DNA from: Gordionus sp. m RMFG-2023
Lineage: Eukaryota; Nematomorpha; Gordioida; Chordodea; Parachordodidae
Reading direction: 5' to 3'
NCBI RefSeq assembly: GCF_954871325.1
Contig: NC_088775.1
Location: 76,113,561 to 76,177,560 of the forward strand
DNA: 64,000 bases
The position numbers and the translations under genes were made by a program. Position 1 is the first letter of the stretch; every line of letters starts with the position of its first letter. Shown one piece after another: positions 1-64,000 of the stretch. Below the pieces are notes generated by a model. The model searched no databases. It was not told where the DNA came from and saw only the letters and a list, made by a program, of their open reading frames with translations.

Positions 1-484
1 AAATTTATTACATTCCTGAGTTGAGCAGGTCCTACAGAAATAGAATCTAGATACAGATTCTTTATAAAAAAATGAATTATTAGATACAAATTAATAAAAT
101 ATTTGATGAAGAGTTAATCTTGGTTTTGTTATTTATATATAATAATTAGGCATTTATTTTTTAATATTACTATTATATTAGTTTAATTAATTTTCAAAAG
201 AAGAGTATTTATAATAAATGGAAGTGTAATAAATAATAATTAAGCCATTATAATGTATTTTGACTTTCTTTAATATAATTTAAACATCCAGTTCAATGTT
301 ATTTGTATTGTTAGCAATGTTTCACCAAAAGAAAAATAAATATCTATTCTATTATTTCTTTATTATAATATGTTAAATCTAATCAATTAGTATTATAGTT
401 TCAGTTTGAGCTTGATTATATAATCCTATTGACAACATTTTTAGCGCTTTTTTTAATAATATATTTTTTGTATCATTTGACTCA
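1..484. other. AT-rich stretch, nothing recognised
   Basis: Very AT-rich DNA with no reading frame, repeat end or RNA gene that I can support. It may still belong to the hAT element that follows, since the left end of that element was not found. Confidence 0.5.
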
Positions 485-905
485 ATCCATAAATTCTTAA
501 ATGCCAAAAAGCCTCATTATTTTCATAATAGGAAAATACTTTATCAAAATCTTTGGCCCATATCATCTTGGTCAACTTTAATAATGATAGACAATATTGT
601 AAACTTAAATTTTTAAGATAACCTACCCCCTTTTAACCACTAATAAAACATACTTTAATATGTTTAACAAAATTTGTTAAACCCTTAATCCATAGTTCTT
701 AAATGCCAAAAAGGCTAATTACATTCATATATAGAAAAATATTTTATCAAAATCTTAAGCCCATATCATCTTGGGCAACTTTTAATAATGATAGACAAAG
801 ACAATATTGTAAACTTAAAATTAAAAATAACCTATATGAACCTTTTTTAACCAAATTAAATAATATACTTTAATATGTTTAACAAAATTTGTGTTGAACC
901 CTTTA
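485..905. repeat. Imperfect tandem duplication, about 210 bases
   Basis: Two successive copies of about 205-215 bases. Both contain the shared tracts AAATGCCAAAAAG, CCCATATCATCTTGG, AATGATAGACAA and CTTTAATATGTTTAACAAAA in the same order. The copies differ by scattered substitutions and small indels, so the duplication is not recent. It lies directly upstream of the hAT transposase remnant and may be subterminal sequence of that element. Confidence 0.75.
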
Positions 906-1044
906 TCATTTTTTTGTTTATATAGGTTTTATATTCAGCCTGTACATTGTTTTTTTTAACTTTAAATTTCAATTTTAAAATGAAATTTGATTCAGGAGAA
1001 GTTATTTTCATCCAACTTTGATACATACTATTTTTTTCTTTTAT

Positions 1045-3014
1045 AAAGAAAAAGCACAGTGAATTTAAAAATGAGATTACCAAACATCTCAACGAATTCT
1101 CTACACAAAAAAATATATCACTGCAAAACCAAAGTGGTTCTGGTTGCAAATCCAGACAATCTAAAATAAATTTTAATAATCTAAACATTCCAGCTGTATC
1201 GCAAAAAACAGCAGAAAAGGTTATCATGGATTTTATTATTGACACCTTCCAACCACTGTCTCTGGTTGATGATCCTTCATTTGAAAAAATGATCAAAACT
1301 TTTTCTCCTGCGACAAAAATTATTTGTCGCCAAACACTGGGCAACAGGATATCTTCTTCCTTCTCTTATATGACGACAAATCTTATAAGAGATTTGTCTG
1401 AAGATTCTTATTTATGCAACACTGCTGATTGTTGTGGTCATCGAAGGTATATTATATTTATATGAATTTTATAATGTTATATTTATTAGGGCTTTTATTG
1501 GACTTACTGCACATTGGCTGGATCCGTTAACTCTCAAGAGAAGGTCAGCCGCTTTGGCACTGAGGAGGATAATTGGGAGGCAAACATATGATGTTTTGGC
1601 CTACGAAATCATGGGTATCCACCAGTTCTATAAAATTCATAATAAGGTGGTGAAGATGGTGACTGACAATGGAACCAACTTTGTCAAGGCATTTAAGTAA
1701 TATTTATATTTAGCAAAAAATATTTAAACAAATTTATTTTTTCTAGAGTTTTTGGAGAAAATGAAGAAGATAGCAGTGAGGATATGGAATTGATAAATTT
1801 AGATGACATATTATCAGTTGATGACCCAATTATTCGTACTATCAGCCTACCAAAACATCAACGTTGTTGTTGCCATAATCTTAACCTTATTGCAACAACA
1901 GATGCGGAGATGGCAGATAGTGATCTCAATTATAAACGAATATCTAGATCCACTTTTGCAAAATGTTTTGCTTTAGTTAATAAACAAAATATGTCGTCAA
2001 AAATGGCGGATATTTAATAGCTCCCAACAAGACAAGATGGAATTCTTATTACCAATCCATGAAATTAATAGATAAGATGCTTTCTGAAAAGTTTTCAGAA
2101 GTAGAACAAGTATGTGATCAAATTGGATTTGCAATGTTTAGGCAAGAGGAATGTTTTTTTGTTAAAGAGTATGCAAGAGTAATACAATGATATTCTCTAA
2201 ATAAATTTAAATTTTATAGGTTATGGAACCTTTGGCGATCTCGTTAAAAATCTTGGAACGGGAGGATAATATGGAGCAGGGAATCTAACTCCCGTTCTAT
2301 CGATATTGATAGATAAATTAACGAAATTTAGCTGCCTGCGGTATTGTCAGCTCCTTGTAGATAGTGTTCTTTGTATATTAAGTATTAAGTTAAATTTAAT
2401 CAATATTTATGATATGACCCAAATGTAAATAAATACCATACAGATGATGTGCCAGACTTGACTGTAAAATTTAAAAGGGTTAAGTTTTGCAGATACTTGA
2501 TTTGATTTATATGAATAAAATGAACACTTATTTAATAATAAATTAAATTATCATTTCATAATATAGATTTTCTTCACTGTATGAAGACTGTAACATTTTG
2601 GCAGCCATGATTCACCCTAAATTTAAACTTAATTGGCCTTATATTAATATGCCACAAAATATGATGGTAAAAGAAAGATTAGTTGCCCATTTATAAAATA
2701 TGCAGGAACAACCATATGCGGATACCTCAAATGAATGTATGGATGACATTGATGCTTTTTTTGGGAAAAATACTGTACAAAATGCTTGTTCCGTTAAATT
2801 TTTTTTATTCAAATGATGATTCCATGAATATTTTTAATACTTATATTAATTTAAAAAAAATATTTATTGAATATAATACACCTTTGCCATCAAGCGCTCC
2901 TGTGGAGTGCTTGTTTAGTAAAGCTAAACATGTCTAAATGAAAGACGTGGATGTTTAAATGATGATAATTTAGAAAAATTTTTATTATTAAAAGCTAATT
3001 TTAATTATAAATAA
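1045..3014 (+). pseudogene. Decayed hAT transposase with small introns
   Basis: Remnant of a hAT-superfamily DNA transposase. The middle part reads CCGHRR/AFIGLTAHW, then RRSAALALRRIIGRQTYD and VTDNGTNFVKAFK, the typical hAT block around the second catalytic aspartate (D in TDNGTNF). The C-terminal dimerisation block PLPSSAPVECLFSKAKHV lies near 2882-2934. Three introns of 41-50 bases with GT-AG ends fit the frame: 1447-1489, 1697-1746 and 2179-2219. The coding sequence is broken by a stop near 2015, frame changes around 2270-2330 and an AT-rich insertion before 2560, and no start codon could be fixed. The 3' flank to about 3286 is rich in GATCG motifs and ends GGTTAACAAGCCTG, a possible terminal repeat whose left partner was not found. 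Confidence 0.75.
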
Positions 3015-3286
3015 ATATATTATAATTGTTATATTTATTATTCAATTACAATAAATTTCTACCATATTTAATTTATTTTTATATTAGTTAATTTTGCATC
3101 GGTTATATTATATTATTATTCAATTACAATAAATTTATAACATATATTAGTTAATTTTGCATCGGTCAGAAATTTCCTTCAGAAATTTAAATAGAAAAAT
3201 AGGTCGATCCTGGATTTCGATCCTCATTTTTTGAAAAGATCGTGATCGGGATTCGATCGTTTTAAAAAGATTGGTTAACAAGCCTG

Positions 3287-3407
3287 CTGGCATGACATAT
3301 TTTATATTTGAGTAACCATTAGCTCGGCCTCTAATGTTGTTAAAGCATTCCGATTTCTCTCCTTTTTCCCAGCAGACCTCATCAGGCTAAAAAAGCGCTC
3401 GGATGAG
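3287..3407 (-). pseudogene. hAT transposase C-terminal remnant, outer piece
   Basis: On the minus strand this matches the C-terminal dimerisation region of the hAT element at 24.6-24.8 kb, and the nucleotide tracts CTGGCATGACAT, CGATTTCTCTCC and CTCATCAGGCTAAAAA are shared. It is the downstream part of one remnant whose other part lies at 5824-6235. The two were separated by the LTR element at 3408-5818. The junction base order (GGATGAG then GCATTAG) is restored when the insert and one copy of ATGAG are ignored, as judged from the uninterrupted copy at 24.7 kb. Confidence 0.75.
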
Positions 3408-3618
3408 TGTAAATAAGGTTAAACAATTTTGTTAAATATTTTATTATTCTATCATGTCTAAAAACATAGTATATATATATAAAAAAAGTTAATTGAAAAA
3501 TATATAATATCACGTTTTTGTGAATAGTTAAATTATATCAAACACATCAATTTATAATATAAGATTAACTATTCAAATTTAAGATTAATTCTTTAAATTT
3601 ATATATGATCAATCAACA
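3408..3618 (-). repeat. LTR (3' by inferred orientation)
   Basis: Terminal repeat TGT...ACA of 211 bases, nearly identical to 5611-5818. The duplicated target ATGAG lies immediately outside it. Confidence 0.85.
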
Positions 3619-4082
3619 TTCCCCCTCTTCTACAAAGAACAAAGCTTCTTCTCAACAGTCATCGAGAGCTTGTTGTCCTATAAGTTTTTTCCCGTTTCGA
3701 TTGTATTCGATTTCTTCTTGGTTAGCGCATAAGTCTCAAATGTTCTCGTAGGCTTGATTCTATCACGTAGGTTTGATAAAATCGTTTATTAGAGTTGCGT
3801 GAGTTTGTACGTTTTTTTGTAGGCTTGATATCCTTATCGTATGTTGTTCACATTTCTCAAAATTGTTATCATCATTAATCCAGTTGAATATTGGAATTTG
3901 GAATAAATCGGAATATGTAATTTGGAATAGTTGATCAAATCAAATATATAAATAATATGCACGAATAAAATTTTGAATTTCGGAACAATAAAATATGTAA
4001 TAAGGAATGATAATTTATGGAATAAGGAATAAAATAAGGAATAATAAATCATAATGATTATTACATTATTTTTTAGGTGTTA

Positions 4083-4300
4083 GGTTAATCATAGCGTTTT
4101 ATACTTTTAGCGTTTTATACTTTTAGCGTTTTATACTTTTAGCGTTTTATACTTTTAGCGTTTTATACTTTTAGCGTTTTATACTTTATGCGTTTTATAT
4201 TTTTAGCGTTTTATATTTTTTGCGTTTTACATTTTTTGCGTTTTACATTTTTTGCGTTTTACATTTTTTAGCGTTTCAATATTTGATTAGTAGCGTTTTA
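4083..4300. repeat. 16-base tandem repeat inside the LTR element
   Basis: More than ten head-to-tail units close to TTTTAGCGTTTTATAC, with later units drifting to ATTTTTTGCG. The array produces a hydrophobic reading frame across 4220-4543 that is not a gene. Confidence 0.85.
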
Positions 4301-5039
4301 ATATTTAATTTAATTTATTTTTATTTATTTTTAATCTCCGAGGTTAAAATATGCAAATATTATGCACATTTCCCTCTCTTAAAAAAAAATTTAAATTTCA
4401 CACAATATTTTTCTAAAATAATGATGTTTAATTTTTACATAACCTTTTGTCTTCAAAAGCTTTATTCCAAAAACATTTCTATCATATTAAGTATTACTTA
4501 TAAGGGTTATTTAAATCAATCCCTTTTAATTCATATGTTTTAATTACACTTTAATATATTTAAAATTAAAGTTTTATCTTCTTGTTTAGAATTTATAATG
4601 GTTTATATTTAATTATATCTAAGAATTCATTTTTAGGATTAGTTGTTAATTTACACAATTGGTCATCCTTCAAGAAATCAAAAAATAATATTTCACTAAG
4701 AATTTAAGTAAATAATTTTTTAAAGGCTTTTTGTGTGTTCAAATATATCCATTATGATTTTACATTTTAGTGATTTTAAAAATTTATAACATGCCTTTAT
4801 CCTGGCATAAAATTTTAATTTTTAATAACTTTTCTTCTTACGTGGATTATAATAATAAGTAATCATTTGGTCTCACAAAATAGAATTCATAACCTATCGT
4901 TCAACTTCCATATCAGTTCTTCCTAGGTTGTCACATTAGGTTAGGTGCTGGTTATCATATTCCAGTCCAACATCCAGAGCCGGGACACCATGAAGAAAGA
5001 AGTTTTGCATGAAAGAACGTGCTAAGGTTTGATTCTTGG

Positions 5040-5340
5040 TAATCTCCATAGATTAAGCAATCCACACAATAGGTAGTCAATAGGTAGTCATATAAATAGA
5101 GTCATCTCAATGGATTAAACAATCGTCACAATAGGTAGTCACCACAAAGGTAGTCATATAAATAGTCATCTCATTGGAATAAGCAATCGTCACAATAGGT
5201 AGTCACCACAATAGGTAGTCATATAAATAGAGTCATCTCAATGGATTAAGCAATCGTCACAATAGGTAGTCATATTAATAGAGTCATCTCAATGGATTAA
5301 GCAATCGTCACAATAGATAAGATAGTCATAATAGATAAGG
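5040..5340. repeat. Compound tandem repeat inside the LTR element
   Basis: Four to five irregular units built from AGTCATCTCAATGGATTAAG, CAATCGTCACAATAGGTAGT and short CACAATAGGTAGTCAT insertions. It is non-coding. Confidence 0.8.
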
Positions 5341-5610
5341 TAGTGAATAATATTTGATTCTTTTATAATTTTGTAAATTTGGATAAAATTTTGACTATCT
5401 AAAAGAAAAGTCAAAAATATTTATTTGTCCTTATATCATCTCCAATATCGAACGACGAATTTGATAAGTAATTCGTTTACTTTTTATTTTTACAAAAGAA
5501 ATCAAGGTAAGGATATTTTTTTAATTTTTTTAAACTTTTATTATTTACTTTATTTTATTTTTTTAAAGAGAAAGAAAAACGAAAAACGTACCACCGTTAC
5601 AGGGGCACCA

Positions 5611-5818
5611 TGTAATAAGGTAAAACAATTTTGTTAAATATTTTATTATTCTATCATGTCTAAAAACATAGTATATATATAAAAAAAGTTAATTAAAAAA
5701 TATATAATATCACGTTTTTGTGAATAGTTAAATTATATCAAACACATCAATTTATAATATAAGATTAACTATTCAAATTTAAGATTAATTCTTTAAATTT
5801 ATATATGATCAATCAACA
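5611..5818 (-). repeat. LTR (5' by inferred orientation)
   Basis: Second copy of the terminal repeat, 208 bases, flanked outside by ATGAG and inside by a possible tRNA primer site on the minus strand. Confidence 0.85.
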
Positions 5819-5823
5819 ATGAG

Positions 5824-6235
5824 GCATTAGAATGAGGTAAGGAGAAGACATACTCGCATATTTTTCCCAAGCATGGGGAAATTATACGCATTTTTCCTCT
5901 GCTTTTAGACCATCTAACTTTAAGTATTTTGGCGAATCATAAAAAATAGAGAGGATTACAATCTCCTCAAACAAGAAATCAATGTCTTTCGGTATTTTTA
6001 ATATATTTATTAAATTATAAAAACCATCAATTGATGGTTTCTGTTCCAAGGTCATAATATTTATACATTTGTCAATAGAGTTATTAAAATCAAATTTTGA
6101 TTGTAAATATTCTAAATTTGATCTAATTGTTACAGTATAAAATATTCTTGATTGCTGATATAAAAAAAATTTGCGTCTAAAAATTACAAGTGATAAAAAA
6201 GATAATATATTCATACATATGCCACAATTGATAAA
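5824..6235 (-). pseudogene. hAT transposase remnant, inner piece
   Basis: The minus strand contains FDFNNSIDKCINIMTLEQ and FEEIVILSIFYDSPKYLK, which closely match FDFNNSIYKCINIMTLEQ and FEEIVIFSIFYDSPEY in the hAT element at 24.8-25.3 kb. It is a second, truncated copy of the same transposase family, and upstream parts are missing. It continues into 3287-3407 once the LTR insertion is discounted. Its nearest gene is SLU7, which starts about 260 bases to the right on the opposite strand. Confidence 0.75.
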
Positions 6236-6499
6236 TGCAATAATATAATTCTTAGCAACTTACATTGACAAAAGGTTATGAAACTAATATAAATCTTTGT
6301 TACCATTTTAGACTTTGTTCATAGATTGAATTATTTATAATTTTAATATATCTAACTTATATCGAATATCATATCAAAAATTTATAAAATCACATGAGCT
6401 TTGACAGGATCAATCGTACTTTTAGAAATTGCAGTACGATTAAATTTTCAAGACTGGAATTTAGATTAAATCTTTACACCAATATCAACCTAGCAATAA

Positions 6500-9400
6500 A
6501 TGTCTTTTACCCCCAATTTACCTGTATCTTATTTGATAAGATCAGCCACACAAGATGATGGTAATACTCGTAAATCAAGGGAAGAATGGAAAAAATTAAA
6601 AGAATTAGAAGAAGCTAGGAAACAAGGAAATGTACCAGCTCAAACGGATGAACAGGGACGGTAATAATTTACAATATGAATACCACGTAATCAATTTTTT
6701 TAGTGACATAAATCCTCATATCCCTCAATATATTGCCCAAGCACCCTGGTATTTTGGTTCTGCCACAGCTACTTTACAACATCAAAGAGAGCAAGAAGAA
6801 AAAATCAAAGAATATCACAAAATTGATACATGGTACCAGAAAGGAATTATATCTGTAATGATATACTTTGATAATGCATATTAATAAAACAAAATTTAGG
6901 AAAAACCAAAAAAATTTAGAAAAGGGGCTTGTGAAAATTGTGGTTCTATGACACATAAAAAAAAAGATTGCGTTGAGGTAAATGATAAATTATATTTGCT
7001 ATATACTATTTAATTTAGCGGCCTAGAAAAATTGGAGCCAAATTTTCAAAAAAGGATTTAGCACCTGATGAAGTTATTATACCTCCTCCATTAGAGAGTG
7101 ATTATGATGGAAAACGAGATAGATGGAATGGATATGACCCATCAGAATATGCAACAGTTGTGAAGGAATTTTCAAAAATAGAAGAGGTGATAACATCTTA
7201 TATTTATATAATTTATTATATATATATCCATCTTTCAATATAACTAATTAAACTTAGGTCAAAAAACTCATCAAAGCTCAAAAATTAGAATCAGAGTTGA
7301 CTCAAATAAATGGTACTAATGAGGAAGAAATAAATGATGATAAAAATGCAAAAGAAACCATCATAAATGCAGTGACTCTCATTGCCGATGAAATTGATGA
7401 AGATTTGGAGGATGAGGATAAATATGCAGATAGTTTTGATATGCCTGGGACAAAACATGACAGCAAACAAAGAATTACAGTCAGAAATTTAAGGATACGT
7501 GAGGACACTGCTAAAGTTAGCTTTCAATTTAATTTGTTGTTACTTTTCTTTATCTGTGAAAATTTATTTAACAATAACTTTTTCTATATGAACTTTTTCA
7601 AATATAATTATAGATATTGACTGATTAGGGGCTACATGTTCAATTATTTTGAAAATAATATCTTTTACCTAATAGTGATAATATTTAAAAAATGTAATAT
7701 TAGATTATTAGACATTTATAAATTTTGTATTTTCAATATTTTTATATTTTCAAAAATTCAAGTATTTGTACAATTTAGACCTGAACTCAGCCTTCTATGA
7801 CCCCAAAACAAGATCCATGAGAGCAAATCCATTTGCCGATGCCAAATCTAACCCAAATGAGTATTACATCTAATTAATAAATAATTATTTATATGATTTA
7901 AATTAGTCCATACGTTTTTTATTTACTATAACTTTTTTTCATTCCTTATAAATTAATCATCTAATTAAAAATATAGGTATTATATAGCTAAATAACTCAT
8001 TAAATATTTTTAAATCCCTTTATTATTATATATAAGATAACCAAAAAATAATATATGAGTTTTATTAAAACATTATAAATAAATAAAATTTTCCTTATTT
8101 AGATATAATATAAAACTATACAATCATAAAATAAGAAAGAACATTGATAATATTAATATCAGATTGGATTAGTTTTTTATAACGATTGGTGTTCAATTTT
8201 CAATTAAATTGTTAGTATTAGTTCCAATCCAATATTAAATATCAGCACTAGAGATTGGCCCAGCTCAAACTGACATGCGGAAATTTTAAGATTTTTTAGA
8301 TTGGGTCTTAAATATGAAGTAATAATACATATTTTAGTCTAATTTTAAACAAAATAATGACCTGACCCTAAAATATTCTGCAAGCTACCTTTTAATAGGG
8401 CTCTGCTGATCCACAAATGTTCACCAATCCTATATTACTACAAAACCGACTGATAATTGATTTTATTTACCATCCATATTTGAATAAATACTATAAAATT
8501 AATATTTTTTATTCAAAAAAAACTTTCACAAATTATTAAGTATATTTTCTTTCTATTATTCTCAAAAAGTTAATTACCTCATTTAAAATATGGGACACCT
8601 CAATTTAGCCTATTTTTAAAAATGGCTATCAAGATTTTAGCCAAAACATAGTACCTAAGCCTCGAAATTTTGACAATAGATGCCCAAACCTTTTTGCTAA
8701 CTGTAGGCAAAATCACCAAGCTTGGATAATTTATATTTGGCTTAATCTTGAGTTAAAGATATTTTAAAATCATTTTCTAGTTGTAGACATAACAAAAAAA
8801 AATTATTTAATTTTTAGTAAGAGTTTACCAATAACACTTTTTGGAGGGCGATCCAAATTTCAATGGATATCAGCTGACCTAGATCCGATATCATACCTGA
8901 TTGTATTTTATATATATTTAATTTTTAAGTTCTTTATACATATTTAATTTTTTAATGTGTAAAAGTATGCAAAATATTTTTATTAATAAATCATTTATTT
9001 ATATAGAATTAGACAAATACTAATAAACTTTAAATTAATATATTGATGATATTTTTTCAGAAATCAAAATTTCTAGTTTATCTGAGGTCAGCCACTTCCA
9101 TGAAGACTTTGATGATACATTTGTGGAAGGTGAATATTGGTTCTTTGAAATAACTTTCAATTTCAAGGGAATAAAGGCAATTTTTGATGGTATTGTTAAT
9201 TAAATAGACCCTTCATCTGCTTTAACTTCATCAGCATAAGATCCCCATAAAGTAAATATACCAATTGAATTGGGCAGATATTGATGGAATTTCTTCTATG
9301 TCAATGATTTTTTATAATACTATATAAATAATAAAACAATATTTGAATAAATTCTGATGTAGACTGTAGAATTAATTTCCTCACAACAGTTGCTGTTAAT

Positions 9401-12400
9401 GCATTGTAGAAGTAATTATCCAAAGTTATTGATAGAAAGTAAATTTTCCCATTGCAAATATAAGAATAATTTATAGTGATTTTTATACAGCAAATTCATA
9501 GTCTGGACTCTTTTATCATGCTCACTATGATTATCAAGTTCTTTTTAAGTAATTCTATGATGGGGATAACATACTAATTGATGCATTTTCTCCACTAATT
9601 TCTTTTATAATGCACTGAATTGATAATAAAATCACCTAATTTTTTTTTAAAATAACCAAGACGTTTTATTTGTATCAGCAAAGCTTTATATTTTCAGTTG
9701 ATAACCGATATTTTTAAAATGATATCAGTACATCTCTAATTTATAGCTTCTATATATTTTAAAATATTCAATTTTTTAAACATTACAAATAAATTGAATT
9801 TTGATTCCTTTTATGAATTATATTATTATAAAATTATGTATAAAATAAAAGATATTTATTATATAATTATATATACAATCATAATATAAAAAACAATGAT
9901 AATATCGAATCGGTTTTTTCAAAATATAGGCCCAATCCGATATTAAATATCGGAACAGCCCTACTTTTTATTCTACATGAAAGAAAAATTTTAGACTATT
10001 TTTTATATATCCTAGTCTATAAAATACATGTAAAAAACATGGCTAAAAATAAAAAATATATTCAGTATTTTTTTATTGCATTTTAATAATAAAATTATCC
10101 TCAAGTCTAGAACGGTGATCAGGAAGTATAAGTTTTGCCTTACCAAATAATCGCTCATAGCACTTGAGGGCAATGTGGTATTTATTTCTAAACTTTTTAT
10201 TTAAGAAAAACAATTATCCCGGTGACATGACGCAGCGAGGATCGGAAAATCATGTTTTTAGATTTAAAAAATGTGTTAAAAGGATTTATTAACTATTGTA
10301 TATTTTCGTTCAATATTTTGGTCAACCTCCAATAGCCTATTTAGCCGCTCTGGCTTATATAAGATTAGAGCAGAAAGACTTTATTTTATCTTAATAACTT
10401 AACAACCTTCAGATGTAAGAGACATCTGATAGATCTAAAAGGTTCTGATTTCTTGAAAATTATCCAAATTCTTGCTATCACTTTTGCATTAAAGTTCTCT
10501 TGGTACCAAGAGATAATGTAATCAGAGGGAGAAATAAGGAATTTTGACAAAAGAAATTGGCTAAGCGTTATCAATCATATAATTAAATTATAACCTTATC
10601 AGCTAATTTTTAAGAAGCACCTGGTTCTGATGTTGTTGAATTAATCAACTTACTTTGAATTATTTATTGGGTGTAGTCTCTTCTAGTGTACCAAAATGAT
10701 CAAGATATTTTTCAATTTTTCTAAAATTTTAGGTGTATACATTCTAAATGTAAAACCATAGAAAATAATTTTAATTAAAATTTATGAATAATATATTTTG
10801 ATATGTTGAAGCAGTTGATTTATTGGATGATATTTTATACATCTAAATTTAAATCTTGAATTAATATTTTTTATTAAGTTTAAAATTATTTAAATTTCAA
10901 AATTTATATTTAAAGATTATAACATTAAAATTATAAATAAATTTTAGTTTTTTTATAGTATATATATTTATTAAATATTTTGGAGTAGCGAAGCAGCACA
11001 CTATTTAGCTACTCTCTAAAAGGGAACGTGCTATCACTATTATTTTTTAAAGTAGGACGCTATAAAGCTCTGCTACTATAAAAATAGTCACACTACTTTA
11101 ACAACTGCTTAACTGTAACTAGTTACTTTTCAAAAGTAATCTTGACAACACATATTATTTCTTAATAATAAAAAAGGAATCAGAATTAAATTTATATTGT
11201 CATGTTTTAAAAAAAATCTAATTTTTCTATAAAATAAGTAGCTAAAAAATATAGTTTTTGGTGGGATATAAAATATACTTAACGAACCACAATCAGCCAT
11301 AAACATTGTTCAATATATTAAATGCGATTATTGACCTTTGAGGAATTTAATAAACAAGTATACTTATCTGTGATGATGCTTCAAATATCACCTTGGCTAC
11401 AAGAAACGGAAAATTTAAAGTTGTTTCTTTTCTTACCCGTAGCTTATAGTTAGTAAATAAAAATCAATCAGAATATCAGTTTGGTTATGGGATAGGTTTG
11501 TGTAAGAATATTAGAAATGAATTGGGTCCGATTTAGGAAGAATTTATTGGTCAGCACATCCTTATACATTTTGATCTTGGGCTTAAAATAATAGTTGTCA
11601 TTTAAAAAGAACCTTTTAGCAACCTTAGCATTATTTATGATAAGGACATATTTATATATGTTCTTATAATAACCCGATTGCTTATTTTTTGCCTCTCTAA
11701 ATTTAATTTAAATTGCATAATGATTTTTTATTTAAATAAAGATTGAAATATGCTGGAGATAATTTCATAAGGTATACCGGTGATACACCTAACATTGCCA
11801 AACAACAATGTAAGTTAAAAATTATTTGTATAATTCTCACTTTCTTAAAAATTTTTTTCTTATAGTTTAATGTTTTAAAAGTATTGTTGATAGTTAGACC
11901 TCTGCATTGCAGGCTCACGAAGTTGAGTATAACCATTTGACAGGCTCGCTGCCAATTTTTAATTTGGGTTTTTTTTGGAGGATGATAAAAAATTTATAAT
12001 TTTATTATAGGGTTGGACACAGAAAACTCTTATAATAATGATGAAACCAAGTGTGCCCAAAGAAATTATATAAAAATACATTGATTTATAAATTAATTTC
12101 ATTTATTAAAAAATTTAAAATATGCCACTGCACCACCAATTTATTAGGTGGTGGCGAATTTGGCATGCTTACAGCAACACGTGAAAAATAAAATAAATCG
12201 CTCTCCTATTTATATTTTTGGGCAGATGTTTATTGATAATAAATATTTATAAATATGCCCTGTGTTCTTTATTGTAATCAGAGACCTTCTGGCCTCTGAA
12301 ATTCTTTATTTTTAAATACAAACCATGGACTTTGCCTAAAAATATTTTAAGAAAATAGACCTGAGCCCAACCTAATTTATAAAATAAAAATTTAAATTAT

Positions 12401-15400
12401 ATCAATTAATCAATTGGAAAATCATATAATGGATCATTTAACAATCATTTGCTTCTCATATTTTCAAATTATTTTTGGAACAATTTTGCAATCAAAATTA
12501 TCTCAAATAACTAAACCCTTTAAATCCCCGGTTCTGACTAGAAACATTAATTTTTTAAATATGTGCTAGGAGGATTTGCAAAATTTTTAGACCTGCAGCC
12601 TATTGGTCTCTGTTAATTCTATGAATTAGTTTTTTTAAGTAGTGGTCTGCAATGGGCGGGATATTTAACATTTTTAAGAAAAAGTTGACAAACCCACCCA
12701 TCCATGGGTTATTTTAAATCACCCTCCCACCCATTTATCTACGAAATTTTTAATGCCCGCGCAATGTATATTTGATTGGTTGATCTTGATTTGGTTTTTA
12801 TTTATTTTAGCATATTTTTTAAATAAACACTCATTTTACTCGAAAAATATCGCAAATTTTTCAGAACCGCTCATTCTATAACTACATTTTTAACCAAATC
12901 TCTAGCCCGTCTAATGTATAAATTTTTTTAACCCTATGGGTTGGCATGGATGAGCTTTAGATTTACAACTTAAGAAATACTTTGATTCATAAAATGAGGG
13001 ATTGACCCCCCCCCCATAATACTAATTTTTTTAAAGATATTTTTGTTTGTCATAAAGTAGTTTGATTTAAAATTAGAAAAACCAAAACGCGATCACCAAT
13101 GAGTCTGACTGATCTGAGTTAATTAATGATCACTTTCATTACCATCATATCATAATAAATTATTTTTTAAATTTAGACTTTTCCCATGTTATATCTTATA
13201 ATTTTGATTTAAAAAATAAATAGTATTTGCCTGGGAAGCCATAGACAAAGGTATAGATGTTAATCAACAGTCTGAGCCTACAAAATTGGAATTGCTCTAT
13301 CGGGAATTTAAAGAGAAGCGTGAGGAATTGAAAGGTGATTTACGAAATACTCTTTATGATAAGTATGGTAGGCAGGAAGACTTCGAGGCGCCCCCCGTTC
13401 AATTGTTGCTAGCGCAAAACGTAATTTGATAAGTTATTTATAATATAACTTTAATAAATTAGTGACATCACTCACATTCATGGGAAGATATTTTTGGGCT
13501 ATTTTATTGGTAATATGGAACCAAGATTTTTTTCGTTCCGGTCCATTCCAATTTCCTTTAATTTAAAAAATATTTCATTGTATGTTTGCTAAGGTTGGCA
13601 TAATTAAATCAATTATTTTTTTGAATAAAAATCATAATTTAAATTTTTTTTGACTTGTGTTTTAAATAATTATTAGTCTTTTGTTTTCAAATAAAATTTT
13701 TGGTATATAAGTTTTAATTAATTACTATTTTATAAATGGTTTTTTGATGTACTAATCCTAAAATTATTTTTTGGTTTAATAAACTTATACATCTTAATAT
13801 TAATAAAATGTAAAGACATACTAAAAATTCCTATAATTATTTTGTCCTGTTTAATTAATATTAATTCAATATTTTGTTAATGCGAAATTTAATTCAGATG
13901 CAGCTTAACAATATTAATTCTAGTTTATATAAAAAAAACTATAATTTTAAAATAGTCAATATTGTTAACAATTTTCCAATAAGACTTTATCACTTGTTTT
14001 TCAATAAAGTTTTAAATTTTTTTTATGTTTTGGACGCAGGATGAACAAAATAATATTCAATGTTAAATAAATGAAAAGAATTATATTCAAAAAATACCAC
14101 AAGATTGATTATATGATTTTTTATAATTATCAACTGATAAAACTATAACTGGTCACTTTACGAAGGCAGTAATCTTTGAAGGTTTTATATTACTTTTTTT
14201 CATAAAATTTTTTTATAGTGTTTCTTATTTAATATTTTAAAAATTTTTTCACTTTAGTTGCTAATCGGCATATTTTGTTTTAATATATAAAAAGTGAAAA
14301 ATTGAAATCTTATAAATAATAATAATTTTATAGTTTAATTTATTATTAAATAAATAACTAAAATGATATTTGATTGTTATTGAAGGAATCCTACATAGAA
14401 TACTCACGAACGGGGCAGGTTGTTAAGGGGCAAGAACGGGCGAAACTCAAATCTAAATATGAGGAAGATGTTTACATTCAAAATCATACGGTATAGTTTT
14501 TTTTTAACATTAATAAAGAAGAAATTCAATTTCTCATAATTTAAGTTATTTTAAATTAGCCAAAATAATGGTTATAAGCAGGGATCCAAACCGAAACGAA
14601 TATCGGTTCGGGTTCAGTTCGTAAAAAATTAAAATATCGGTTCGGTTCGAACCTCTAAATACCCTACATTCGAATTATGTAGAGGGGAAATTTTTTTTTA
14701 TTTTATCAAATTTAAAAAACATGCATAAAACCTTCATTTTTATTAATTGTACATTATAAAATAATATTTAATTTATAAATATAAAAATAAAAATCAATAA
14801 TTAATTTTAATATGAACAATATTTGACTTTTTTTACTTAAATTTTTTTTATTAAGCCGGATAATTAATACATTTTTAAAATTAGTCTCACTCATCTATAA
14901 AGAGATAGTATAAATTTAATAATTGAAAAACATCTTTCCACACTAACTTGAGCCGACACTGCCAATATGATATCAGATTAGATGTGTCATTTATAATATT
15001 TTGGATTTAATTTTTCTCTAAGCATTATAATTTATAAGCTTAAAGTATTTAAAAAATGTTGTAAAATGACAATATACTAAAGTTTATAAAAATTATGATC
15101 GACGCTTATCAATCAAATGGGATTGATGCTAATTTTAAAATAATTCAAATAAAATTGAAATTTTTTCAATATACTAATAATAACTTACATATTATTTTAT
15201 AAGAATAAGTTTATAAAAATTATGATCGACGCTTATCAATCAAATGGGATTGATGCTAATTTTAAAATAATTCAAATAAAATTGAAATTTTTTCAATATA
15301 CTAATAATAACTTACATATTATTTTATAAGAATAAAATCATGAGGGTTCAGAAGCATTTTAGCGGTTCGGTTTAGGTTCAGCTAGAATTTTTTTAGCGGT

Positions 15401-18400
15401 TTAGGTTCGGTTCAGGTTCGATAAAAAATACCGGTTTTTAGCGGTTTAACGGTTCGGTCCAGATTCGGTTTGGATCCCTGGTTATAAGTAGCAAACATAT
15501 CAATTGGCCCCCTTATTTATACTTATTTTAAGCAAGTAAGGTTTTCTGGATCTCACCAAATAATAAGTGAATTTATTACAATTTGTCCAAAATTTTGTAA
15601 ACAACCTATCTATATTTTAATTGATAATTTTTTTTCCACCATCATTTTAGTCTGTATGGGGATCTTTTTGGTATCAACAATGTTGGGGTTACAAATGCTG
15701 TAATTCATTCGTTAAACAATCTTATTGCATGGGGGAAAAAGGATTACAATTATTCAAAGTAAATATTGTCGAATAAAAATGTTTGTTCAGTTTGTTATTA
15801 CTCATTATAATAATGTTAAAATTGGATTTTAAAAATGCTATCAAAAATATTATTATTAAAAATGTACTAAACTGGGTTTTTTCTATATTTAGACTCGACC
15901 GCTTATGGCAAAATGGTCGGTTTTTTTGCCGGTGTTCTTTTTAAAAAAAATATATATTTATTAATATTTACTCCTTGTCTCTAATTTAAATCTGAAACTT
16001 AATCAACGAAGTACTTATACCAAGTTACAACATTAAATTTTTTTAATGGTAAGAATGAGATTCTGAATCTCTTTTATAAATCATTTATTGACGGACGATT
16101 TTTATCATGCTATTTTTTACAGGAAATAAATTTTGGCATGTATAGAATACCTACTGCATACATTTTTTTATTATTTAATTTATATCAAAAATCTTATGAT
16201 ATAAAAAATTAAAGATGAAACCTCAAACAAACGTTGTTTTTCCTATTTTTTATTGCTATTACGATCCTTATGGATATACCTTGTCAGCATTTTATTGCAA
16301 ATTTTTTATCATTAAAATTAGGAGTCTACCGATACCAATTTTTGGAAGCCGATTTGATATTGCTGATATCTAGATATCGGCCAATTACCAATTTAATAAC
16401 ATTCATTTGATTTTATTTATACATATTTATTATATTTTTATTTTCAAAAATATACTATATCGAATTTAAATTATATTTTAAGCTAGACTTATTTATATAT
16501 TCATCAAAGAAAAATATGTAAACATTGATAAATCATCTATTTATATAGTAAAATCGTTGTAATCTTTTTTTGTTCCAAAAGTCTTTCTATTGTGTATCAA
16601 GTTTATCATGATCAATATAAAGTGTATTTTTTTAAAATTATTTATTAAGTTTATAAATCATAAAATTCTATCAATTTAAAAATTTAATTAGACGCCATTT
16701 AATCAGATCTAATCGGTAAATTTAATAATCAGCCGCTAACCGATATTTTAAAAGAGACGAAAAATCGGCCGATCCAATAAAAGATATCTATATCTTACAA
16801 TCATCTATACCAAAACTTATTTCAAATTTTTTATTATCGCAATCAAATTATAATTTGCTCATTCATTTTGTTAAAAAAAATTCGGATATGACTTTTTTAA
16901 TTTTAATTTAAAAACGATTGCAATTTATAAAATAAGGTACCATATGCATTAAAATAAAATACATCTAAAAAAATGAAAATTTTATAATAAAAAATGTTAA
17001 AATACGCGAAAAGGTGCCTCTAGGTAATGACACCGTTGATTCATATATTATGTGACCTACATATTTCAATTGAAATTCGTTGACGCCTTTCCGAGGATAA
17101 CCCGAAATTAAAAGCCGGCTCTGGTTCCAAAAGCACCGATTGTATCAGAAACATCGGGGATTAAAGTGATATTAGGAATGTTAATATATTTATTTATTTT
17201 TATAATTTCCGCGCTTACCAAAGAGGAGCTAAAGGATAGTGCAAAACGATCAACGCATGTATAATCCTGGCATAGCGGGATACCGTCCATGGAATGAGTG
17301 TCTTATGTTGTCTCAGAAATTAGGGGTCCTACGGGTTCCGACGTTGATGGAACATTGGTTGGGCGGACAGTTCTAACAATATAATTTACTGCTTGGTGGC
17401 TTGAATGGCGGCCTTAAGCGACAATGAAGAGGATGATAGCCTAAGTAGGCAGGGAGTGAACAGAATTTGCAAGATAAGGTTGACGATATCATAGCCTAAA
17501 CCAAGGCTTGTTCCCATCGAATTCTTCTTTGAAAAGAAGCAAACCAAGGTTAGAGCTAGGAATAGCCTTGAGCCATTTATAACCTAAATTTAATTGTTGA
17601 TGGGGAATTTATACTTTGATTTATTGGGGAGGTGATATCTTGGTTAGATCGAGAAAAGACCCTTCATTCATCGCTCGAGTAAAACGATTCAACTTAATCC
17701 TGGATTAAAGGTAATTCCCAGTCTTGCTGTTTGGAGTAAAGACAAGGGAGAATTTGAGACGTTTGACCTCCATGGGTCCGGGGCCAACCTCAGTTGGGTA
17801 TGTGGTGATAAATAATGTTAATAATTGGTTGACTTTTGGTGACAAGAGAAAAGCTGCAAATTTCAGTGAGTCAGGAATTTTATTTTTTAATAATTATTTT
17901 TTTAATGGCTAAAATTTGTTATACTGATTTAAAGCTTATTTTTTTTATCCCCTTTTTTATATGTGAAAACAAAATTTTTTTTTTTTGTTTTTTAAGTTTT
18001 TTTTCTCGTTTTTTAAATCCATAATTGAAAATAAAAATTAGTTTAAAAGTTTACTGCAGAATTTTCTGAAGATTTGCAGGATAGGGACTCTATACATGCT
18101 GGGATTCACTTTCGGTAAAATCAAATTTCTAAAATTAAAAAATCGAACTCCCTAAATAGTAGTGTTGTTAAAACGCCGCGAGTCGCGACCCCGACCCAAA
18201 GCTCGGGTCGTTTTAGACTCCGACTCAATGTTTGGGTCGTTTTTTTCGACTTCGACCCGAGTTCAAGCCGAAAAAAACGACTTCGACCCAAAATATGGGT
18301 CGTTTTTTTCGACTCCGACCCAAGTCCAAGCCGAAAAAAACGACCTCGACCCAAAATATGGGTCGTTTTTTACGACTCCGACTCAAAATTTGGGTCGTAT

Positions 18401-21400
18401 TTTTCGACTCAAACTTGAAATTTGGGTCGTATTTTTCGACTTAAACTTGAAGTTTGGGTCATATTTTTCGACTCAAACTTGTAGTTTGGGTCGTATTTTT
18501 CGACTCCAACTCAAAGTTTGGGTCGTTTTTCTGACTCAGACTCAAACATCGTGTCGTTTTATTCAATCGACCCAAAATATGGATCTTTCTTTTTAAAGAC
18601 GACTTAAAGTTAGGGTTGCTTTTTTTCACCCCTAACCCAATATCTAGATCATTTTTTTCGACCAAAAGTCAAATAACATTATATTAATATTATAGGCGGG
18701 AAAGTTATTTAAAGCTTCTTTAAAATAATGCTCTGATTAACTATTCATCATAGTTATATTTAAAAATTTTTAAGTGATGTACCATAGAAAAGTGCCATTT
18801 GTCATGATAATTATTTTTGAGCTTTTTTAAATGAAATAGATAAAAATATATATTTTAGACATGTTAAATCAAAATTTCAGTGATGATGTACCATAGATAA
18901 GTGGTAATTGTCATAATCGCTATTTTTGAACTTTTTTGAGTTTTTTTAAAGCAAATTGCTAAAAATATATATTCTAAACATGTTAATTAAAAATTCAGTG
19001 AGGATGTATCATAGATAGGTGACAATTGTCATAATCGCTATTTTTGAACTTTTTTCAATTTTTTTAAAGGAAATAGCAAAAAATATATATTCTAACCATG
19101 TTAAATTAAAAATTCAGTGAGGATGTATCATAGATATGTGACAATTGTCATAATCGCTATTTTTGAACTTTTTCAAATTTTTTTAAAGGAAACATCTTAA
19201 AATATATATTCTAAACATGTTAAATTTAAAATTCAGTGAGGATGTATCATATATAGGTGACAATTGTCATAATCGCTATTTTTGAACTTTTTAAAATTTT
19301 TTTAAAGGAAATATCTAAAAATATATATTCTTAACATGTTAAATTAAAAATTCAGTGAGGATGTATCATAGATAGGTGACAATTGTCATAATCGCTATTT
19401 TTGAATTTTTTCAAATTTTTTTAAAGGAAATAGCTAAAAATATATATTCTAAACATGTTAAATTAAAATTTCAGTGAGGATGTATCATAGATAGGTGACA
19501 ATTGTCATAATCGCTATTTTTAAACTTTTTCAAATTTTTTTAAAGGAAATATCTAAAAATATATATTCTAAACATGTTAAATTAAAAATTCAGTGAGGAT
19601 GTATCATAGATAGGTGACAATTGTCATAATCGCTATTTTTGAACTTTTTCAAATTTTTTTAAAGGAAATAGCTAAAAATATATATTGTAAAGATGTTAAA
19701 ATAAAATTTCAGTGAAGATGTACCATAGAAAAGTGACAATTGTCATAATCGCTATTTTTGAACTTTTTTCAATTATTTTAAAGGAAATAGCAAAAAATAT
19801 ATATTCTAAAAATGTTAAATTAAAAATTCAGTGAGGATGTATCATAGATATGTGACAATTGTCATAATCGTTATTTTTGAACTTTTTCAAATTTTTTTAA
19901 AGGAAACATCTTAAAATATATATTCTAAACATATTAAATTTAAAATTCAGTGAGGATGTATCATAGATAGGTGACTTTAACATGTTTAGAATATATATTT
20001 TTAGCTATCTCCTTTAAAAAAATTGAAAAAAGTTCAAAAATAGCGATTATGACAATTGTCACCTATCTATGATACATCCTCACTGAATTTTAAATTTAAC
20101 ATGTTTAGAATATATATCTTTAGATATTTCCTTTAAAAAAGTTCAAAAATAGCGATTATGACAATTGTCACCTATCTATGAAACATCCTCACTGAAATTT
20201 TAATTTAACATGTTTAGAATATATATTTTTAGCTATTTCCTTTAAAAAATTTGAAAAAGTTCAAAAATAGCGATTTTGACAATTGTCACCTATCTATGAT
20301 ACATCCTCACTGAATTTTTAATTTAACATGTTTAGAATATATATTTTTAGATATTTCCTTTAAAAAAATTTCAAAAATAGCGATTATGACAATTGTCACC
20401 TATATATGATACATCCTCACTGAATTTTTAATATAACATGTTTAGAATATATATTTTTAGCTATTTGCTTTAAAAAAATTGAAAAAAGTTCAAAAATATT
20501 GATTATGACAATTGTCACCTATCTATGATACATCCTCACTGAATTTTTAATTTAACATGTTTAGAATATATATTTTTAGATATTTCCTTTAAAAAAATTT
20601 AAAAAAGTTCAAAAATAGCGATTATGACAATTGTCACCTATCTATGATATATCCTCACTGAATTTTTAATTTAACCTGTTTAGAATATATATTTTTAGCT
20701 ATTTCCTTTAAAAAAATTTGAAAAAGTTCAAAAATAGCGTATATGACAATTGTCACCTATCTATGATACATCCTCACTGAATTTTTAATTTAACATGTTT
20801 AGAATATATATTTTTAGATATTTCCTTTAAAAAAATTTGAAAAAGTTAAAAAATAGCGATTATGACAATTGTCACCTATCTATGATACATCCTCACTGAA
20901 TTTTTAATTTAACATGTTTAGAATATATATTTTTAGCAATTTGCTTTAAAAATACTCAAAAAAGTTCAAAAATAGCGATTATGACAATTACCACTTATCT
21001 ATGGTACATCATCACTGAAATTTAGATTTAACATGTCTACAATATATATTTTTATCTATTTCATTTAAAAAAGTTCAAAAATAATTATCATGACAAATGG
21101 CACCTTTCTATGGTACATCACTTAAAAATTTTAAAATATAACTATGATGAATAGTTAACCAGAGCATTATAATTTAAAGAAGCTTTAAGTAACTTTCCCG
21201 CCTATAATATTAATATATACTAAATGTTATTTGACTTTTGGTCGAAAAAAATGATCTAGATAATTGGGTTAGGGGTGAAAAAAAGCAACCCTAACTTTAA
21301 GTCGCCTTTAAAAAAAAGATCCATATTTTGGGTCGGATTGAATAAAACGACCCGATGTTTGAGTCTGAGTCAGAAAAACGACCCAAACTTTGAGTTGGAG

Positions 21401-22309
21401 TCGAAAAATACGACCCAAACTTCAAATTTGAGTCGAAAAATACGACCCAAACTTCAAGTTTTAGTCGAGAAATACGACCCAAACTTCAAGTTTGAGTCGA
21501 AAAATATGACCCAAACTTCAAGTTTAAGTCGAAAAATACGACCCAAATTTCAAGTTTGAGTCGAAAAATACGACCCAAATTTTGAGTCGGAGTCGTAAAA
21601 AACGACCCATATTTTGGGTCGAGGTCGTTTTTTTCGGCTTGAACTCTGGTCGAAGTCGTAAAAAACGACCAAAACTTTGAGTTGGAGTCGAAAAAACGAC
21701 CCAAAATTTGGGTGAGCTCTGTTCGAGCCGACTCGGCTAAGCCGATTAACAACACTACTAAATAGTTTAAAGTTGAGAATTCCAAATCACCACAGAAGGA
21801 TTCCAGTGTAGTCGTCATTCTAGATTAACTCACAACATATCGTCAGCTATGAATTATAATGTTCTATATCCAATTTTTTAAAAAAATATTGTATTTTAGA
21901 TTAAGAGATCACAGGGAAATAATGATTATTTTAAAATTATATTTTAAACATTTTTATTGATAACACAGTATTGAAGGAATGAGTTATTAAAAAAAAGTGA
22001 ATATAGAACACTATAATACTCAGCCGATGATATATATTATATTGTAAATAGAAAATTAATAGTTGATCATTACAAATTATATTTAAAATATTGAATACTG
22101 TCGATTTTTTTTAAGATCTCTAATAATTGTATTAAAATCTAATCTCAAAAAAATTAATTAATTTTTTATTACCCTATTTATTTTTAAAACGAATTAAATA
22201 ATCATTCATATTTTTTGTTAAATAGGAAAGATTGGAAAATGAAGCCGATGAAAATCAAACTCAGAACGAATTTGAAAATCGAACCTCTAAAAGGATAAAA
22301 ATAACATGA
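6500..22309 (+). CDS. SLU7: Pre-mRNA-splicing factor SLU7
   Basis: SLU7 is a nuclear second-step splicing factor that holds the 3' splice-site AG during exon ligation. Eleven exons join in phase: 6500-6660, 6704-6854, 6900-6977, 7019-7186, 7258-7515, 7763-7860, 11742-11809, 13224-13420, 14386-14490, 15651-15758 and 22226-22309. Together they give 491 codons plus a stop. The start ATG precedes the conserved [18 protein letters not shown] segment. The CCHC zinc knuckle [14 protein letters not shown] is at residues 115-128. It is followed by [45 protein letters not shown] and [14 protein letters not shown], all in family order. The protein is shorter than vertebrate SLU7 (about 586 residues) because the tail is brief and ends KRIKIT. 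The last exon is the least certain, since it follows a 6.5 kb intron and extra small exons could be missed. Four of the introns are only 41-71 bases. Confidence 0.93.
8120..9970. repeat. Degenerate repeats with CCAATCCGATATTAAATATC ends
   Basis: Similar tracts occur at about 8203-8250 and 9895-9960: each has a GATAATAT(T/C)-type lead, then AATCCAATATTAAATATC or AATCCGATATTAAATATCGG. Related CCGATATC motifs occur near 8885 and in 16310-16800. They look like the ends of old insertions in the SLU7 intron, but boundaries cannot be set. An open stretch at about 9061-9190 between them resembles nothing I know. Confidence 0.4.
8600..8770. mobile_element. Degenerate MITE of the TAGTGTTGTTAA family
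   Basis: The interior TACCTAAGCCTCGAAATTTT and the following ATGCCCAAACC match the middle of the MITE at 29458-29674 (CCTAAGCCTCGAGATTTCG). The terminal repeats are eroded. Confidence 0.45.
10073..10192 (-). pseudogene. hAT transposase C-terminal scrap
   Basis: About 39 codons on the minus strand read [19 protein letters not shown] then [14 protein letters not shown] and end in a stop. This is the end of the hAT dimerisation domain (family pattern SSERLFSKAG followed by RRNRL). No other part of the transposase is visible nearby. It lies in the large SLU7 intron on the opposite strand. Confidence 0.6.
10200..11741. other. SLU7 intron sequence, nothing firm
   Basis: AT-rich intron DNA. A patch at about 10980-11105 with repeated TAGC(T/G)AC motifs resembles one at 26020-26095 and may be an old repeat. 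No coding or RNA signal is supported. Confidence 0.4.
12630..12970. repeat. Old repeat with GGTCTGCAATGGGCGGG end
   Basis: It begins AGTGGTCTGCAATGGGCGGG and contains several CCCACCC, GCCCGC and GGGTTGG tracts in otherwise AT-rich DNA. The first motif recurs in reverse complement at the end of 28360-28800 (CCCATTGCAGACCGC), and the GGGCGGGC motif recurs at 37800-38060. I infer one dispersed repeat family. The far end of this copy is unclear. Confidence 0.5.
13421..14385. other. SLU7 intron 8, nothing recognised
   Basis: AT-rich intron between exons 8 and 9 of SLU7 with no repeat or coding signal that I can support. Confidence 0.5.
14579..15480. mobile_element. Non-autonomous hAT element, copy 1
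   Basis: 902-base element with terminal inverted repeats: CAGGGATCCAAACCGAAACG at the left and GGTTTGGATCCCTG at the right. Both ends carry runs of GGTTCGG-type subterminal repeats. The 8 bases GTTATAAG are duplicated on both flanks (14571-14578 and 15481-15488), the hallmark of hAT transposition. It holds no coding sequence. A 127-base internal segment is perfectly duplicated in tandem (15081-15207 and 15208-15334). It lies in intron 9 of SLU7. The second copy is at 48591-49442. Confidence 0.9.
16310..16800. repeat. Diffuse repeat with CGATATC / GGCCGAT motifs
   Basis: Motifs GATATCTAGATATCGGCC near 16362 and AATCGGCCGATCC near 16763 suggest inverted ends of an old insertion, with CCGATACC near 16328. 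No target duplication could be identified. Confidence 0.35.
17090..17910. other. GC-richer patch, possible decayed coding sequence
   Basis: About 800 bases with clearly higher GC than the surrounding intron. It lies inside the last SLU7 intron. No uninterrupted gene is present. The plus strand reads [19 protein letters not shown] in one frame near 17693-17750, and the neighbouring frame just upstream reads [11 protein letters not shown]. Together these faintly recall the C-terminal beta strands of a mitochondrial porin, but the resemblance is too weak for a call. The minus strand has an open stretch at 17108-17290 that I do not recognise. A decayed gene copy or an old repeat would both fit. 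Confidence 0.3.
18770..19972. repeat. Tandem array of about 117-base units, left arm
   Basis: About ten units share GATGTATCATAGATAGGTGA, CAATTGTCATAATCGC and ATATATATTCTAAACATGTT. The spacing measured between neighbouring units is 117 bases. GACAATTGTC inside the unit is itself a palindrome. Confidence 0.9.
19973..21130. repeat. Tandem array of about 117-base units, right arm
   Basis: The same unit as the left arm in reverse orientation, about nine copies. One unit near 20341-20400 is shortened. The outermost unit of each arm is the most divergent. Confidence 0.9.
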
Positions 22310-22943
22310 CATCGATTTTTTACTCCGATTATTACATACTTCAATATTTATATTATTTTATTATTAATGTGAACATTTCTTAATGTATTTATTTAATAAT
22401 ATTATTTATTGATCGATATAAATTAAATTATTATTCTTATAACATATTAAAAAAGATTATTATGTTCAAATATTTATTCCAAAAATTACATTAGAGTTAG
22501 GTGGGGGGGCTCAGTTTTGGTCTTATTTTTTAATTTAAAAAATATCCTTTTATATTTCTAAATCAATTGAAGTTTAACTATTAATGTAAAGGTTTACAAT
22601 AAATTTGCTTGATATGAATTTAAAAAAAAAAAATAATATCTAAGAATGTAAAAAAATTTGGATGTGTATTCTATTTTTAAAAATTTAATTTTTTTCCCAA
22701 ACTCTACTATATAAATACATTTTTACTAACAATTTTTAAAAATTATTTATGGTATTTAGAAATGAAAAGTGTCCCACATCCTATTCAATTCAATTATTAA
22801 CATTTAAAAAAATAATACCGGCCTTATTTTATTTGATTATATATTTTTAAAATGTTAAAAAAGACAATTATACTTTAATTCATAATATTATATATATTAC
22901 AAAAAAATGTTTATAATTTATATATAAAGTAAAGGCTCATGAA
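22310..22943. other. Region 3' of SLU7, nothing recognised
   Basis: AT-rich downstream flank of SLU7. Possible polyadenylation motifs are too common in this composition to assign. A GGGGGGG run lies near 22502. Confidence 0.4.
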
Positions 22944-23454
22944 CAGGGTTGCCAGGTCAAAATTTTCAAATTGTGGGAGAAATTCGGTATTTTGTGGGAG
23001 TAATATAAAAATTATGGGAGAAATATAAAAATTGCTAACCGGGATTTAGAATTGACTTAGTTATCAGCTTATTATTTTTTATAAATATAAAATCGAATCT
23101 ATTTTCCAAAATAAAATAGGTAATTATTTTTCAAAATAAAATAGCCAACTATTTTTCAAAATAAAATAGCCAACTATTTTTCAATTTTCAAAATAGGTAA
23201 TTATAGTACGACACAAAATTTCTTAAATACTATCTTTATTATTAAAATAACATTGATTTATTATAATAAACTAATTTTGTTTAAAAATAATAACCAACGA
23301 TCTTTTTTAAATACAAAAGAATGTAAACAAGATAAAATTTTATAAAAAAATTGTAATTTTACAATGTAAAAAAATATATTTTATGCTAATGTATAAATAA
23401 GATTTTATAAAAAAACAAACAATTTTAAATTTACAATGTAAAAAATAATTATAA

Positions 23455-23910
23455 TCAGTGCGGGGAAGTTGTTCTACAGTATTTAGTTAATACAATGGGG
23501 GAAGGGAATTATGATATTTTGAGGCATCAAAAATCTTCAAAGCATAAATCAGTACAGGGCAGTTTATCAACATCTATTGCAAAACAAAAATATTCTTCAA
23601 AAATAAGAAATAATACAGATGCAATTACAGTTGCGGAAATGGTAAATATCTTTCATGCAGTACAACATTCAGAGAGCTACTTAATATCACAATGTTGGTA
23701 GAATCTTTCCCGATAATATTTAACGACTAATATAAATGAAAAGTATACTTTGTAGAACACAAATGAGCAAGGTTATCATCAATGTTTTAGGATATAAATC
23801 CAGAAGGTCAATTCTTGACGATTTGAAAGATGTGCAAACATATGCAATTCTAACAGATGCATCTAATAAGGAGATATCAAAACATTTCCCTTGATCCTCC
23901 CCTATTTCAA
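23455..23910 (+). pseudogene. hAT transposase N-terminal fragment
   Basis: The plus strand reads YDILRHQKSSKHK, the end of a BED-like or related zinc-finger region (family pattern DIEKHQNTKKH). ITVAEMVNIFHAVQHS follows, then ILDDLKDVQTYAILTDASNK, the segment around the first catalytic aspartate of this hAT group. The frame is interrupted near 23700. A further scrap on the same strand at 24236-24460 (EVYLGILHIGNLLYTVNMQL) overlaps in content with the minus-strand fragment at 24847-25284. Confidence 0.7.
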
Positions 23911-24599
23911 CAAAATTAATGTCATTTCAATAAAACTATTAAAAAATTTTTCTCCAGATATGAAATATCCAAAGACATAGCTAACCATATATAATGGTAA
24001 ATATGGCAGATTTGGCATTACCAATGTATTGCATGGCAGCTTTCTGATCTGATAATTCCTCAGTGAATTTGGCAAAAACCAGAGTGTATTTACAGAATTG
24101 AGTCAGCATAATGTTGGTTGACAGGTTCCTCCTAATACGCGCCATCGTAGAATTTTAAAATTTTACAAACCTTTAAAAAATAAATAGATTATAAAAGCTG
24201 TCCTAATATTTTGAAAAAAATTTTCAAAAATAAATTGCAGAAGTTTATTTAGGAATTTTACATATAGGAAATCTACTATATACTGTTAATATGCAGTTGC
24301 AATCAGAAGAATATAATTTAATAAAGGTTCACTAAATTATGCTGCAGAAATACCAAAGTATCGGATAATTATTAAGATTTAATATGATGTCATGTTTGAG
24401 GAGATTGTAATGCTTCTTTATTTTTATGATTTGCCAAAATATTCAAAATATTAATTTTACAATGTAAAAAATAAATTTATTTGATTTTATGCAAATGTAT
24501 AAATAAGATTTTATAAAATATAGAAAGTCAAATAGTTATAGTTAATTATATTTTATTTGAGATTTAAATAATGGAACTAAAAGTTTACCGTCGTTATTA

Positions 24600-25316
24600 A
24601 GATATTTATAAAATTCCTGGCATGACATTTATTAATTTTGTTTAACCATTAACTCAGCCTCTAATGTTGTTAAAGCAATTCGATTTCTCTCCTTTCTCCA
24701 GGCAGTCCTCATCAGGCTAAAAATGCGCTCCGATGAGGCATTAGAATGAGGTAAGGAGAAAACATACTCGCAAATTTTTTCCAAGCATGGGGATTTATCG
24801 TTATTACGAAAAAATTCCACCCATTTCTCCTCTGCTTTTAGACCATCTAATATTCTGGCGAATCATAAAAAATGGAAAAAATTACAATCTCTTCAAACAA
24901 GGCTTCAATATCTATCGGTAATTTTAATATCTGTTCCAAGGTCATAATATTTATACACTTGTAAATAGAGTTATTAAAATCAAATCTTGATTGTAAATAT
25001 TCCAAAATTGTCTTAATAAAAATATTTGCTTCATTTAAAAATACGTTAATTATAGTAATATTTGAACATTTTAATATGATATTTTTAGCAATAGCGCCAT
25101 AAAATTTATTATCTATTTTTAACTGTAGAGATGAACAGAGCTGTAGCATGATTTTGTGAATCTTTATCAATAAAGAATCTTCTGATTGCAACTGAATATT
25201 AACTACATGAAGTAGATTTCCTTCATGGGAAACTAATCCCAAATATGCTTCTGACATTTCATCCTCGAAATTTTTTTTTAGCAAAATAGAACATTTTATT
25301 ACTTAAATCTGTTTGG
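24600..25316 (-). pseudogene. hAT transposase C-terminal half, inverted
   Basis: The minus strand encodes EAYLGLVSHEGNLLHVVNIQ, then FDFNNSIYKCINIMTLEQ, then after a frame change LPHSNASSERIFSLMRTAWR, the hAT dimerisation block (SNASSERIFS). It faces the plus-strand N-terminal fragment in the same element. The EAYLG segment is present in both orientations, so this is not a simple inversion of one transposase but two partial copies head to head. Confidence 0.75.
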
Positions 25317-25825
25317 TATATGGGATATAATATCCACTTCTAAAAGTTCTATTCTTCTAATACAAAAATTTTGAAAATGTCGAGTGGAGCACTGCAATTC
25401 TAGATAACGATATAAAATATATTAAGTAATTTAAAATATATTTATAATAATTATACATACTGTTCTAACTTCTATTCTTTTTAACACAAAAATTTTGAAA
25501 ATGTCGAGTGGAGAATTGGAGAATTTTATAAAAAATATATTTTAGAGCGAATAAAATAAAAGAAGAAGAACTAGACATATTATATTTAAAATTTATTTTA
25601 AAAATATAAAAATAATCAAATACTGTCTCTCAAAATTATTATTTATATATTAAAAACATTAAAATGCTAAAAAAAAATTGTGGGAGAAATTAAAAAATTG
25701 TGGGAGCTTTTTGTGGGAGATTTCTAATTGTGGGAGTTTTGTGGGAGTGAGATGTATGTGGGTAAACAAAAAAATTGTGGGAGACTCCCACTGATGGGGG
25801 GAGACATGGCAACCCTGCTCATGAA

Positions 25826-26232
25826 TGCTATCATTGAAACTTAACTTTTTAGCCTTATTGATTCCGGGTTTTCTTGCTTAGTTACCAAATCTAATTTTTT
25901 GCAGAAACAAGGGAATTGTCAAAAGTTATAAATATAGTGGAAATTATAGGGATAAAATTATGCTAAATTTCTGAACATTTAGAAATTTTTAATTGTTCAT
26001 TATGTTAAATTGAATTTTGTAGTGGTCGCTTTAGCCCGCTACTTTAAAAAAAAATAGCAATACCTCACTACTAATGCTCTACTTCGCTACTTTCAACTTT
26101 ATATAATAAATGCACATGAAAATTATTAAAATATAATTATAATTAATTCTAAAATCGTAAAGTTTTTATTTATATTTTAACTGTATTATAAATCTAGTTT
26201 TCAAAATAATTTAAAATGTCCACGATAAAGCT
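25826..26232. other. Flank of the hAT element, nothing firm
   Basis: AT-rich. A patch at 26020-26095 with GCTACTTT and TTCGCTAC motifs resembles 10980-11105 and may be an old repeat. Confidence 0.35.
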
Positions 26233-26263
26233 TGATATTAAAGATAATTTTGTTTACAGATCA

Positions 26264-26382
26264 TATCAACAAAGTAATTTCCCTGGAAAATGATGATAAT
26301 ATGGATTTCATTTTCCTTGTAAAAAAAGATTGATAAATTTCATTGTAGGATGTGCCGGAAGGTTTTATCATCAAACAAGACT
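26264..26382 (+). CDS. Possible terminal exons of an unidentified gene
   Basis: After a TTTACAG acceptor the plus strand reads HINKVISLENDDNMDFIFL. A 30-base GT-AG interval follows (GTAAAAAAAG to TCATTGTAG), then DVPEGFIIKQD and a stop. The acidic, codon-like sequence between splice signals suggests the end of a host gene, but I found no upstream exons and recognise no family. A 30-base intron is shorter than the others seen here, which counts against it. It could be chance. Confidence 0.25.
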
Positions 26383-26959
26383 AGTGCGCAGCCCATATTT
26401 TAATCTTTAAAATTTTGAATCAAAACTGTATCTATAATAGTTTATAAGCTAGGTGTTTATTTGAAAGTTAATTTTCTGGGCGAGTCTAAACCAATGAATC
26501 ATATGGTTTGTTTAAACTGGCCATAAGATATTTAAGAATAATATAAATTAAAAATTATATTAAAGTTTCATTTTATCATCAGAGTCACATATAATGTTAT
26601 TTTATAAATTTATGGTAACATGTTCAAAATCAACCATTCATCTTTTTATATAAATAAAAAAATTTAAAAAAACATGCTAAAAAAATATTTATTTCAATCC
26701 TTTCGCATTTTAACCAATTTTGAGAGGAATTGGTTCAATAGATAAAAAGTCAAAGGATGTTGGCCATCCAATTATCCCTTGCACAAATTTTATTCGAAAT
26801 ATTACTTATTATAAATATAGACTGACTAGCAAGATCAAAAACGCCGCCCACTATAGATGATTTTTTTGAAATAAATAATACTAATTTTTAAATCTAAAAA
26901 TACCCAAATGAATGTTTTTGACGATTTCTTTTATATAAAAATTTTTCTTTTTTCTCTCT

Positions 26960-27640
26960 AGCTTTCACCTTTTCTGGTGGTAAGAACCTTCAACATCTCC
27001 TCCACTCTATGTTATTTATACTATCTCTTTTATCTAATTTATACTTCTTTATAAGGCTCTAACTTTATGGCCCCATTGAAGTTTTGGCCTTACTCTTTTA
27101 CGTTTGCCCATAACTTACAAACTCTCAACCTTATTTCCTATGTAGTTCATAGGCCTTCTCATTGTGTGCCCATACCACCTAAGTCTGTTTACCATTAACT
27201 TAGTCTTAATGGGCACTACCTTTAAACTACTTAGTATTCTTGTACTGCGCACTTTATTCTTTCTTGTTACCCCAGCAATCATCCTCAGCATTCTCATCTC
27301 CATAGTTTGTAGACTTCTCTCACCTGATTCTTTGGTTGGCCATGTTTCCGAACTATATAGAATAGTTGGTTGTACTATGGAACTGTAAATTTTTCCCTTT
27401 AATTTGTGTGGGATTCTTTTGTCAAATAGCACTGCAGATAAAGATCTCCACTTTAGCCACCCTTGATTAATTTTACTCTTTATATCTTTTTCTATTGTGC
27501 CGTTTATTTATATAGTGGAGTCCAAATATTTGCAGCTTTCAATAGCCGATATCTGCCATTCATTTATATCAATACTCTCTGCTTCATCTCCTCCTATCAC
27601 CATATACTCCGTCTTTTCTCTATTTACTTTTAGTCCGTCT
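26960..27640 (-). pseudogene. LINE (non-LTR) reverse transcriptase C-terminal fragment
   Basis: The minus strand reads GLKVNREKTEYMVIGG, then after a stop KLKGKIYSSIVQPTILYSSE, MEMRMLRMIAGVTRKNKVR and LRWYGHTMRR. It ends in a basic KRKRVRPKLQWGHKV segment. This is the thumb and C-terminal region of endonuclease-type non-LTR retrotransposon polymerases (family pattern LYGAETW...WYGHVMRR). It is strongly 5'-truncated, with no catalytic YADD, and is broken by at least one stop near 27510 and frame changes at its ends. No poly-A tail or target duplication could be set. The exact LINE clade is uncertain. Confidence 0.8.
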
Positions 27641-28359
27641 GAAATATGTATATAAAATTTAACACTGCATTACCTGCTAGAGTTAATCGAATATTTAGTC
27701 ATAGATTATATTTTCTGATCGTCACTCTAGACTTGGGGATGACATTATGGAAATGTAATAATTATTGTGATGCAATAAAAAATAAATAAATTATATATAT
27801 TTGCAATTTTAGTCATAATTTTTTATAACAATATGGAAATGTTATTATTAATGAAAAGCAATAAAATATAAAAAAATAATATACATTTGAAATTTTAGTC
27901 ATAATTTTTATTTGTGGAAGATACGTAAATAATTTTAAAAAAATTCTAAATTCGGTTAAAAATACACTAATTTTTTGAATTCTTTTGTAAAATAGCGATA
28001 GCGCCTCATACCCTAAAAGTAGCTTTTAACAACACTGGTAATAGATCATAATGAATCGTCCTAAAAGATAAATTGTGACTCTTAATTAGGAATTGCTTTA
28101 AATTTGAGGAGATAGACATTCTAGTTGAACCGACCCGTGGAAATTTTATTATTGGGTTTTTACAACCAGCTCATAATTTTTTTACTCCGCCCATTAAATC
28201 TACTTTTTGCATGTTGCCCGACCTCAGTTATTTTTTATGAAGATGAAGGAAATCTAGCCTACTTATATTTCAGACACATAACTGGGGGGAACCCATCATA
28301 AATTTAATTGTTCTTGTAAATATATTAGTGAAAAAATGATCCCTGAACACTCTTTTCTT
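27641..28359. other. AT-rich stretch, nothing firm
   Basis: Two similar tracts near 27775-27810 and 27860-27910 share AATTTTAGTCATAATTTTT, a small local duplication. No gene signal is seen. Confidence 0.35.
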
Positions 28360-28800
28360 CCTCAAAATTCTGGATCCGATCTTATCAAGCCAAGCCCATA
28401 TCATGAAAAGCCCGTCCACTCGTTATTTTGAATTTTTTTTAACACCCGCCCACTTCTATTTTTTTTTAAAATTTGCCCGCCAATTTATCTAAATTTTGTT
28501 TAACCCGTTTGCCTAATGTTTAAATATTATTTAAATGGCTGGTTTCGCTCATTATTTATTTATTTTAATGTATTTTTAATTAAACATATATAATATGCAA
28601 TATTATGAAATAAAACTATTATTTTTAATTAAAGTCTGTTCTTCTTATTTCGCCTTAAAAATAATAAAAATTAGCTCGGCCATTACTTTAAAATTTTTTG
28701 ACCCGCCCGCCCCCCAACAAATATTGAAAATATTTTAGAATCCGATCACGCCCGACCGAGGCTCGGACGGGCCGAAAACCTACCCATTGCAGACCGCTAT
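28360..28800. repeat. Old repeat with GC-rich CCCGCCC tracts
   Basis: Repeated CCCGCCCAC, GCCCGCC and GACGGGCC motifs alternate with AT-rich spacers. The right end CCCATTGCAGACCGC is the reverse complement of the left end of 12630-12970. It is a member of the same dispersed family, and the left end is unclear. Confidence 0.5.
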
Positions 28801-29289
28801 CCTCGTCCAAAAGAACAAAAAATCTCAAAATATTAAGAAATTTCCGATGATCATATTTTCATACCTATTGTATATATCACACATAATACCCCAAATCAGT
28901 AAACTTACAAATGAACCAGAAGGTTTTTCCTTCCTACAAAGGCTAAATTAACTTTAATCAGATTTCTTACTTTATATTTCCTTATATATCCATATATAAT
29001 TGTATACTGATCGTAATTTTGAACTAATTTATTGTTCACTCTGTATGTAAGGTGCATAAACTACATAATTTAAATAGTGATCTATTACATTTTAAAATAA
29101 TAAACGATTTTTATATTGAAAGGAAAAATCATTTATAAAATTTTTTATAGAATTTAATTCATCAAGATTTCCAATTAAAAAGATTTATATATTAAAGCAC
29201 TACATACTTTAAATTTTAAAACATTTCAGATAAATTGAAGATTATTTTTTGCCAACAATTCCATTAGTATACTCATACGAAGAATTAAA

Positions 29290-29445
29290 ACCTATATTAC
29301 CGCTAATTCATAGTTAGCGTAACGCTGCGAATTATACAAAATAATGAGGGGTTACTCTTCACAGTTAGGGCGAATTCGTGGCGAAGTATACAAAATTTGT
29401 TGTATTTTTATATACTTTGCAGCGAATTCGCGCTAACTGTGAATG
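29290..29445. repeat. Hairpin mini-element, CACAGTTAG ends
   Basis: 29361-29441 folds into an almost perfect hairpin: the left arm begins CACAGTTAGGGCGAATTCG and the right arm ends CGAATTCGCGCTAACTGTG, around a short AT-rich loop. A partial third arm (ATAGTTAGCGTAACGCTGCG) lies just upstream. A related copy is at 38890-38988. It looks like a very small MITE. Confidence 0.7.
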
Positions 29446-29457
29446 CAGTATTAGAAG

Positions 29458-29674
29458 TAATGTTGTTAAACGTCGTCGATTTTTAAAAACGGCTAACTAA
29501 ATATTTTAGTCAGAAAATTATTGCCTAAGCCTCGAGATTTCGTTAAAGATGTCCATACCCATGTGTCATCTAGAGAAAAAAAAATCTTTAGGCTTGCATA
29601 ATATTTTTTCTGAATAAAATATTAAGTTAGCCGTTTTTAAAAATCGGCTTAAATCGAGCCTTTTAACAACTCTA
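29458..29674. mobile_element. MITE of the TAGTGTTGTTAA family
   Basis: The left end TAATGTTGTTAAACG and right end CCTTTTAACAACTCTA are diverged forms of the family termini. The subterminal TTTTTAAAAACGGCTAACT and AGTTAGCCGTTTTTAAAAA arms pair with each other. The flanking 8 bases do not match, so the copy is old or its ends are damaged. Confidence 0.75.
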
Positions 29675-30633
29675 GTTATAATTACGACATCAAAAAATCG
29701 ATTGGACTAGTTCGACTTAATATACATGAACATTCTGACATCATCCCCAAGAACAACCTATTGAATTGTGGTAATTGCATATAAGATTAAATTTGAATTT
29801 GGGAAGGGTATATTGATTAACTTTTTAAATCACATATAATGCTTAATTTTATATTATGATTTTATTTTATAACAATATTATATCCATATCCACTCAAATA
29901 TTCAGCATTTTCCAATATTTTATTATTTATGTTTAAAATTGTCTTTTTTAAAATATGATTAGTTATAATATATTTTATGATAATCATTCCCATTAAATTT
30001 TAAGTGTTCCAAAAAAACAAATTACCCCCCCCCCCCCCACTCCTGCGACGATATTTCCATATTATTAATTACATATTTTTAATTATAATGGTAATCCCTC
30101 CCATCACAAATTTTAAAAGAATAAATTAATAATGCTCTACTACCAACTATAAATATTGTGAACGTAAAAGAGTCATTTTTGGAACATGAATTCAATTAAA
30201 AACCCCATTTACAATTTATGAATTATTATATTATATTGTTTGGCATGAATATGAGATTACTATTAGAATTAATCCTTTTAATTTACTTTTAAAAGGATAG
30301 CATATCTATGATTGTGTGCAATATATAGATTTGGTCTATGTTTGCAATATCATTGTATTATAAATCTAAAATAAAGCATTAATTTTTTACAGCAATGCAT
30401 TTTGCTCTATTTCATGTAAAAATTAATAGATAATCCACTAGTAATACCCTACCGCTTGTCTACTCCTCTTAAATACCTCCCCCTAACCCCCCCCCCCTCC
30501 CCCCTTAAAAAAATTGATGCAAACTGTTCCTACCCCAACGGCTCATGTATAGACGCTATCGATAGAAAATTCTTGGATATGTGCCTGTCTCTCTCTATCA
30601 CATTTCTTTCCACAATTACCATTTTAGGAATAG
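29675..30633. other. AT-rich stretch with C runs
   Basis: No gene supported. Homopolymer C runs occur at about 30026-30039 and 30487-30503. A proline-rich reading frame over the second run is a composition artefact. Confidence 0.4.
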
Positions 30634-31109
30634 GTTGTGCTCAGGCGCGTACGCAGGAATTTGGTCTGGGGGGGGGATAATAAATTTTTTTAAGAAATAA
30701 TATTTTTAATTAAAAATACTAAGCATAAATTTATTAGGATTAATAACTTTTCTAATACACAATTTTAAACTAATGTGAATTAAAAAAATTATATATATAA
30801 ACCGGCATTTAAATGTGAATCATAAAATATAAAGTGAATATAACCCACTATATAAATCACCTAAATGACCCAAAATTGAAATTTGAATTTTTTGAGCTTT
30901 TAAAATATATAATGTATAAAAAATTTAAATGTTGTAAATATAAATTAATACACAAAAAGTTTCTTAGGAATAATTGTATTTTGTATGTTTTGAGCTAATT
31001 TTTCAATTATCAATCCTTGCTTGGCGTTAAATGTCTATGAATATTCAAAAGATCCAAATCATTCAATCTACTTTCAGATGTTGTATTTCATAGGTATGTT
31101 TTTCACAGA

Positions 31110-31408
31110 CTTGCAGGCCCGGCCCCTGAGCCGGACCGTATTTTAATTTTTTTAAATATACCCGGGCCGGGCCCGTAATTTTTTTTTAAAAACACCCGGG
31201 CTGGGCCTGAAAATTTTTTAAGAAAAAATATCCGAGCCGAGTTGTATATTTTAAAACCAAATATTTGAAATCGCCATTATTAGCTATAAATATCAAAAAT
31301 AAATATAATTTATTTTAAAAAATTCGGGCTAAGCCAGCCGGGCCGGGCCTGTTTAAAAAAAACCCGGGCCGGAAAAAATTTTAAAATTAAATCTGGGCCT
31401 GGTCCTGC
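31110..31408. repeat. GC-rich mini-element nested in the hAT element
   Basis: Imperfect terminal inverted repeats GCAGGCCCGGCCC and GGGCCTGGTCCTGC enclose several CCCGGGCCGGGCC-like blocks spaced by A/T runs. It lies inside the hAT element at 30642-32512, so it is younger than that insertion. No clear target duplication is seen. Confidence 0.6.
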
Positions 31409-31559
31409 AAATGGTACCTCTGCAAGGCTCTGTTATTCTTCTTAAAAAAGTGAATGTTCTCTCATTAGTTTACTAAAGAGCTGCTAATATATATATAACC
31501 ATTTTAATAATTGGGAGTATAATCTAAAATGTGTTTGAAATAAAAAGCATCCATAGCAT

Positions 31560-32180
31560 TTTTTGGGACTGTATCAACCATAGTTAATCTTTTAATCATA
31601 GTTATTCAGCTAATAAGGCATCATAAGATATTTTAACATCTTCATGATAAAAATATAACAAATATTTATATTTTTTTCTATCACCATATGAAAAAGGTTG
31701 GGAGAGGGGACATTTGTTTTATAATACTCTTCTACTGATCCTATATTAATGTTTTGATGATGAGCTTGCTTGCTGCAAGTCGAGGGGGACAAATATTTAA
31801 CACGTATAGCTCTGCTTTTGACTCAACAATAACATATAAAATATGAAATTCTTCAACAACACTAGCTCTATTTCCTTGAGTTCTAATAAAATGCTCTCCG
31901 CTATTCTCATCTTCTTAATCAAGTCAATGTTATGTTTTTGAAAAGTATTACATAAAATAGTTGTATAATTAAATAATACATTCTAATGAGAAAAAAAATT
32001 TGGAATAAGTATTGAATCCAATAATTTTCTTGCTTCTGAGGAAATATTTCTTTCAAGCCATTGTGATATTTCAGTAATAGCATTAATAATCAGCTCTTCT
32101 AACTCCAAAATAGCTGTTACTGTGGCGGAGACTCGATCTCGTTGGACAAGCTTGCAATTTTTTTCTCCCTGTTGGACAAG
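31560..32180 (-). pseudogene. hAT transposase remnant (TTF/MYM group)
   Basis: Minus-strand scraps in several frames include EELIINAITEISQWLE, SEARKLLDSILIPNFF and ASSSSKH / CSKQAHHQNINIGSVEEYYK, then VPSPNLFHMVI. The order and spacing match the central region of hAT transposases of the zinc-finger MYM-like group, which have the pattern PR-C-QT-R-N-EEYYR. The catalytic and dimerisation ends are missing. Confidence 0.55.
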
Positions 32181-32334
32181 GAGTTTCAGAGATAATTATT
32201 ATTTTATTAGAAATTTAGATAAATATTACGCCACTAAAATTTGAAAATAATAGGTTAATTACGCCAAGGAAAACTTGAAATCGAAATTGATTGATAAAAT
32301 AACTTAGTAGATGAATGTAATAAATAAATGTAAT

Positions 32335-32366
<32 letters not shown>
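32335..32366. repeat. (TA)n microsatellite
   Basis: About 14 TA dinucleotides in a row inside the hAT element. Confidence 0.9.
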
Positions 32367-32373
<7 letters not shown>

Positions 32374-32520
32374 GAGATAAGAATACATATTAACAAATAT
32401 AAATTAATATTAACAATAATATTTTTGAAAAATATAATCCGGCATCTGCATTTTTTGGCTTTGGGGGGGGGGATTTGTCCCCCTGTCCCCCCCCCCGCTG
32501 CGTACGCGCCTGGTTGTGCT

Positions 32521-33228
32521 TGCTATCTCTACTGTATATTACATAATGTTTAATTTTTTGCGAATTTATATTATAGATTTGGTAATTTAGTTTGTAGCCC
32601 TATAATACAAAAATAATAAACATTGTTATTTATTTGTAGTATTAATCCAAATAAAAATATTCGCTTGAAATGTTAAAAATATATCAAAACTATTAAAATT
32701 TTACGAGATATTAGAAAAATACAGGGCCCTGCCTGATTTTTTATGATGAAATTGTCCGGTCTGAAATATTTTATGCAAATTACCGAGTCTGGTCTGGTCC
32801 ATCAAAGTCTTCCATTTGGGCCGGGCTTTGAAGATCTCCAGTCACTTTAAACGTTCAAAAAATAAACAGTTAGGCCAAAATAAGATAAGATTATCTAAGA
32901 TAAAATAAATATTTCATTGATAAATTTCATTTCAATATTTTTATAGGCTAAGTCTATAGCTTATTTACTTTCATCATAAGTGGTTAACAATAATTATTAT
33001 AATATAAAATACAATCATTCAGACAGTTGCATCTTAATACATTATTGCTTACCAATAGTAGATCAGCTTTAAACGTAATATAATTTCCAATCACAATATG
33101 AGAAATAAAATGAAGTATTGGAGGAAATATAACTTTATTTATTTCGAGATTTTCGATATATTGCTAACAATAACAGAAGAAAAAGTTTTAAATATTATGT
33201 TCATATTTTTTTAAAAATGTTATTCAAG
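32521..33228. other. 5' flank of the TIM8-like exon
   Basis: It probably holds the missing first exon and promoter of the TIM8-like gene, but neither could be assigned. A weak GCCGGGC / GGCCGGGC patch near 32750-32830 resembles the GC-rich mini-elements. Confidence 0.35.
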
Positions 33229-33482
33229 TGGATAAAACCAATATAACATTAGACTCTCAAACGCAAAAAGAAATTATACTTGAACAACAAAAGGCTCAAT
33301 ATTCTTTAATGGTTCATAAATTAAATAACACCTGTTGGGATAAATGCCTTTCTACAAATAAGCTATCAAATAAACTTGAATCTAAACAAGAATATTGTAT
33401 ATCATATTGCGTCGATCGTTTTATTGATGTATCCTTATATATAAGTAATCGTTTTGCCAATATGTTACAAAAAAATATATAA
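33229..33482 (+). CDS. TIM8-like small mitochondrial import chaperone, main exon
   Basis: Small TIM proteins carry hydrophobic precursors across the mitochondrial intermembrane space as hexamers, TIM8 with TIM13. The exon encodes about 84 residues with the twin CX3C signature: CWDKC, then 16 residues, then CISYC. VDRFIDVSLYISNRF follows, close to the VERFIDTSQFILNRL segment of animal TIM8. QTQKEIILEQQKAQYSLMVH forms the preceding helix. There is no in-frame ATG. An AG acceptor at 33227-33228 leaves one base to come from an upstream exon, so the start codon itself may be split (A then TG) or more residues may precede it. The first exon was not found. AATAAA at about 33495 could be the polyadenylation signal. 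TIM8 is preferred over TIM13 because of the FID-S-I-NR tail. Confidence 0.82.
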
Positions 33483-34997
33483 ATAATGTAATAAAGCTGA
33501 ATCACCCACTGTGAAATGTTTTTTACTTTTACTACTTTGCATTTTTATTTTTTTTATTACAATGATATATTAATAATTTATAGCACAAATGGAAATTTCA
33601 TGCAGCCAATTTCTGTATCTTCATCCCAAATTTTAATCTTTATATCATAGCTTCCCTAAAATATAATATAATTATAGAAATTTTTTAGAATGAGAGTTAA
33701 AATTTGATCATATGATTTCCCTATAAACTTTCATAGATAAGATTAAAAAAATCCCAAGAACATTATTATCACATAATAATTTAAAAAATAACATGGTCCT
33801 TTTTAATATTTTTTATTTTGAATTGAATCATTATGCCTTTATTTTTTAACATAGATTTTTAAACTTATTAAATAACAATATTTTTGTTATTTTGCATTAG
33901 TGAAGGTCAATGGCTTGATTTTATTGGTTTAAACCAAATTGGACCATTTTGGTCTTGGCTTGTTCTGTACCAAAAGGAAAATTTTTTTTTTGATTATATA
34001 TATTACTCTTTTTTTTAATTATCAAATTAAAAATCAACTTTAATTCCTCATAAACAATTATTTTCCTAGCTGCTGACTTAGTAAGATTGTTGTAAATAGA
34101 TTTTCAAGCATTTTGCGATCTAGGTATTGTTTCATGGAAATATTTAATGATTTCAATCTAATCTTAGAGAAGTGGATCTTATTATTCTATCATAAATATT
34201 ACCATATAACTAACTTGCTGGCTTTTTATTTATGGGGTGCTTGAAAGCTTTGTTTTTTTTAAAATTATGGGTTGATGTTAACTTAAAAAGGTTAATGTTA
34301 TAATAAATGCTAATAAATGTTCTATTCCTTGGAATAGGGGCCAATTTCTAATTTGGGACTATTTCTGTATAGATTTCCTAACCCCTACAAATCTTAACTC
34401 AATCATCTTTGATACAAAGAGCTGTCAAAAATAAATAAATATTTGGAAATATCTGAAGAGTACATTTTTATACAGCCATGCTTAATCTTTAGGGAACTTG
34501 ATTCACATAGAAAAATTACCAATGAACCTAGGGAAGAATTTTACTTTAAACATTTCTATTGCCATACATAAGTCAAATTAGTTTCATTGGAAACCTCCTT
34601 CCCAAGGAGCCAATTTTTTTAAAATTCTTTTACATTTTTTTGTATATAATTTTATTATATTAACATTTATAATGTATTTATATTATCATGACATGTTTTG
34701 ATTCTAATCAATATTAAAAGATATCATTTTATATCAGACTGAAACAGAACCACATAGTTGAATTGTAGAGATCAGACCATGGGAACAATCAAAAGACAAA
34801 CTTAATATAATATTTTATTGTCTATATATTATAAGTAAGAGTATTCAATTTTTGTTTATACTTGTTTTTATTTTCATTAAAAAAAATTCACATAAAAATA
34901 TGAATAAGCAAAAAACAATATACATTAAATTTTATTAAGTGCTGGTAAAAATTAATTCTATCAAACCAAGCAATTTAACAACACTACAGACTCCTTA
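33483..34997. other. AT-rich stretch, nothing recognised
   Basis: No reading frame or repeat end that I can support between the TIM8-like exon and the MITE at 35006. Confidence 0.5.
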
Positions 34998-35005
34998 CAA
35001 CACCC

Positions 35006-35225
35006 TAGTGTTGTTAATCGACTCGTTTTGAGCCGAATTTTAAAAACGTCTAACTTAATATTTTAGCCAGATAAATATTGCCTAATCCTCAAGATTACAA
35101 TATATGTCTGGATCTTTGTTCCTTCTATGAGCAAAATCTTCAGCCTTGGGTAATATTTGTCAGGATGAAGTATTGAGTTAGCCGTTTTTAAAAATTGGCT
35201 CAAAACGAGCCGTTTAACAACACTA
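35006..35225. mobile_element. MITE, TAGTGTTGTTAA family, intact ends
   Basis: 220 bases. Left end TAGTGTTGTTAATCGACTCG, right end CGAGCCGTTTAACAACACTA. CAACACCC is duplicated at 34998-35005 and 35226-35233. The arms pair over about 50 bases, and the middle carries CTAATCCTCAAGATT, as in sister copies. It has no coding capacity. It lies just 3' of the GM2-activator-like gene. Confidence 0.9.
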
Positions 35226-35331
35226 CAACACCCCCAATTTTTACATTTGTAAAAGAAATTTAATAAATATTTTTTTTATAAGATTGTATACCAGATGGAA
35301 AAAAATGGTTCCCATAAGTCTCCATTTTAAA

Positions 35332-38300
35332 TTATGATTTAGAATATTGCCAAAGAAAAATAAAACTAAGACATAGGGTACTCAACAATTTTACACCAAA
35401 ATATCTAACCAATAATCTCTTGCCCGAACACAAAAATAAATTTGAAACCTTATAATCCGAGACATCGAAAGGTAAAGAAACGGTTAAATTATTGATGGAA
35501 TGTGATCCCACGTTAACTGGACACGAACAAGGAAATTTTTCAAAACCGGGATACGATTGGCATAGTGGTTTGAAATATTTTTCCATCGAAGTACATATCT
35601 CGAATTTGCTTTTTACGTTTTATAATTAGAAAAATAATGAATATTTAAATTATTTGAATCAGCTCTCCTTGTTAGTCTTCAGTCAACAATAAAATCTTCC
35701 AAAAGATAATTCATAATATTTATTTTATAATTATGCATCAAATTACACTTCTTTTTTTATAAGACAAGTGTCATTTTGTTTTCTAAAATTGCTCTCATGG
35801 ATTCTTATAAAATTGATTGGAGTGGAGTTAAACTAGAGAGCATAAATTTTAGATATTTTTCTTAAAATCTATGGATTTTCTGAGCGTTTCATATATTTTT
35901 CTGAGAAATTCATTTTTTAATCTGAGCCTTTCTATTTTTTATACCTGAGAAATTAATATATTTTTTCTAGACAATTAAGTTTTTTTTTATCTGGCCATTA
36001 AAAAATAATTCTTAGTTTCAGTTTTTTGTCTGAACCTTAAGTAATTATTCTGAGAGATTAAAAATGTTTATCTGAGCATTTCAATTTTAATTCTGAGTGA
36101 TTAAATAGGAGTCAATCTAAAAGAAAAAGTAGGGTTGATATCTTATATTTGATAAAATGGAAGAGTTAATTTATGATTGGAATGTCTTCCAAAGAAGGAT
36201 GACATAACTCTTGATAAATAATTTACAAATAGTTTTTGTATGAGTATTGGATAAATTAATTGATTCAGCATTTTTTCATTGACTTGGAGTTTTTAATTAA
36301 AATAAAAATTAAAGCAATATTAGTCTACATATCAGAACATTCTCTATTTACTATATAATGGTTTAATTAGTTTTATATCTAAATTCTTATCATTTTCTCA
36401 CAAGATTACTGCTTATAAATCAGGAATTTTAATAATAGCCATCGTCACATAATTTTAAATAAATATATTTTTTATGTAGTATAATAAAAAATTTGGAACC
36501 ATTTTCCTTTATCACTATGATGCGGGCAAGGTAACGGTAAAGAGAACGAAAATGCTTCTTTGGCTATCATTACGTCAGCATAAGCCTTTCTCGGAAGCGG
36601 CTTAGATATGTTTACTACTAGCCAAACGGATATGGGCCCTGGCAGGATTAGTGGGTTTGGTTGCAGGTCAAGTTTCGATATAGTTACGATTGATTTCGAG
36701 TTTCCTTTTGTTGTTTAAAAAATAAATAAATATTAATATTTTGTTCTAAAATATGAACCCTTATCTCATTGGATCACAGAAGTAATGTCTTTCAAAATAT
36801 TATGTACTCGTAATTCAAAATGTTTTAAAGGGAGTTGATATTTTTTTTTTATTATTAGGATATCTTTACAACAGGTAATTTTTTATTAAAGGTTTCAACA
36901 TATAAAATATATGTATATTTTGGTAATAAAAGTCAATTCAGAGAAGAATTATCTGAAAAATTTGCATGATACATTAAGAATTTTTAGATTGTTCTACTAT
37001 TATTTAATGTAAGTAATACAATTACGAATTTCCCCTCTCAATTTAATTAATATTTCAATATCATTTTTGCTGAAAATCAATTCTTAATTTCTTATAATTA
37101 AGTTATATTTAAATAAATATATAAAAGGTGAACAACAGGGTTTGATCCTGAACTACGAACTGGGTTAAATATGTTTGATGAACCTAATCTTAACCCGAAC
37201 ATTTTTTATTTTATTTCGATCTTAATCTAAAAAATATTTTAAACGATTTTGCTTCGGGATCAACATTTTTTAAATGTTTTAATTTACAAATTTAATTAAC
37301 ATAATACAATTTAAAATTCCTGAATGGATTATTTAAAATTTTTTACATCAATCACTACATTACCTTATCTTATATTTCTTGTAATTTAAATTTGTAGGCG
37401 CGATTTGCAAGGATAGTTTAGAATATAACTTGTCCCTTTGGCTGCTCTACAGGCGCGGGGTGAGCCACTCTTGTAAAATATAGAATTTCGCAATTTTTTT
37501 TTTAAAATTTAGAATAAATACTTTTACAAATGGTTACGGGACCTGGAAGCTTGTACAAAATCTCTTTAACGTGCCAAAACCGAAAAATCTTTTTACAAAT
37601 TTTAACGGACAATGATCACTATTTTACATTATTCTATTGTGATGAATTTATTTATTAAAATTAAAATATCGATTATTCGGTTCAATTGAACCTTAAGAAA
37701 CTTAACTCATAGTTTTGATGCTTATTTTTTTTAAAGTATAAATAGTAAGATTAAAAAGAAAGAAATAAAAATTCTAAACATTGGGCTGGTTGGAGTTAAA
37801 AATATAAAAATGGGCGGGCAAGCGAATTTTCAAAAATTTTTTATTTCACGATAATGCGTATTTTATAAGTTAAAAGTAAAGATATAATGAAAAAGAGCCA
37901 AACCAACCAATCAAATAATTTTTACGTTAAGCGGGCGGGCGAAAAAATATTTTTAAATAAATGGGTGGACTGGTATTTTTTGAAAAACCATGGGAGGAAA
38001 CAAAGATTTGCGGGTGCAGGACAGACATCCAGTCCCAACCTTGCAAAAATATTTATAAAAAACATCTTAAATCAGTCGACCAGCATAATTATCATACCTT
38101 AAATATTTAACTCTGGTATTAATATTTAATATAATGTATTAGCATTGAGAGAAATGTTTTTGACAACTATATGCTGATCTAAAATAAAATATCTGAAAAA
38201 TGTTACTTTTAAGAATTATACTAAAATGAGGTTGTTCAAAGCAAGCTTTAATAAAAATCTTTAAACCATTTGTAGGTTTTCTTTCGCCCAAAATTTTGTG

Positions 38301-39490
38301 AAAAAATCTTTTAGGATCAACAAAATTGAATATTAATTTGTGATTTCATTGTGAAAGATTTTTTATGCATAAAAATCACAAAACATTTACCTATAAAAGA
38401 GATTTGAAATTTTTTAAAAAATTTGATCCTTAAAAAATTTTTTTTGTTGATCTTCAGATATTTTTAACAGTTTGTGAACCTGGTTAAAACTGTCATTATA
38501 ATTGAACACATAAGAAAGGAATACCTATTTAATCGAAAATTGTTAGAATTACTAGATTGGATATAACCTTATTGGTTATAAATAGGGATGTAAAATAAAA
38601 ATGTTTTTTTAATATGAAAAACAAAAAAAAAAGAAAATGAATCATGATTAAAAAGCATTTGAACGAAATTTTGAATCACTCAAAAATTAAATTTATAAAA
38701 TTAATTTTCAAAATGGCAGTTATATTTTTTAAAATAAACTATTTAAATAAGCAAGATATGATGATTGTGAAAATAGAAAAATTTATAGATAAATAATGGT
38801 AGATTAATTTATAATAAAATATTGGTAAATTATATTTCCAATATAATTATAGAGTAAATAAAAAAATTAAAAAAAAAACAGCAATAAACACAATTATGGC
38901 GAATTCGCGCTATATATACAAAATATGCTGTATTTTTGTATTGTTCACTTCAAATTTTTTATACTTCGTGAATTCGTGCTAACTGTGAATGAGGGGCAAG
39001 ATTAGGAAAAAATTGATAGTTTTCAAAAAATTAAAATTAATTTAACCGAACCCGCTGTTTTTACTGAACATAGAATCTTAACTTAAATCATGTTAAAATT
39101 AAGGCAAAAGGTTTCTCCTTGTAAGAAAACATTAAAAATATATCCTCCTTTGTTTTATTCTATCTTAGCCTCATTAGTTAACTTGCTACACAATATAATT
39201 CCAAAACTGAAACTATTATTTAATTAGCTATAACAAAAACAAGTGATGACCATCATAGTTATAATATTCGTTTTAATGAGGGGAATGATGAACCAGAAAT
39301 GGTCACATTTTGCCATCTTCTTCAACAATAAATAAAAATTTTTTAAAAAATGCATACAAATAGTAATAATTGTTATACCACAATCATTCCATCTTATTCC
39401 TTGGGTCGGCATCAAAATTATGCCGCACTGGAGAATCATGAATCCCCCAAAAATTGAACTGCCTTGTCCGAATAATCCCATTTTCTTCAT
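35332..39490 (-). CDS. GM2-activator-like lipid-binding protein
   Basis: Three exons, 39490-39379, 36704-36500 and 35608-35332, join in phase (1, then 2) into 197 codons, close to human GM2A (193 residues). GM2A is a secreted lysosomal beta-cup protein that lifts glycolipids from membranes for hydrolysis. Residues 1-30 form a hydrophobic signal peptide. IRWNDCG matches the FSWDNC start of the mature family. IVTISKLDLQPNPLILPG matches IRSLTLEPDPIIVPG. GKCKFEIC, PCSCPVNVGSHSI and CSGKRL follow in family order. Seven of the eight family cysteines align (residues 37, 97, 106, 111, 122, 133, 135). The last one, after GKRL in human, is replaced by C166 just before SGKRL. NIS (69) and NLT (146) are possible glycosylation sites. 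The donor after exon 2 (GTTCC) is weak. Metazoa often have several such paralogues, so lipid specificity is unknown. Confidence 0.88.
35870..36115. repeat. Degenerate 22-base periodic repeat, CTGAG
   Basis: About ten occurrences of CTGAG, CTGGC, CTGAA or CTAGA followed by 16-25 AT-rich bases, usually TTCTGAG(A/C). They lie in intron 2 of the GM2-activator-like gene. This looks like an ancient minisatellite. Confidence 0.6.
36710..37779. other. GM2-activator-like intron 1, 3' part
   Basis: AT-rich intron. Short GCGCGGGG / GGCGCG patches near 37395-37460 are the only compositional change, and no repeat ends can be fixed. Confidence 0.4.
37780..38065. repeat. Repeat with GGGCGGGC tracts
   Basis: TTGGGCTGG, ATGGGCGGGCAAGCG, GCGGGCGGGCG and ATGGGTGGAC blocks occur in AT-rich DNA. 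The style and motifs match 12630-12970 and 28360-28800. The reading frame over 37887-38102 is an artefact of the repeat. Confidence 0.5.
38885..38990. repeat. Second copy of the CACAGTTAG hairpin mini-element
   Basis: GGCGAATTCGCGCTATATAT at the left and ACTTCGTGAATTCGTGCTAA with CTGTG at the right form an imperfect hairpin of about 100 bases, related to 29361-29441. Confidence 0.6.
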
Positions 39491-41910
39491 AAAAGATTCG
39501 TGGATAAGGATTTTTCTTTTATATAATAATGCTTGTTAATGGTGAAAAAAAAATTTAAGAAAAAAAATTTAATATAGGTCGACAATTTTTATACATTATA
39601 ATTTATACCAAAATTATTTTTTTTTTACTAAAATTTCGTAAAATTTTTGTAACCTAATTTATTTAATTTATAAGAGTTATCGGGGAAAAAGATGAGGTTT
39701 AATTCATTTTTTTTATAAATATTTTAAACGATGTTTTATTTTATAAAATAGCCTTTTGCTACAACTCAAAAGGACGTTTTAATAAAAATTAAATTTCATA
39801 TTTTTGTGGCTAATAAAAGCACTTTTTATTTAAAAAAAGAAATCTATTTTTGCAAGAAAAAAATTATAAACTTTAAAAATTTTAATTTATCCGAAAAACG
39901 ATCATATCTATTTTTTTAAATTAACATCATTTTAAATAAGGAAGAATTATTATATACAATATAAAATATTATAATCATTGTGTAAAATGGAAATCGTAAA
40001 ATTTAATTTTCTTTATAATGTTACAAATTTTTTTTAGAATCATATTCTTTGAATGCATAAAAGAAAGAAGAAACTATATTTTTTAAGGACCTTAATTATT
40101 TTATTATACCTCTTTATGAATTTTTTCTTATACATTTCCAATGGATTAATTTTAATTTTAAAAAATTAACATTTTGAATTAAAAGGAATTACAAATTTGT
40201 AACTCCCAAAAAATAAAGTCCTAACAGATTTCATAGAAAAAACTAAGTATTTCCTGGGACCCGATCAAAGTTTTGCCCCGGTTTCCGGGTTCAGATACAG
40301 ATTTTTTAAGTCGCATTCGGCATAGGTAGGACTAGTTAAATTTTCTCGAAAACATTTCGATTTATGATCAATTAAAGATATTGTGGTAAAAAAAAATTAT
40401 CAATCCTAATATTTATTATTGTAATATATTCTAACTATCTATCTCATTATTTACCAATCCTGAGCCGTATCAGGCCTTTATAATCTATACCTACTTTTGA
40501 ATGTAAAATTGCATTCGTGTAGACGTTTTACGATAGTAATTATATGGTATTACATTTGCGGTGATGCCTTGATTGCTCAATTATATTATTTTTTTTACAA
40601 ATTAAAATTTTCCAAAACCGGACTGGACCCGGTTTCAGTAACTAACAACCGATGTTGTATTCAAGTGAAGGTTTTGGGGTTCGGTTTCGAAATACCCTAA
40701 TTTTATTATTTTTAAGACGCGTGAAGCGAAAAAGAGAGATTTCCGTTATTCTAAAAGAAAACACTGCTTTCGAAAAAGGGATAGTTAAATTAGATATTCA
40801 TAGAAAATTTTAAATATTACTATTTCCGGGAATTTATAGGAAAAAGAAATGAAGATTAAATAAAATTAAGAGAAGGAAAGGTGTCTGTATTTTAAAACTT
40901 TTATTTTTGGTGTTTTACTTGACAAAAATTGAATTGAGTATTTTTAAAATTTTTTCTAGGATTATCCTCATATGCTAAAATATTTTTTTTAACTTTAAAG
41001 AATTTTGCTATTTATGCAAAATCAAATAGGATCAGAATTTGGAATCCGATCAAATATAAACCAGAACCCGGAATCCTTCTTTAAAATTTTTAGGAACCGG
41101 TTTCGGAACCCGTTTGAACAAAAATGCAAGTAATTTATGTTATAAATTATTTTAGGAAAAGTAATTATATTTTTTTTACTACACCATACACATACAACTA
41201 CGCTACGACCATATACGTAATTTTTGAAATAAAAAAAACACCGAAGGAACTGTTTGTTTTTTAAATTGGCCCTTTGAAAAATTATGATAAAATTTCTTAT
41301 ACCCTAATATATATATATATATAAATACTTACTTTCTTCAAACATTTTTCAGAATTATGATAAAATTGAAAATAGGGGTTCGATTTAATAAATAATAACC
41401 ATCATAATCAATTTAGTCACAGTTTGATTAGATAATAGCGGTCACGATAATTTTATTGGACAGAATTAATTAGCTGCAGTCATGTCAAGTGATAGGTTTC
41501 CTAAGGGCTATTTTATCCCAGATATATTGTAAATTTACTTACAAATATTCCTTTGCACCAACGATGCCTTTATAACTCTTTCTTATTAGCTATATATTTT
41601 CGATTTGGTTAAGATCGAGATTATTATAATATCCAACATTTATTTTTTAACTGCTTTGATGAATGACATTGGCACGTTACTCCATCTATTTTGTGTAGTC
41701 CCTCGAGATAAATATCAATACACTTAGTTTGATTGGCTTAGAGTATTCTAGTTAGTTTTTAGAATAATAACATCATTAAATTAATCACCCTTCCCATTCA
41801 TGTTACCCGACATCATTACTAATAATAAATTAACTTTAAAAATAATATTATGATCAGAAAAGGCTTTATATTTATTTTAGCTAAGAAATAATTATTTTTA
41901 TATCTGAAAT
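39491..41910. other. Upstream of the GM2-activator-like gene; old repeats
   Basis: The first few hundred bases should hold the promoter of the minus-strand gene, but no element can be named. 40255-41130 contains scattered CCCGGTTTCCGGGTT, GGACCCGGTTTC, GGAACCGGTTTCGG and GAACCCGGAATCC motifs. These suggest decayed GGTTC-type repeat elements similar in style to 14579-15480, without definable ends. Confidence 0.4.
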
Positions 41911-42700
41911 GAAGTTGGCCGAACAATTGCAAGCACTAACGATGAATCATATGTCATTTTTTTAGTGCTGGTTAATGCTTCAATCCGTATAGTAACCGAA
42001 TTTAAGGGAAAAAAGTTATAAGCAAAAATAAAAATTTGTGCCAACTTCACGTTTAAAAGTTGATTGAAAGCACTAAGGATGAAACGTATATCATTTTTTA
42101 ATGCTTCGTTAGTAGAGGTTAGTACTTCAATCACATTTGTAGCCAAATTTATGAATAAAAAGTTATTGGCGAAAAAAACAAAAATAAACAAATAATGGCG
42201 ACGTGCCAAAACAAAAACTATAGTAGTACTAAACATCCGGGTTTCGCCATTATTTAGCGCTTAAATAATGTATTTAAATTTCGTTATTAATTTAGCTAAC
42301 CGCCATATGGAAAAAAGTAATTAGCTAAATAAAAATTATGACGTCACGATTTAGGCGTGAAGGTGGCCGAACTTTTGGAAGCACTAACGATTAAACTTAT
42401 ATCATTCTTTAGTGCTTGGTTAGTAGAAGGTAGTGCTTCAATCACTTTTGTAGCCGAATTTAAGAATAAAAAGTTATTGGCGAAAAAAACTAAAATAAAA
42501 TATTATTTGCTATAAAAACATTTGTAACAAGATGATATGTTATTATTAGGCTAGTAATTTACGGAAAAGATATTGAAATATTATTATAAAAGTTATTGGC
42601 GAAAAAAAACAAAAATAAAATATTATTTGCTATAAAAACATTTGTAACAAGATGATATAGGCTAGTAATTTACGGAAAAGATATTCAAATATTAACTTCT
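41911..42700. repeat. Three-copy and two-copy local repeats
   Basis: Three diverged units near 41911, 42045 and 42360 share AAGCACTAACGAT, TAGTGCTTGGTTAGTAGA and GTAGCCGAATTTAAGAATAA. A second segment, AAGTTATTGGCGAAAAAAAC with TTTGTAACAAGATGATAT and TAATTTACGGAAAAGATATT, is repeated at about 42470-42580 and 42590-42690. The minus-strand reading frame across 41898-42236 is made of these repeats. Confidence 0.75.
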
Positions 42701-42855
42701 CAAAAAAATTTCAAAAATATATTTCCATTCATCTATCCATCCCAAATGGCGAAGATTTCCCGGTTCATCTTTTGGAAGAATATAACCTAACAAATGAAAT
42801 GGAATTTTGATGTCTATGGATTCAAATATTCTTAACTCATTCCTTATGAATATAA
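42681..42855 (-). CDS. Possible terminal exon, unrecognised
   Basis: After an AG acceptor the minus strand is open for about 57 codons. It reads IFIRNELRIFESIDIKIPFH, then LLGYILPKDEPGNLRHLGW and IDEWKYIF, and ends in a stop near 42682. Codon quality is much better than in the surrounding AT-rich DNA. Its entry phase (1) equals the exit phase of the last CUB exon at 47117, so it could be the 3' end of that gene. I do not recognise the domain, and intervening exons may be missing. It could also belong to another gene. Confidence 0.35.
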
Positions 42856-42859
42856 CTAT

Positions 42860-43559
42860 TCAAGATTAAAAAACAAATAAGAAATATATGTCTTTATATT
42901 ATTAATTTATAAATTACAATTACAATATCGGAAAGGGTAAATTTCACTCATTTAGTTAAACTACAACTGGGTACAAGGTTTGTTGGTATCCTTGAGAAAA
43001 AAAATCGGCATAATTTTATGAAGGGTGGGCCTTCATAAAATTCACGTTCGCTCATTTTGGGCAGGTCTATGACCAACGTGCTAGATAAGATAAGATAAGA
43101 TATATATTTTATTCTTTTTATTTTTGATGTTTCAAATCTTTTGCATAAGACCATCAATTATTATTTAAGGAGTAATACAATATTTTCTTAATAATATAAA
43201 ATTTATTTTTTATCATAAAAGGAAATTTTAATTAATGACTTTTATTTTATTACCATTATAATATATATAAACATAGCAGGAATTAAACAATTATAATGAA
43301 TGCAGCATTGCAATACCCTGTAACAAAATACAGTATATCCTTGATTTTTGGTAGATAGAAGCATTAGATCTTCCTAAAATTTCAATATTTGCTAGAAAGG
43401 TCCTGAGCGTTTTAGCTACGAGAGTGTATTCCATAGCTGGGATTTCTGAAATCTAAAAGATCATTATGTCCTATAAATCTAAATAAAATAATGTTTGTAC
43501 ATGTTAATTATAACTTAATAAAATAGTTAAATTATAGTGATAAACATAATAGCACAAAT
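42860..43559. other. AT-rich stretch, nothing firm
   Basis: A GATAAGATAAGATAAGATA run lies near 43085. No gene is supported. A minus-strand frame at 42948-43157 shows no family resemblance. Confidence 0.35.
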
Positions 43560-43564
43560 TTTAT

Positions 43565-43680
43565 TACAGCCGCGCCACCGCCGATTTTGTGGAGGCGTCT
43601 AAATTTCGCCGCCGTCAGCCGATCGTTTTAAAAAAAGAAACCCCGCCGCCGATAATGCTGTCGGCGCACAGGTCTAACTA
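43565..43680. repeat. Very GC-rich 115-base mini-element
   Basis: ACAGCCGCGCCACCGCCGAT at the left, CCCCGCCGCCGATAATGC and TGTCGGCGCACAGG at the right. It is compositionally alien to its surroundings and internally self-complementary (CGGCGGC and GCCGCCG). It is probably a short insertion. No duplication of the target was seen. Confidence 0.5.
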
Positions 43681-45504
43681 TAATATATTTATATATAATA
43701 GTAGGATTAAATTTTTTAGAATAATTGCTCAAATTAATTTGTTTATATTTAAGTTCTGTAATAAATTGGTCTTATGAAAAAAAGGTGTAATATAGACAAA
43801 AAACCTACAATATTTTTATTTTAAATTATACTAGTGAATTTCTTTGATGACATTTAGATTTTAAGACAATTTTCCAGGATAACTGATCATTCGAGATATC
43901 CATAAGTTTTCAATACATTTTCTTTTATTATTTTAGCGAAAGAAAAAAAAACAGATCATTTTTCCTTGATTTTCCTCCTCGTTAGCCTCGTTACAATATG
44001 TAACTGCGATATCTAAAATGGAAATTAGTATTTAAAGTTGCTTATTTTATATAATAGTAATGAATTGTATTATAATGTTCTATACCTCATTTTAACTTCT
44101 TCATATATTTATAACTTCAAATCTCAGGCGGTGGGGGTTCTCTCTCGCCAAGTCTTTGTCACCTACATACCAAAGAGTAGTAATATAATAGCCAAAGGTT
44201 TATAATCTACATCTACTATGTGCATAACGCATATTTATTCTCACTTAAATGAAGGGAGATAAATATTGCTTTTAATTTTTAAAGTTATCGAATAATTATT
44301 TTAATTAAGAGACCTGCAAAATTTAAAAAAAAAATTGAGCCCGAATCCGCACACCTCGGTGTCAAAAAATATTTCTCCAAATCCAAACCCAGCCAATATT
44401 TAATTTATTCATTATTTCAATTATATGCATTAAATTAAAATATTCAGCAATTAGTTATGCTTATCTATTTTATTTTATTTTATTTATTTATAAAATATTA
44501 TAAGAAAATTAAATTAATAGTAAATCTTTCTCGCTTTCTTATTTCTTTTCTAAAAACTTTAAGAATTTTTTAAATTTATTTTATAATTGTGATATTCAAT
44601 CAAGCTTAAAAAAAAAGAAAAAAAGAGAGAAGAATATTTATGTTTCTCGAGCCGCGGGCCTATATTTTATTGACGGATGATGTTACCGTCAGTCCTGAAG
44701 GACTCTAGTTTGAACAGATCAAATTATTCTTTACATACAATAAGTGTCTCTTGTATCTGAGCAGCCAAGTGAAGGTTAAAAAGGAATTTTTTCACCCCTA
44801 GATGTACACTTATCACAGGCAAATTAATAATTAGGTGTAATAATTATTTTAATATATAACTACAGATTAATCAATAAGGAACTTTCCCAAACCCGGAACA
44901 GAGGAGGTTTTTTTTGGGCCCAGTAAAGGAACCAATAAATGTCTCCGTTTAAGCTCCCCTTTACTGTACTTTAATATTCTTGTTCAATAAAATTTAAATA
45001 AAATTGTCCTATCCACGTTATAAAGCAAATTAACATTTTATATAAATCTATATTATTCCCAAAAATGCAGTTTTATTTAAAAAAACGAGTTTTATGTTAA
45101 AATATAAGTTGAGACTTTATTTAATTTTACAACTCTAATATATCGAATACATGCATAATATATGATAATTTTTTTATTATAAGGTTATCAGGAAATTTTT
45201 TTATTTATTATTATAATAGTTGATAAATGATATTATTCTTTGATTAGTAATTCAGTATAATAATACATAAATTCCTTTTATTATTTTAAAAAATTAATAA
45301 TATATTGAATTTTTTGAGTCCTTTCAAATATCCAATTTTTCATATTCGAACGTTATGAAGTTGTCGTAATCACCACTCGAAACCAGCCTTATGACAGAAT
45401 GCTCCTTTTTTAACTCAACTTGCATATCTTTAAAATAATATTTTTCATGCAAAATCAGATTTTCAAATTATTTTTTACCTAGTATATAGTATATTACTTT
45501 AAAT
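43681..45504. other. AT-rich stretch with minor repeat-like patches
   Basis: GC-richer scraps occur near 44320-44360, 44125-44180 and 44650-44700 (GAGCCGCGGGCC and a GACGGATGATGTTACCGTC small hairpin). None supports a gene. The minus strand at 44125-44176 reads GDKDLARENPHRLRFEV after an AG, which may be an exon or chance. Confidence 0.35.
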
Positions 45505-45711
45505 TGGTGTTGTTAAACGGCTCGATTTGAGCCAATAAAACGCTCTCAATATTCTGGCCAGAAAAATATTGTATACGCTTCAAAATTTAGCTAATAGACC
45601 TAAATCCTTCATGCCATCTCTGAGAAAAGTCTTCAGGTTTGTATAATATTATTCTGGAAAAATAGTTAGCCGTTTTTAAAAATCGGCGCCAATCTAGCCG
45701 TCTCAACATTA
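45505..45711. mobile_element. MITE of the TAGTGTTGTTAA family, worn
   Basis: Left end TGGTGTTGTTAAACGGCTCG, right end AGCCGTCTCAACATTA, with paired GGCTAA / TTAGCCG subterminal arms. Flanks show no matching 8-base duplication, so the copy is older than those at 35006 and 53805. Confidence 0.75.
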
Positions 45712-46311
45712 CTTACATTTATGTCTCTTTTAAAACGATAAGTGCATTATTTAAAATTCGAATATTACCTTAAACTTATTTAGCGGGGTTTAAACACATA
45801 AAGTTTAAAATCTAATTTGAAATGATTATACATATCGTGGACTGAAAATTATGGTGTTCGTTATCCATTTTTTGTTATAATTTTTCAGTAAATTAAAATA
45901 ATATTTTTGTATTTTAGATAGGAGATCACACCATAATAATGTAAATAAAAGATGATTTTGAATTATATTTTAACATTTTTATTGGTTATAAGGAAGAATA
46001 CAGTACTGAAGGAATGATTTATCGAAAAATGCTTTTTGCAAAAAAGGTACATAGCTAAAGCCGATATACACAATTATAGATATATTCTTTAAGTATAATT
46101 AGAATGGCACCATTGTATGGTCAATTAAGAATTTTTATTGGGGGAGGGCTTGAGGGCTTAGTTTTTGCATACTTTGATTATATTCAGAAAATTGCTATTT
46201 CGATCACTTTTCGTCATTTATAATGAATAAACAGTTTGAAATATGAATTTGGTAATGAATCAAAAATGTATAATATATCAATATTTGGTAAATTACTAAG
46301 GTATAATTAAT
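45712..46311. other. AT-rich stretch, nothing recognised
   Basis: No supported feature. 45860-46020 (AGATAGGAGATCACACCATA, TTTAACATTTTTATTG, CAGTACTGAAGGAATGA) resembles 21899-21985, another weak dispersed repeat. Confidence 0.4.
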
Positions 46312-46486
46312 CATAATTTATGTAATATAAGTGATAATTTATGTAATATAAGTGATAATTTATGTAATATAAGTGATAATTTATGTAATATAAGTGATAA
46401 TTTATGTAATATAAGTAATAATTTATGTAATATAAGTGATAATTTATGTAATATTAGTGATAATTTTTTTTTTTTTTTTTTTTACA
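46312..46486. repeat. 21-base minisatellite followed by poly-T
   Basis: About seven near-perfect units of ATAATTTATGTAATATAAGTG, followed by a T run of about 19 bases at 46465-46483. It is a plain tandem array without spacers. Confidence 0.92.
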
Positions 46487-47116
46487 TTTTATTATTTATT
46501 AAATTCGTGATGTATAAAACATGATAAAATATTGATATATAGGTTAATTTATGGTTAATAATATTTATATATATATTAAAATTCACTTCTATATAAAAAT
46601 GACGAAAAGAGCAAAATCTGCCATATTTCTTTGGGGTTCAAAGATTTGGTGGGGTAAGGGGCAGGTCTTCACAAGCTTCCTTCCATTATGGCCATGATGC
46701 CAATTTACAAGGTATGATACATTACAATGTATAAATTTTGTAAAATCAAAAGATTGTTATATCAGCTTAGTGATCATTAATTATTATCATTGGAAAATTC
46801 AATCTATTATCTTAGTTTCCTCGGATCTCATTATGCTATTTTTTATTATAATTTTTATAAATTTAATAAATGTCATCATAATAAAATAAATTAAAAAGAC
46901 AGCCAAACATTTTTTTTAACTGATTGCATAAGTGAAAATTGAAATGATCAAAAAATATTAACTAGCTCAATTAAGATTTATAAGTATAATAAGAAAAGTT
47001 AGATAATATAATATACGGATCTAATTTAAACAAGCCAAGATAAGGAGAATGGCTCCCTTGTTGGAGGTTTCATTTCGAAAGATTTTATGTCTTTTTAAAA
47101 AAAATAAATTTATAAC
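46487..47116. other. Possible intron of the CUB gene
   Basis: AT-rich except for a GC-richer scrap at 46610-46710. No exon could be fitted in phase. Confidence 0.35.
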
Positions 47117-50100
47117 TGAGATTAGGGTTTATTCCGCACATATCAATCAACGTATCCATCCTGATAGGGTCTAAGCCATTACCCTCTTTGAATTCGACGT
47201 AATCCCTTCTGCCTATTTGGAAGCACTTACAAAAATATAAAAATATATGATGAGATATTTAATAATTTTTATACAAAAATATTTTTTCTGTTTTTTTTGA
47301 ATAAATAATTTGGATTGAAATTGTTATGGCATTGTGTCATCCTTCAAAATTTAGCACTTTTATTTATTTTCTCGGGAAAAATAATATGCAATATGTTTGA
47401 TTTAAAACCTGCAAAATTAAAATTTAATCATTATAGATAATATATCACTATATAAATTGTTTGAAAATTGAAGTTCCACTTTAATTTAATTAATCAAATC
47501 AAATTAATAAAGTTTTCTATATATTTAGTTGATCTTGATTCCTAAAACTACTAATTTATTGATAAAAGTAACTCTTTTATTCATTTGGAAAAAGAAGAAA
47601 TCTTTTAACTGATAAAAGAAATGTATAACTAATTAATATAACTTAATGTGCTAAACTATAATGATTCATACTTTAGAAGTTTCTTTTTCCGATCTGTATA
47701 GCGGAGTAAATTTGGCCCCCATCATATTCCTTTTGAGAACAAATCTTCTTTTATATATAAAATTTGGATAATCGTCCAACCCATTTTGGTTTAAATTCTT
47801 AACTCTTTCTATAGGTTCTACCTTCGACTCATCATCATTTATAGTTGTTTTGGATCTATTGTTGTTTAAAGAGTATTTCAAGTATTTATAATTGGATTCT
47901 AGTGTATTATCGCCTATTTTCAATTTTCTGATTAATACTTTTTCTGGGTAGATTATGCTCAAGGAGCAATTTACTTTATTGCCGTAGTTTCTCAGGGTAT
48001 GCTGCCCGATGGGGGACATGGCTACCGCGTTACACGCTGTTATGTTTTTTTAGATAGTGCATAAAATATTATTAGCAAATATATAAATTCTAACAAATAT
48101 TTAAAGGATCTTAAAGGAAAGTAAGGCAAAGTTAAAGGTAAAATATAGGAAACAAGAGAAAATATAGAAATTTAAAGAAAAGAAGAAAAGAAGAAAATCT
48201 TTTTTTAGAAAATGATAACGTCTTGGGTTAGGAGTGATTTCTATATCGGCAATAAAACCCTGCCCGGGCCCTGTAACTCTAAATTGTATCTGAGCAACGT
48301 TTTGTGAGCTCACAAACACGTATTCTGGATAAAAATCTCTAACTGGCATGCAAAAGGGTTTTAAATTGTCGACGTCGTATTTCGTATCTGCCGTAGAAGG
48401 GAAAAACTCATCTTGCATTTCCCAACCATCAATTACCTTGTGATTTTTAGCATAATTTTTTTAAAGATATTATGATGAATATAAATTTTTCGATATTGTG
48501 AAATACTATTTAAAACATCAGATTGATTGGTTCATTGACATTGCCAATATTATCAATTGAACAAGTATACATCTAAAATTACAAAAAAATCAGGGATCCA
48601 AACCGAAACGAATATCGGTTCAGGTTCAGGTTCGGATAAAAATAACGGTTCAAGGTTCAGGTTCGGTTCGCCAAAAATAAAAATATCGGTTCGGTTCGAA
48701 CCTCTAAAAACCGATTTGAACATTTTTGTATTCAAACCTACATTAGAATTATGTATAAGGAAAATTTTTTTTTAATTTCATAATTAAAATAAAAACCTTC
48801 ATTTTATTAATTGCACATTATAAAATAATATTATTTATAAATATAACAAAAAAATATATCATAATTTTAATATGTACAATTACTTAATTTTTTTTTATTA
48901 AGCTGCACAATTAATATATTTTCAAAATTCGTCTCACTCAAATTACATCTATTAGGAGATAATATAAATTTATTTGTTGAAAAACATCCTCCCACACTAA
49001 CTTGGGTAGCTGGCATTGCCAGTATGATATCAGATTTGATGTGTCATTTATAAAACTATATGTAAAAATTTATATATTAGATTTAATTTTTTTCTAGGCA
49101 TTATAATTTATAAGCTTAAAATATTTAAAAAATATTGTAAAATGGCAATATACTAAAGTTTATAAAAATTATGACTGACGTTTATCAATCAAATGTGATT
49201 GATAATAATTTTTAAAACAATTTGAATATAATTAATATTTTTGCAATATACTACTAGTAAAAACTTACACATTATTTTATAAGCATAAAATAATGAGACT
49301 CGAACCGGTTCAGAGGCATTTTAGTGGTTCGGTTCAGGTTCGGCTAGAAATTTTTTAGAGGTTTAGGTTCGGTTTAGGTTCGATAAAAAATACAGGTTTT
49401 TAGCGGTTTAACGGTTCGGTTCAGGTTCGGTTTGGATTCCTGAAAAAAATCATGTATATTAATTTTTTATTTAAATATAAAAAATTCTTGAGGTTTTTAT
49501 TCAATTTCACTTAACTATTTAAATTTAAACTCACTTAAATTTGGCAGCGTGTAATATGCGGTTTTTTAATTTTTTTAAATTTAAAATTAGTCTTTTTTTT
49601 TGCTTTAAAAAAGATAGTAGAAATACTTTAATAATAAAACTGGGAAAAACCATATTTAAAGCTATTTTTAATATAAAAATGTAGGGGTTTATTAAATCTA
49701 GGCTCTTAACAAATTTTTAAATACCTAAATCTTTTATGGTGGACGTTTTTAAATTTTAAAAGATTTGAATTCTTCAGGAATCTTATTCCAGCATGTACAG
49801 AAAATGTATGCCTGCCTCGCCAATTTCGACAATTTTGTCGTGAAATTTCCAACTATACTTTATTTATAATTAATTTTTGATATATTAGACTTTACATTGC
49901 AAATTTGATAATACTATTGACGAAATTGTCTAAAATTCGATGATCGGCAAAACCAGATCTATTTAAAATTTTTTTTTAAAAACGCACTCTATAAATGATT
50001 TAAGTTTTAAAAATTATATTTAATATATACACTAAATAATTTGTTGTTATAAAATATAAGTAGTTGTAAGGCAAAAAAATATCCAGTTATTCGCTTAGCG

Positions 50101-50961
50101 TGAAAGTAGTGTTGTTAAATAACCTAACTTTTGCGAACTCCAAAACGACCTAGTTATATTTTCATCCTGAAAATTTCATTTCCATCTTTAAGTTGAGACA
50201 AATTATAGGTTAAAGTTCAATTTTTTAAATAGCTTGACTAAATCGTATGGAAACTGACCAAAGTTAAATGATTTAAAAAACACTACTTGATATATTATGA
50301 AAACTCGAGTAATATTTTCCACTTTAACTGTGACTTACAAACATTGAACCCCCATTCGTGCATTCAATAGAAAAAGCTACGAATTTTATACGAATCAAAG
50401 AGTCGAGTTGTCCTATGATATAAGTAGAACATACCCTAAACATTTTTGAAATATCGTCGGCAAGGAAAATATATTTTCCGTTTTCGTTAATCATCTTACG
50501 ACACCCTAATTTTTTTAAAATATATTTATTCAAGTAAAGATATTTAAATCGATTTTGAAGGAAAAAATTTTTTTTTTGACTGTAATTTTGTTTTTTATTG
50601 TTATTTTTATTAGATAAATCTTATAAAAAAAGATCAATCTAAAGGGTTAATATAGTTAATTATTTAACCAAATTTGGAACTAGAATTTAAATTTTTTAAA
50701 ATATTTAGATATATATGATTATGATATTGGCTCTTATTTAAATCCCTGCATATTTAAGCCGTGGTGGGTATGTACAATTGAAAATACAAGTATTTCAATG
50801 TTAATCTCTACGAACGATTTAGGAATTAACTGCTCATTAGTATTTTAAAGAGTATTTAAAAAATATTATATACCTAATGTTATTAGATTATCAGAAGTTG
50901 CATCCCTTTTTTCTAGTGGAATATCACGCTTTCCTAATGAAGGATGGAACCATTTAACGTT
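47117..50961 (-). CDS. CUB-domain extracellular protein, five exons (partial)
   Basis: Five minus-strand exons join in phase: 50961-50874, 50505-50339, 48436-48220, 48036-47672 and 47225-47117. Together they encode about 315 residues. The order is a linker (KRDIPLEKRDA); a first CUB domain starting GCRKMI and containing VCSTYIIGQ, ECTNGGSMF and VIDGWEMQDEFFPS; then YVFVSSQNVAQIQFRVTG, CNAVAMSPIGQHTLRNYG, NCSLSIIYP and RRDYVEFKEGNGLDPIRMDT ending DMCG. This layout resembles the arthropod and nematode CUB proteins of the suppressor-of-lurcher type, which act outside the cell as receptor-associated proteins. That assignment is by memory of the pattern and is inferential. The donor after GGSMF is a perfect GTAAGT. 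The 5' end (signal peptide) and 3' end are missing. The fourth exon has an unusually long, polar, low-complexity insert between two CUB strands. Confidence 0.8.
48591..49442. mobile_element. Non-autonomous hAT element, copy 2
   Basis: 852 bases, ends CAGGGATCCAAACCGAAACG and GGTTTGGATTCCTG. AAAAAAAT is duplicated at 48583-48590 and 49443-49450. The subterminal GGTTCGG/CGGTTCAGG repeats and the middle (ATGATATCAGAT, GATGTGTCATTTATAA, TTATCAATCAAATG) match copy 1 at 14579-15480, but without its 127-base internal duplication. It lies in an intron of the CUB gene. Confidence 0.9.
50107..50285. mobile_element. Short member of the TAGTGTTGTTAA family
   Basis: 179 bases, ends TAGTGTTGTTAAATAACC and TGATTTAAAAAACACTA. 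The interior differs from the 220-base MITEs, so it may be a subfamily. It lies 53 bases from the 3' edge of a CUB exon (50339), inside the intron. Confidence 0.6.
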
Positions 50962-50992
50962 CTAAAAAAAATTAAGAAAAAATTTTTTAATA

Positions 50993-51421
50993 CAGGGTTT
51001 CCCATCCAAAAAAGGAAAAGTCCCAATCAAAAAAGAAAAAGGTTCAATCAAAAAAGGAAAAGTGTCAAACAAAAAAGGAAAAAGTTCAATCAAAAAAGGA
51101 AAAGTCCCTAAGGTTAAGGAAAATGTCCAATCAAAAAAGGAAAAGTGTCAATCGAAAAAGGAAAATTCCCAAAAGAAAAGGAAAAGGGTCAATCAAAAAA
51201 GGAAAATTCCCATTCAAAAAAGGAAAATCGTAATTTTTTTAAAAAAATATATAAACTTTTTAATTTTTCTTAAATTTATTTATTTTTGTCATTCCTTCTT
51301 ATTTTATTTCTAACTTTTTGCGTTTTCTTTACTTTATTTGTATCTTTTCTCAATTTTTTTTCTTCTCATTTTTGATAATTCTTTTAAGTATATTTAATTT
51401 TCACTAAATTTTTGGCAGACA
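50993..51421. repeat. Left terminal inverted repeat of the Tc1-type element
   Basis: Begins CAGGGTTTCCCATCC and ends TTTGGCAGAC. The lysine-rich reading frame at 51062-51313 is translation of the A-rich tandem units, not a gene. Confidence 0.9.
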
Positions 51422-51507
51422 ACTTTTTTATTATAATTTTTTACATATGAAATTATTTAATTACAATTACGATATATATTTAATATAGTACGAAACAAAA
51501 ATTTATA

Positions 51508-52501
51508 TTAATCATTAATAATTTCTCCCCTTCTACATTTTGGGATATATGTCTCCATATTTCTAAAATAATTTTTTGCATTTTCTTCAGATATTCCTCT
51601 TTCTCCATGTTCTATATAACAAATTAATTCTTCCTCATTACTAGGATTTTTATTTCTGACAAAATCCTTCCATTGAAAAAACACATTCTCAATAGGATTA
51701 AGATACGGACTGTAGGGTGGTAAATATTTCAATGTATGTCCTTTTCTTTCGATCAATTCCCTAATTGAATGATTGTGATGAAATGGAACATTATCCATCA
51801 CAAAAATCATATTAATCATGTTAGATTCTTCAAAATGATTTAATATTTCATTTATAAAGTTGCTAAAATATATAGCATTGCAAGGGCCATCAAGAACTTC
51901 GAATCGAAATATTCCTGCAATTGTGAGAGCCGCAATGATAGTGTAATTTATTGTCTTTATTCCTTGAACATTTTTAATTGCCTTTTTATTTATTTGGGAA
52001 TATCCATATAATCGCCTCATACCCGCTCTCATCGATAAATATAAATTTTTCCTTCATATATGCTACATCTACAAACCAATTCGCGTATTCTTTGCGAATC
52101 TCTATATTTGATTCGTTATTTTCTCTAACTGAACGTAATGATACTCTTTTAAAGCTGTACCTAAATCCTGAGAGTAACCTTGATACCGTATTTTTTGATA
52201 TTTCGCCATCATATCTTTCTTTAATGATTTCACATAACCTTTTTAAGAATAAAGTGCAATCCAAATTTATACAATTTAATATATATTCTTTCTGCTCTTT
52301 ATTTAATTTCTTGCGTGCGCGTGAACCTCCTTTGGGTAAGCTATATTTTATTCCATTTTTGAGATGAGAGTATTTAATATTTGTCACTGTCTTATAGCTT
52401 ACTTTAAAACATGATGCTATATTTTTGATACTATCTTTTTTTAACGCGTCAATTATTAGAGCTTTTGTTTCACTGTTAATATTTTTTCCCCTTTTTACCA
52501 T
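51508..52501 (-). pseudogene. Tc1/mariner-type transposase, one frameshift
   Basis: Cut-and-paste transposase of about 331 codons. The N-terminal helix-turn-helix (ETKALIIDALKKDSIKNIAS, VSYKTVTNI) is followed by the DDE core: D in FIFIDESG, D in IFVMDNVPFHH, and E in PPYSPYLNPIENVFFQW. There are 34 residues between the second D and the E (DD34E). The open frame from 52501 changes to the next frame at about 51986-52032, just after the first catalytic aspartate. The coding span of 994 bases is one base off a multiple of three. Otherwise it is intact, with no internal stop. It is flanked by the long terminal repeats of the element. Programmed frameshifting cannot be excluded but is not expected in this family. 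Confidence 0.88.
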
Positions 52502-52833
52502 ATCTTCATAATTTTATTTTTTAAAACAAAAAAATTTATTTTTAAAGTATATACTCAACAAATGGAAGTGAAAAAGATTATAAAATTTACCTCATTTGCC
52601 TTTAATTTTTCATAAATCAAAATAGTTTAAAAGATAATTAAATTACAAAATAATTTTACTTGCTAAAAAGAATAAATGCGTTTTGAATATATTAAAATTT
52701 TAAAAATATAAGAATTTTAAAATGATTATATTTTATTAATTTACATATCGTTTGGTATTACAGTTCAAACTTATTTATTATAACCAAACGATTAATTTAA
52801 TATGTATAATTATAAATATGTATGTAAAAAATA

Positions 52834-53277
52834 GTCTGCCAAAAAAAATAATATAATTTTAAAAAAGAATTATCAAAAATGAGAAAAAAAGAAATAGAGA
52901 AAAGATATAGTAAGGAAAATAAATTGAGAAAAGATACAAATAAAGAAAAGATACAAATAAAGAAAATATACAAATAAAGAAAAGAAATCGCAAAAAGTTA
53001 GAAATAAAATAAGAAGGAATGACAAAAATAAATAAATTTAAGAAAAATTGAAAATTTTATATATTTTTTTAAAAAAATTACGATTTCCCTTTTTTGAATG
53101 GGAATTTTCCTTTTTTGATTGACCCTTTTCCTTTTCTTTTGGGAATTTTCCTTTTTCGATTGACACTTTTCCTTTTTTGATTGGACCTTTTTCTTTTTTG
53201 TTTGACACTTTTCCTTTTTTGATTGAACCTTTTCCATTTTTGATTGAGACTTTTCCTTTTTTGGATGGGAAACCCTG
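52834..53277. repeat. Right terminal inverted repeat of the Tc1-type element
   Basis: Mirror of 50993-51421, starting GTCTGCC and ending GGATGGGAAACCCTG. It is slightly longer because of extra AGAAAAGATACAAATAAAG-type units near 52920-52985. Confidence 0.9.
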
Positions 53278-53804
53278 TAATATAATTTTATATTATTGCC
53301 AAAAACAATAAATATTTCCATAATTGATATTTGATTAATATTATATAAAATTTTGTCTGGGGTGCCCTTCGACTCTAGCTATTTTGCCTAATAGATTTTA
53401 TCTAAAACCATTTAGTCTAAACGAATGCAAATTTAATAGCAAAAGTGAACGTTTGATAGAGAATTACATTTAATAGCAAAGGTGCAAATTTAATAGTAAA
53501 TGACAAAATTTAATAGCTTATTATAATCAAAAATAAGCAAATTAACATTAAATGAGAATGTAATACCAAACGAGATAAAAGTATAATTATATCATGATGT
53601 TAGTTTTAAACTTTATTACATATTACTAGTGTAAACTAGAACAAAAAAAATAAGTTATGTTTTTCCGATAATTTATTTCATATAGTGTTCTCCAAAGTAT
53701 TTAACATCAGCGACTATTTGATAATTTTGATATTAAACCTGCTCATTTGTTATTACATTATCTTATTTGCTATTTAATAGGCTAGATTTATAGTAGGATC
53801 AGAT

Positions 53805-54025
53805 TACTGTTGTTAAACGGCTCGTTTTGAGCCGATTTTTAAAAACGGCTAACTCAATATTTCATCCAGAAAAATCCTACTCAAGCCTGAAGATTTTGCT
53901 CATAGAAGGAACAAAGGTCTAGACATATATTATCGAAATCTCCAGACTTAGGCAATATTTTTCTGGGTAAAATATTGAGTTAGCCGTTAAAAAATCGGCT
54001 CAAAACGAGCCGTTTAACAACACTA
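53805..54025. mobile_element. MITE, TAGTGTTGTTAA family, intact ends
   Basis: 221 bases. Left end TACTGTTGTTAAACGGCTCG, right end CGAGCCGTTTAACAACACTA. GATCAGAT is duplicated at 53797-53804 and 54026-54033. It is the best-preserved copy in the window. The 8-base duplication assigns the family to hAT-type transposition. Confidence 0.92.
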
Positions 54026-54205
54026 GATCAGATTCGACAAGATTTAGGATGTTTTAAATGTGTGTATGAGATCTGTTGTGATATTATATATGTAAATTTT
54101 ATTTTTCATATATATGCATGAAGATTTATTTGGTTAACTTTTTTTGAGATAATTTATATTATAGACTATGTAAATGATATATCTCAAATCGCCTATCGAT
54201 CAATT

Positions 54206-54830
54206 CTGCGATCTCATCATTCACTCCCAACGATGATCTTCTAACAGCAGCAATTGAAAGATGAAATCTACTTAACCCAGACGGTTATATATTTTTAACC
54301 GAAATCTCTAATAAATCTATCATCGAACCCTTAATAAAGAAATTAAAAAATAGTCTTAACCCTACCGATATTAGTCATATACAACTATTACAATTTAACG
54401 ATAAATACGGCGGGCATGAATGGCTCGAAGCACTTCCAAGCCAAACCTTAGATAATATCTTAACCAATGACAAACTGAGAGTTGCTATAGGATTTAGACT
54501 TGGATGTTTGCTTACACAGTCACACACTTGACACCAATGCAGCTTACCCGTTCTACTTAACGCTAGACACGGCCTAAATTGCACCCACAGCCAAGGTCGC
54601 CATCTCCGGCATAAAGCAATTAATAAAATCATCCATAACGCTTTTAATAAGGCTAAAATACCCAACATCCTTGAACCTCCCAACCTCTCATTACAGGACG
54701 GCCTCAGACCCGACGGTTTAACCTGCACCCCCTGGTCCAATGGGAAATCCCTTATTTGGGAGCAACCTGCGTCTCCTCCTTTCCTTCATCCATTAATTCA
54801 AACCCTCTTACTTGTGGGGAAAATAAAAAA
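54206..54830 (+). pseudogene. Non-LTR retroelement C-terminal fragment (restriction-like endonuclease type)
   Basis: The plus strand reads LEALPSQTLDNILTNDKLRV, then AIGFRLGCLL, then HGLNCTHSQGRHLRHKAINK, then LEPPNLSLQDGLRPDGLTC and WSNGKSLIWE. The order H-C, GRH-RH, RPDG and GK-LIWD is that of the zinc-binding and PD-(D/E)XK region that follows reverse transcriptase in R2/NeSL/HERO-like non-LTR elements, and of similar unnamed RT proteins of marine invertebrates. In-frame stops occur near 54262 and 54529, and the polymerase itself is absent. GC is clearly higher than in the surroundings. The clade is not resolved. Confidence 0.6.
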
Positions 54831-55194
54831 ATTAATAAATATTTAAAATTAAATAACTTTATATTTCAGCCAATAGTCATATCAACTAACGGCAATTTTT
54901 CAGTCTACATATTTTTTTAAAAAAACTTTATCACGTTAACATAACAAACGAAAATCGCAAATCCTTATTTCTTAAACAAAAACTTCAACTAAAAATTTTT
55001 AAACACAATTATACTTGTTTTTTAGGAATATATTCATTATAAAATTAAGCTCTTTTTAGAGCCTTGTATATTTATAATATATATATTTTTATTTTTATTT
55101 AGTTTTACATATTTTTATACATGTTTTAATATTTTAGTGTTTATCATTTTCTTAAATTAATAAAAAGTATCAATCCAAAAAATATAAAAAAAAT
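54831..55194. other. AT-rich stretch, nothing recognised
   Basis: No feature can be supported. Confidence 0.4.
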
Positions 55195-55410
55195 ATAAAA
55201 GAGATCGAAGAGGTTAATTTTAAAAGAAAGTTATTTTGTTTTGGAAATAATGTTTGTCATTAATTTTTTTTCTTTGTACACTTTTTATATATTATTTGGC
55301 GGTACTTTATAATTTTCTACTTTAATTTTTTTATTATTATTATGTTATTGTAAATGTATAAGGGAGCATGTGGTATATGACAACCTAAAATGAAAGGATC
55401 AGCAAATTAT
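55195..55410 (-). repeat. Arm of a 210-base inverted pair (LTR-like)
   Basis: GAGATCGAAGAGGTTAATTT to the TATGACAAC region matches the reverse complement of 61855-62068 at roughly 85 percent by eye, over about 210 bases. In the minus direction it begins TGTCATA, as an LTR might. It may be a terminal repeat of the Ty3/gypsy fossil at 56.4-58.7 kb or an independent repeat. Confidence 0.65.
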
Positions 55411-55969
55411 ATATTATACAGTGTTGTATTGATTTAATGAAACATGTTGACTATTAAATTAAAACTCATCCAGATAAAAATATTTTGTTTGCAAAAATAA
55501 TTAAAATAACACATTTAACTTTAAAAACTTGAAAGAAAATGTTGAGAAAATATTATTATTTTTAAAAACTTCCAGTAATTTAACTTAAATTAAAATTTCT
55601 AATATTATTTTTTTAATTCGCGACAATTTTAATTTTAAACTTCTAATAATTTTTTTAAATTTAGACTTTTTTTCCGATTAAAAACTATATTTTTTAAATG
55701 TCAAATTTTACTATCGCTAGTATTTTGAATCTATCTACAGTTTCTTATATATAATATTCAATTATTTATTAACTTTATATATATATATCATAATTTTAGA
55801 TTCACATAATGAGACTTCATATTCTCTTGGGGGGTTGTCTGAAATGACAAATAGATACCAAAGTTATTCACCTATCCCATCAAATTCCCTTAGATATTTA
55901 ACTGACATTACAAACTGATGTCAATATTCGAATATTCAGGAGCAATTAAATTTTGATCCTATTCATTTG

Positions 55970-56400
55970 AGGAAAAAAAATGGTAATTGGAGTGATGAAA
56001 AAATGGAATTGGCTAAATATGGCTGAGCAAACCAATTGATGATCAGCCCAATGCAAAGACAGTTTCTCATGATCTAAATTTATCCATTGGTTCAGTTTAT
56101 CGTTTCAAGCGGGAAACTTTCCCTGAATATTACGACGACCCTTTATCTGATTCTCCCTCCTTCAAAGGGGAAAAACGTACCGGTTTAGTCTACCATAAGA
56201 ATTTATGGTCTCAAAAAATACACGATTATAGACGGCGCATTTACAGCAATAAAATTTAAATTTTACCTGGATGAATTATCTTCCATTTTGCCGTTGAATT
56301 CACTCATAATTATGGATAATGCATCTATTCAAGAGCCCATAACTCAAAATTATCAAAATATAGCAACCTTATTCCCTACAACTAAACCTCTTTGAAATTT
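55970..56400 (+). pseudogene. Tc1/IS630-type transposase remnant
   Basis: The plus strand reads DDQPNAKTVSHDLNLSIGSV-like helix-turn-helix sequence, then IIDGAFTAIKFKFYLDELSS and LIIMDNASIQ. The last is the second catalytic aspartate motif of IS630/Tc1-type transposases (family pattern VLVMDNASIHH). The catalytic glutamate region is missing, and frames change at least twice. It is a different subfamily from the 51.0-53.3 kb element. Confidence 0.6.
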
Positions 56401-56419
56401 TTTTTGGCGTTTTGAAAAA

Positions 56420-58710
56420 TCAATATCGATATATAACCTAAACCAAATAACAGAATCCATATAATCGAGGCAATACTAGCCTTTTATTTAATTTCATTAA
56501 TTATGATTTAACAGCATTCTACTCATATACGATACGATATATCGAAAGGGGAATCCTATCTTTTCCTTTAAACGACTTAATTACACTAATTGCTTGAATA
56601 TTTTATCGACAAGCTAAAAAGTTGTGCATTTCTCTTATATCTACCTTCAAAGATCTTATAATGTTATTATTTAATACATCTTCTGAGAAAAATTCTCTAA
56701 ACTACTAATTCCGGTTTTCCTTAACTGATAAAATATCTGGTAAACAATTTAGTCTACCTGCTCTGAACCTTATTTCAAAATCGAAGTACCAATAACAACC
56801 ATTTTTGCAATCTGGGTGAAATCACTAAGTATTTATTGTCCTTTTTAAATACATAAATTAAAGGCCTGTGATCCGTGTAGCTCCTTCCAATCCGATATTC
56901 TTTGCTGCACTTTGTTAAAACTTAACTGCTAAAGCTTCCTTTTCAATTCTTAAATAACTTCTAGTGCTATTAAATCGTCTGGATAAAAATAAGATAGGTT
57001 TCTCAATATTATCAATCGTTTACAATAAAGCTCCTCCTATACCTTCATTAGATGCATCCACTGCTAATATAATATTAAAATCCTCGTTAAAACAATTTAG
57101 AATAGGTTTAACCATTTTTATTTTAAGTATTTCAAAAATGTATCTTGTTCTTTTTCCAATTCAAATCTTATATTTTTCTTTAACAACTTGTACAACGATA
57201 TAAACGATAATAATAATTTGCATCACCTAAAAAAGCTTGTAATTCCGTCTTATTACTCAGTGCTCTCATGCTCATAGCCTTATCTATATTTTTGAAATAA
57301 TTTTCATTTCCCCTCATTACATGTCTTAAGTACGTTGATTCCTTTACTCCAAAACACTTTTTTTCATACTAGCTCTCAGACGATATTTTTAAATTATATC
57401 TAATACTTTAATTAATTTCGTATTATGCTTTTGTTCTGTTCACCTGATATCAAAACATCTAAATAATATATGATTCCACTTAATCCTAGAAACATAGCCG
57501 CCATCTTTGAAATATCGGGGCTGATACTTTTAACCCAAATGGCAATCTGCAGAATACCAAACCTTTATGAGTCATATTCGTTAATATTCTTTCTCATTCA
57601 CCTTAATTTACAAGTAGGCATTAGAAAAATCTATTCTCGAAAAAATTGTTGCTCCCTTTAAATTAGCTAGTAATTGCTATATTCTAGGTATAGAATAACT
57701 TAAAAACATCATTATACCTATTTAATATCATTTATTTCATTGCAGAATTTATTCTCAATATTATCAGGTTCTACTTTATTCATAAATATTTATTGGATAA
57801 TTTCGACTGGAGTTAACTTTATTATATATCACTTGATAAATTGTTCTCTTCTAATTTGCTTCATCTAATCAATAATTCTGGTGTTGGATTTCTCAGTTTA
57901 TAGAAAACTAAATCTTGTTTATCTAAACTAGGTAACTCAGTCTTATCATTCTCGCTTTGTATTATCTTTCCAGTTACATTGTTATTCTCAAGGATAGTTT
58001 CAAACAAAGACCCCCAATTATAATCAGAACCTATATACTTAATGCCACTCTAACCTAAGATGGGCTCTTTCTTTAATGTTGTAATCCATAACGTTATTTG
58101 CTTATTTATATCTAACAATTTTATCACATAAAAACCTAAAATCTTTACAATACTACCGTGTAATTGTTTAGCTTTTATTCATCTTGCTATGAACTTTTCT
58201 GCTGGCAAACATTTATTAAAATCTTTTATACTCATTAAACTAATTTTGGCTCCTGTATCTAATAAAAAGATTGTTTCAAGTTCTCCCATTCTTATCTTAA
58301 TCTTCGGGCATTTACTTCTCTTTATTATCTCTTCTAATTCAATTTTACACACACTTTCTATTTCAATTTCTCTCCCAATAATATTTCCATTTTATAAAAA
58401 TATCTTTACTTACATATTTTAAATCATTAATATCTGTTTTACTTTTACCTAAATTCATATTGTAATTTAAAAATAAGACATACTATTAATCTTATTATTC
58501 TTATTCTCATTTAGTCATTTATCGCATTTCTCCTGTGCCCTCCTTGTCCGCATTTTTAGCATTTTAAACTATTATATCCTCGCCAATTAGTAGAGACGTG
58601 ACCATTATGTCCACATTTCTCGCACTTTAGATGCATTGTTAACTCGCATTGCCGCAACATGTGTCCTTGTTGACCACACACAACTCTAACAAATAATCAG
58701 TCTATAATTA
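56420..58710 (-). mobile_element. Ty3/gypsy LTR retrotransposon fossil (pol region)
   Basis: In minus-strand order the region shows a CCHC zinc-knuckle area (about 58700-58590), an aspartic protease area with a DTGA-type motif (about 58340-58190), reverse transcriptase (about 57850-57200) and RNase H (about 57000-56700, with an SYTDHRPLIYVFK motif). This order is diagnostic of Ty3/gypsy. It is heavily decayed, with many breaks throughout, so it is old. Integrase was not recognised. The inverted pair at 55195 and 61855 may include one of its terminal repeats, but no clean pair of direct repeats or target duplication was found. Confidence 0.75.
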
Positions 58711-60739
58711 TCTATCTGTTTTGTCTTATTTCCGTTTCTTATAATACTCTTAATTTTTTCTAATTCTCTATTTTCTATCTTTATATATGAAGTATCTCTT
58801 CCTATTGTTATTACTTATATAAAACTTAAAATTATTAATGAAAGTAATATTATCAATATATTATCTAGTAATAAACTCATATTTATTTGCGTTATATACA
58901 TTATAATGTGCTCAACAAAAATCTAATTAAAAATAGTTTAAATACTTTCCACAAAATTAATTGAATACAAAAAAATTAAAAAATTTAACACGATATAAAT
59001 TGTTGTTTTTACCTTTATTTTTTTATTTTTATTAATAATAAATAGAATAGATTATCCTTTATTAGACTGAAAATTTCAAGGTCTTTTTTATAGTTTGAAT
59101 TAATTCGGCAACACTTTTGGTAAATAATAAAGTGCGTTAGAAATATAATTGAGTTATTTTTTTAACAACGTGGGCGAGATTTATGAGAATTATAATTTCG
59201 TTGTTTTTTAACAACGTGCGAGAATAGTAAGTATTAATCATCCCTTATATATTGTTTATTGCTTCTATCATTTTCCCTCTAAATGTCAATCTTGGCAATT
59301 TATTTCTATTTTGCCAATAATGTTTTTCTCTAAACTATCTACCAAAAGGGATGAAGTACTAAAATATGAAATAACCCATAAATATCAGAAATAATGCTTT
59401 TATTGGATGACTTTACTCGTAAGGCGTAATATCATAATTTGTATTTGCTTCCTAATTCCGTTAATTTTTTTGCTGCTGGCGGAATTGTTTAAACAATTAA
59501 TAAAAGGCTCTAAATATTAATGCAAACCAGATAGTTATAACTTCTATATTCTACATTCTGGCGTTATGTTAATTTTGATAATATATTTTTACCAATAATT
59601 CTTCTCTTTAAACCAACAATCAGAATAAAACAATAAAATGTTATAATATACTTAATGTTGGTATAAATTTCAGATTTTCCTAAAAACTTGGCTAACTTCA
59701 CGCTTAAAGCTTGGCGTCGTAGTTTTTATTTTGTTTATAATAACTCATTTTATTTTTGTGGTTCTCATAATTGATTGAGGAATTAAAAGTATTAATCAGG
59801 CTCTAAATATTAGCGCACGCTAGATATAGTTTTTTAAAAATAATTTTCATTCTAGCACAATGTCATTTTTCTTCTTTCTAATGCCTACCAAACGAATTAA
59901 ATTAATTTAGAGAGCACTAAACATTTATAAAATTTTCAGAATAATGCTTTCAACAGCTTTTTAATCATAAGGCTGGCCAGTATTATGTTATTAATAATTT
60001 TATGCTGGCCACTATACTGGTTAAAGCCAAACACTAATAAAGCAAAATATATGGCATTTAACGGAAGTGATATAAAGGCAACCACGGAAAAATAAATAAT
60101 CGGGCTGAAGGCTGGGCTAAACGAGATTTGGGGCGAAGCCTTCAAAAAATTTTAATCCTCCCCCCCCCCTTTCATTCCCATAAATAACTCCTGATTACGG
60201 CACTGCTCATGCGCAAATAAATTTGTGAAAAACTTCATGTAAACATTACCTTTTTAAAAATAGTCATTACATGTAGTTAGGGGGGATAAGTCAAAATATT
60301 CCAAACTGCTTTAGCACAATCCTTGCTATTCTTATGAATCACATGTAATATAAAATCAACAAATTTAAAACTAACGAGAAAATATTATTGTAGGTGAGCA
60401 AGTTTAACATAGAATGAAAAAAGGAAATAGAAATGAATTCATATCACATGAGTAAAGGTGATAGCTAGTAATTGAGAAAATTTATCAGAGAATAAGCAAA
60501 CGTAATGGCAGATGAGCAAACATAAATGAAGTCAGTTTTTTGGGTGATATCTCAATAAATTTTATTGAAGCTTCCTTATTGCAGACCTTTGACCAGGTAA
60601 CTTTTTAATCTTATTGTTTATGACAGATTGTATTCATTTGTGAGGGAGGGTAATTTTTATTAGATAAAATGACATTTACGGACACTTTCAAATTTCCAAG
60701 GCCCCCCTTCCATAGTTACGCCATAGTATATTAGCAAAT
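58711..60739. other. Decayed repeat region
   Basis: 59130-59240 holds two TTTAACAACGTG tracts that match, in reverse complement, 63640-63700 (ACTCGCACCCGTTATTAAAT). 60160-60207 (C run then GATTACGGCACTGCT) and 60700-60722 (CCCCCCTTCCATAGTTACGC) each resemble the right end of hAT elements with CAGTG-GTAA termini, without matching left ends. No gene is supported. Confidence 0.4.
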
Positions 60740-61440
60740 AATACATTTTTTTAAATCAGGTTTTGACCGGATGAAAATTTATGGGTAGTGGACCATTATT
60801 ACAAATCTTATAGCAAAATCAATTTGACAATTTTTTTTGCTTCACTAGTGTAAAATTAAAAAAATTTAAACAACTTGGTTTTCAAGAGATATAAAATTTT
60901 GGGTAGTATTAAGTGTTATGAATCTTTTGGGAGTAATTTAAGGTTGATAGAAATGACTTTCTTGACTTCACGAGGGAAAATGGAAAATTTTAAACAGCCT
61001 GGTTTTGGACAGGATAAAAAGTTTTAAGTTAGTAGCTATATATTAAAAACAATCTTTGGGAGTTTTTGGAAGGTTTTTATTATTCCATAAGGTAGATAAA
61101 CTACATCTTTTTATCTGGTCTAAAATTAAGTGTTTTAAACATTTGGATTTTTTTCCCTCGTAGAGTAAGGAAAACTATTTATTTCAAGCTAGTCCCAAAA
61201 GTTTGTAATACTCATCTACCACCTAAAATGTTTATCCAGCCCATAACTAAGTTGTTCATATTTTTTATTTTTTAGAGTAAAGGAAATTATCAGTATCTTC
61301 TTCTAACCACTCCAAAAATTTATACCACTCTTTACCTAACATTTTGTATCTGGTCAAAACCCCAATTGTTTAAAAAAGTGTACTTTTTAACTTAATGGAG
61401 TAAATAAAATTGGCACTCCAAAGCGTTTGAAATCTCGTCT
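60740..61440. repeat. Imperfect foldback of about 125-base units
   Basis: The left half has three diverged units with GGTTTTGACCGGATGAAAAT or GGTTTTGGACAGGATAAAAA followed by TTTTGGGTAGTA. The right half has two or three units in reverse complement, such as TTTTGTATCTGGTCAAAACC and CCACTCCAAAAATTTA. The turn lies near 61090-61110. It is old, with no coding content. Confidence 0.65.
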
Positions 61441-61854
61441 ACTAACTATATTCGGTGAAAATCTAATTTTTGAAAATATATTTTAAAGGAACTATTAGCA
61501 CCAACCTGCGTTAACTATTTTATAGCAAAATAAAATTAATAAACCATTTTCATTTTTTCTTTTTATAAAATAGATTTTGGTATTTAATACAAATAATTTT
61601 TATATAAAATATATTACAAAATATTCATAATCTTTCTAAATTTATTTATACTAATTCAAGAAAAAATTACCATTTTTTAAATATAACATTCTATCATGAA
61701 TAGAATTAAAAATAAAATTAATATTAATAAAGAAAAATTGAACAAGCAAGATTGGAGTAACCTTAGTAAAGAAGAAAAATTTCATAAATTTTAATGGTTT
61801 GCTGTCATAAACATAAAAAGATATATAAATCATAATTTAAATTTACTAATTCTT

Positions 61855-62068
61855 TTATTTTACGTTGTCATACCGCATGCAGCATGCTCCCATTTACATT
61901 TACAATAACATAATCAAAATTATAAAATAATAAAAAAAGTAAAGTGGAAAATGATAAAGTACCACCAAATAATAATTGTGTAAAAAGTGTACAGGAAAAA
62001 AATCAATGATAAACACTATTTCCAAAACAAAATAACTTTCTTTAAAATTAACCTCTTCGATCTCTTTT
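61855..62068 (+). repeat. Second arm of the 210-base inverted pair
   Basis: Reverse complement of 55195-55410. It begins TGTCATACCGCATGC and ends AACCTCTTCGATCTC. The reading direction is opposite to that of the first arm. Confidence 0.65.
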
Positions 62069-62178
62069 TTTTGTCATAGACAATATCAAAAATTTTAACC
62101 AAATAAATTATTCATGTAAATATACGAAAAATTTAATTTACATATACAATATCACAACACCCTTCCATTTAAATTATA

Positions 62179-62194
62179 CCCCCCCCCCCCCCCA
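62179..62194. repeat. C homopolymer run
   Basis: About 16 consecutive C in very AT-rich DNA. It may be length-uncertain because of sequencing. Confidence 0.85.
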
Positions 62195-62199
62195 TTCTG

Positions 62200-63350
62200 C
62201 AAACCGCCTAAATATTTTTCCATATCTTAGATTTCAAGTCTTCTACTATAGTTTGTTTTTGCCTGGATATCGATTCTATTGTTCTTTTATTTTCACTTGA
62301 TCTTTGTCTTAAGGTCTAAGGTATCGTATCTGATCTAATTCTACCTAAAATAATCTGTTGGGTTAATCTTTTTTCAGCTTCTAACGACTGCTTGTCTCAG
62401 ATTACCGCTTTATTGCCTTTACAAATCTTATTCATACTAATAACAGCTTGAAATTCTTAACATTTATCTTATCTTCTGTTGCTTGCCAACCCCTGGTAAA
62501 TGATTAGCTCTTTATCTATGATTGACGATAATTTGTACCCTATTAACGCTTGCATCACAATGATTCACGATTGATAGTCAACGATTATCGATTAATTCTA
62601 ATTTTTCTTGTCAACCTTTGTTTTTTCTAAAGTCCACCTGGAATTCTTTTGATAAATTATTCTAGTTTGTTGCTTATTTCTAACGATCTCTAGAATGTTA
62701 TTTAATCTCTGTAACAGCTTGATTATAGCATGTAATTGATTAAAAATTGCTTTTAAACTATTATCAATTAATTCTAGTCTCTTTTTCAACTTTGTTTCTT
62801 CTATTAACATTATGAAAGTCTTGATAAATTTTCCTACTTTCAGTTTCTTGTTTCTGATGATTTCTTATAACTGATTATCTCAATTAATTCAAGTCTCCTT
62901 GTTTGTTTCTTCTAGTAACATCGTAAAATTCTTAAAGTTTATCCAATCTAGTTGCTTGTTTCTAACGTTCTCCTGTAAGAAATAATCAGCTGACGATCAT
63001 TGTCGATTAACAATTGCTTTTCCACTAATTCTTGTATCGATAACTACTGATAGTCGACTTCTGTGTCTTCTACGACAGTTTACTTTTTTCTGTTTTTTCT
63101 TTATCTTAATCTGATCTTAATCATTAGTCTTAATGTCTAAGTCTTTTCATCAGTTTCTACCTAAAATATTCTACCTTTTATAACTTATGATATATTTCTT
63201 CACTCTTCTCTTAATTTAATTCTTAAATTTATAATATATATTCCAAATTTACCAAAATATAATATAAAATTATGTTAAATTCTACCACCTCTTTACCTTC
63301 AATGTAAACTAGACCCATATATTTATTGACCGTTTGCCTGTAGTCGCCCT
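62200..63350 (-). other. Possible decayed retroelement gag-like region
   Basis: The minus strand is rich in charged, coiled-coil-like stretches (KLKKRLELIDNSLKAIFNQ, ISRQKQTIVED), while the plus strand translates only to hydrophobic noise. Codon bias therefore favours minus-strand coding. The polar character would fit a Ty3/gypsy-type gag upstream of the pol fossil at 56.4-58.7 kb, but there is no diagnostic motif. It is heavily decayed. Confidence 0.3.
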
Positions 63351-64000
63351 TTAACTATTAATGAGCATCTTTTGTCAACCATGTCTAAAGTTGAATTTAC
63401 ATCTAAGATTTTTATTGATAATTTTGTACCTAAAAATCTCTTAATTCTAAATCAAATTATTTTTTTTGCGTGCTCACGCATTTATTTTATCATGCTTTAT
63501 GAACAAATGTACGCGCACGTTTTTAAAGAAAAACATAAATATCTATTTATTTTCTTCTCTTTTATGCGGCCCACACCCGTTGTTCAAAGACAACTGGAAT
63601 AAATATCTTTTTTATTCTTCTTTTTCGTTCACTTCGTTGTTAAAGAAAAACTGACTTATCTTCTCATAAAACTCGCACCCGTTATTAAATAACAACTCAA
63701 TTATGTTTATCAAATCAGTTTTTCTAATCCAGTTAAATAAAAATTATGGCAAGTCTTCAGCTGAGTCTTAAATATCGTATCTTAATATTACAAATCAAAA
63801 ATCAATTGCATCTAAATATATTAAAGTTTTTCCCTAATTCAAAATATTTTTGAATCTTATAATTTTCTATGTCTTTATAGATGCTACTAGTTCTTTAATA
63901 GATAGTTTAAACAATATACATTATTATATTATAAATATCTAATTTGTTTAACCATACTAACTATTATTAAATTTATAATGGGATTGGGGGGGGGGGGGTT
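63351..64000. other. AT-rich end of window
   Basis: 63600-63710 holds the inverse partner of the 59130-59240 repeat. A G run of about 13 bases lies at 63986-63998. Short plus-strand frames here show no family resemblance. Confidence 0.4.

What the first reader, a model, noticed from the sequence alone, without database searches (positions are those of the whole stretch)
18160..21757. 3.6 kb giant foldback with nested satellite arrays and hAT-type ends
The element is a nearly complete palindrome flanked by the 8-base duplication CTAAATAG. Each arm contains about 32-base GGGTCG units and then about 117-base units in mirror order. The ends match ordinary 220-base MITEs, so a hAT-type MITE appears to have grown into a large hairpin that carries satellite DNA inside a conserved splicing-factor intron. 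The units contain the small palindrome GACAATTGTC. This points to a MITE-driven route for seeding satellite arrays.
Basis: partly seen in the sequence, partly recalled or inferred. Interest (0 to 1): 0.75.

Follow-up and report, generated by a model that had tools for sequence, protein, structure and literature searches.

The report
Giant foldback hAT transposon in hairworm
The 3.6-kb palindrome is a recently copied, gene-less offshoot of a very large jumping gene in a horsehair worm, whose long mirror-image arms are packed with repeated DNA and even carry a mirrored piece of the jumping gene's own enzyme.

Summary
Window 18160-21757 is a nearly spacerless palindrome with a perfect 8-bp duplication (CTAAATAG). 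Its ends recur across a 287-Mb genome that matches Gordionus sp. m RMFG-2023 (Nematomorpha): 395 left-end and 668 right-end pattern hits, none with the reversed control. Of 32 copies checked at both ends, 29 have a perfect 8-bp duplication, two have one mismatch, and one has none. It does not look like a MITE grown large. Giant copies with the same ends carry a hAT transposase gene (two examined, 13.2 and 14.9 kb). In the one read in full, the arms are inverted copies of the element's 3' part, including the last ~69 transposase codons. The window copy belongs to a hairpin subfamily with one shared central junction (57 genome hits). Its 119-bp arrays vary in length; one case shows block duplication. 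Of 14,586 satellite-core hits, the 100 that were placed all lie in elements, so no free satellite was seen. This is a hAT counterpart of Galileo and Tetris foldbacks. Close transposase pairs here are inverted (8 of 8), echoing the phylum's published mitochondrial palindromes; that link is speculative.

The parts
18152..18159 (.). left target-site duplication CTAAATAG
18160..18171 (+). 12-bp terminal inverted repeat TAGTGTTGTTAA, left
18160..18193 (+). left-specific terminus (34 bp, outside the arm-to-arm alignment); 395 genome hits to its first 20 bases (up to 2 mismatches), 0 in the reversed control
18187..18577 (+). left 32-bp GGGTCG/CGACCC array
   Evidence: TRF 18187-18546; last CGACCC of the left arm at 18568
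18578..18822 (+). left linker between the two arrays
   Evidence: arms 18725-18993 and 20902-21170, 97%
18823..19975 (+). left 119-bp satellite array, about 9.7 units
19966..19991 (+). central junction GATAGGTGAC|TTTAACATGTTTAGAA where unit orientation flips (between 19975 and 19976); present, with up to a few base changes, in the 19 complete short copies printed and in L036; 57 genome hits with up to 3 mismatches, 0 in the reversed control
19976..21081 (-). right 119-bp satellite array, inverted, about 9.5 units
21082..21276 (-). right linker
21277..21710 (-). right 32-bp array, inverted
21714..21757 (-). right-specific terminus (44 bp, outside the arm-to-arm alignment); 668 genome hits to its last 25 bases (up to 3 mismatches), 0 in the reversed control
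21746..21757 (-). 12-bp terminal inverted repeat, right
21758..21765 (.). right target-site duplication CTAAATAG

Best explanation
The feature is a non-autonomous foldback copy of a hAT-superfamily DNA transposon. SHOWN: on contig C1 exact end pairs span 1.3 to 14.8 kb; giant copies hold a hAT transposase gene between the arms; in the one giant read in full (big1, 13.2 kb) the long arms are inverted copies of the element's 3' part and include the last ~69 codons of the transposase; at least two kinds of derivative lack the transposase, one 6.5-kb copy whose centre was read, and the spacerless hairpins to which the window copy belongs; all hairpin copies examined share one central junction; on average the two arms of a copy are no more alike than arms of different copies; satellite arrays differ in length between copies, one longer array is a block duplication of another, and two insertions share the same array lengths. 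INFERRED: transposase made by giant copies acts in trans on the 12-bp end plus the GGGTCG-rich subterminal repeats, cutting out and inserting hairpin copies with 8-bp duplications; the inverted duplication arose once on this lineage by a repair or replication template switch; internal deletions then made the short kinds; the 32-bp array multiplies transposase-binding sites, as published for Galileo tandem repeats.
For: Ends and duplications, 32 copies: of 20 fetched 10-kb loci, 18 show matched ends with a perfect 8-bp duplication, as does the window copy; L035 (big1) was completed and is perfect; 9 of 10 further large end pairs are perfect and one has 1 mismatch; L023 has 1 mismatch; L036 has none. 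The 29 perfect duplications favour S-T-Y-A-T-R-A-S: Y at position 2 in 24 of 29, R at position 7 in 24 of 29. Copy lengths on C1: 64 of 93 exact left ends pair with an exact right end in correct orientation within 30 kb, 1,339-14,769 bp, median 5,343; one of these pairs is wrong, because the true partner of 22921904 is a variant right end at 22917627. Transposase: PF05699 E=1.9e-23 and Hermes (6dww) E=1.4e-11 on the last exon, PF14372 E=2.4e-5 just below its cut-off; 22 of 150 listed genome matches are at least 96% identical, 15 of these with a 289-aa open frame without stops. Arms of big1: 2263-3271 vs 10093-9087 at 96.9%, breakpoint inside the last transposase exon, stop-to-stop 8923-9294. 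Hairpin founder: the junction is in the same phase in the 19 complete short copies (chosen as the closest relatives of the window's left arm) and is present in L036; 57 genome hits, 0 control. Arm test on 20 copies: left-right identity 96.26% within a copy vs 96.15% between copies; left-left 99.1%, right-right 98.2%. Transposase-less copy L067 joins big1 position 3732 to 9705. Array growth: the L032 left array is the L031 array followed by 13 more units that repeat it.
Against: No transposition was seen. One copy (L036) has both ends and the hairpin junction but no duplication: 4 of 8 flanking bases differ. The first transposase ORF (289 aa) has no Pfam match, the gene model with its introns is by eye, and the frame of big1 itself is interrupted. 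On C1, of 6 transposase copies at least 96% identical, 3 lie inside an exact end pair, 2 have one exact end in the right place, and 1 (C1:90936521) has none (my comparison). Only one giant was read in full. 29 of 93 exact left ends on C1 found no exact right-end partner. In the arm test 3 of 20 copies (big1, L029, L039) have their own two arms as the closest match, so some homogenisation is not excluded. The 119-bp arrays have no known role. GGGTCG as a binding site is untested; the better conservation of termini than of satellite in three diverged copies (86-93% over bases 21-120 vs about 78%) is biased because those copies were picked by an exact end.
Confidence: 0.88

Rival explanations
1. 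A 220-bp hAT MITE grew into a large hairpin by capturing and amplifying internal sequence.
For: The 220-bp MITEs in the window have nearly the same 12-bp ends and 8-bp duplications.
Against: Beyond 12 bp only a CGGCT/GAGCCG theme is shared (by eye). Giant copies with exactly the foldback ends carry the transposase, and one arm of the giant read in full holds an inverted piece of that gene, which a MITE would not supply.
Confidence: 0.04
2. Assembly artefact: one arm is a duplicated or chimeric read product.
For: No reads could be examined; fold-back chimeras are a known artefact type (recalled).
Against: Arms of a copy differ by about 2.5-5% over the outer ~670 bp and by about 9% over the whole window element; the same junction occurs 57 times; 29 copies have their own perfect 8-bp duplications; copies L031 and L033, with different duplications, have the same 16/9 unit counts and 15 left-array units at least 99% identical.
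Confidence: 0.02
3. The spacerless hairpin is not a deletion of the giant form but a separate inverted duplication of a shorter relative, and the giant and hairpin are sister lines.
For: Inverted duplications with other breakpoints exist: C1:5.13 Mb has transposase in both arms at 98.7% inside an element with a perfect duplication.
Against: Left- and right-specific termini and array order are the same in hairpin and giant; L067 shows that simple internal deletion of a giant-type copy does occur.
Confidence: 0.2
4. The 119-bp repeat was a pre-existing genomic satellite that the transposon captured.
For: Transposons and satellites are known to be linked in other genomes (PMC9659126, abstract start in search listings only). 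Most of the 14,586 unit-core hits were not placed.
Against: All of the first 100 exact unit-core hits, in 17 clusters over C1 0-26 Mb, lie inside an element or on the inner side of an exact end. The total is about 22 per right-end hit or 37 per left-end hit, within the 18-40 units counted per short copy.
Confidence: 0.06

Closest known systems
Galileo (P superfamily), Drosophila (PMC4168063 passages; PMC3688188 abstract)
   Same: Long, internally repetitive TIRs; copies with and without the transposase segment; [quoted passage not shown] longest D. willistoni copy 9,021 bp.
   Different: P superfamily, THAP-domain transposase. Here the transposase is hAT, copies reach 14.8 kb and more, two different arrays are nested in each arm, and a longer gene piece (about 69 codons) is mirrored.
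Tetris, Drosophila virilis (PMC4079207; abstract, passages, section 19)
   Same: Foldback with ~220-bp tandem repeats in its TIRs, variable repeat number, shares its extreme ends with a MITE.
   Different: No transposase found there, three structurally complete copies, assigned to Mutator from 8-10 bp duplications; its repeats also form free satellite arrays. Here a hAT transposase is inside the element, end patterns occur hundreds of times, and no free arrays were found in the sample placed.
gadMor-hAT-1784, Atlantic cod (PMC12368964; abstract, passages, section 8)
   Same: hAT-derived element with two ~600-bp TIRs built of 167-169-bp tandem repeats.
   Different: Breakpoint insertions about 1.3-1.4 kb, no ORF in the consensus; here arms are about 1.8 kb (window) to 3-4 kb (big1) and giant copies keep the transposase gene.
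Drosophila FB/NOF and sea urchin TU elements (recalled, no call)
   Same: Foldback arms of tandem repeats; TU recalled as having 8-bp duplications.
   Different: Other or undefined superfamilies; not compared here.
Mu killer, maize (PMC3440606; abstract start in a search listing only)
   Same: Partial inverted duplication of a transposase gene.
   Different: Mu killer is proposed to silence MuDR through hairpin RNA; no RNA data exist here.

Membership tests
hAT superfamily | 8-bp target-site duplication | tested here: met
   29 perfect of 32 copies with both flanks examined (20 fetched loci, the window copy, 10 end pairs, L023); 2 with one mismatch, 1 (L036) without
hAT superfamily | transposase with hAT C-terminal dimerisation domain | tested here: met
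   PF05699 E=1.9e-23; Hermes E=1.4e-11
hAT superfamily | RNase-H-fold DDE core | tested here: inconclusive
   PF14372 E=2.4e-5, 24.9 bits vs cut-off 27; no Pfam match on the first 289-aa ORF; catalytic residues placed by eye
hAT superfamily | short TIR beginning (C/T)A-G (consensus recalled) | tested here: met
   TAGTGTTGTTAA at both ends
hAT superfamily | target preference nTnnnnAn (recalled) | tested here: inconclusive
   T is the commonest base at position 2 (16 of 29) and A at position 7 (17 of 29); both together in 11 of 29, nYnnnnRn in 20 of 29
Foldback-type elements (structural class) | long TIRs containing tandem repeats, variable in length | tested here: met
   8-29 left and 9-20 right units in 19 complete short copies
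Galileo / P superfamily | P-type transposase | tested here: not met
   hAT domains instead
MITE | short (recalled: under about 800 bp) non-autonomous element | tested here: not met
   1.3-14.8 kb among C1 end pairs; window copy 3,598 bp
Satellite DNA | free long arrays outside the transposon | tested here: inconclusive
   none among the first 100 exact unit cores, which all lie in or just inside elements; the rest of the 14,586 hits were not placed
Active transposon | present-day transposition | not testable with these tools
   only indirect: uninterrupted frames in some copies and 97-100% identity of 40 scored left-arm matches

The most novel reading that the evidence does not exclude
Horsehair worms have a general process that builds inverted duplications, acting on nuclear transposons of unrelated superfamilies as well as on their palindrome-rich mitochondrial DNA. 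[quoted passage not shown]
Probability: 0.1. Interest if true: 0.78.

Novelty: new variant of a known kind. Interest (0 to 1): 0.52.

Why it matters
Some foldback elements, such as Tetris, were described without the enzyme that moves them (PMC4079207). Here the enzyme-bearing giant, two kinds of derivative without the gene and the hairpin founder junction sit in one genome, so the steps from ordinary transposon to giant hairpin can be read. It extends the foldback plan, described for Mutator- and P-type elements, to a hAT with its transposase inside, in a little-sequenced phylum. It also offers a case where a satellite-like repeat worth about 1.7 Mb (14,586 cores x 119 bp) appears to have multiplied by riding inside a transposon.

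Tried and rejected
MITE origin: rejected after the transposase-bearing giant was found. Assembly artefact: rejected on recurrent junction, separate duplications and diverged arms, without reads. Strong ongoing homogenisation of the two arms: rejected on the average over 20 copies, though 3 copies rank their own arms first. Free satellite: none in the 100 hits placed. Common descent of the window copy and big1 insertions because both have CTAAATAG: rejected, flanks differ. Intron placement in SLU7: could not be shown; no downstream exon found by eye or motif, and the Pfam search of the genome did not complete. PDB search with the first transposase ORF gave nothing meaningful. Inverted repeats outside the element were only listed for the rest of the window; no genome-wide test was made. 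Structure prediction was not used.
Full report
What is there. The window copy runs from 18160 to 21757 with CTAAATAG on both sides. From outside in, each arm has a terminus of its own (34 bp left, 44 bp right, outside the arm-to-arm alignment) that shares TAGTGTTGTTAA with the other, then a 32-bp array rich in GGGTCG/CGACCC, a linker, and a 119-bp array. The arrays meet at a junction without spacer. The palindrome is far beyond chance.

Host. The best named relatives of the transposase are from Gordionus sp. m RMFG-2023, three of them on a contig of 93,749,283 bases, exactly the length of C1. The taxonomy is Nematomorpha, Gordioida.

Copies. The first 20 bases of the left end occur 395 times with up to 2 mismatches and the last 25 of the right end 668 times with up to 3; the reversed controls give 0. 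On C1, 64 of 93 exact left ends have an exact right end in the correct orientation within 30 kb, 29 do not. Two of the pairs share one right end, and the longer of these two is wrong. I fetched 20 loci, the best hits to the window's left arm after the window itself; 18 have matched ends with a perfect 8-bp duplication. Of the other two, L035 was cut off and later completed (perfect). L036 has a left end at 8997 and a variant right end at 4720 with the hairpin junction between them, but its flanks differ at 4 of 8 bases, so it lacks a duplication; a 223-bp MITE is inserted in it. Ten further large end pairs give 9 perfect and 1 with one mismatch. A short copy among the unselected loci, L023 (1,339 bp), has one mismatch. 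In all: 29 perfect, 2 with one mismatch, 1 without, of 32. One C2 pair with a perfect duplication spans 15.6 kb, with another exact left end nested inside. All eight unselected 3-kb loci (the first exact hits on C1) carry satellite-like sequence; five are close relatives and three (L018, L020, L021) are about 68-79% similar.

The giant. big1 (C1:46062391-46075605, 13,215 bp) carries hAT transposase exons at about 7.5-9.3 kb, in interrupted frames. A second giant, C2:29833303-29848156 (14,854 bp), is 98.7% identical to it over the 3.2 kb of transposase region fetched and has a 289-aa first frame. The genome holds 22 listed transposase matches at least 96% identical among 150 listed, 15 with a 289-aa open frame. 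Where an end is known the geometry is steady: the transposase match starts 7.7-10.0 kb from the left end (8 copies) and ends 3.8-5.9 kb from the right end (6 copies) (arithmetic).

How the arms were made. In big1 the outer ~670 bp of the arms are 96.9% identical, the inner segment 2263-3271 vs 10093-9087 also 96.9%, and the stretch across the arrays 91.9%; one event is the simplest account. The inner breakpoint falls in the last transposase exon, so the left arm holds an inverted copy of about 69 codons. Inside big1, at 4617-4677, lies what looks like an old left end, 87% over 47 bp; I read it, with moderate confidence, as the left end of the element before the mirrored arm was added. Over 20 copies, left and right arms of one copy are no more alike on average than arms of different copies (96.26% vs 96.15%), so the palindrome is mostly inherited, not remade. 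Against this, three copies (big1, L029, L039) have their own arms as the closest match.

How the hairpins were made. The 19 complete short copies printed share one junction at the same phase, L036 also has it, and the 26-base junction occurs 57 times in the genome with up to 3 mismatches. Those copies were selected as the window's closest relatives, so the 57 hits against several hundred ends is the fairer measure: the hairpin is one subfamily. L067, the centre of the 6,478-bp copy C1:26108100-26114577, instead joins big1 3732 to 9705. Ten C1 pairs lie between 6,275 and 6,478 bp, but only this one was read, and L032 (6,374 bp) is a hairpin with long arrays, so length alone does not define a class. 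Both kinds are read as internal deletions of the giant; for the hairpin this is inference.

The satellite. Unit cores occur 14,586 times with up to 3 mismatches, 0 in the control. The first 100 exact hits form 17 clusters, each with an inward-pointing exact end nearby, on both sides for 13 clusters and on one side for 4. The rest were not placed. Arrays change inside elements: L032 repeats 13 units of the L031-type array, and L031 and L033, at different sites, carry the same 16/9 arrays. This supports amplification by transposition plus local block duplication, and gives no sign that satellites were seeded outside elements, though free arrays could be unplaced here or missing from the assembly.

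A wider pattern. Among the 150 listed hAT matches, 8 pairs lie within 6 kb of each other; 7 are head-to-head, 1 tail-to-tail, 0 in the same direction (two-sided binomial 0.008). Two were read: C1:78.40 Mb, a hAT about 47% identical, is a palindrome of over 2.3 kb per arm at 99.8% with transposase in both arms, ends not read; C1:5.13 Mb, a sister of this family at about 80%, has 98.7% arms inside an element with a perfect duplication. The other six were not read. A DDE_3 transposase family gives, among 150 listed matches, 3 inverted and 0 direct pairs that repeat the same part of the protein; the other 18 close pairs are on one strand and look like pieces of one gene. So the excess is not special to hAT. 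Nematomorph mitochondrial genes are known to hold many long perfect palindromes (PMC6649704 abstract; PMC10380579 passages). A common cause is a speculation.

Comparison with print. Galileo shows the same two routes of arm growth, including an end piece of the ORF in both TIRs (PMC4168063 passages), and its tandem repeats hold extra transposase-binding sites (PMC3688188 abstract). Tetris is a foldback whose repeats became a satellite (PMC4079207). The cod hAT MITE has tandem-repeat TIRs (PMC12368964). Five searches of the held library showed no hAT foldback with its transposase inside among the papers listed (2 of 2, 12 of 12, 15 of 21, 12 of 43, 14 of 14; titles and abstract starts, with passages or sections of those cited); that library lacks most subscription journals, so this is no proof of absence. 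Searches on the hairworm genome (1 of 1, 10 of 17, 5 of 6 listed) showed no description of this family in titles or abstract starts; beyond those I read passages of PMC11408602 and PMC10380579 only.

Noticed in passing
window 50993-53277: A second transposon with long TIRs made of 21-bp tandem repeats, TA on both sides, with a DDE_3 transposase (PF13358) on the minus strand inside: the same arm plan in another superfamily (ends read by eye).
   Followed up: partly
L068 1-5000 (C1:78401001-78406000): Palindrome of over 2.3 kb per arm at 99.8% identity with a different hAT transposase in both arms, 214-bp spacer. Ends not read.
   Followed up: partly
L069 1-2000 (C1:5132401-5134400): Sister foldback (about 80% to big1) with transposase in both arms at 98.7%, inside an element with duplication GCTGACAC.
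   Followed up: partly
L036 4720-8997 (C1:22917627-22921904): A hairpin copy with both ends and the shared junction but no 8-bp duplication (4 of 8 bases differ), perhaps a product of recombination between copies.
   Followed up: partly
window 35006-35225 and 53805-54025; L036 8230-8452: 220-223-bp hAT-type MITEs with perfect 8-bp duplications (CAACACCC, GATCAGAT, GTTAGGGG), possibly moved by a related transposase.
   Followed up: partly
window 856-2017: ORFs that look like hAT transposase fragments by eye; no Pfam match for the three plus-strand ORFs tested.
   Followed up: no
window 18152-18159 and big1 flanks (L035/L045): Two unrelated insertion sites share the same 8-bp duplication CTAAATAG; flanks differ.
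   Followed up: yes
C1:88052415-88058872 and C1:88085834-88092291: Two end pairs of exactly 6,458 bp in the same orientation 33 kb apart, perhaps a segmental duplication.
   Followed up: no
big1 4617-4677 (L035 5625-5685): Decayed internal left end, possibly the ancestral terminus.
   Followed up: partly
window 48104-48460: ORF matching corticotropin-releasing-factor binding protein, PF05428 E=5.7e-8.
   Followed up: no
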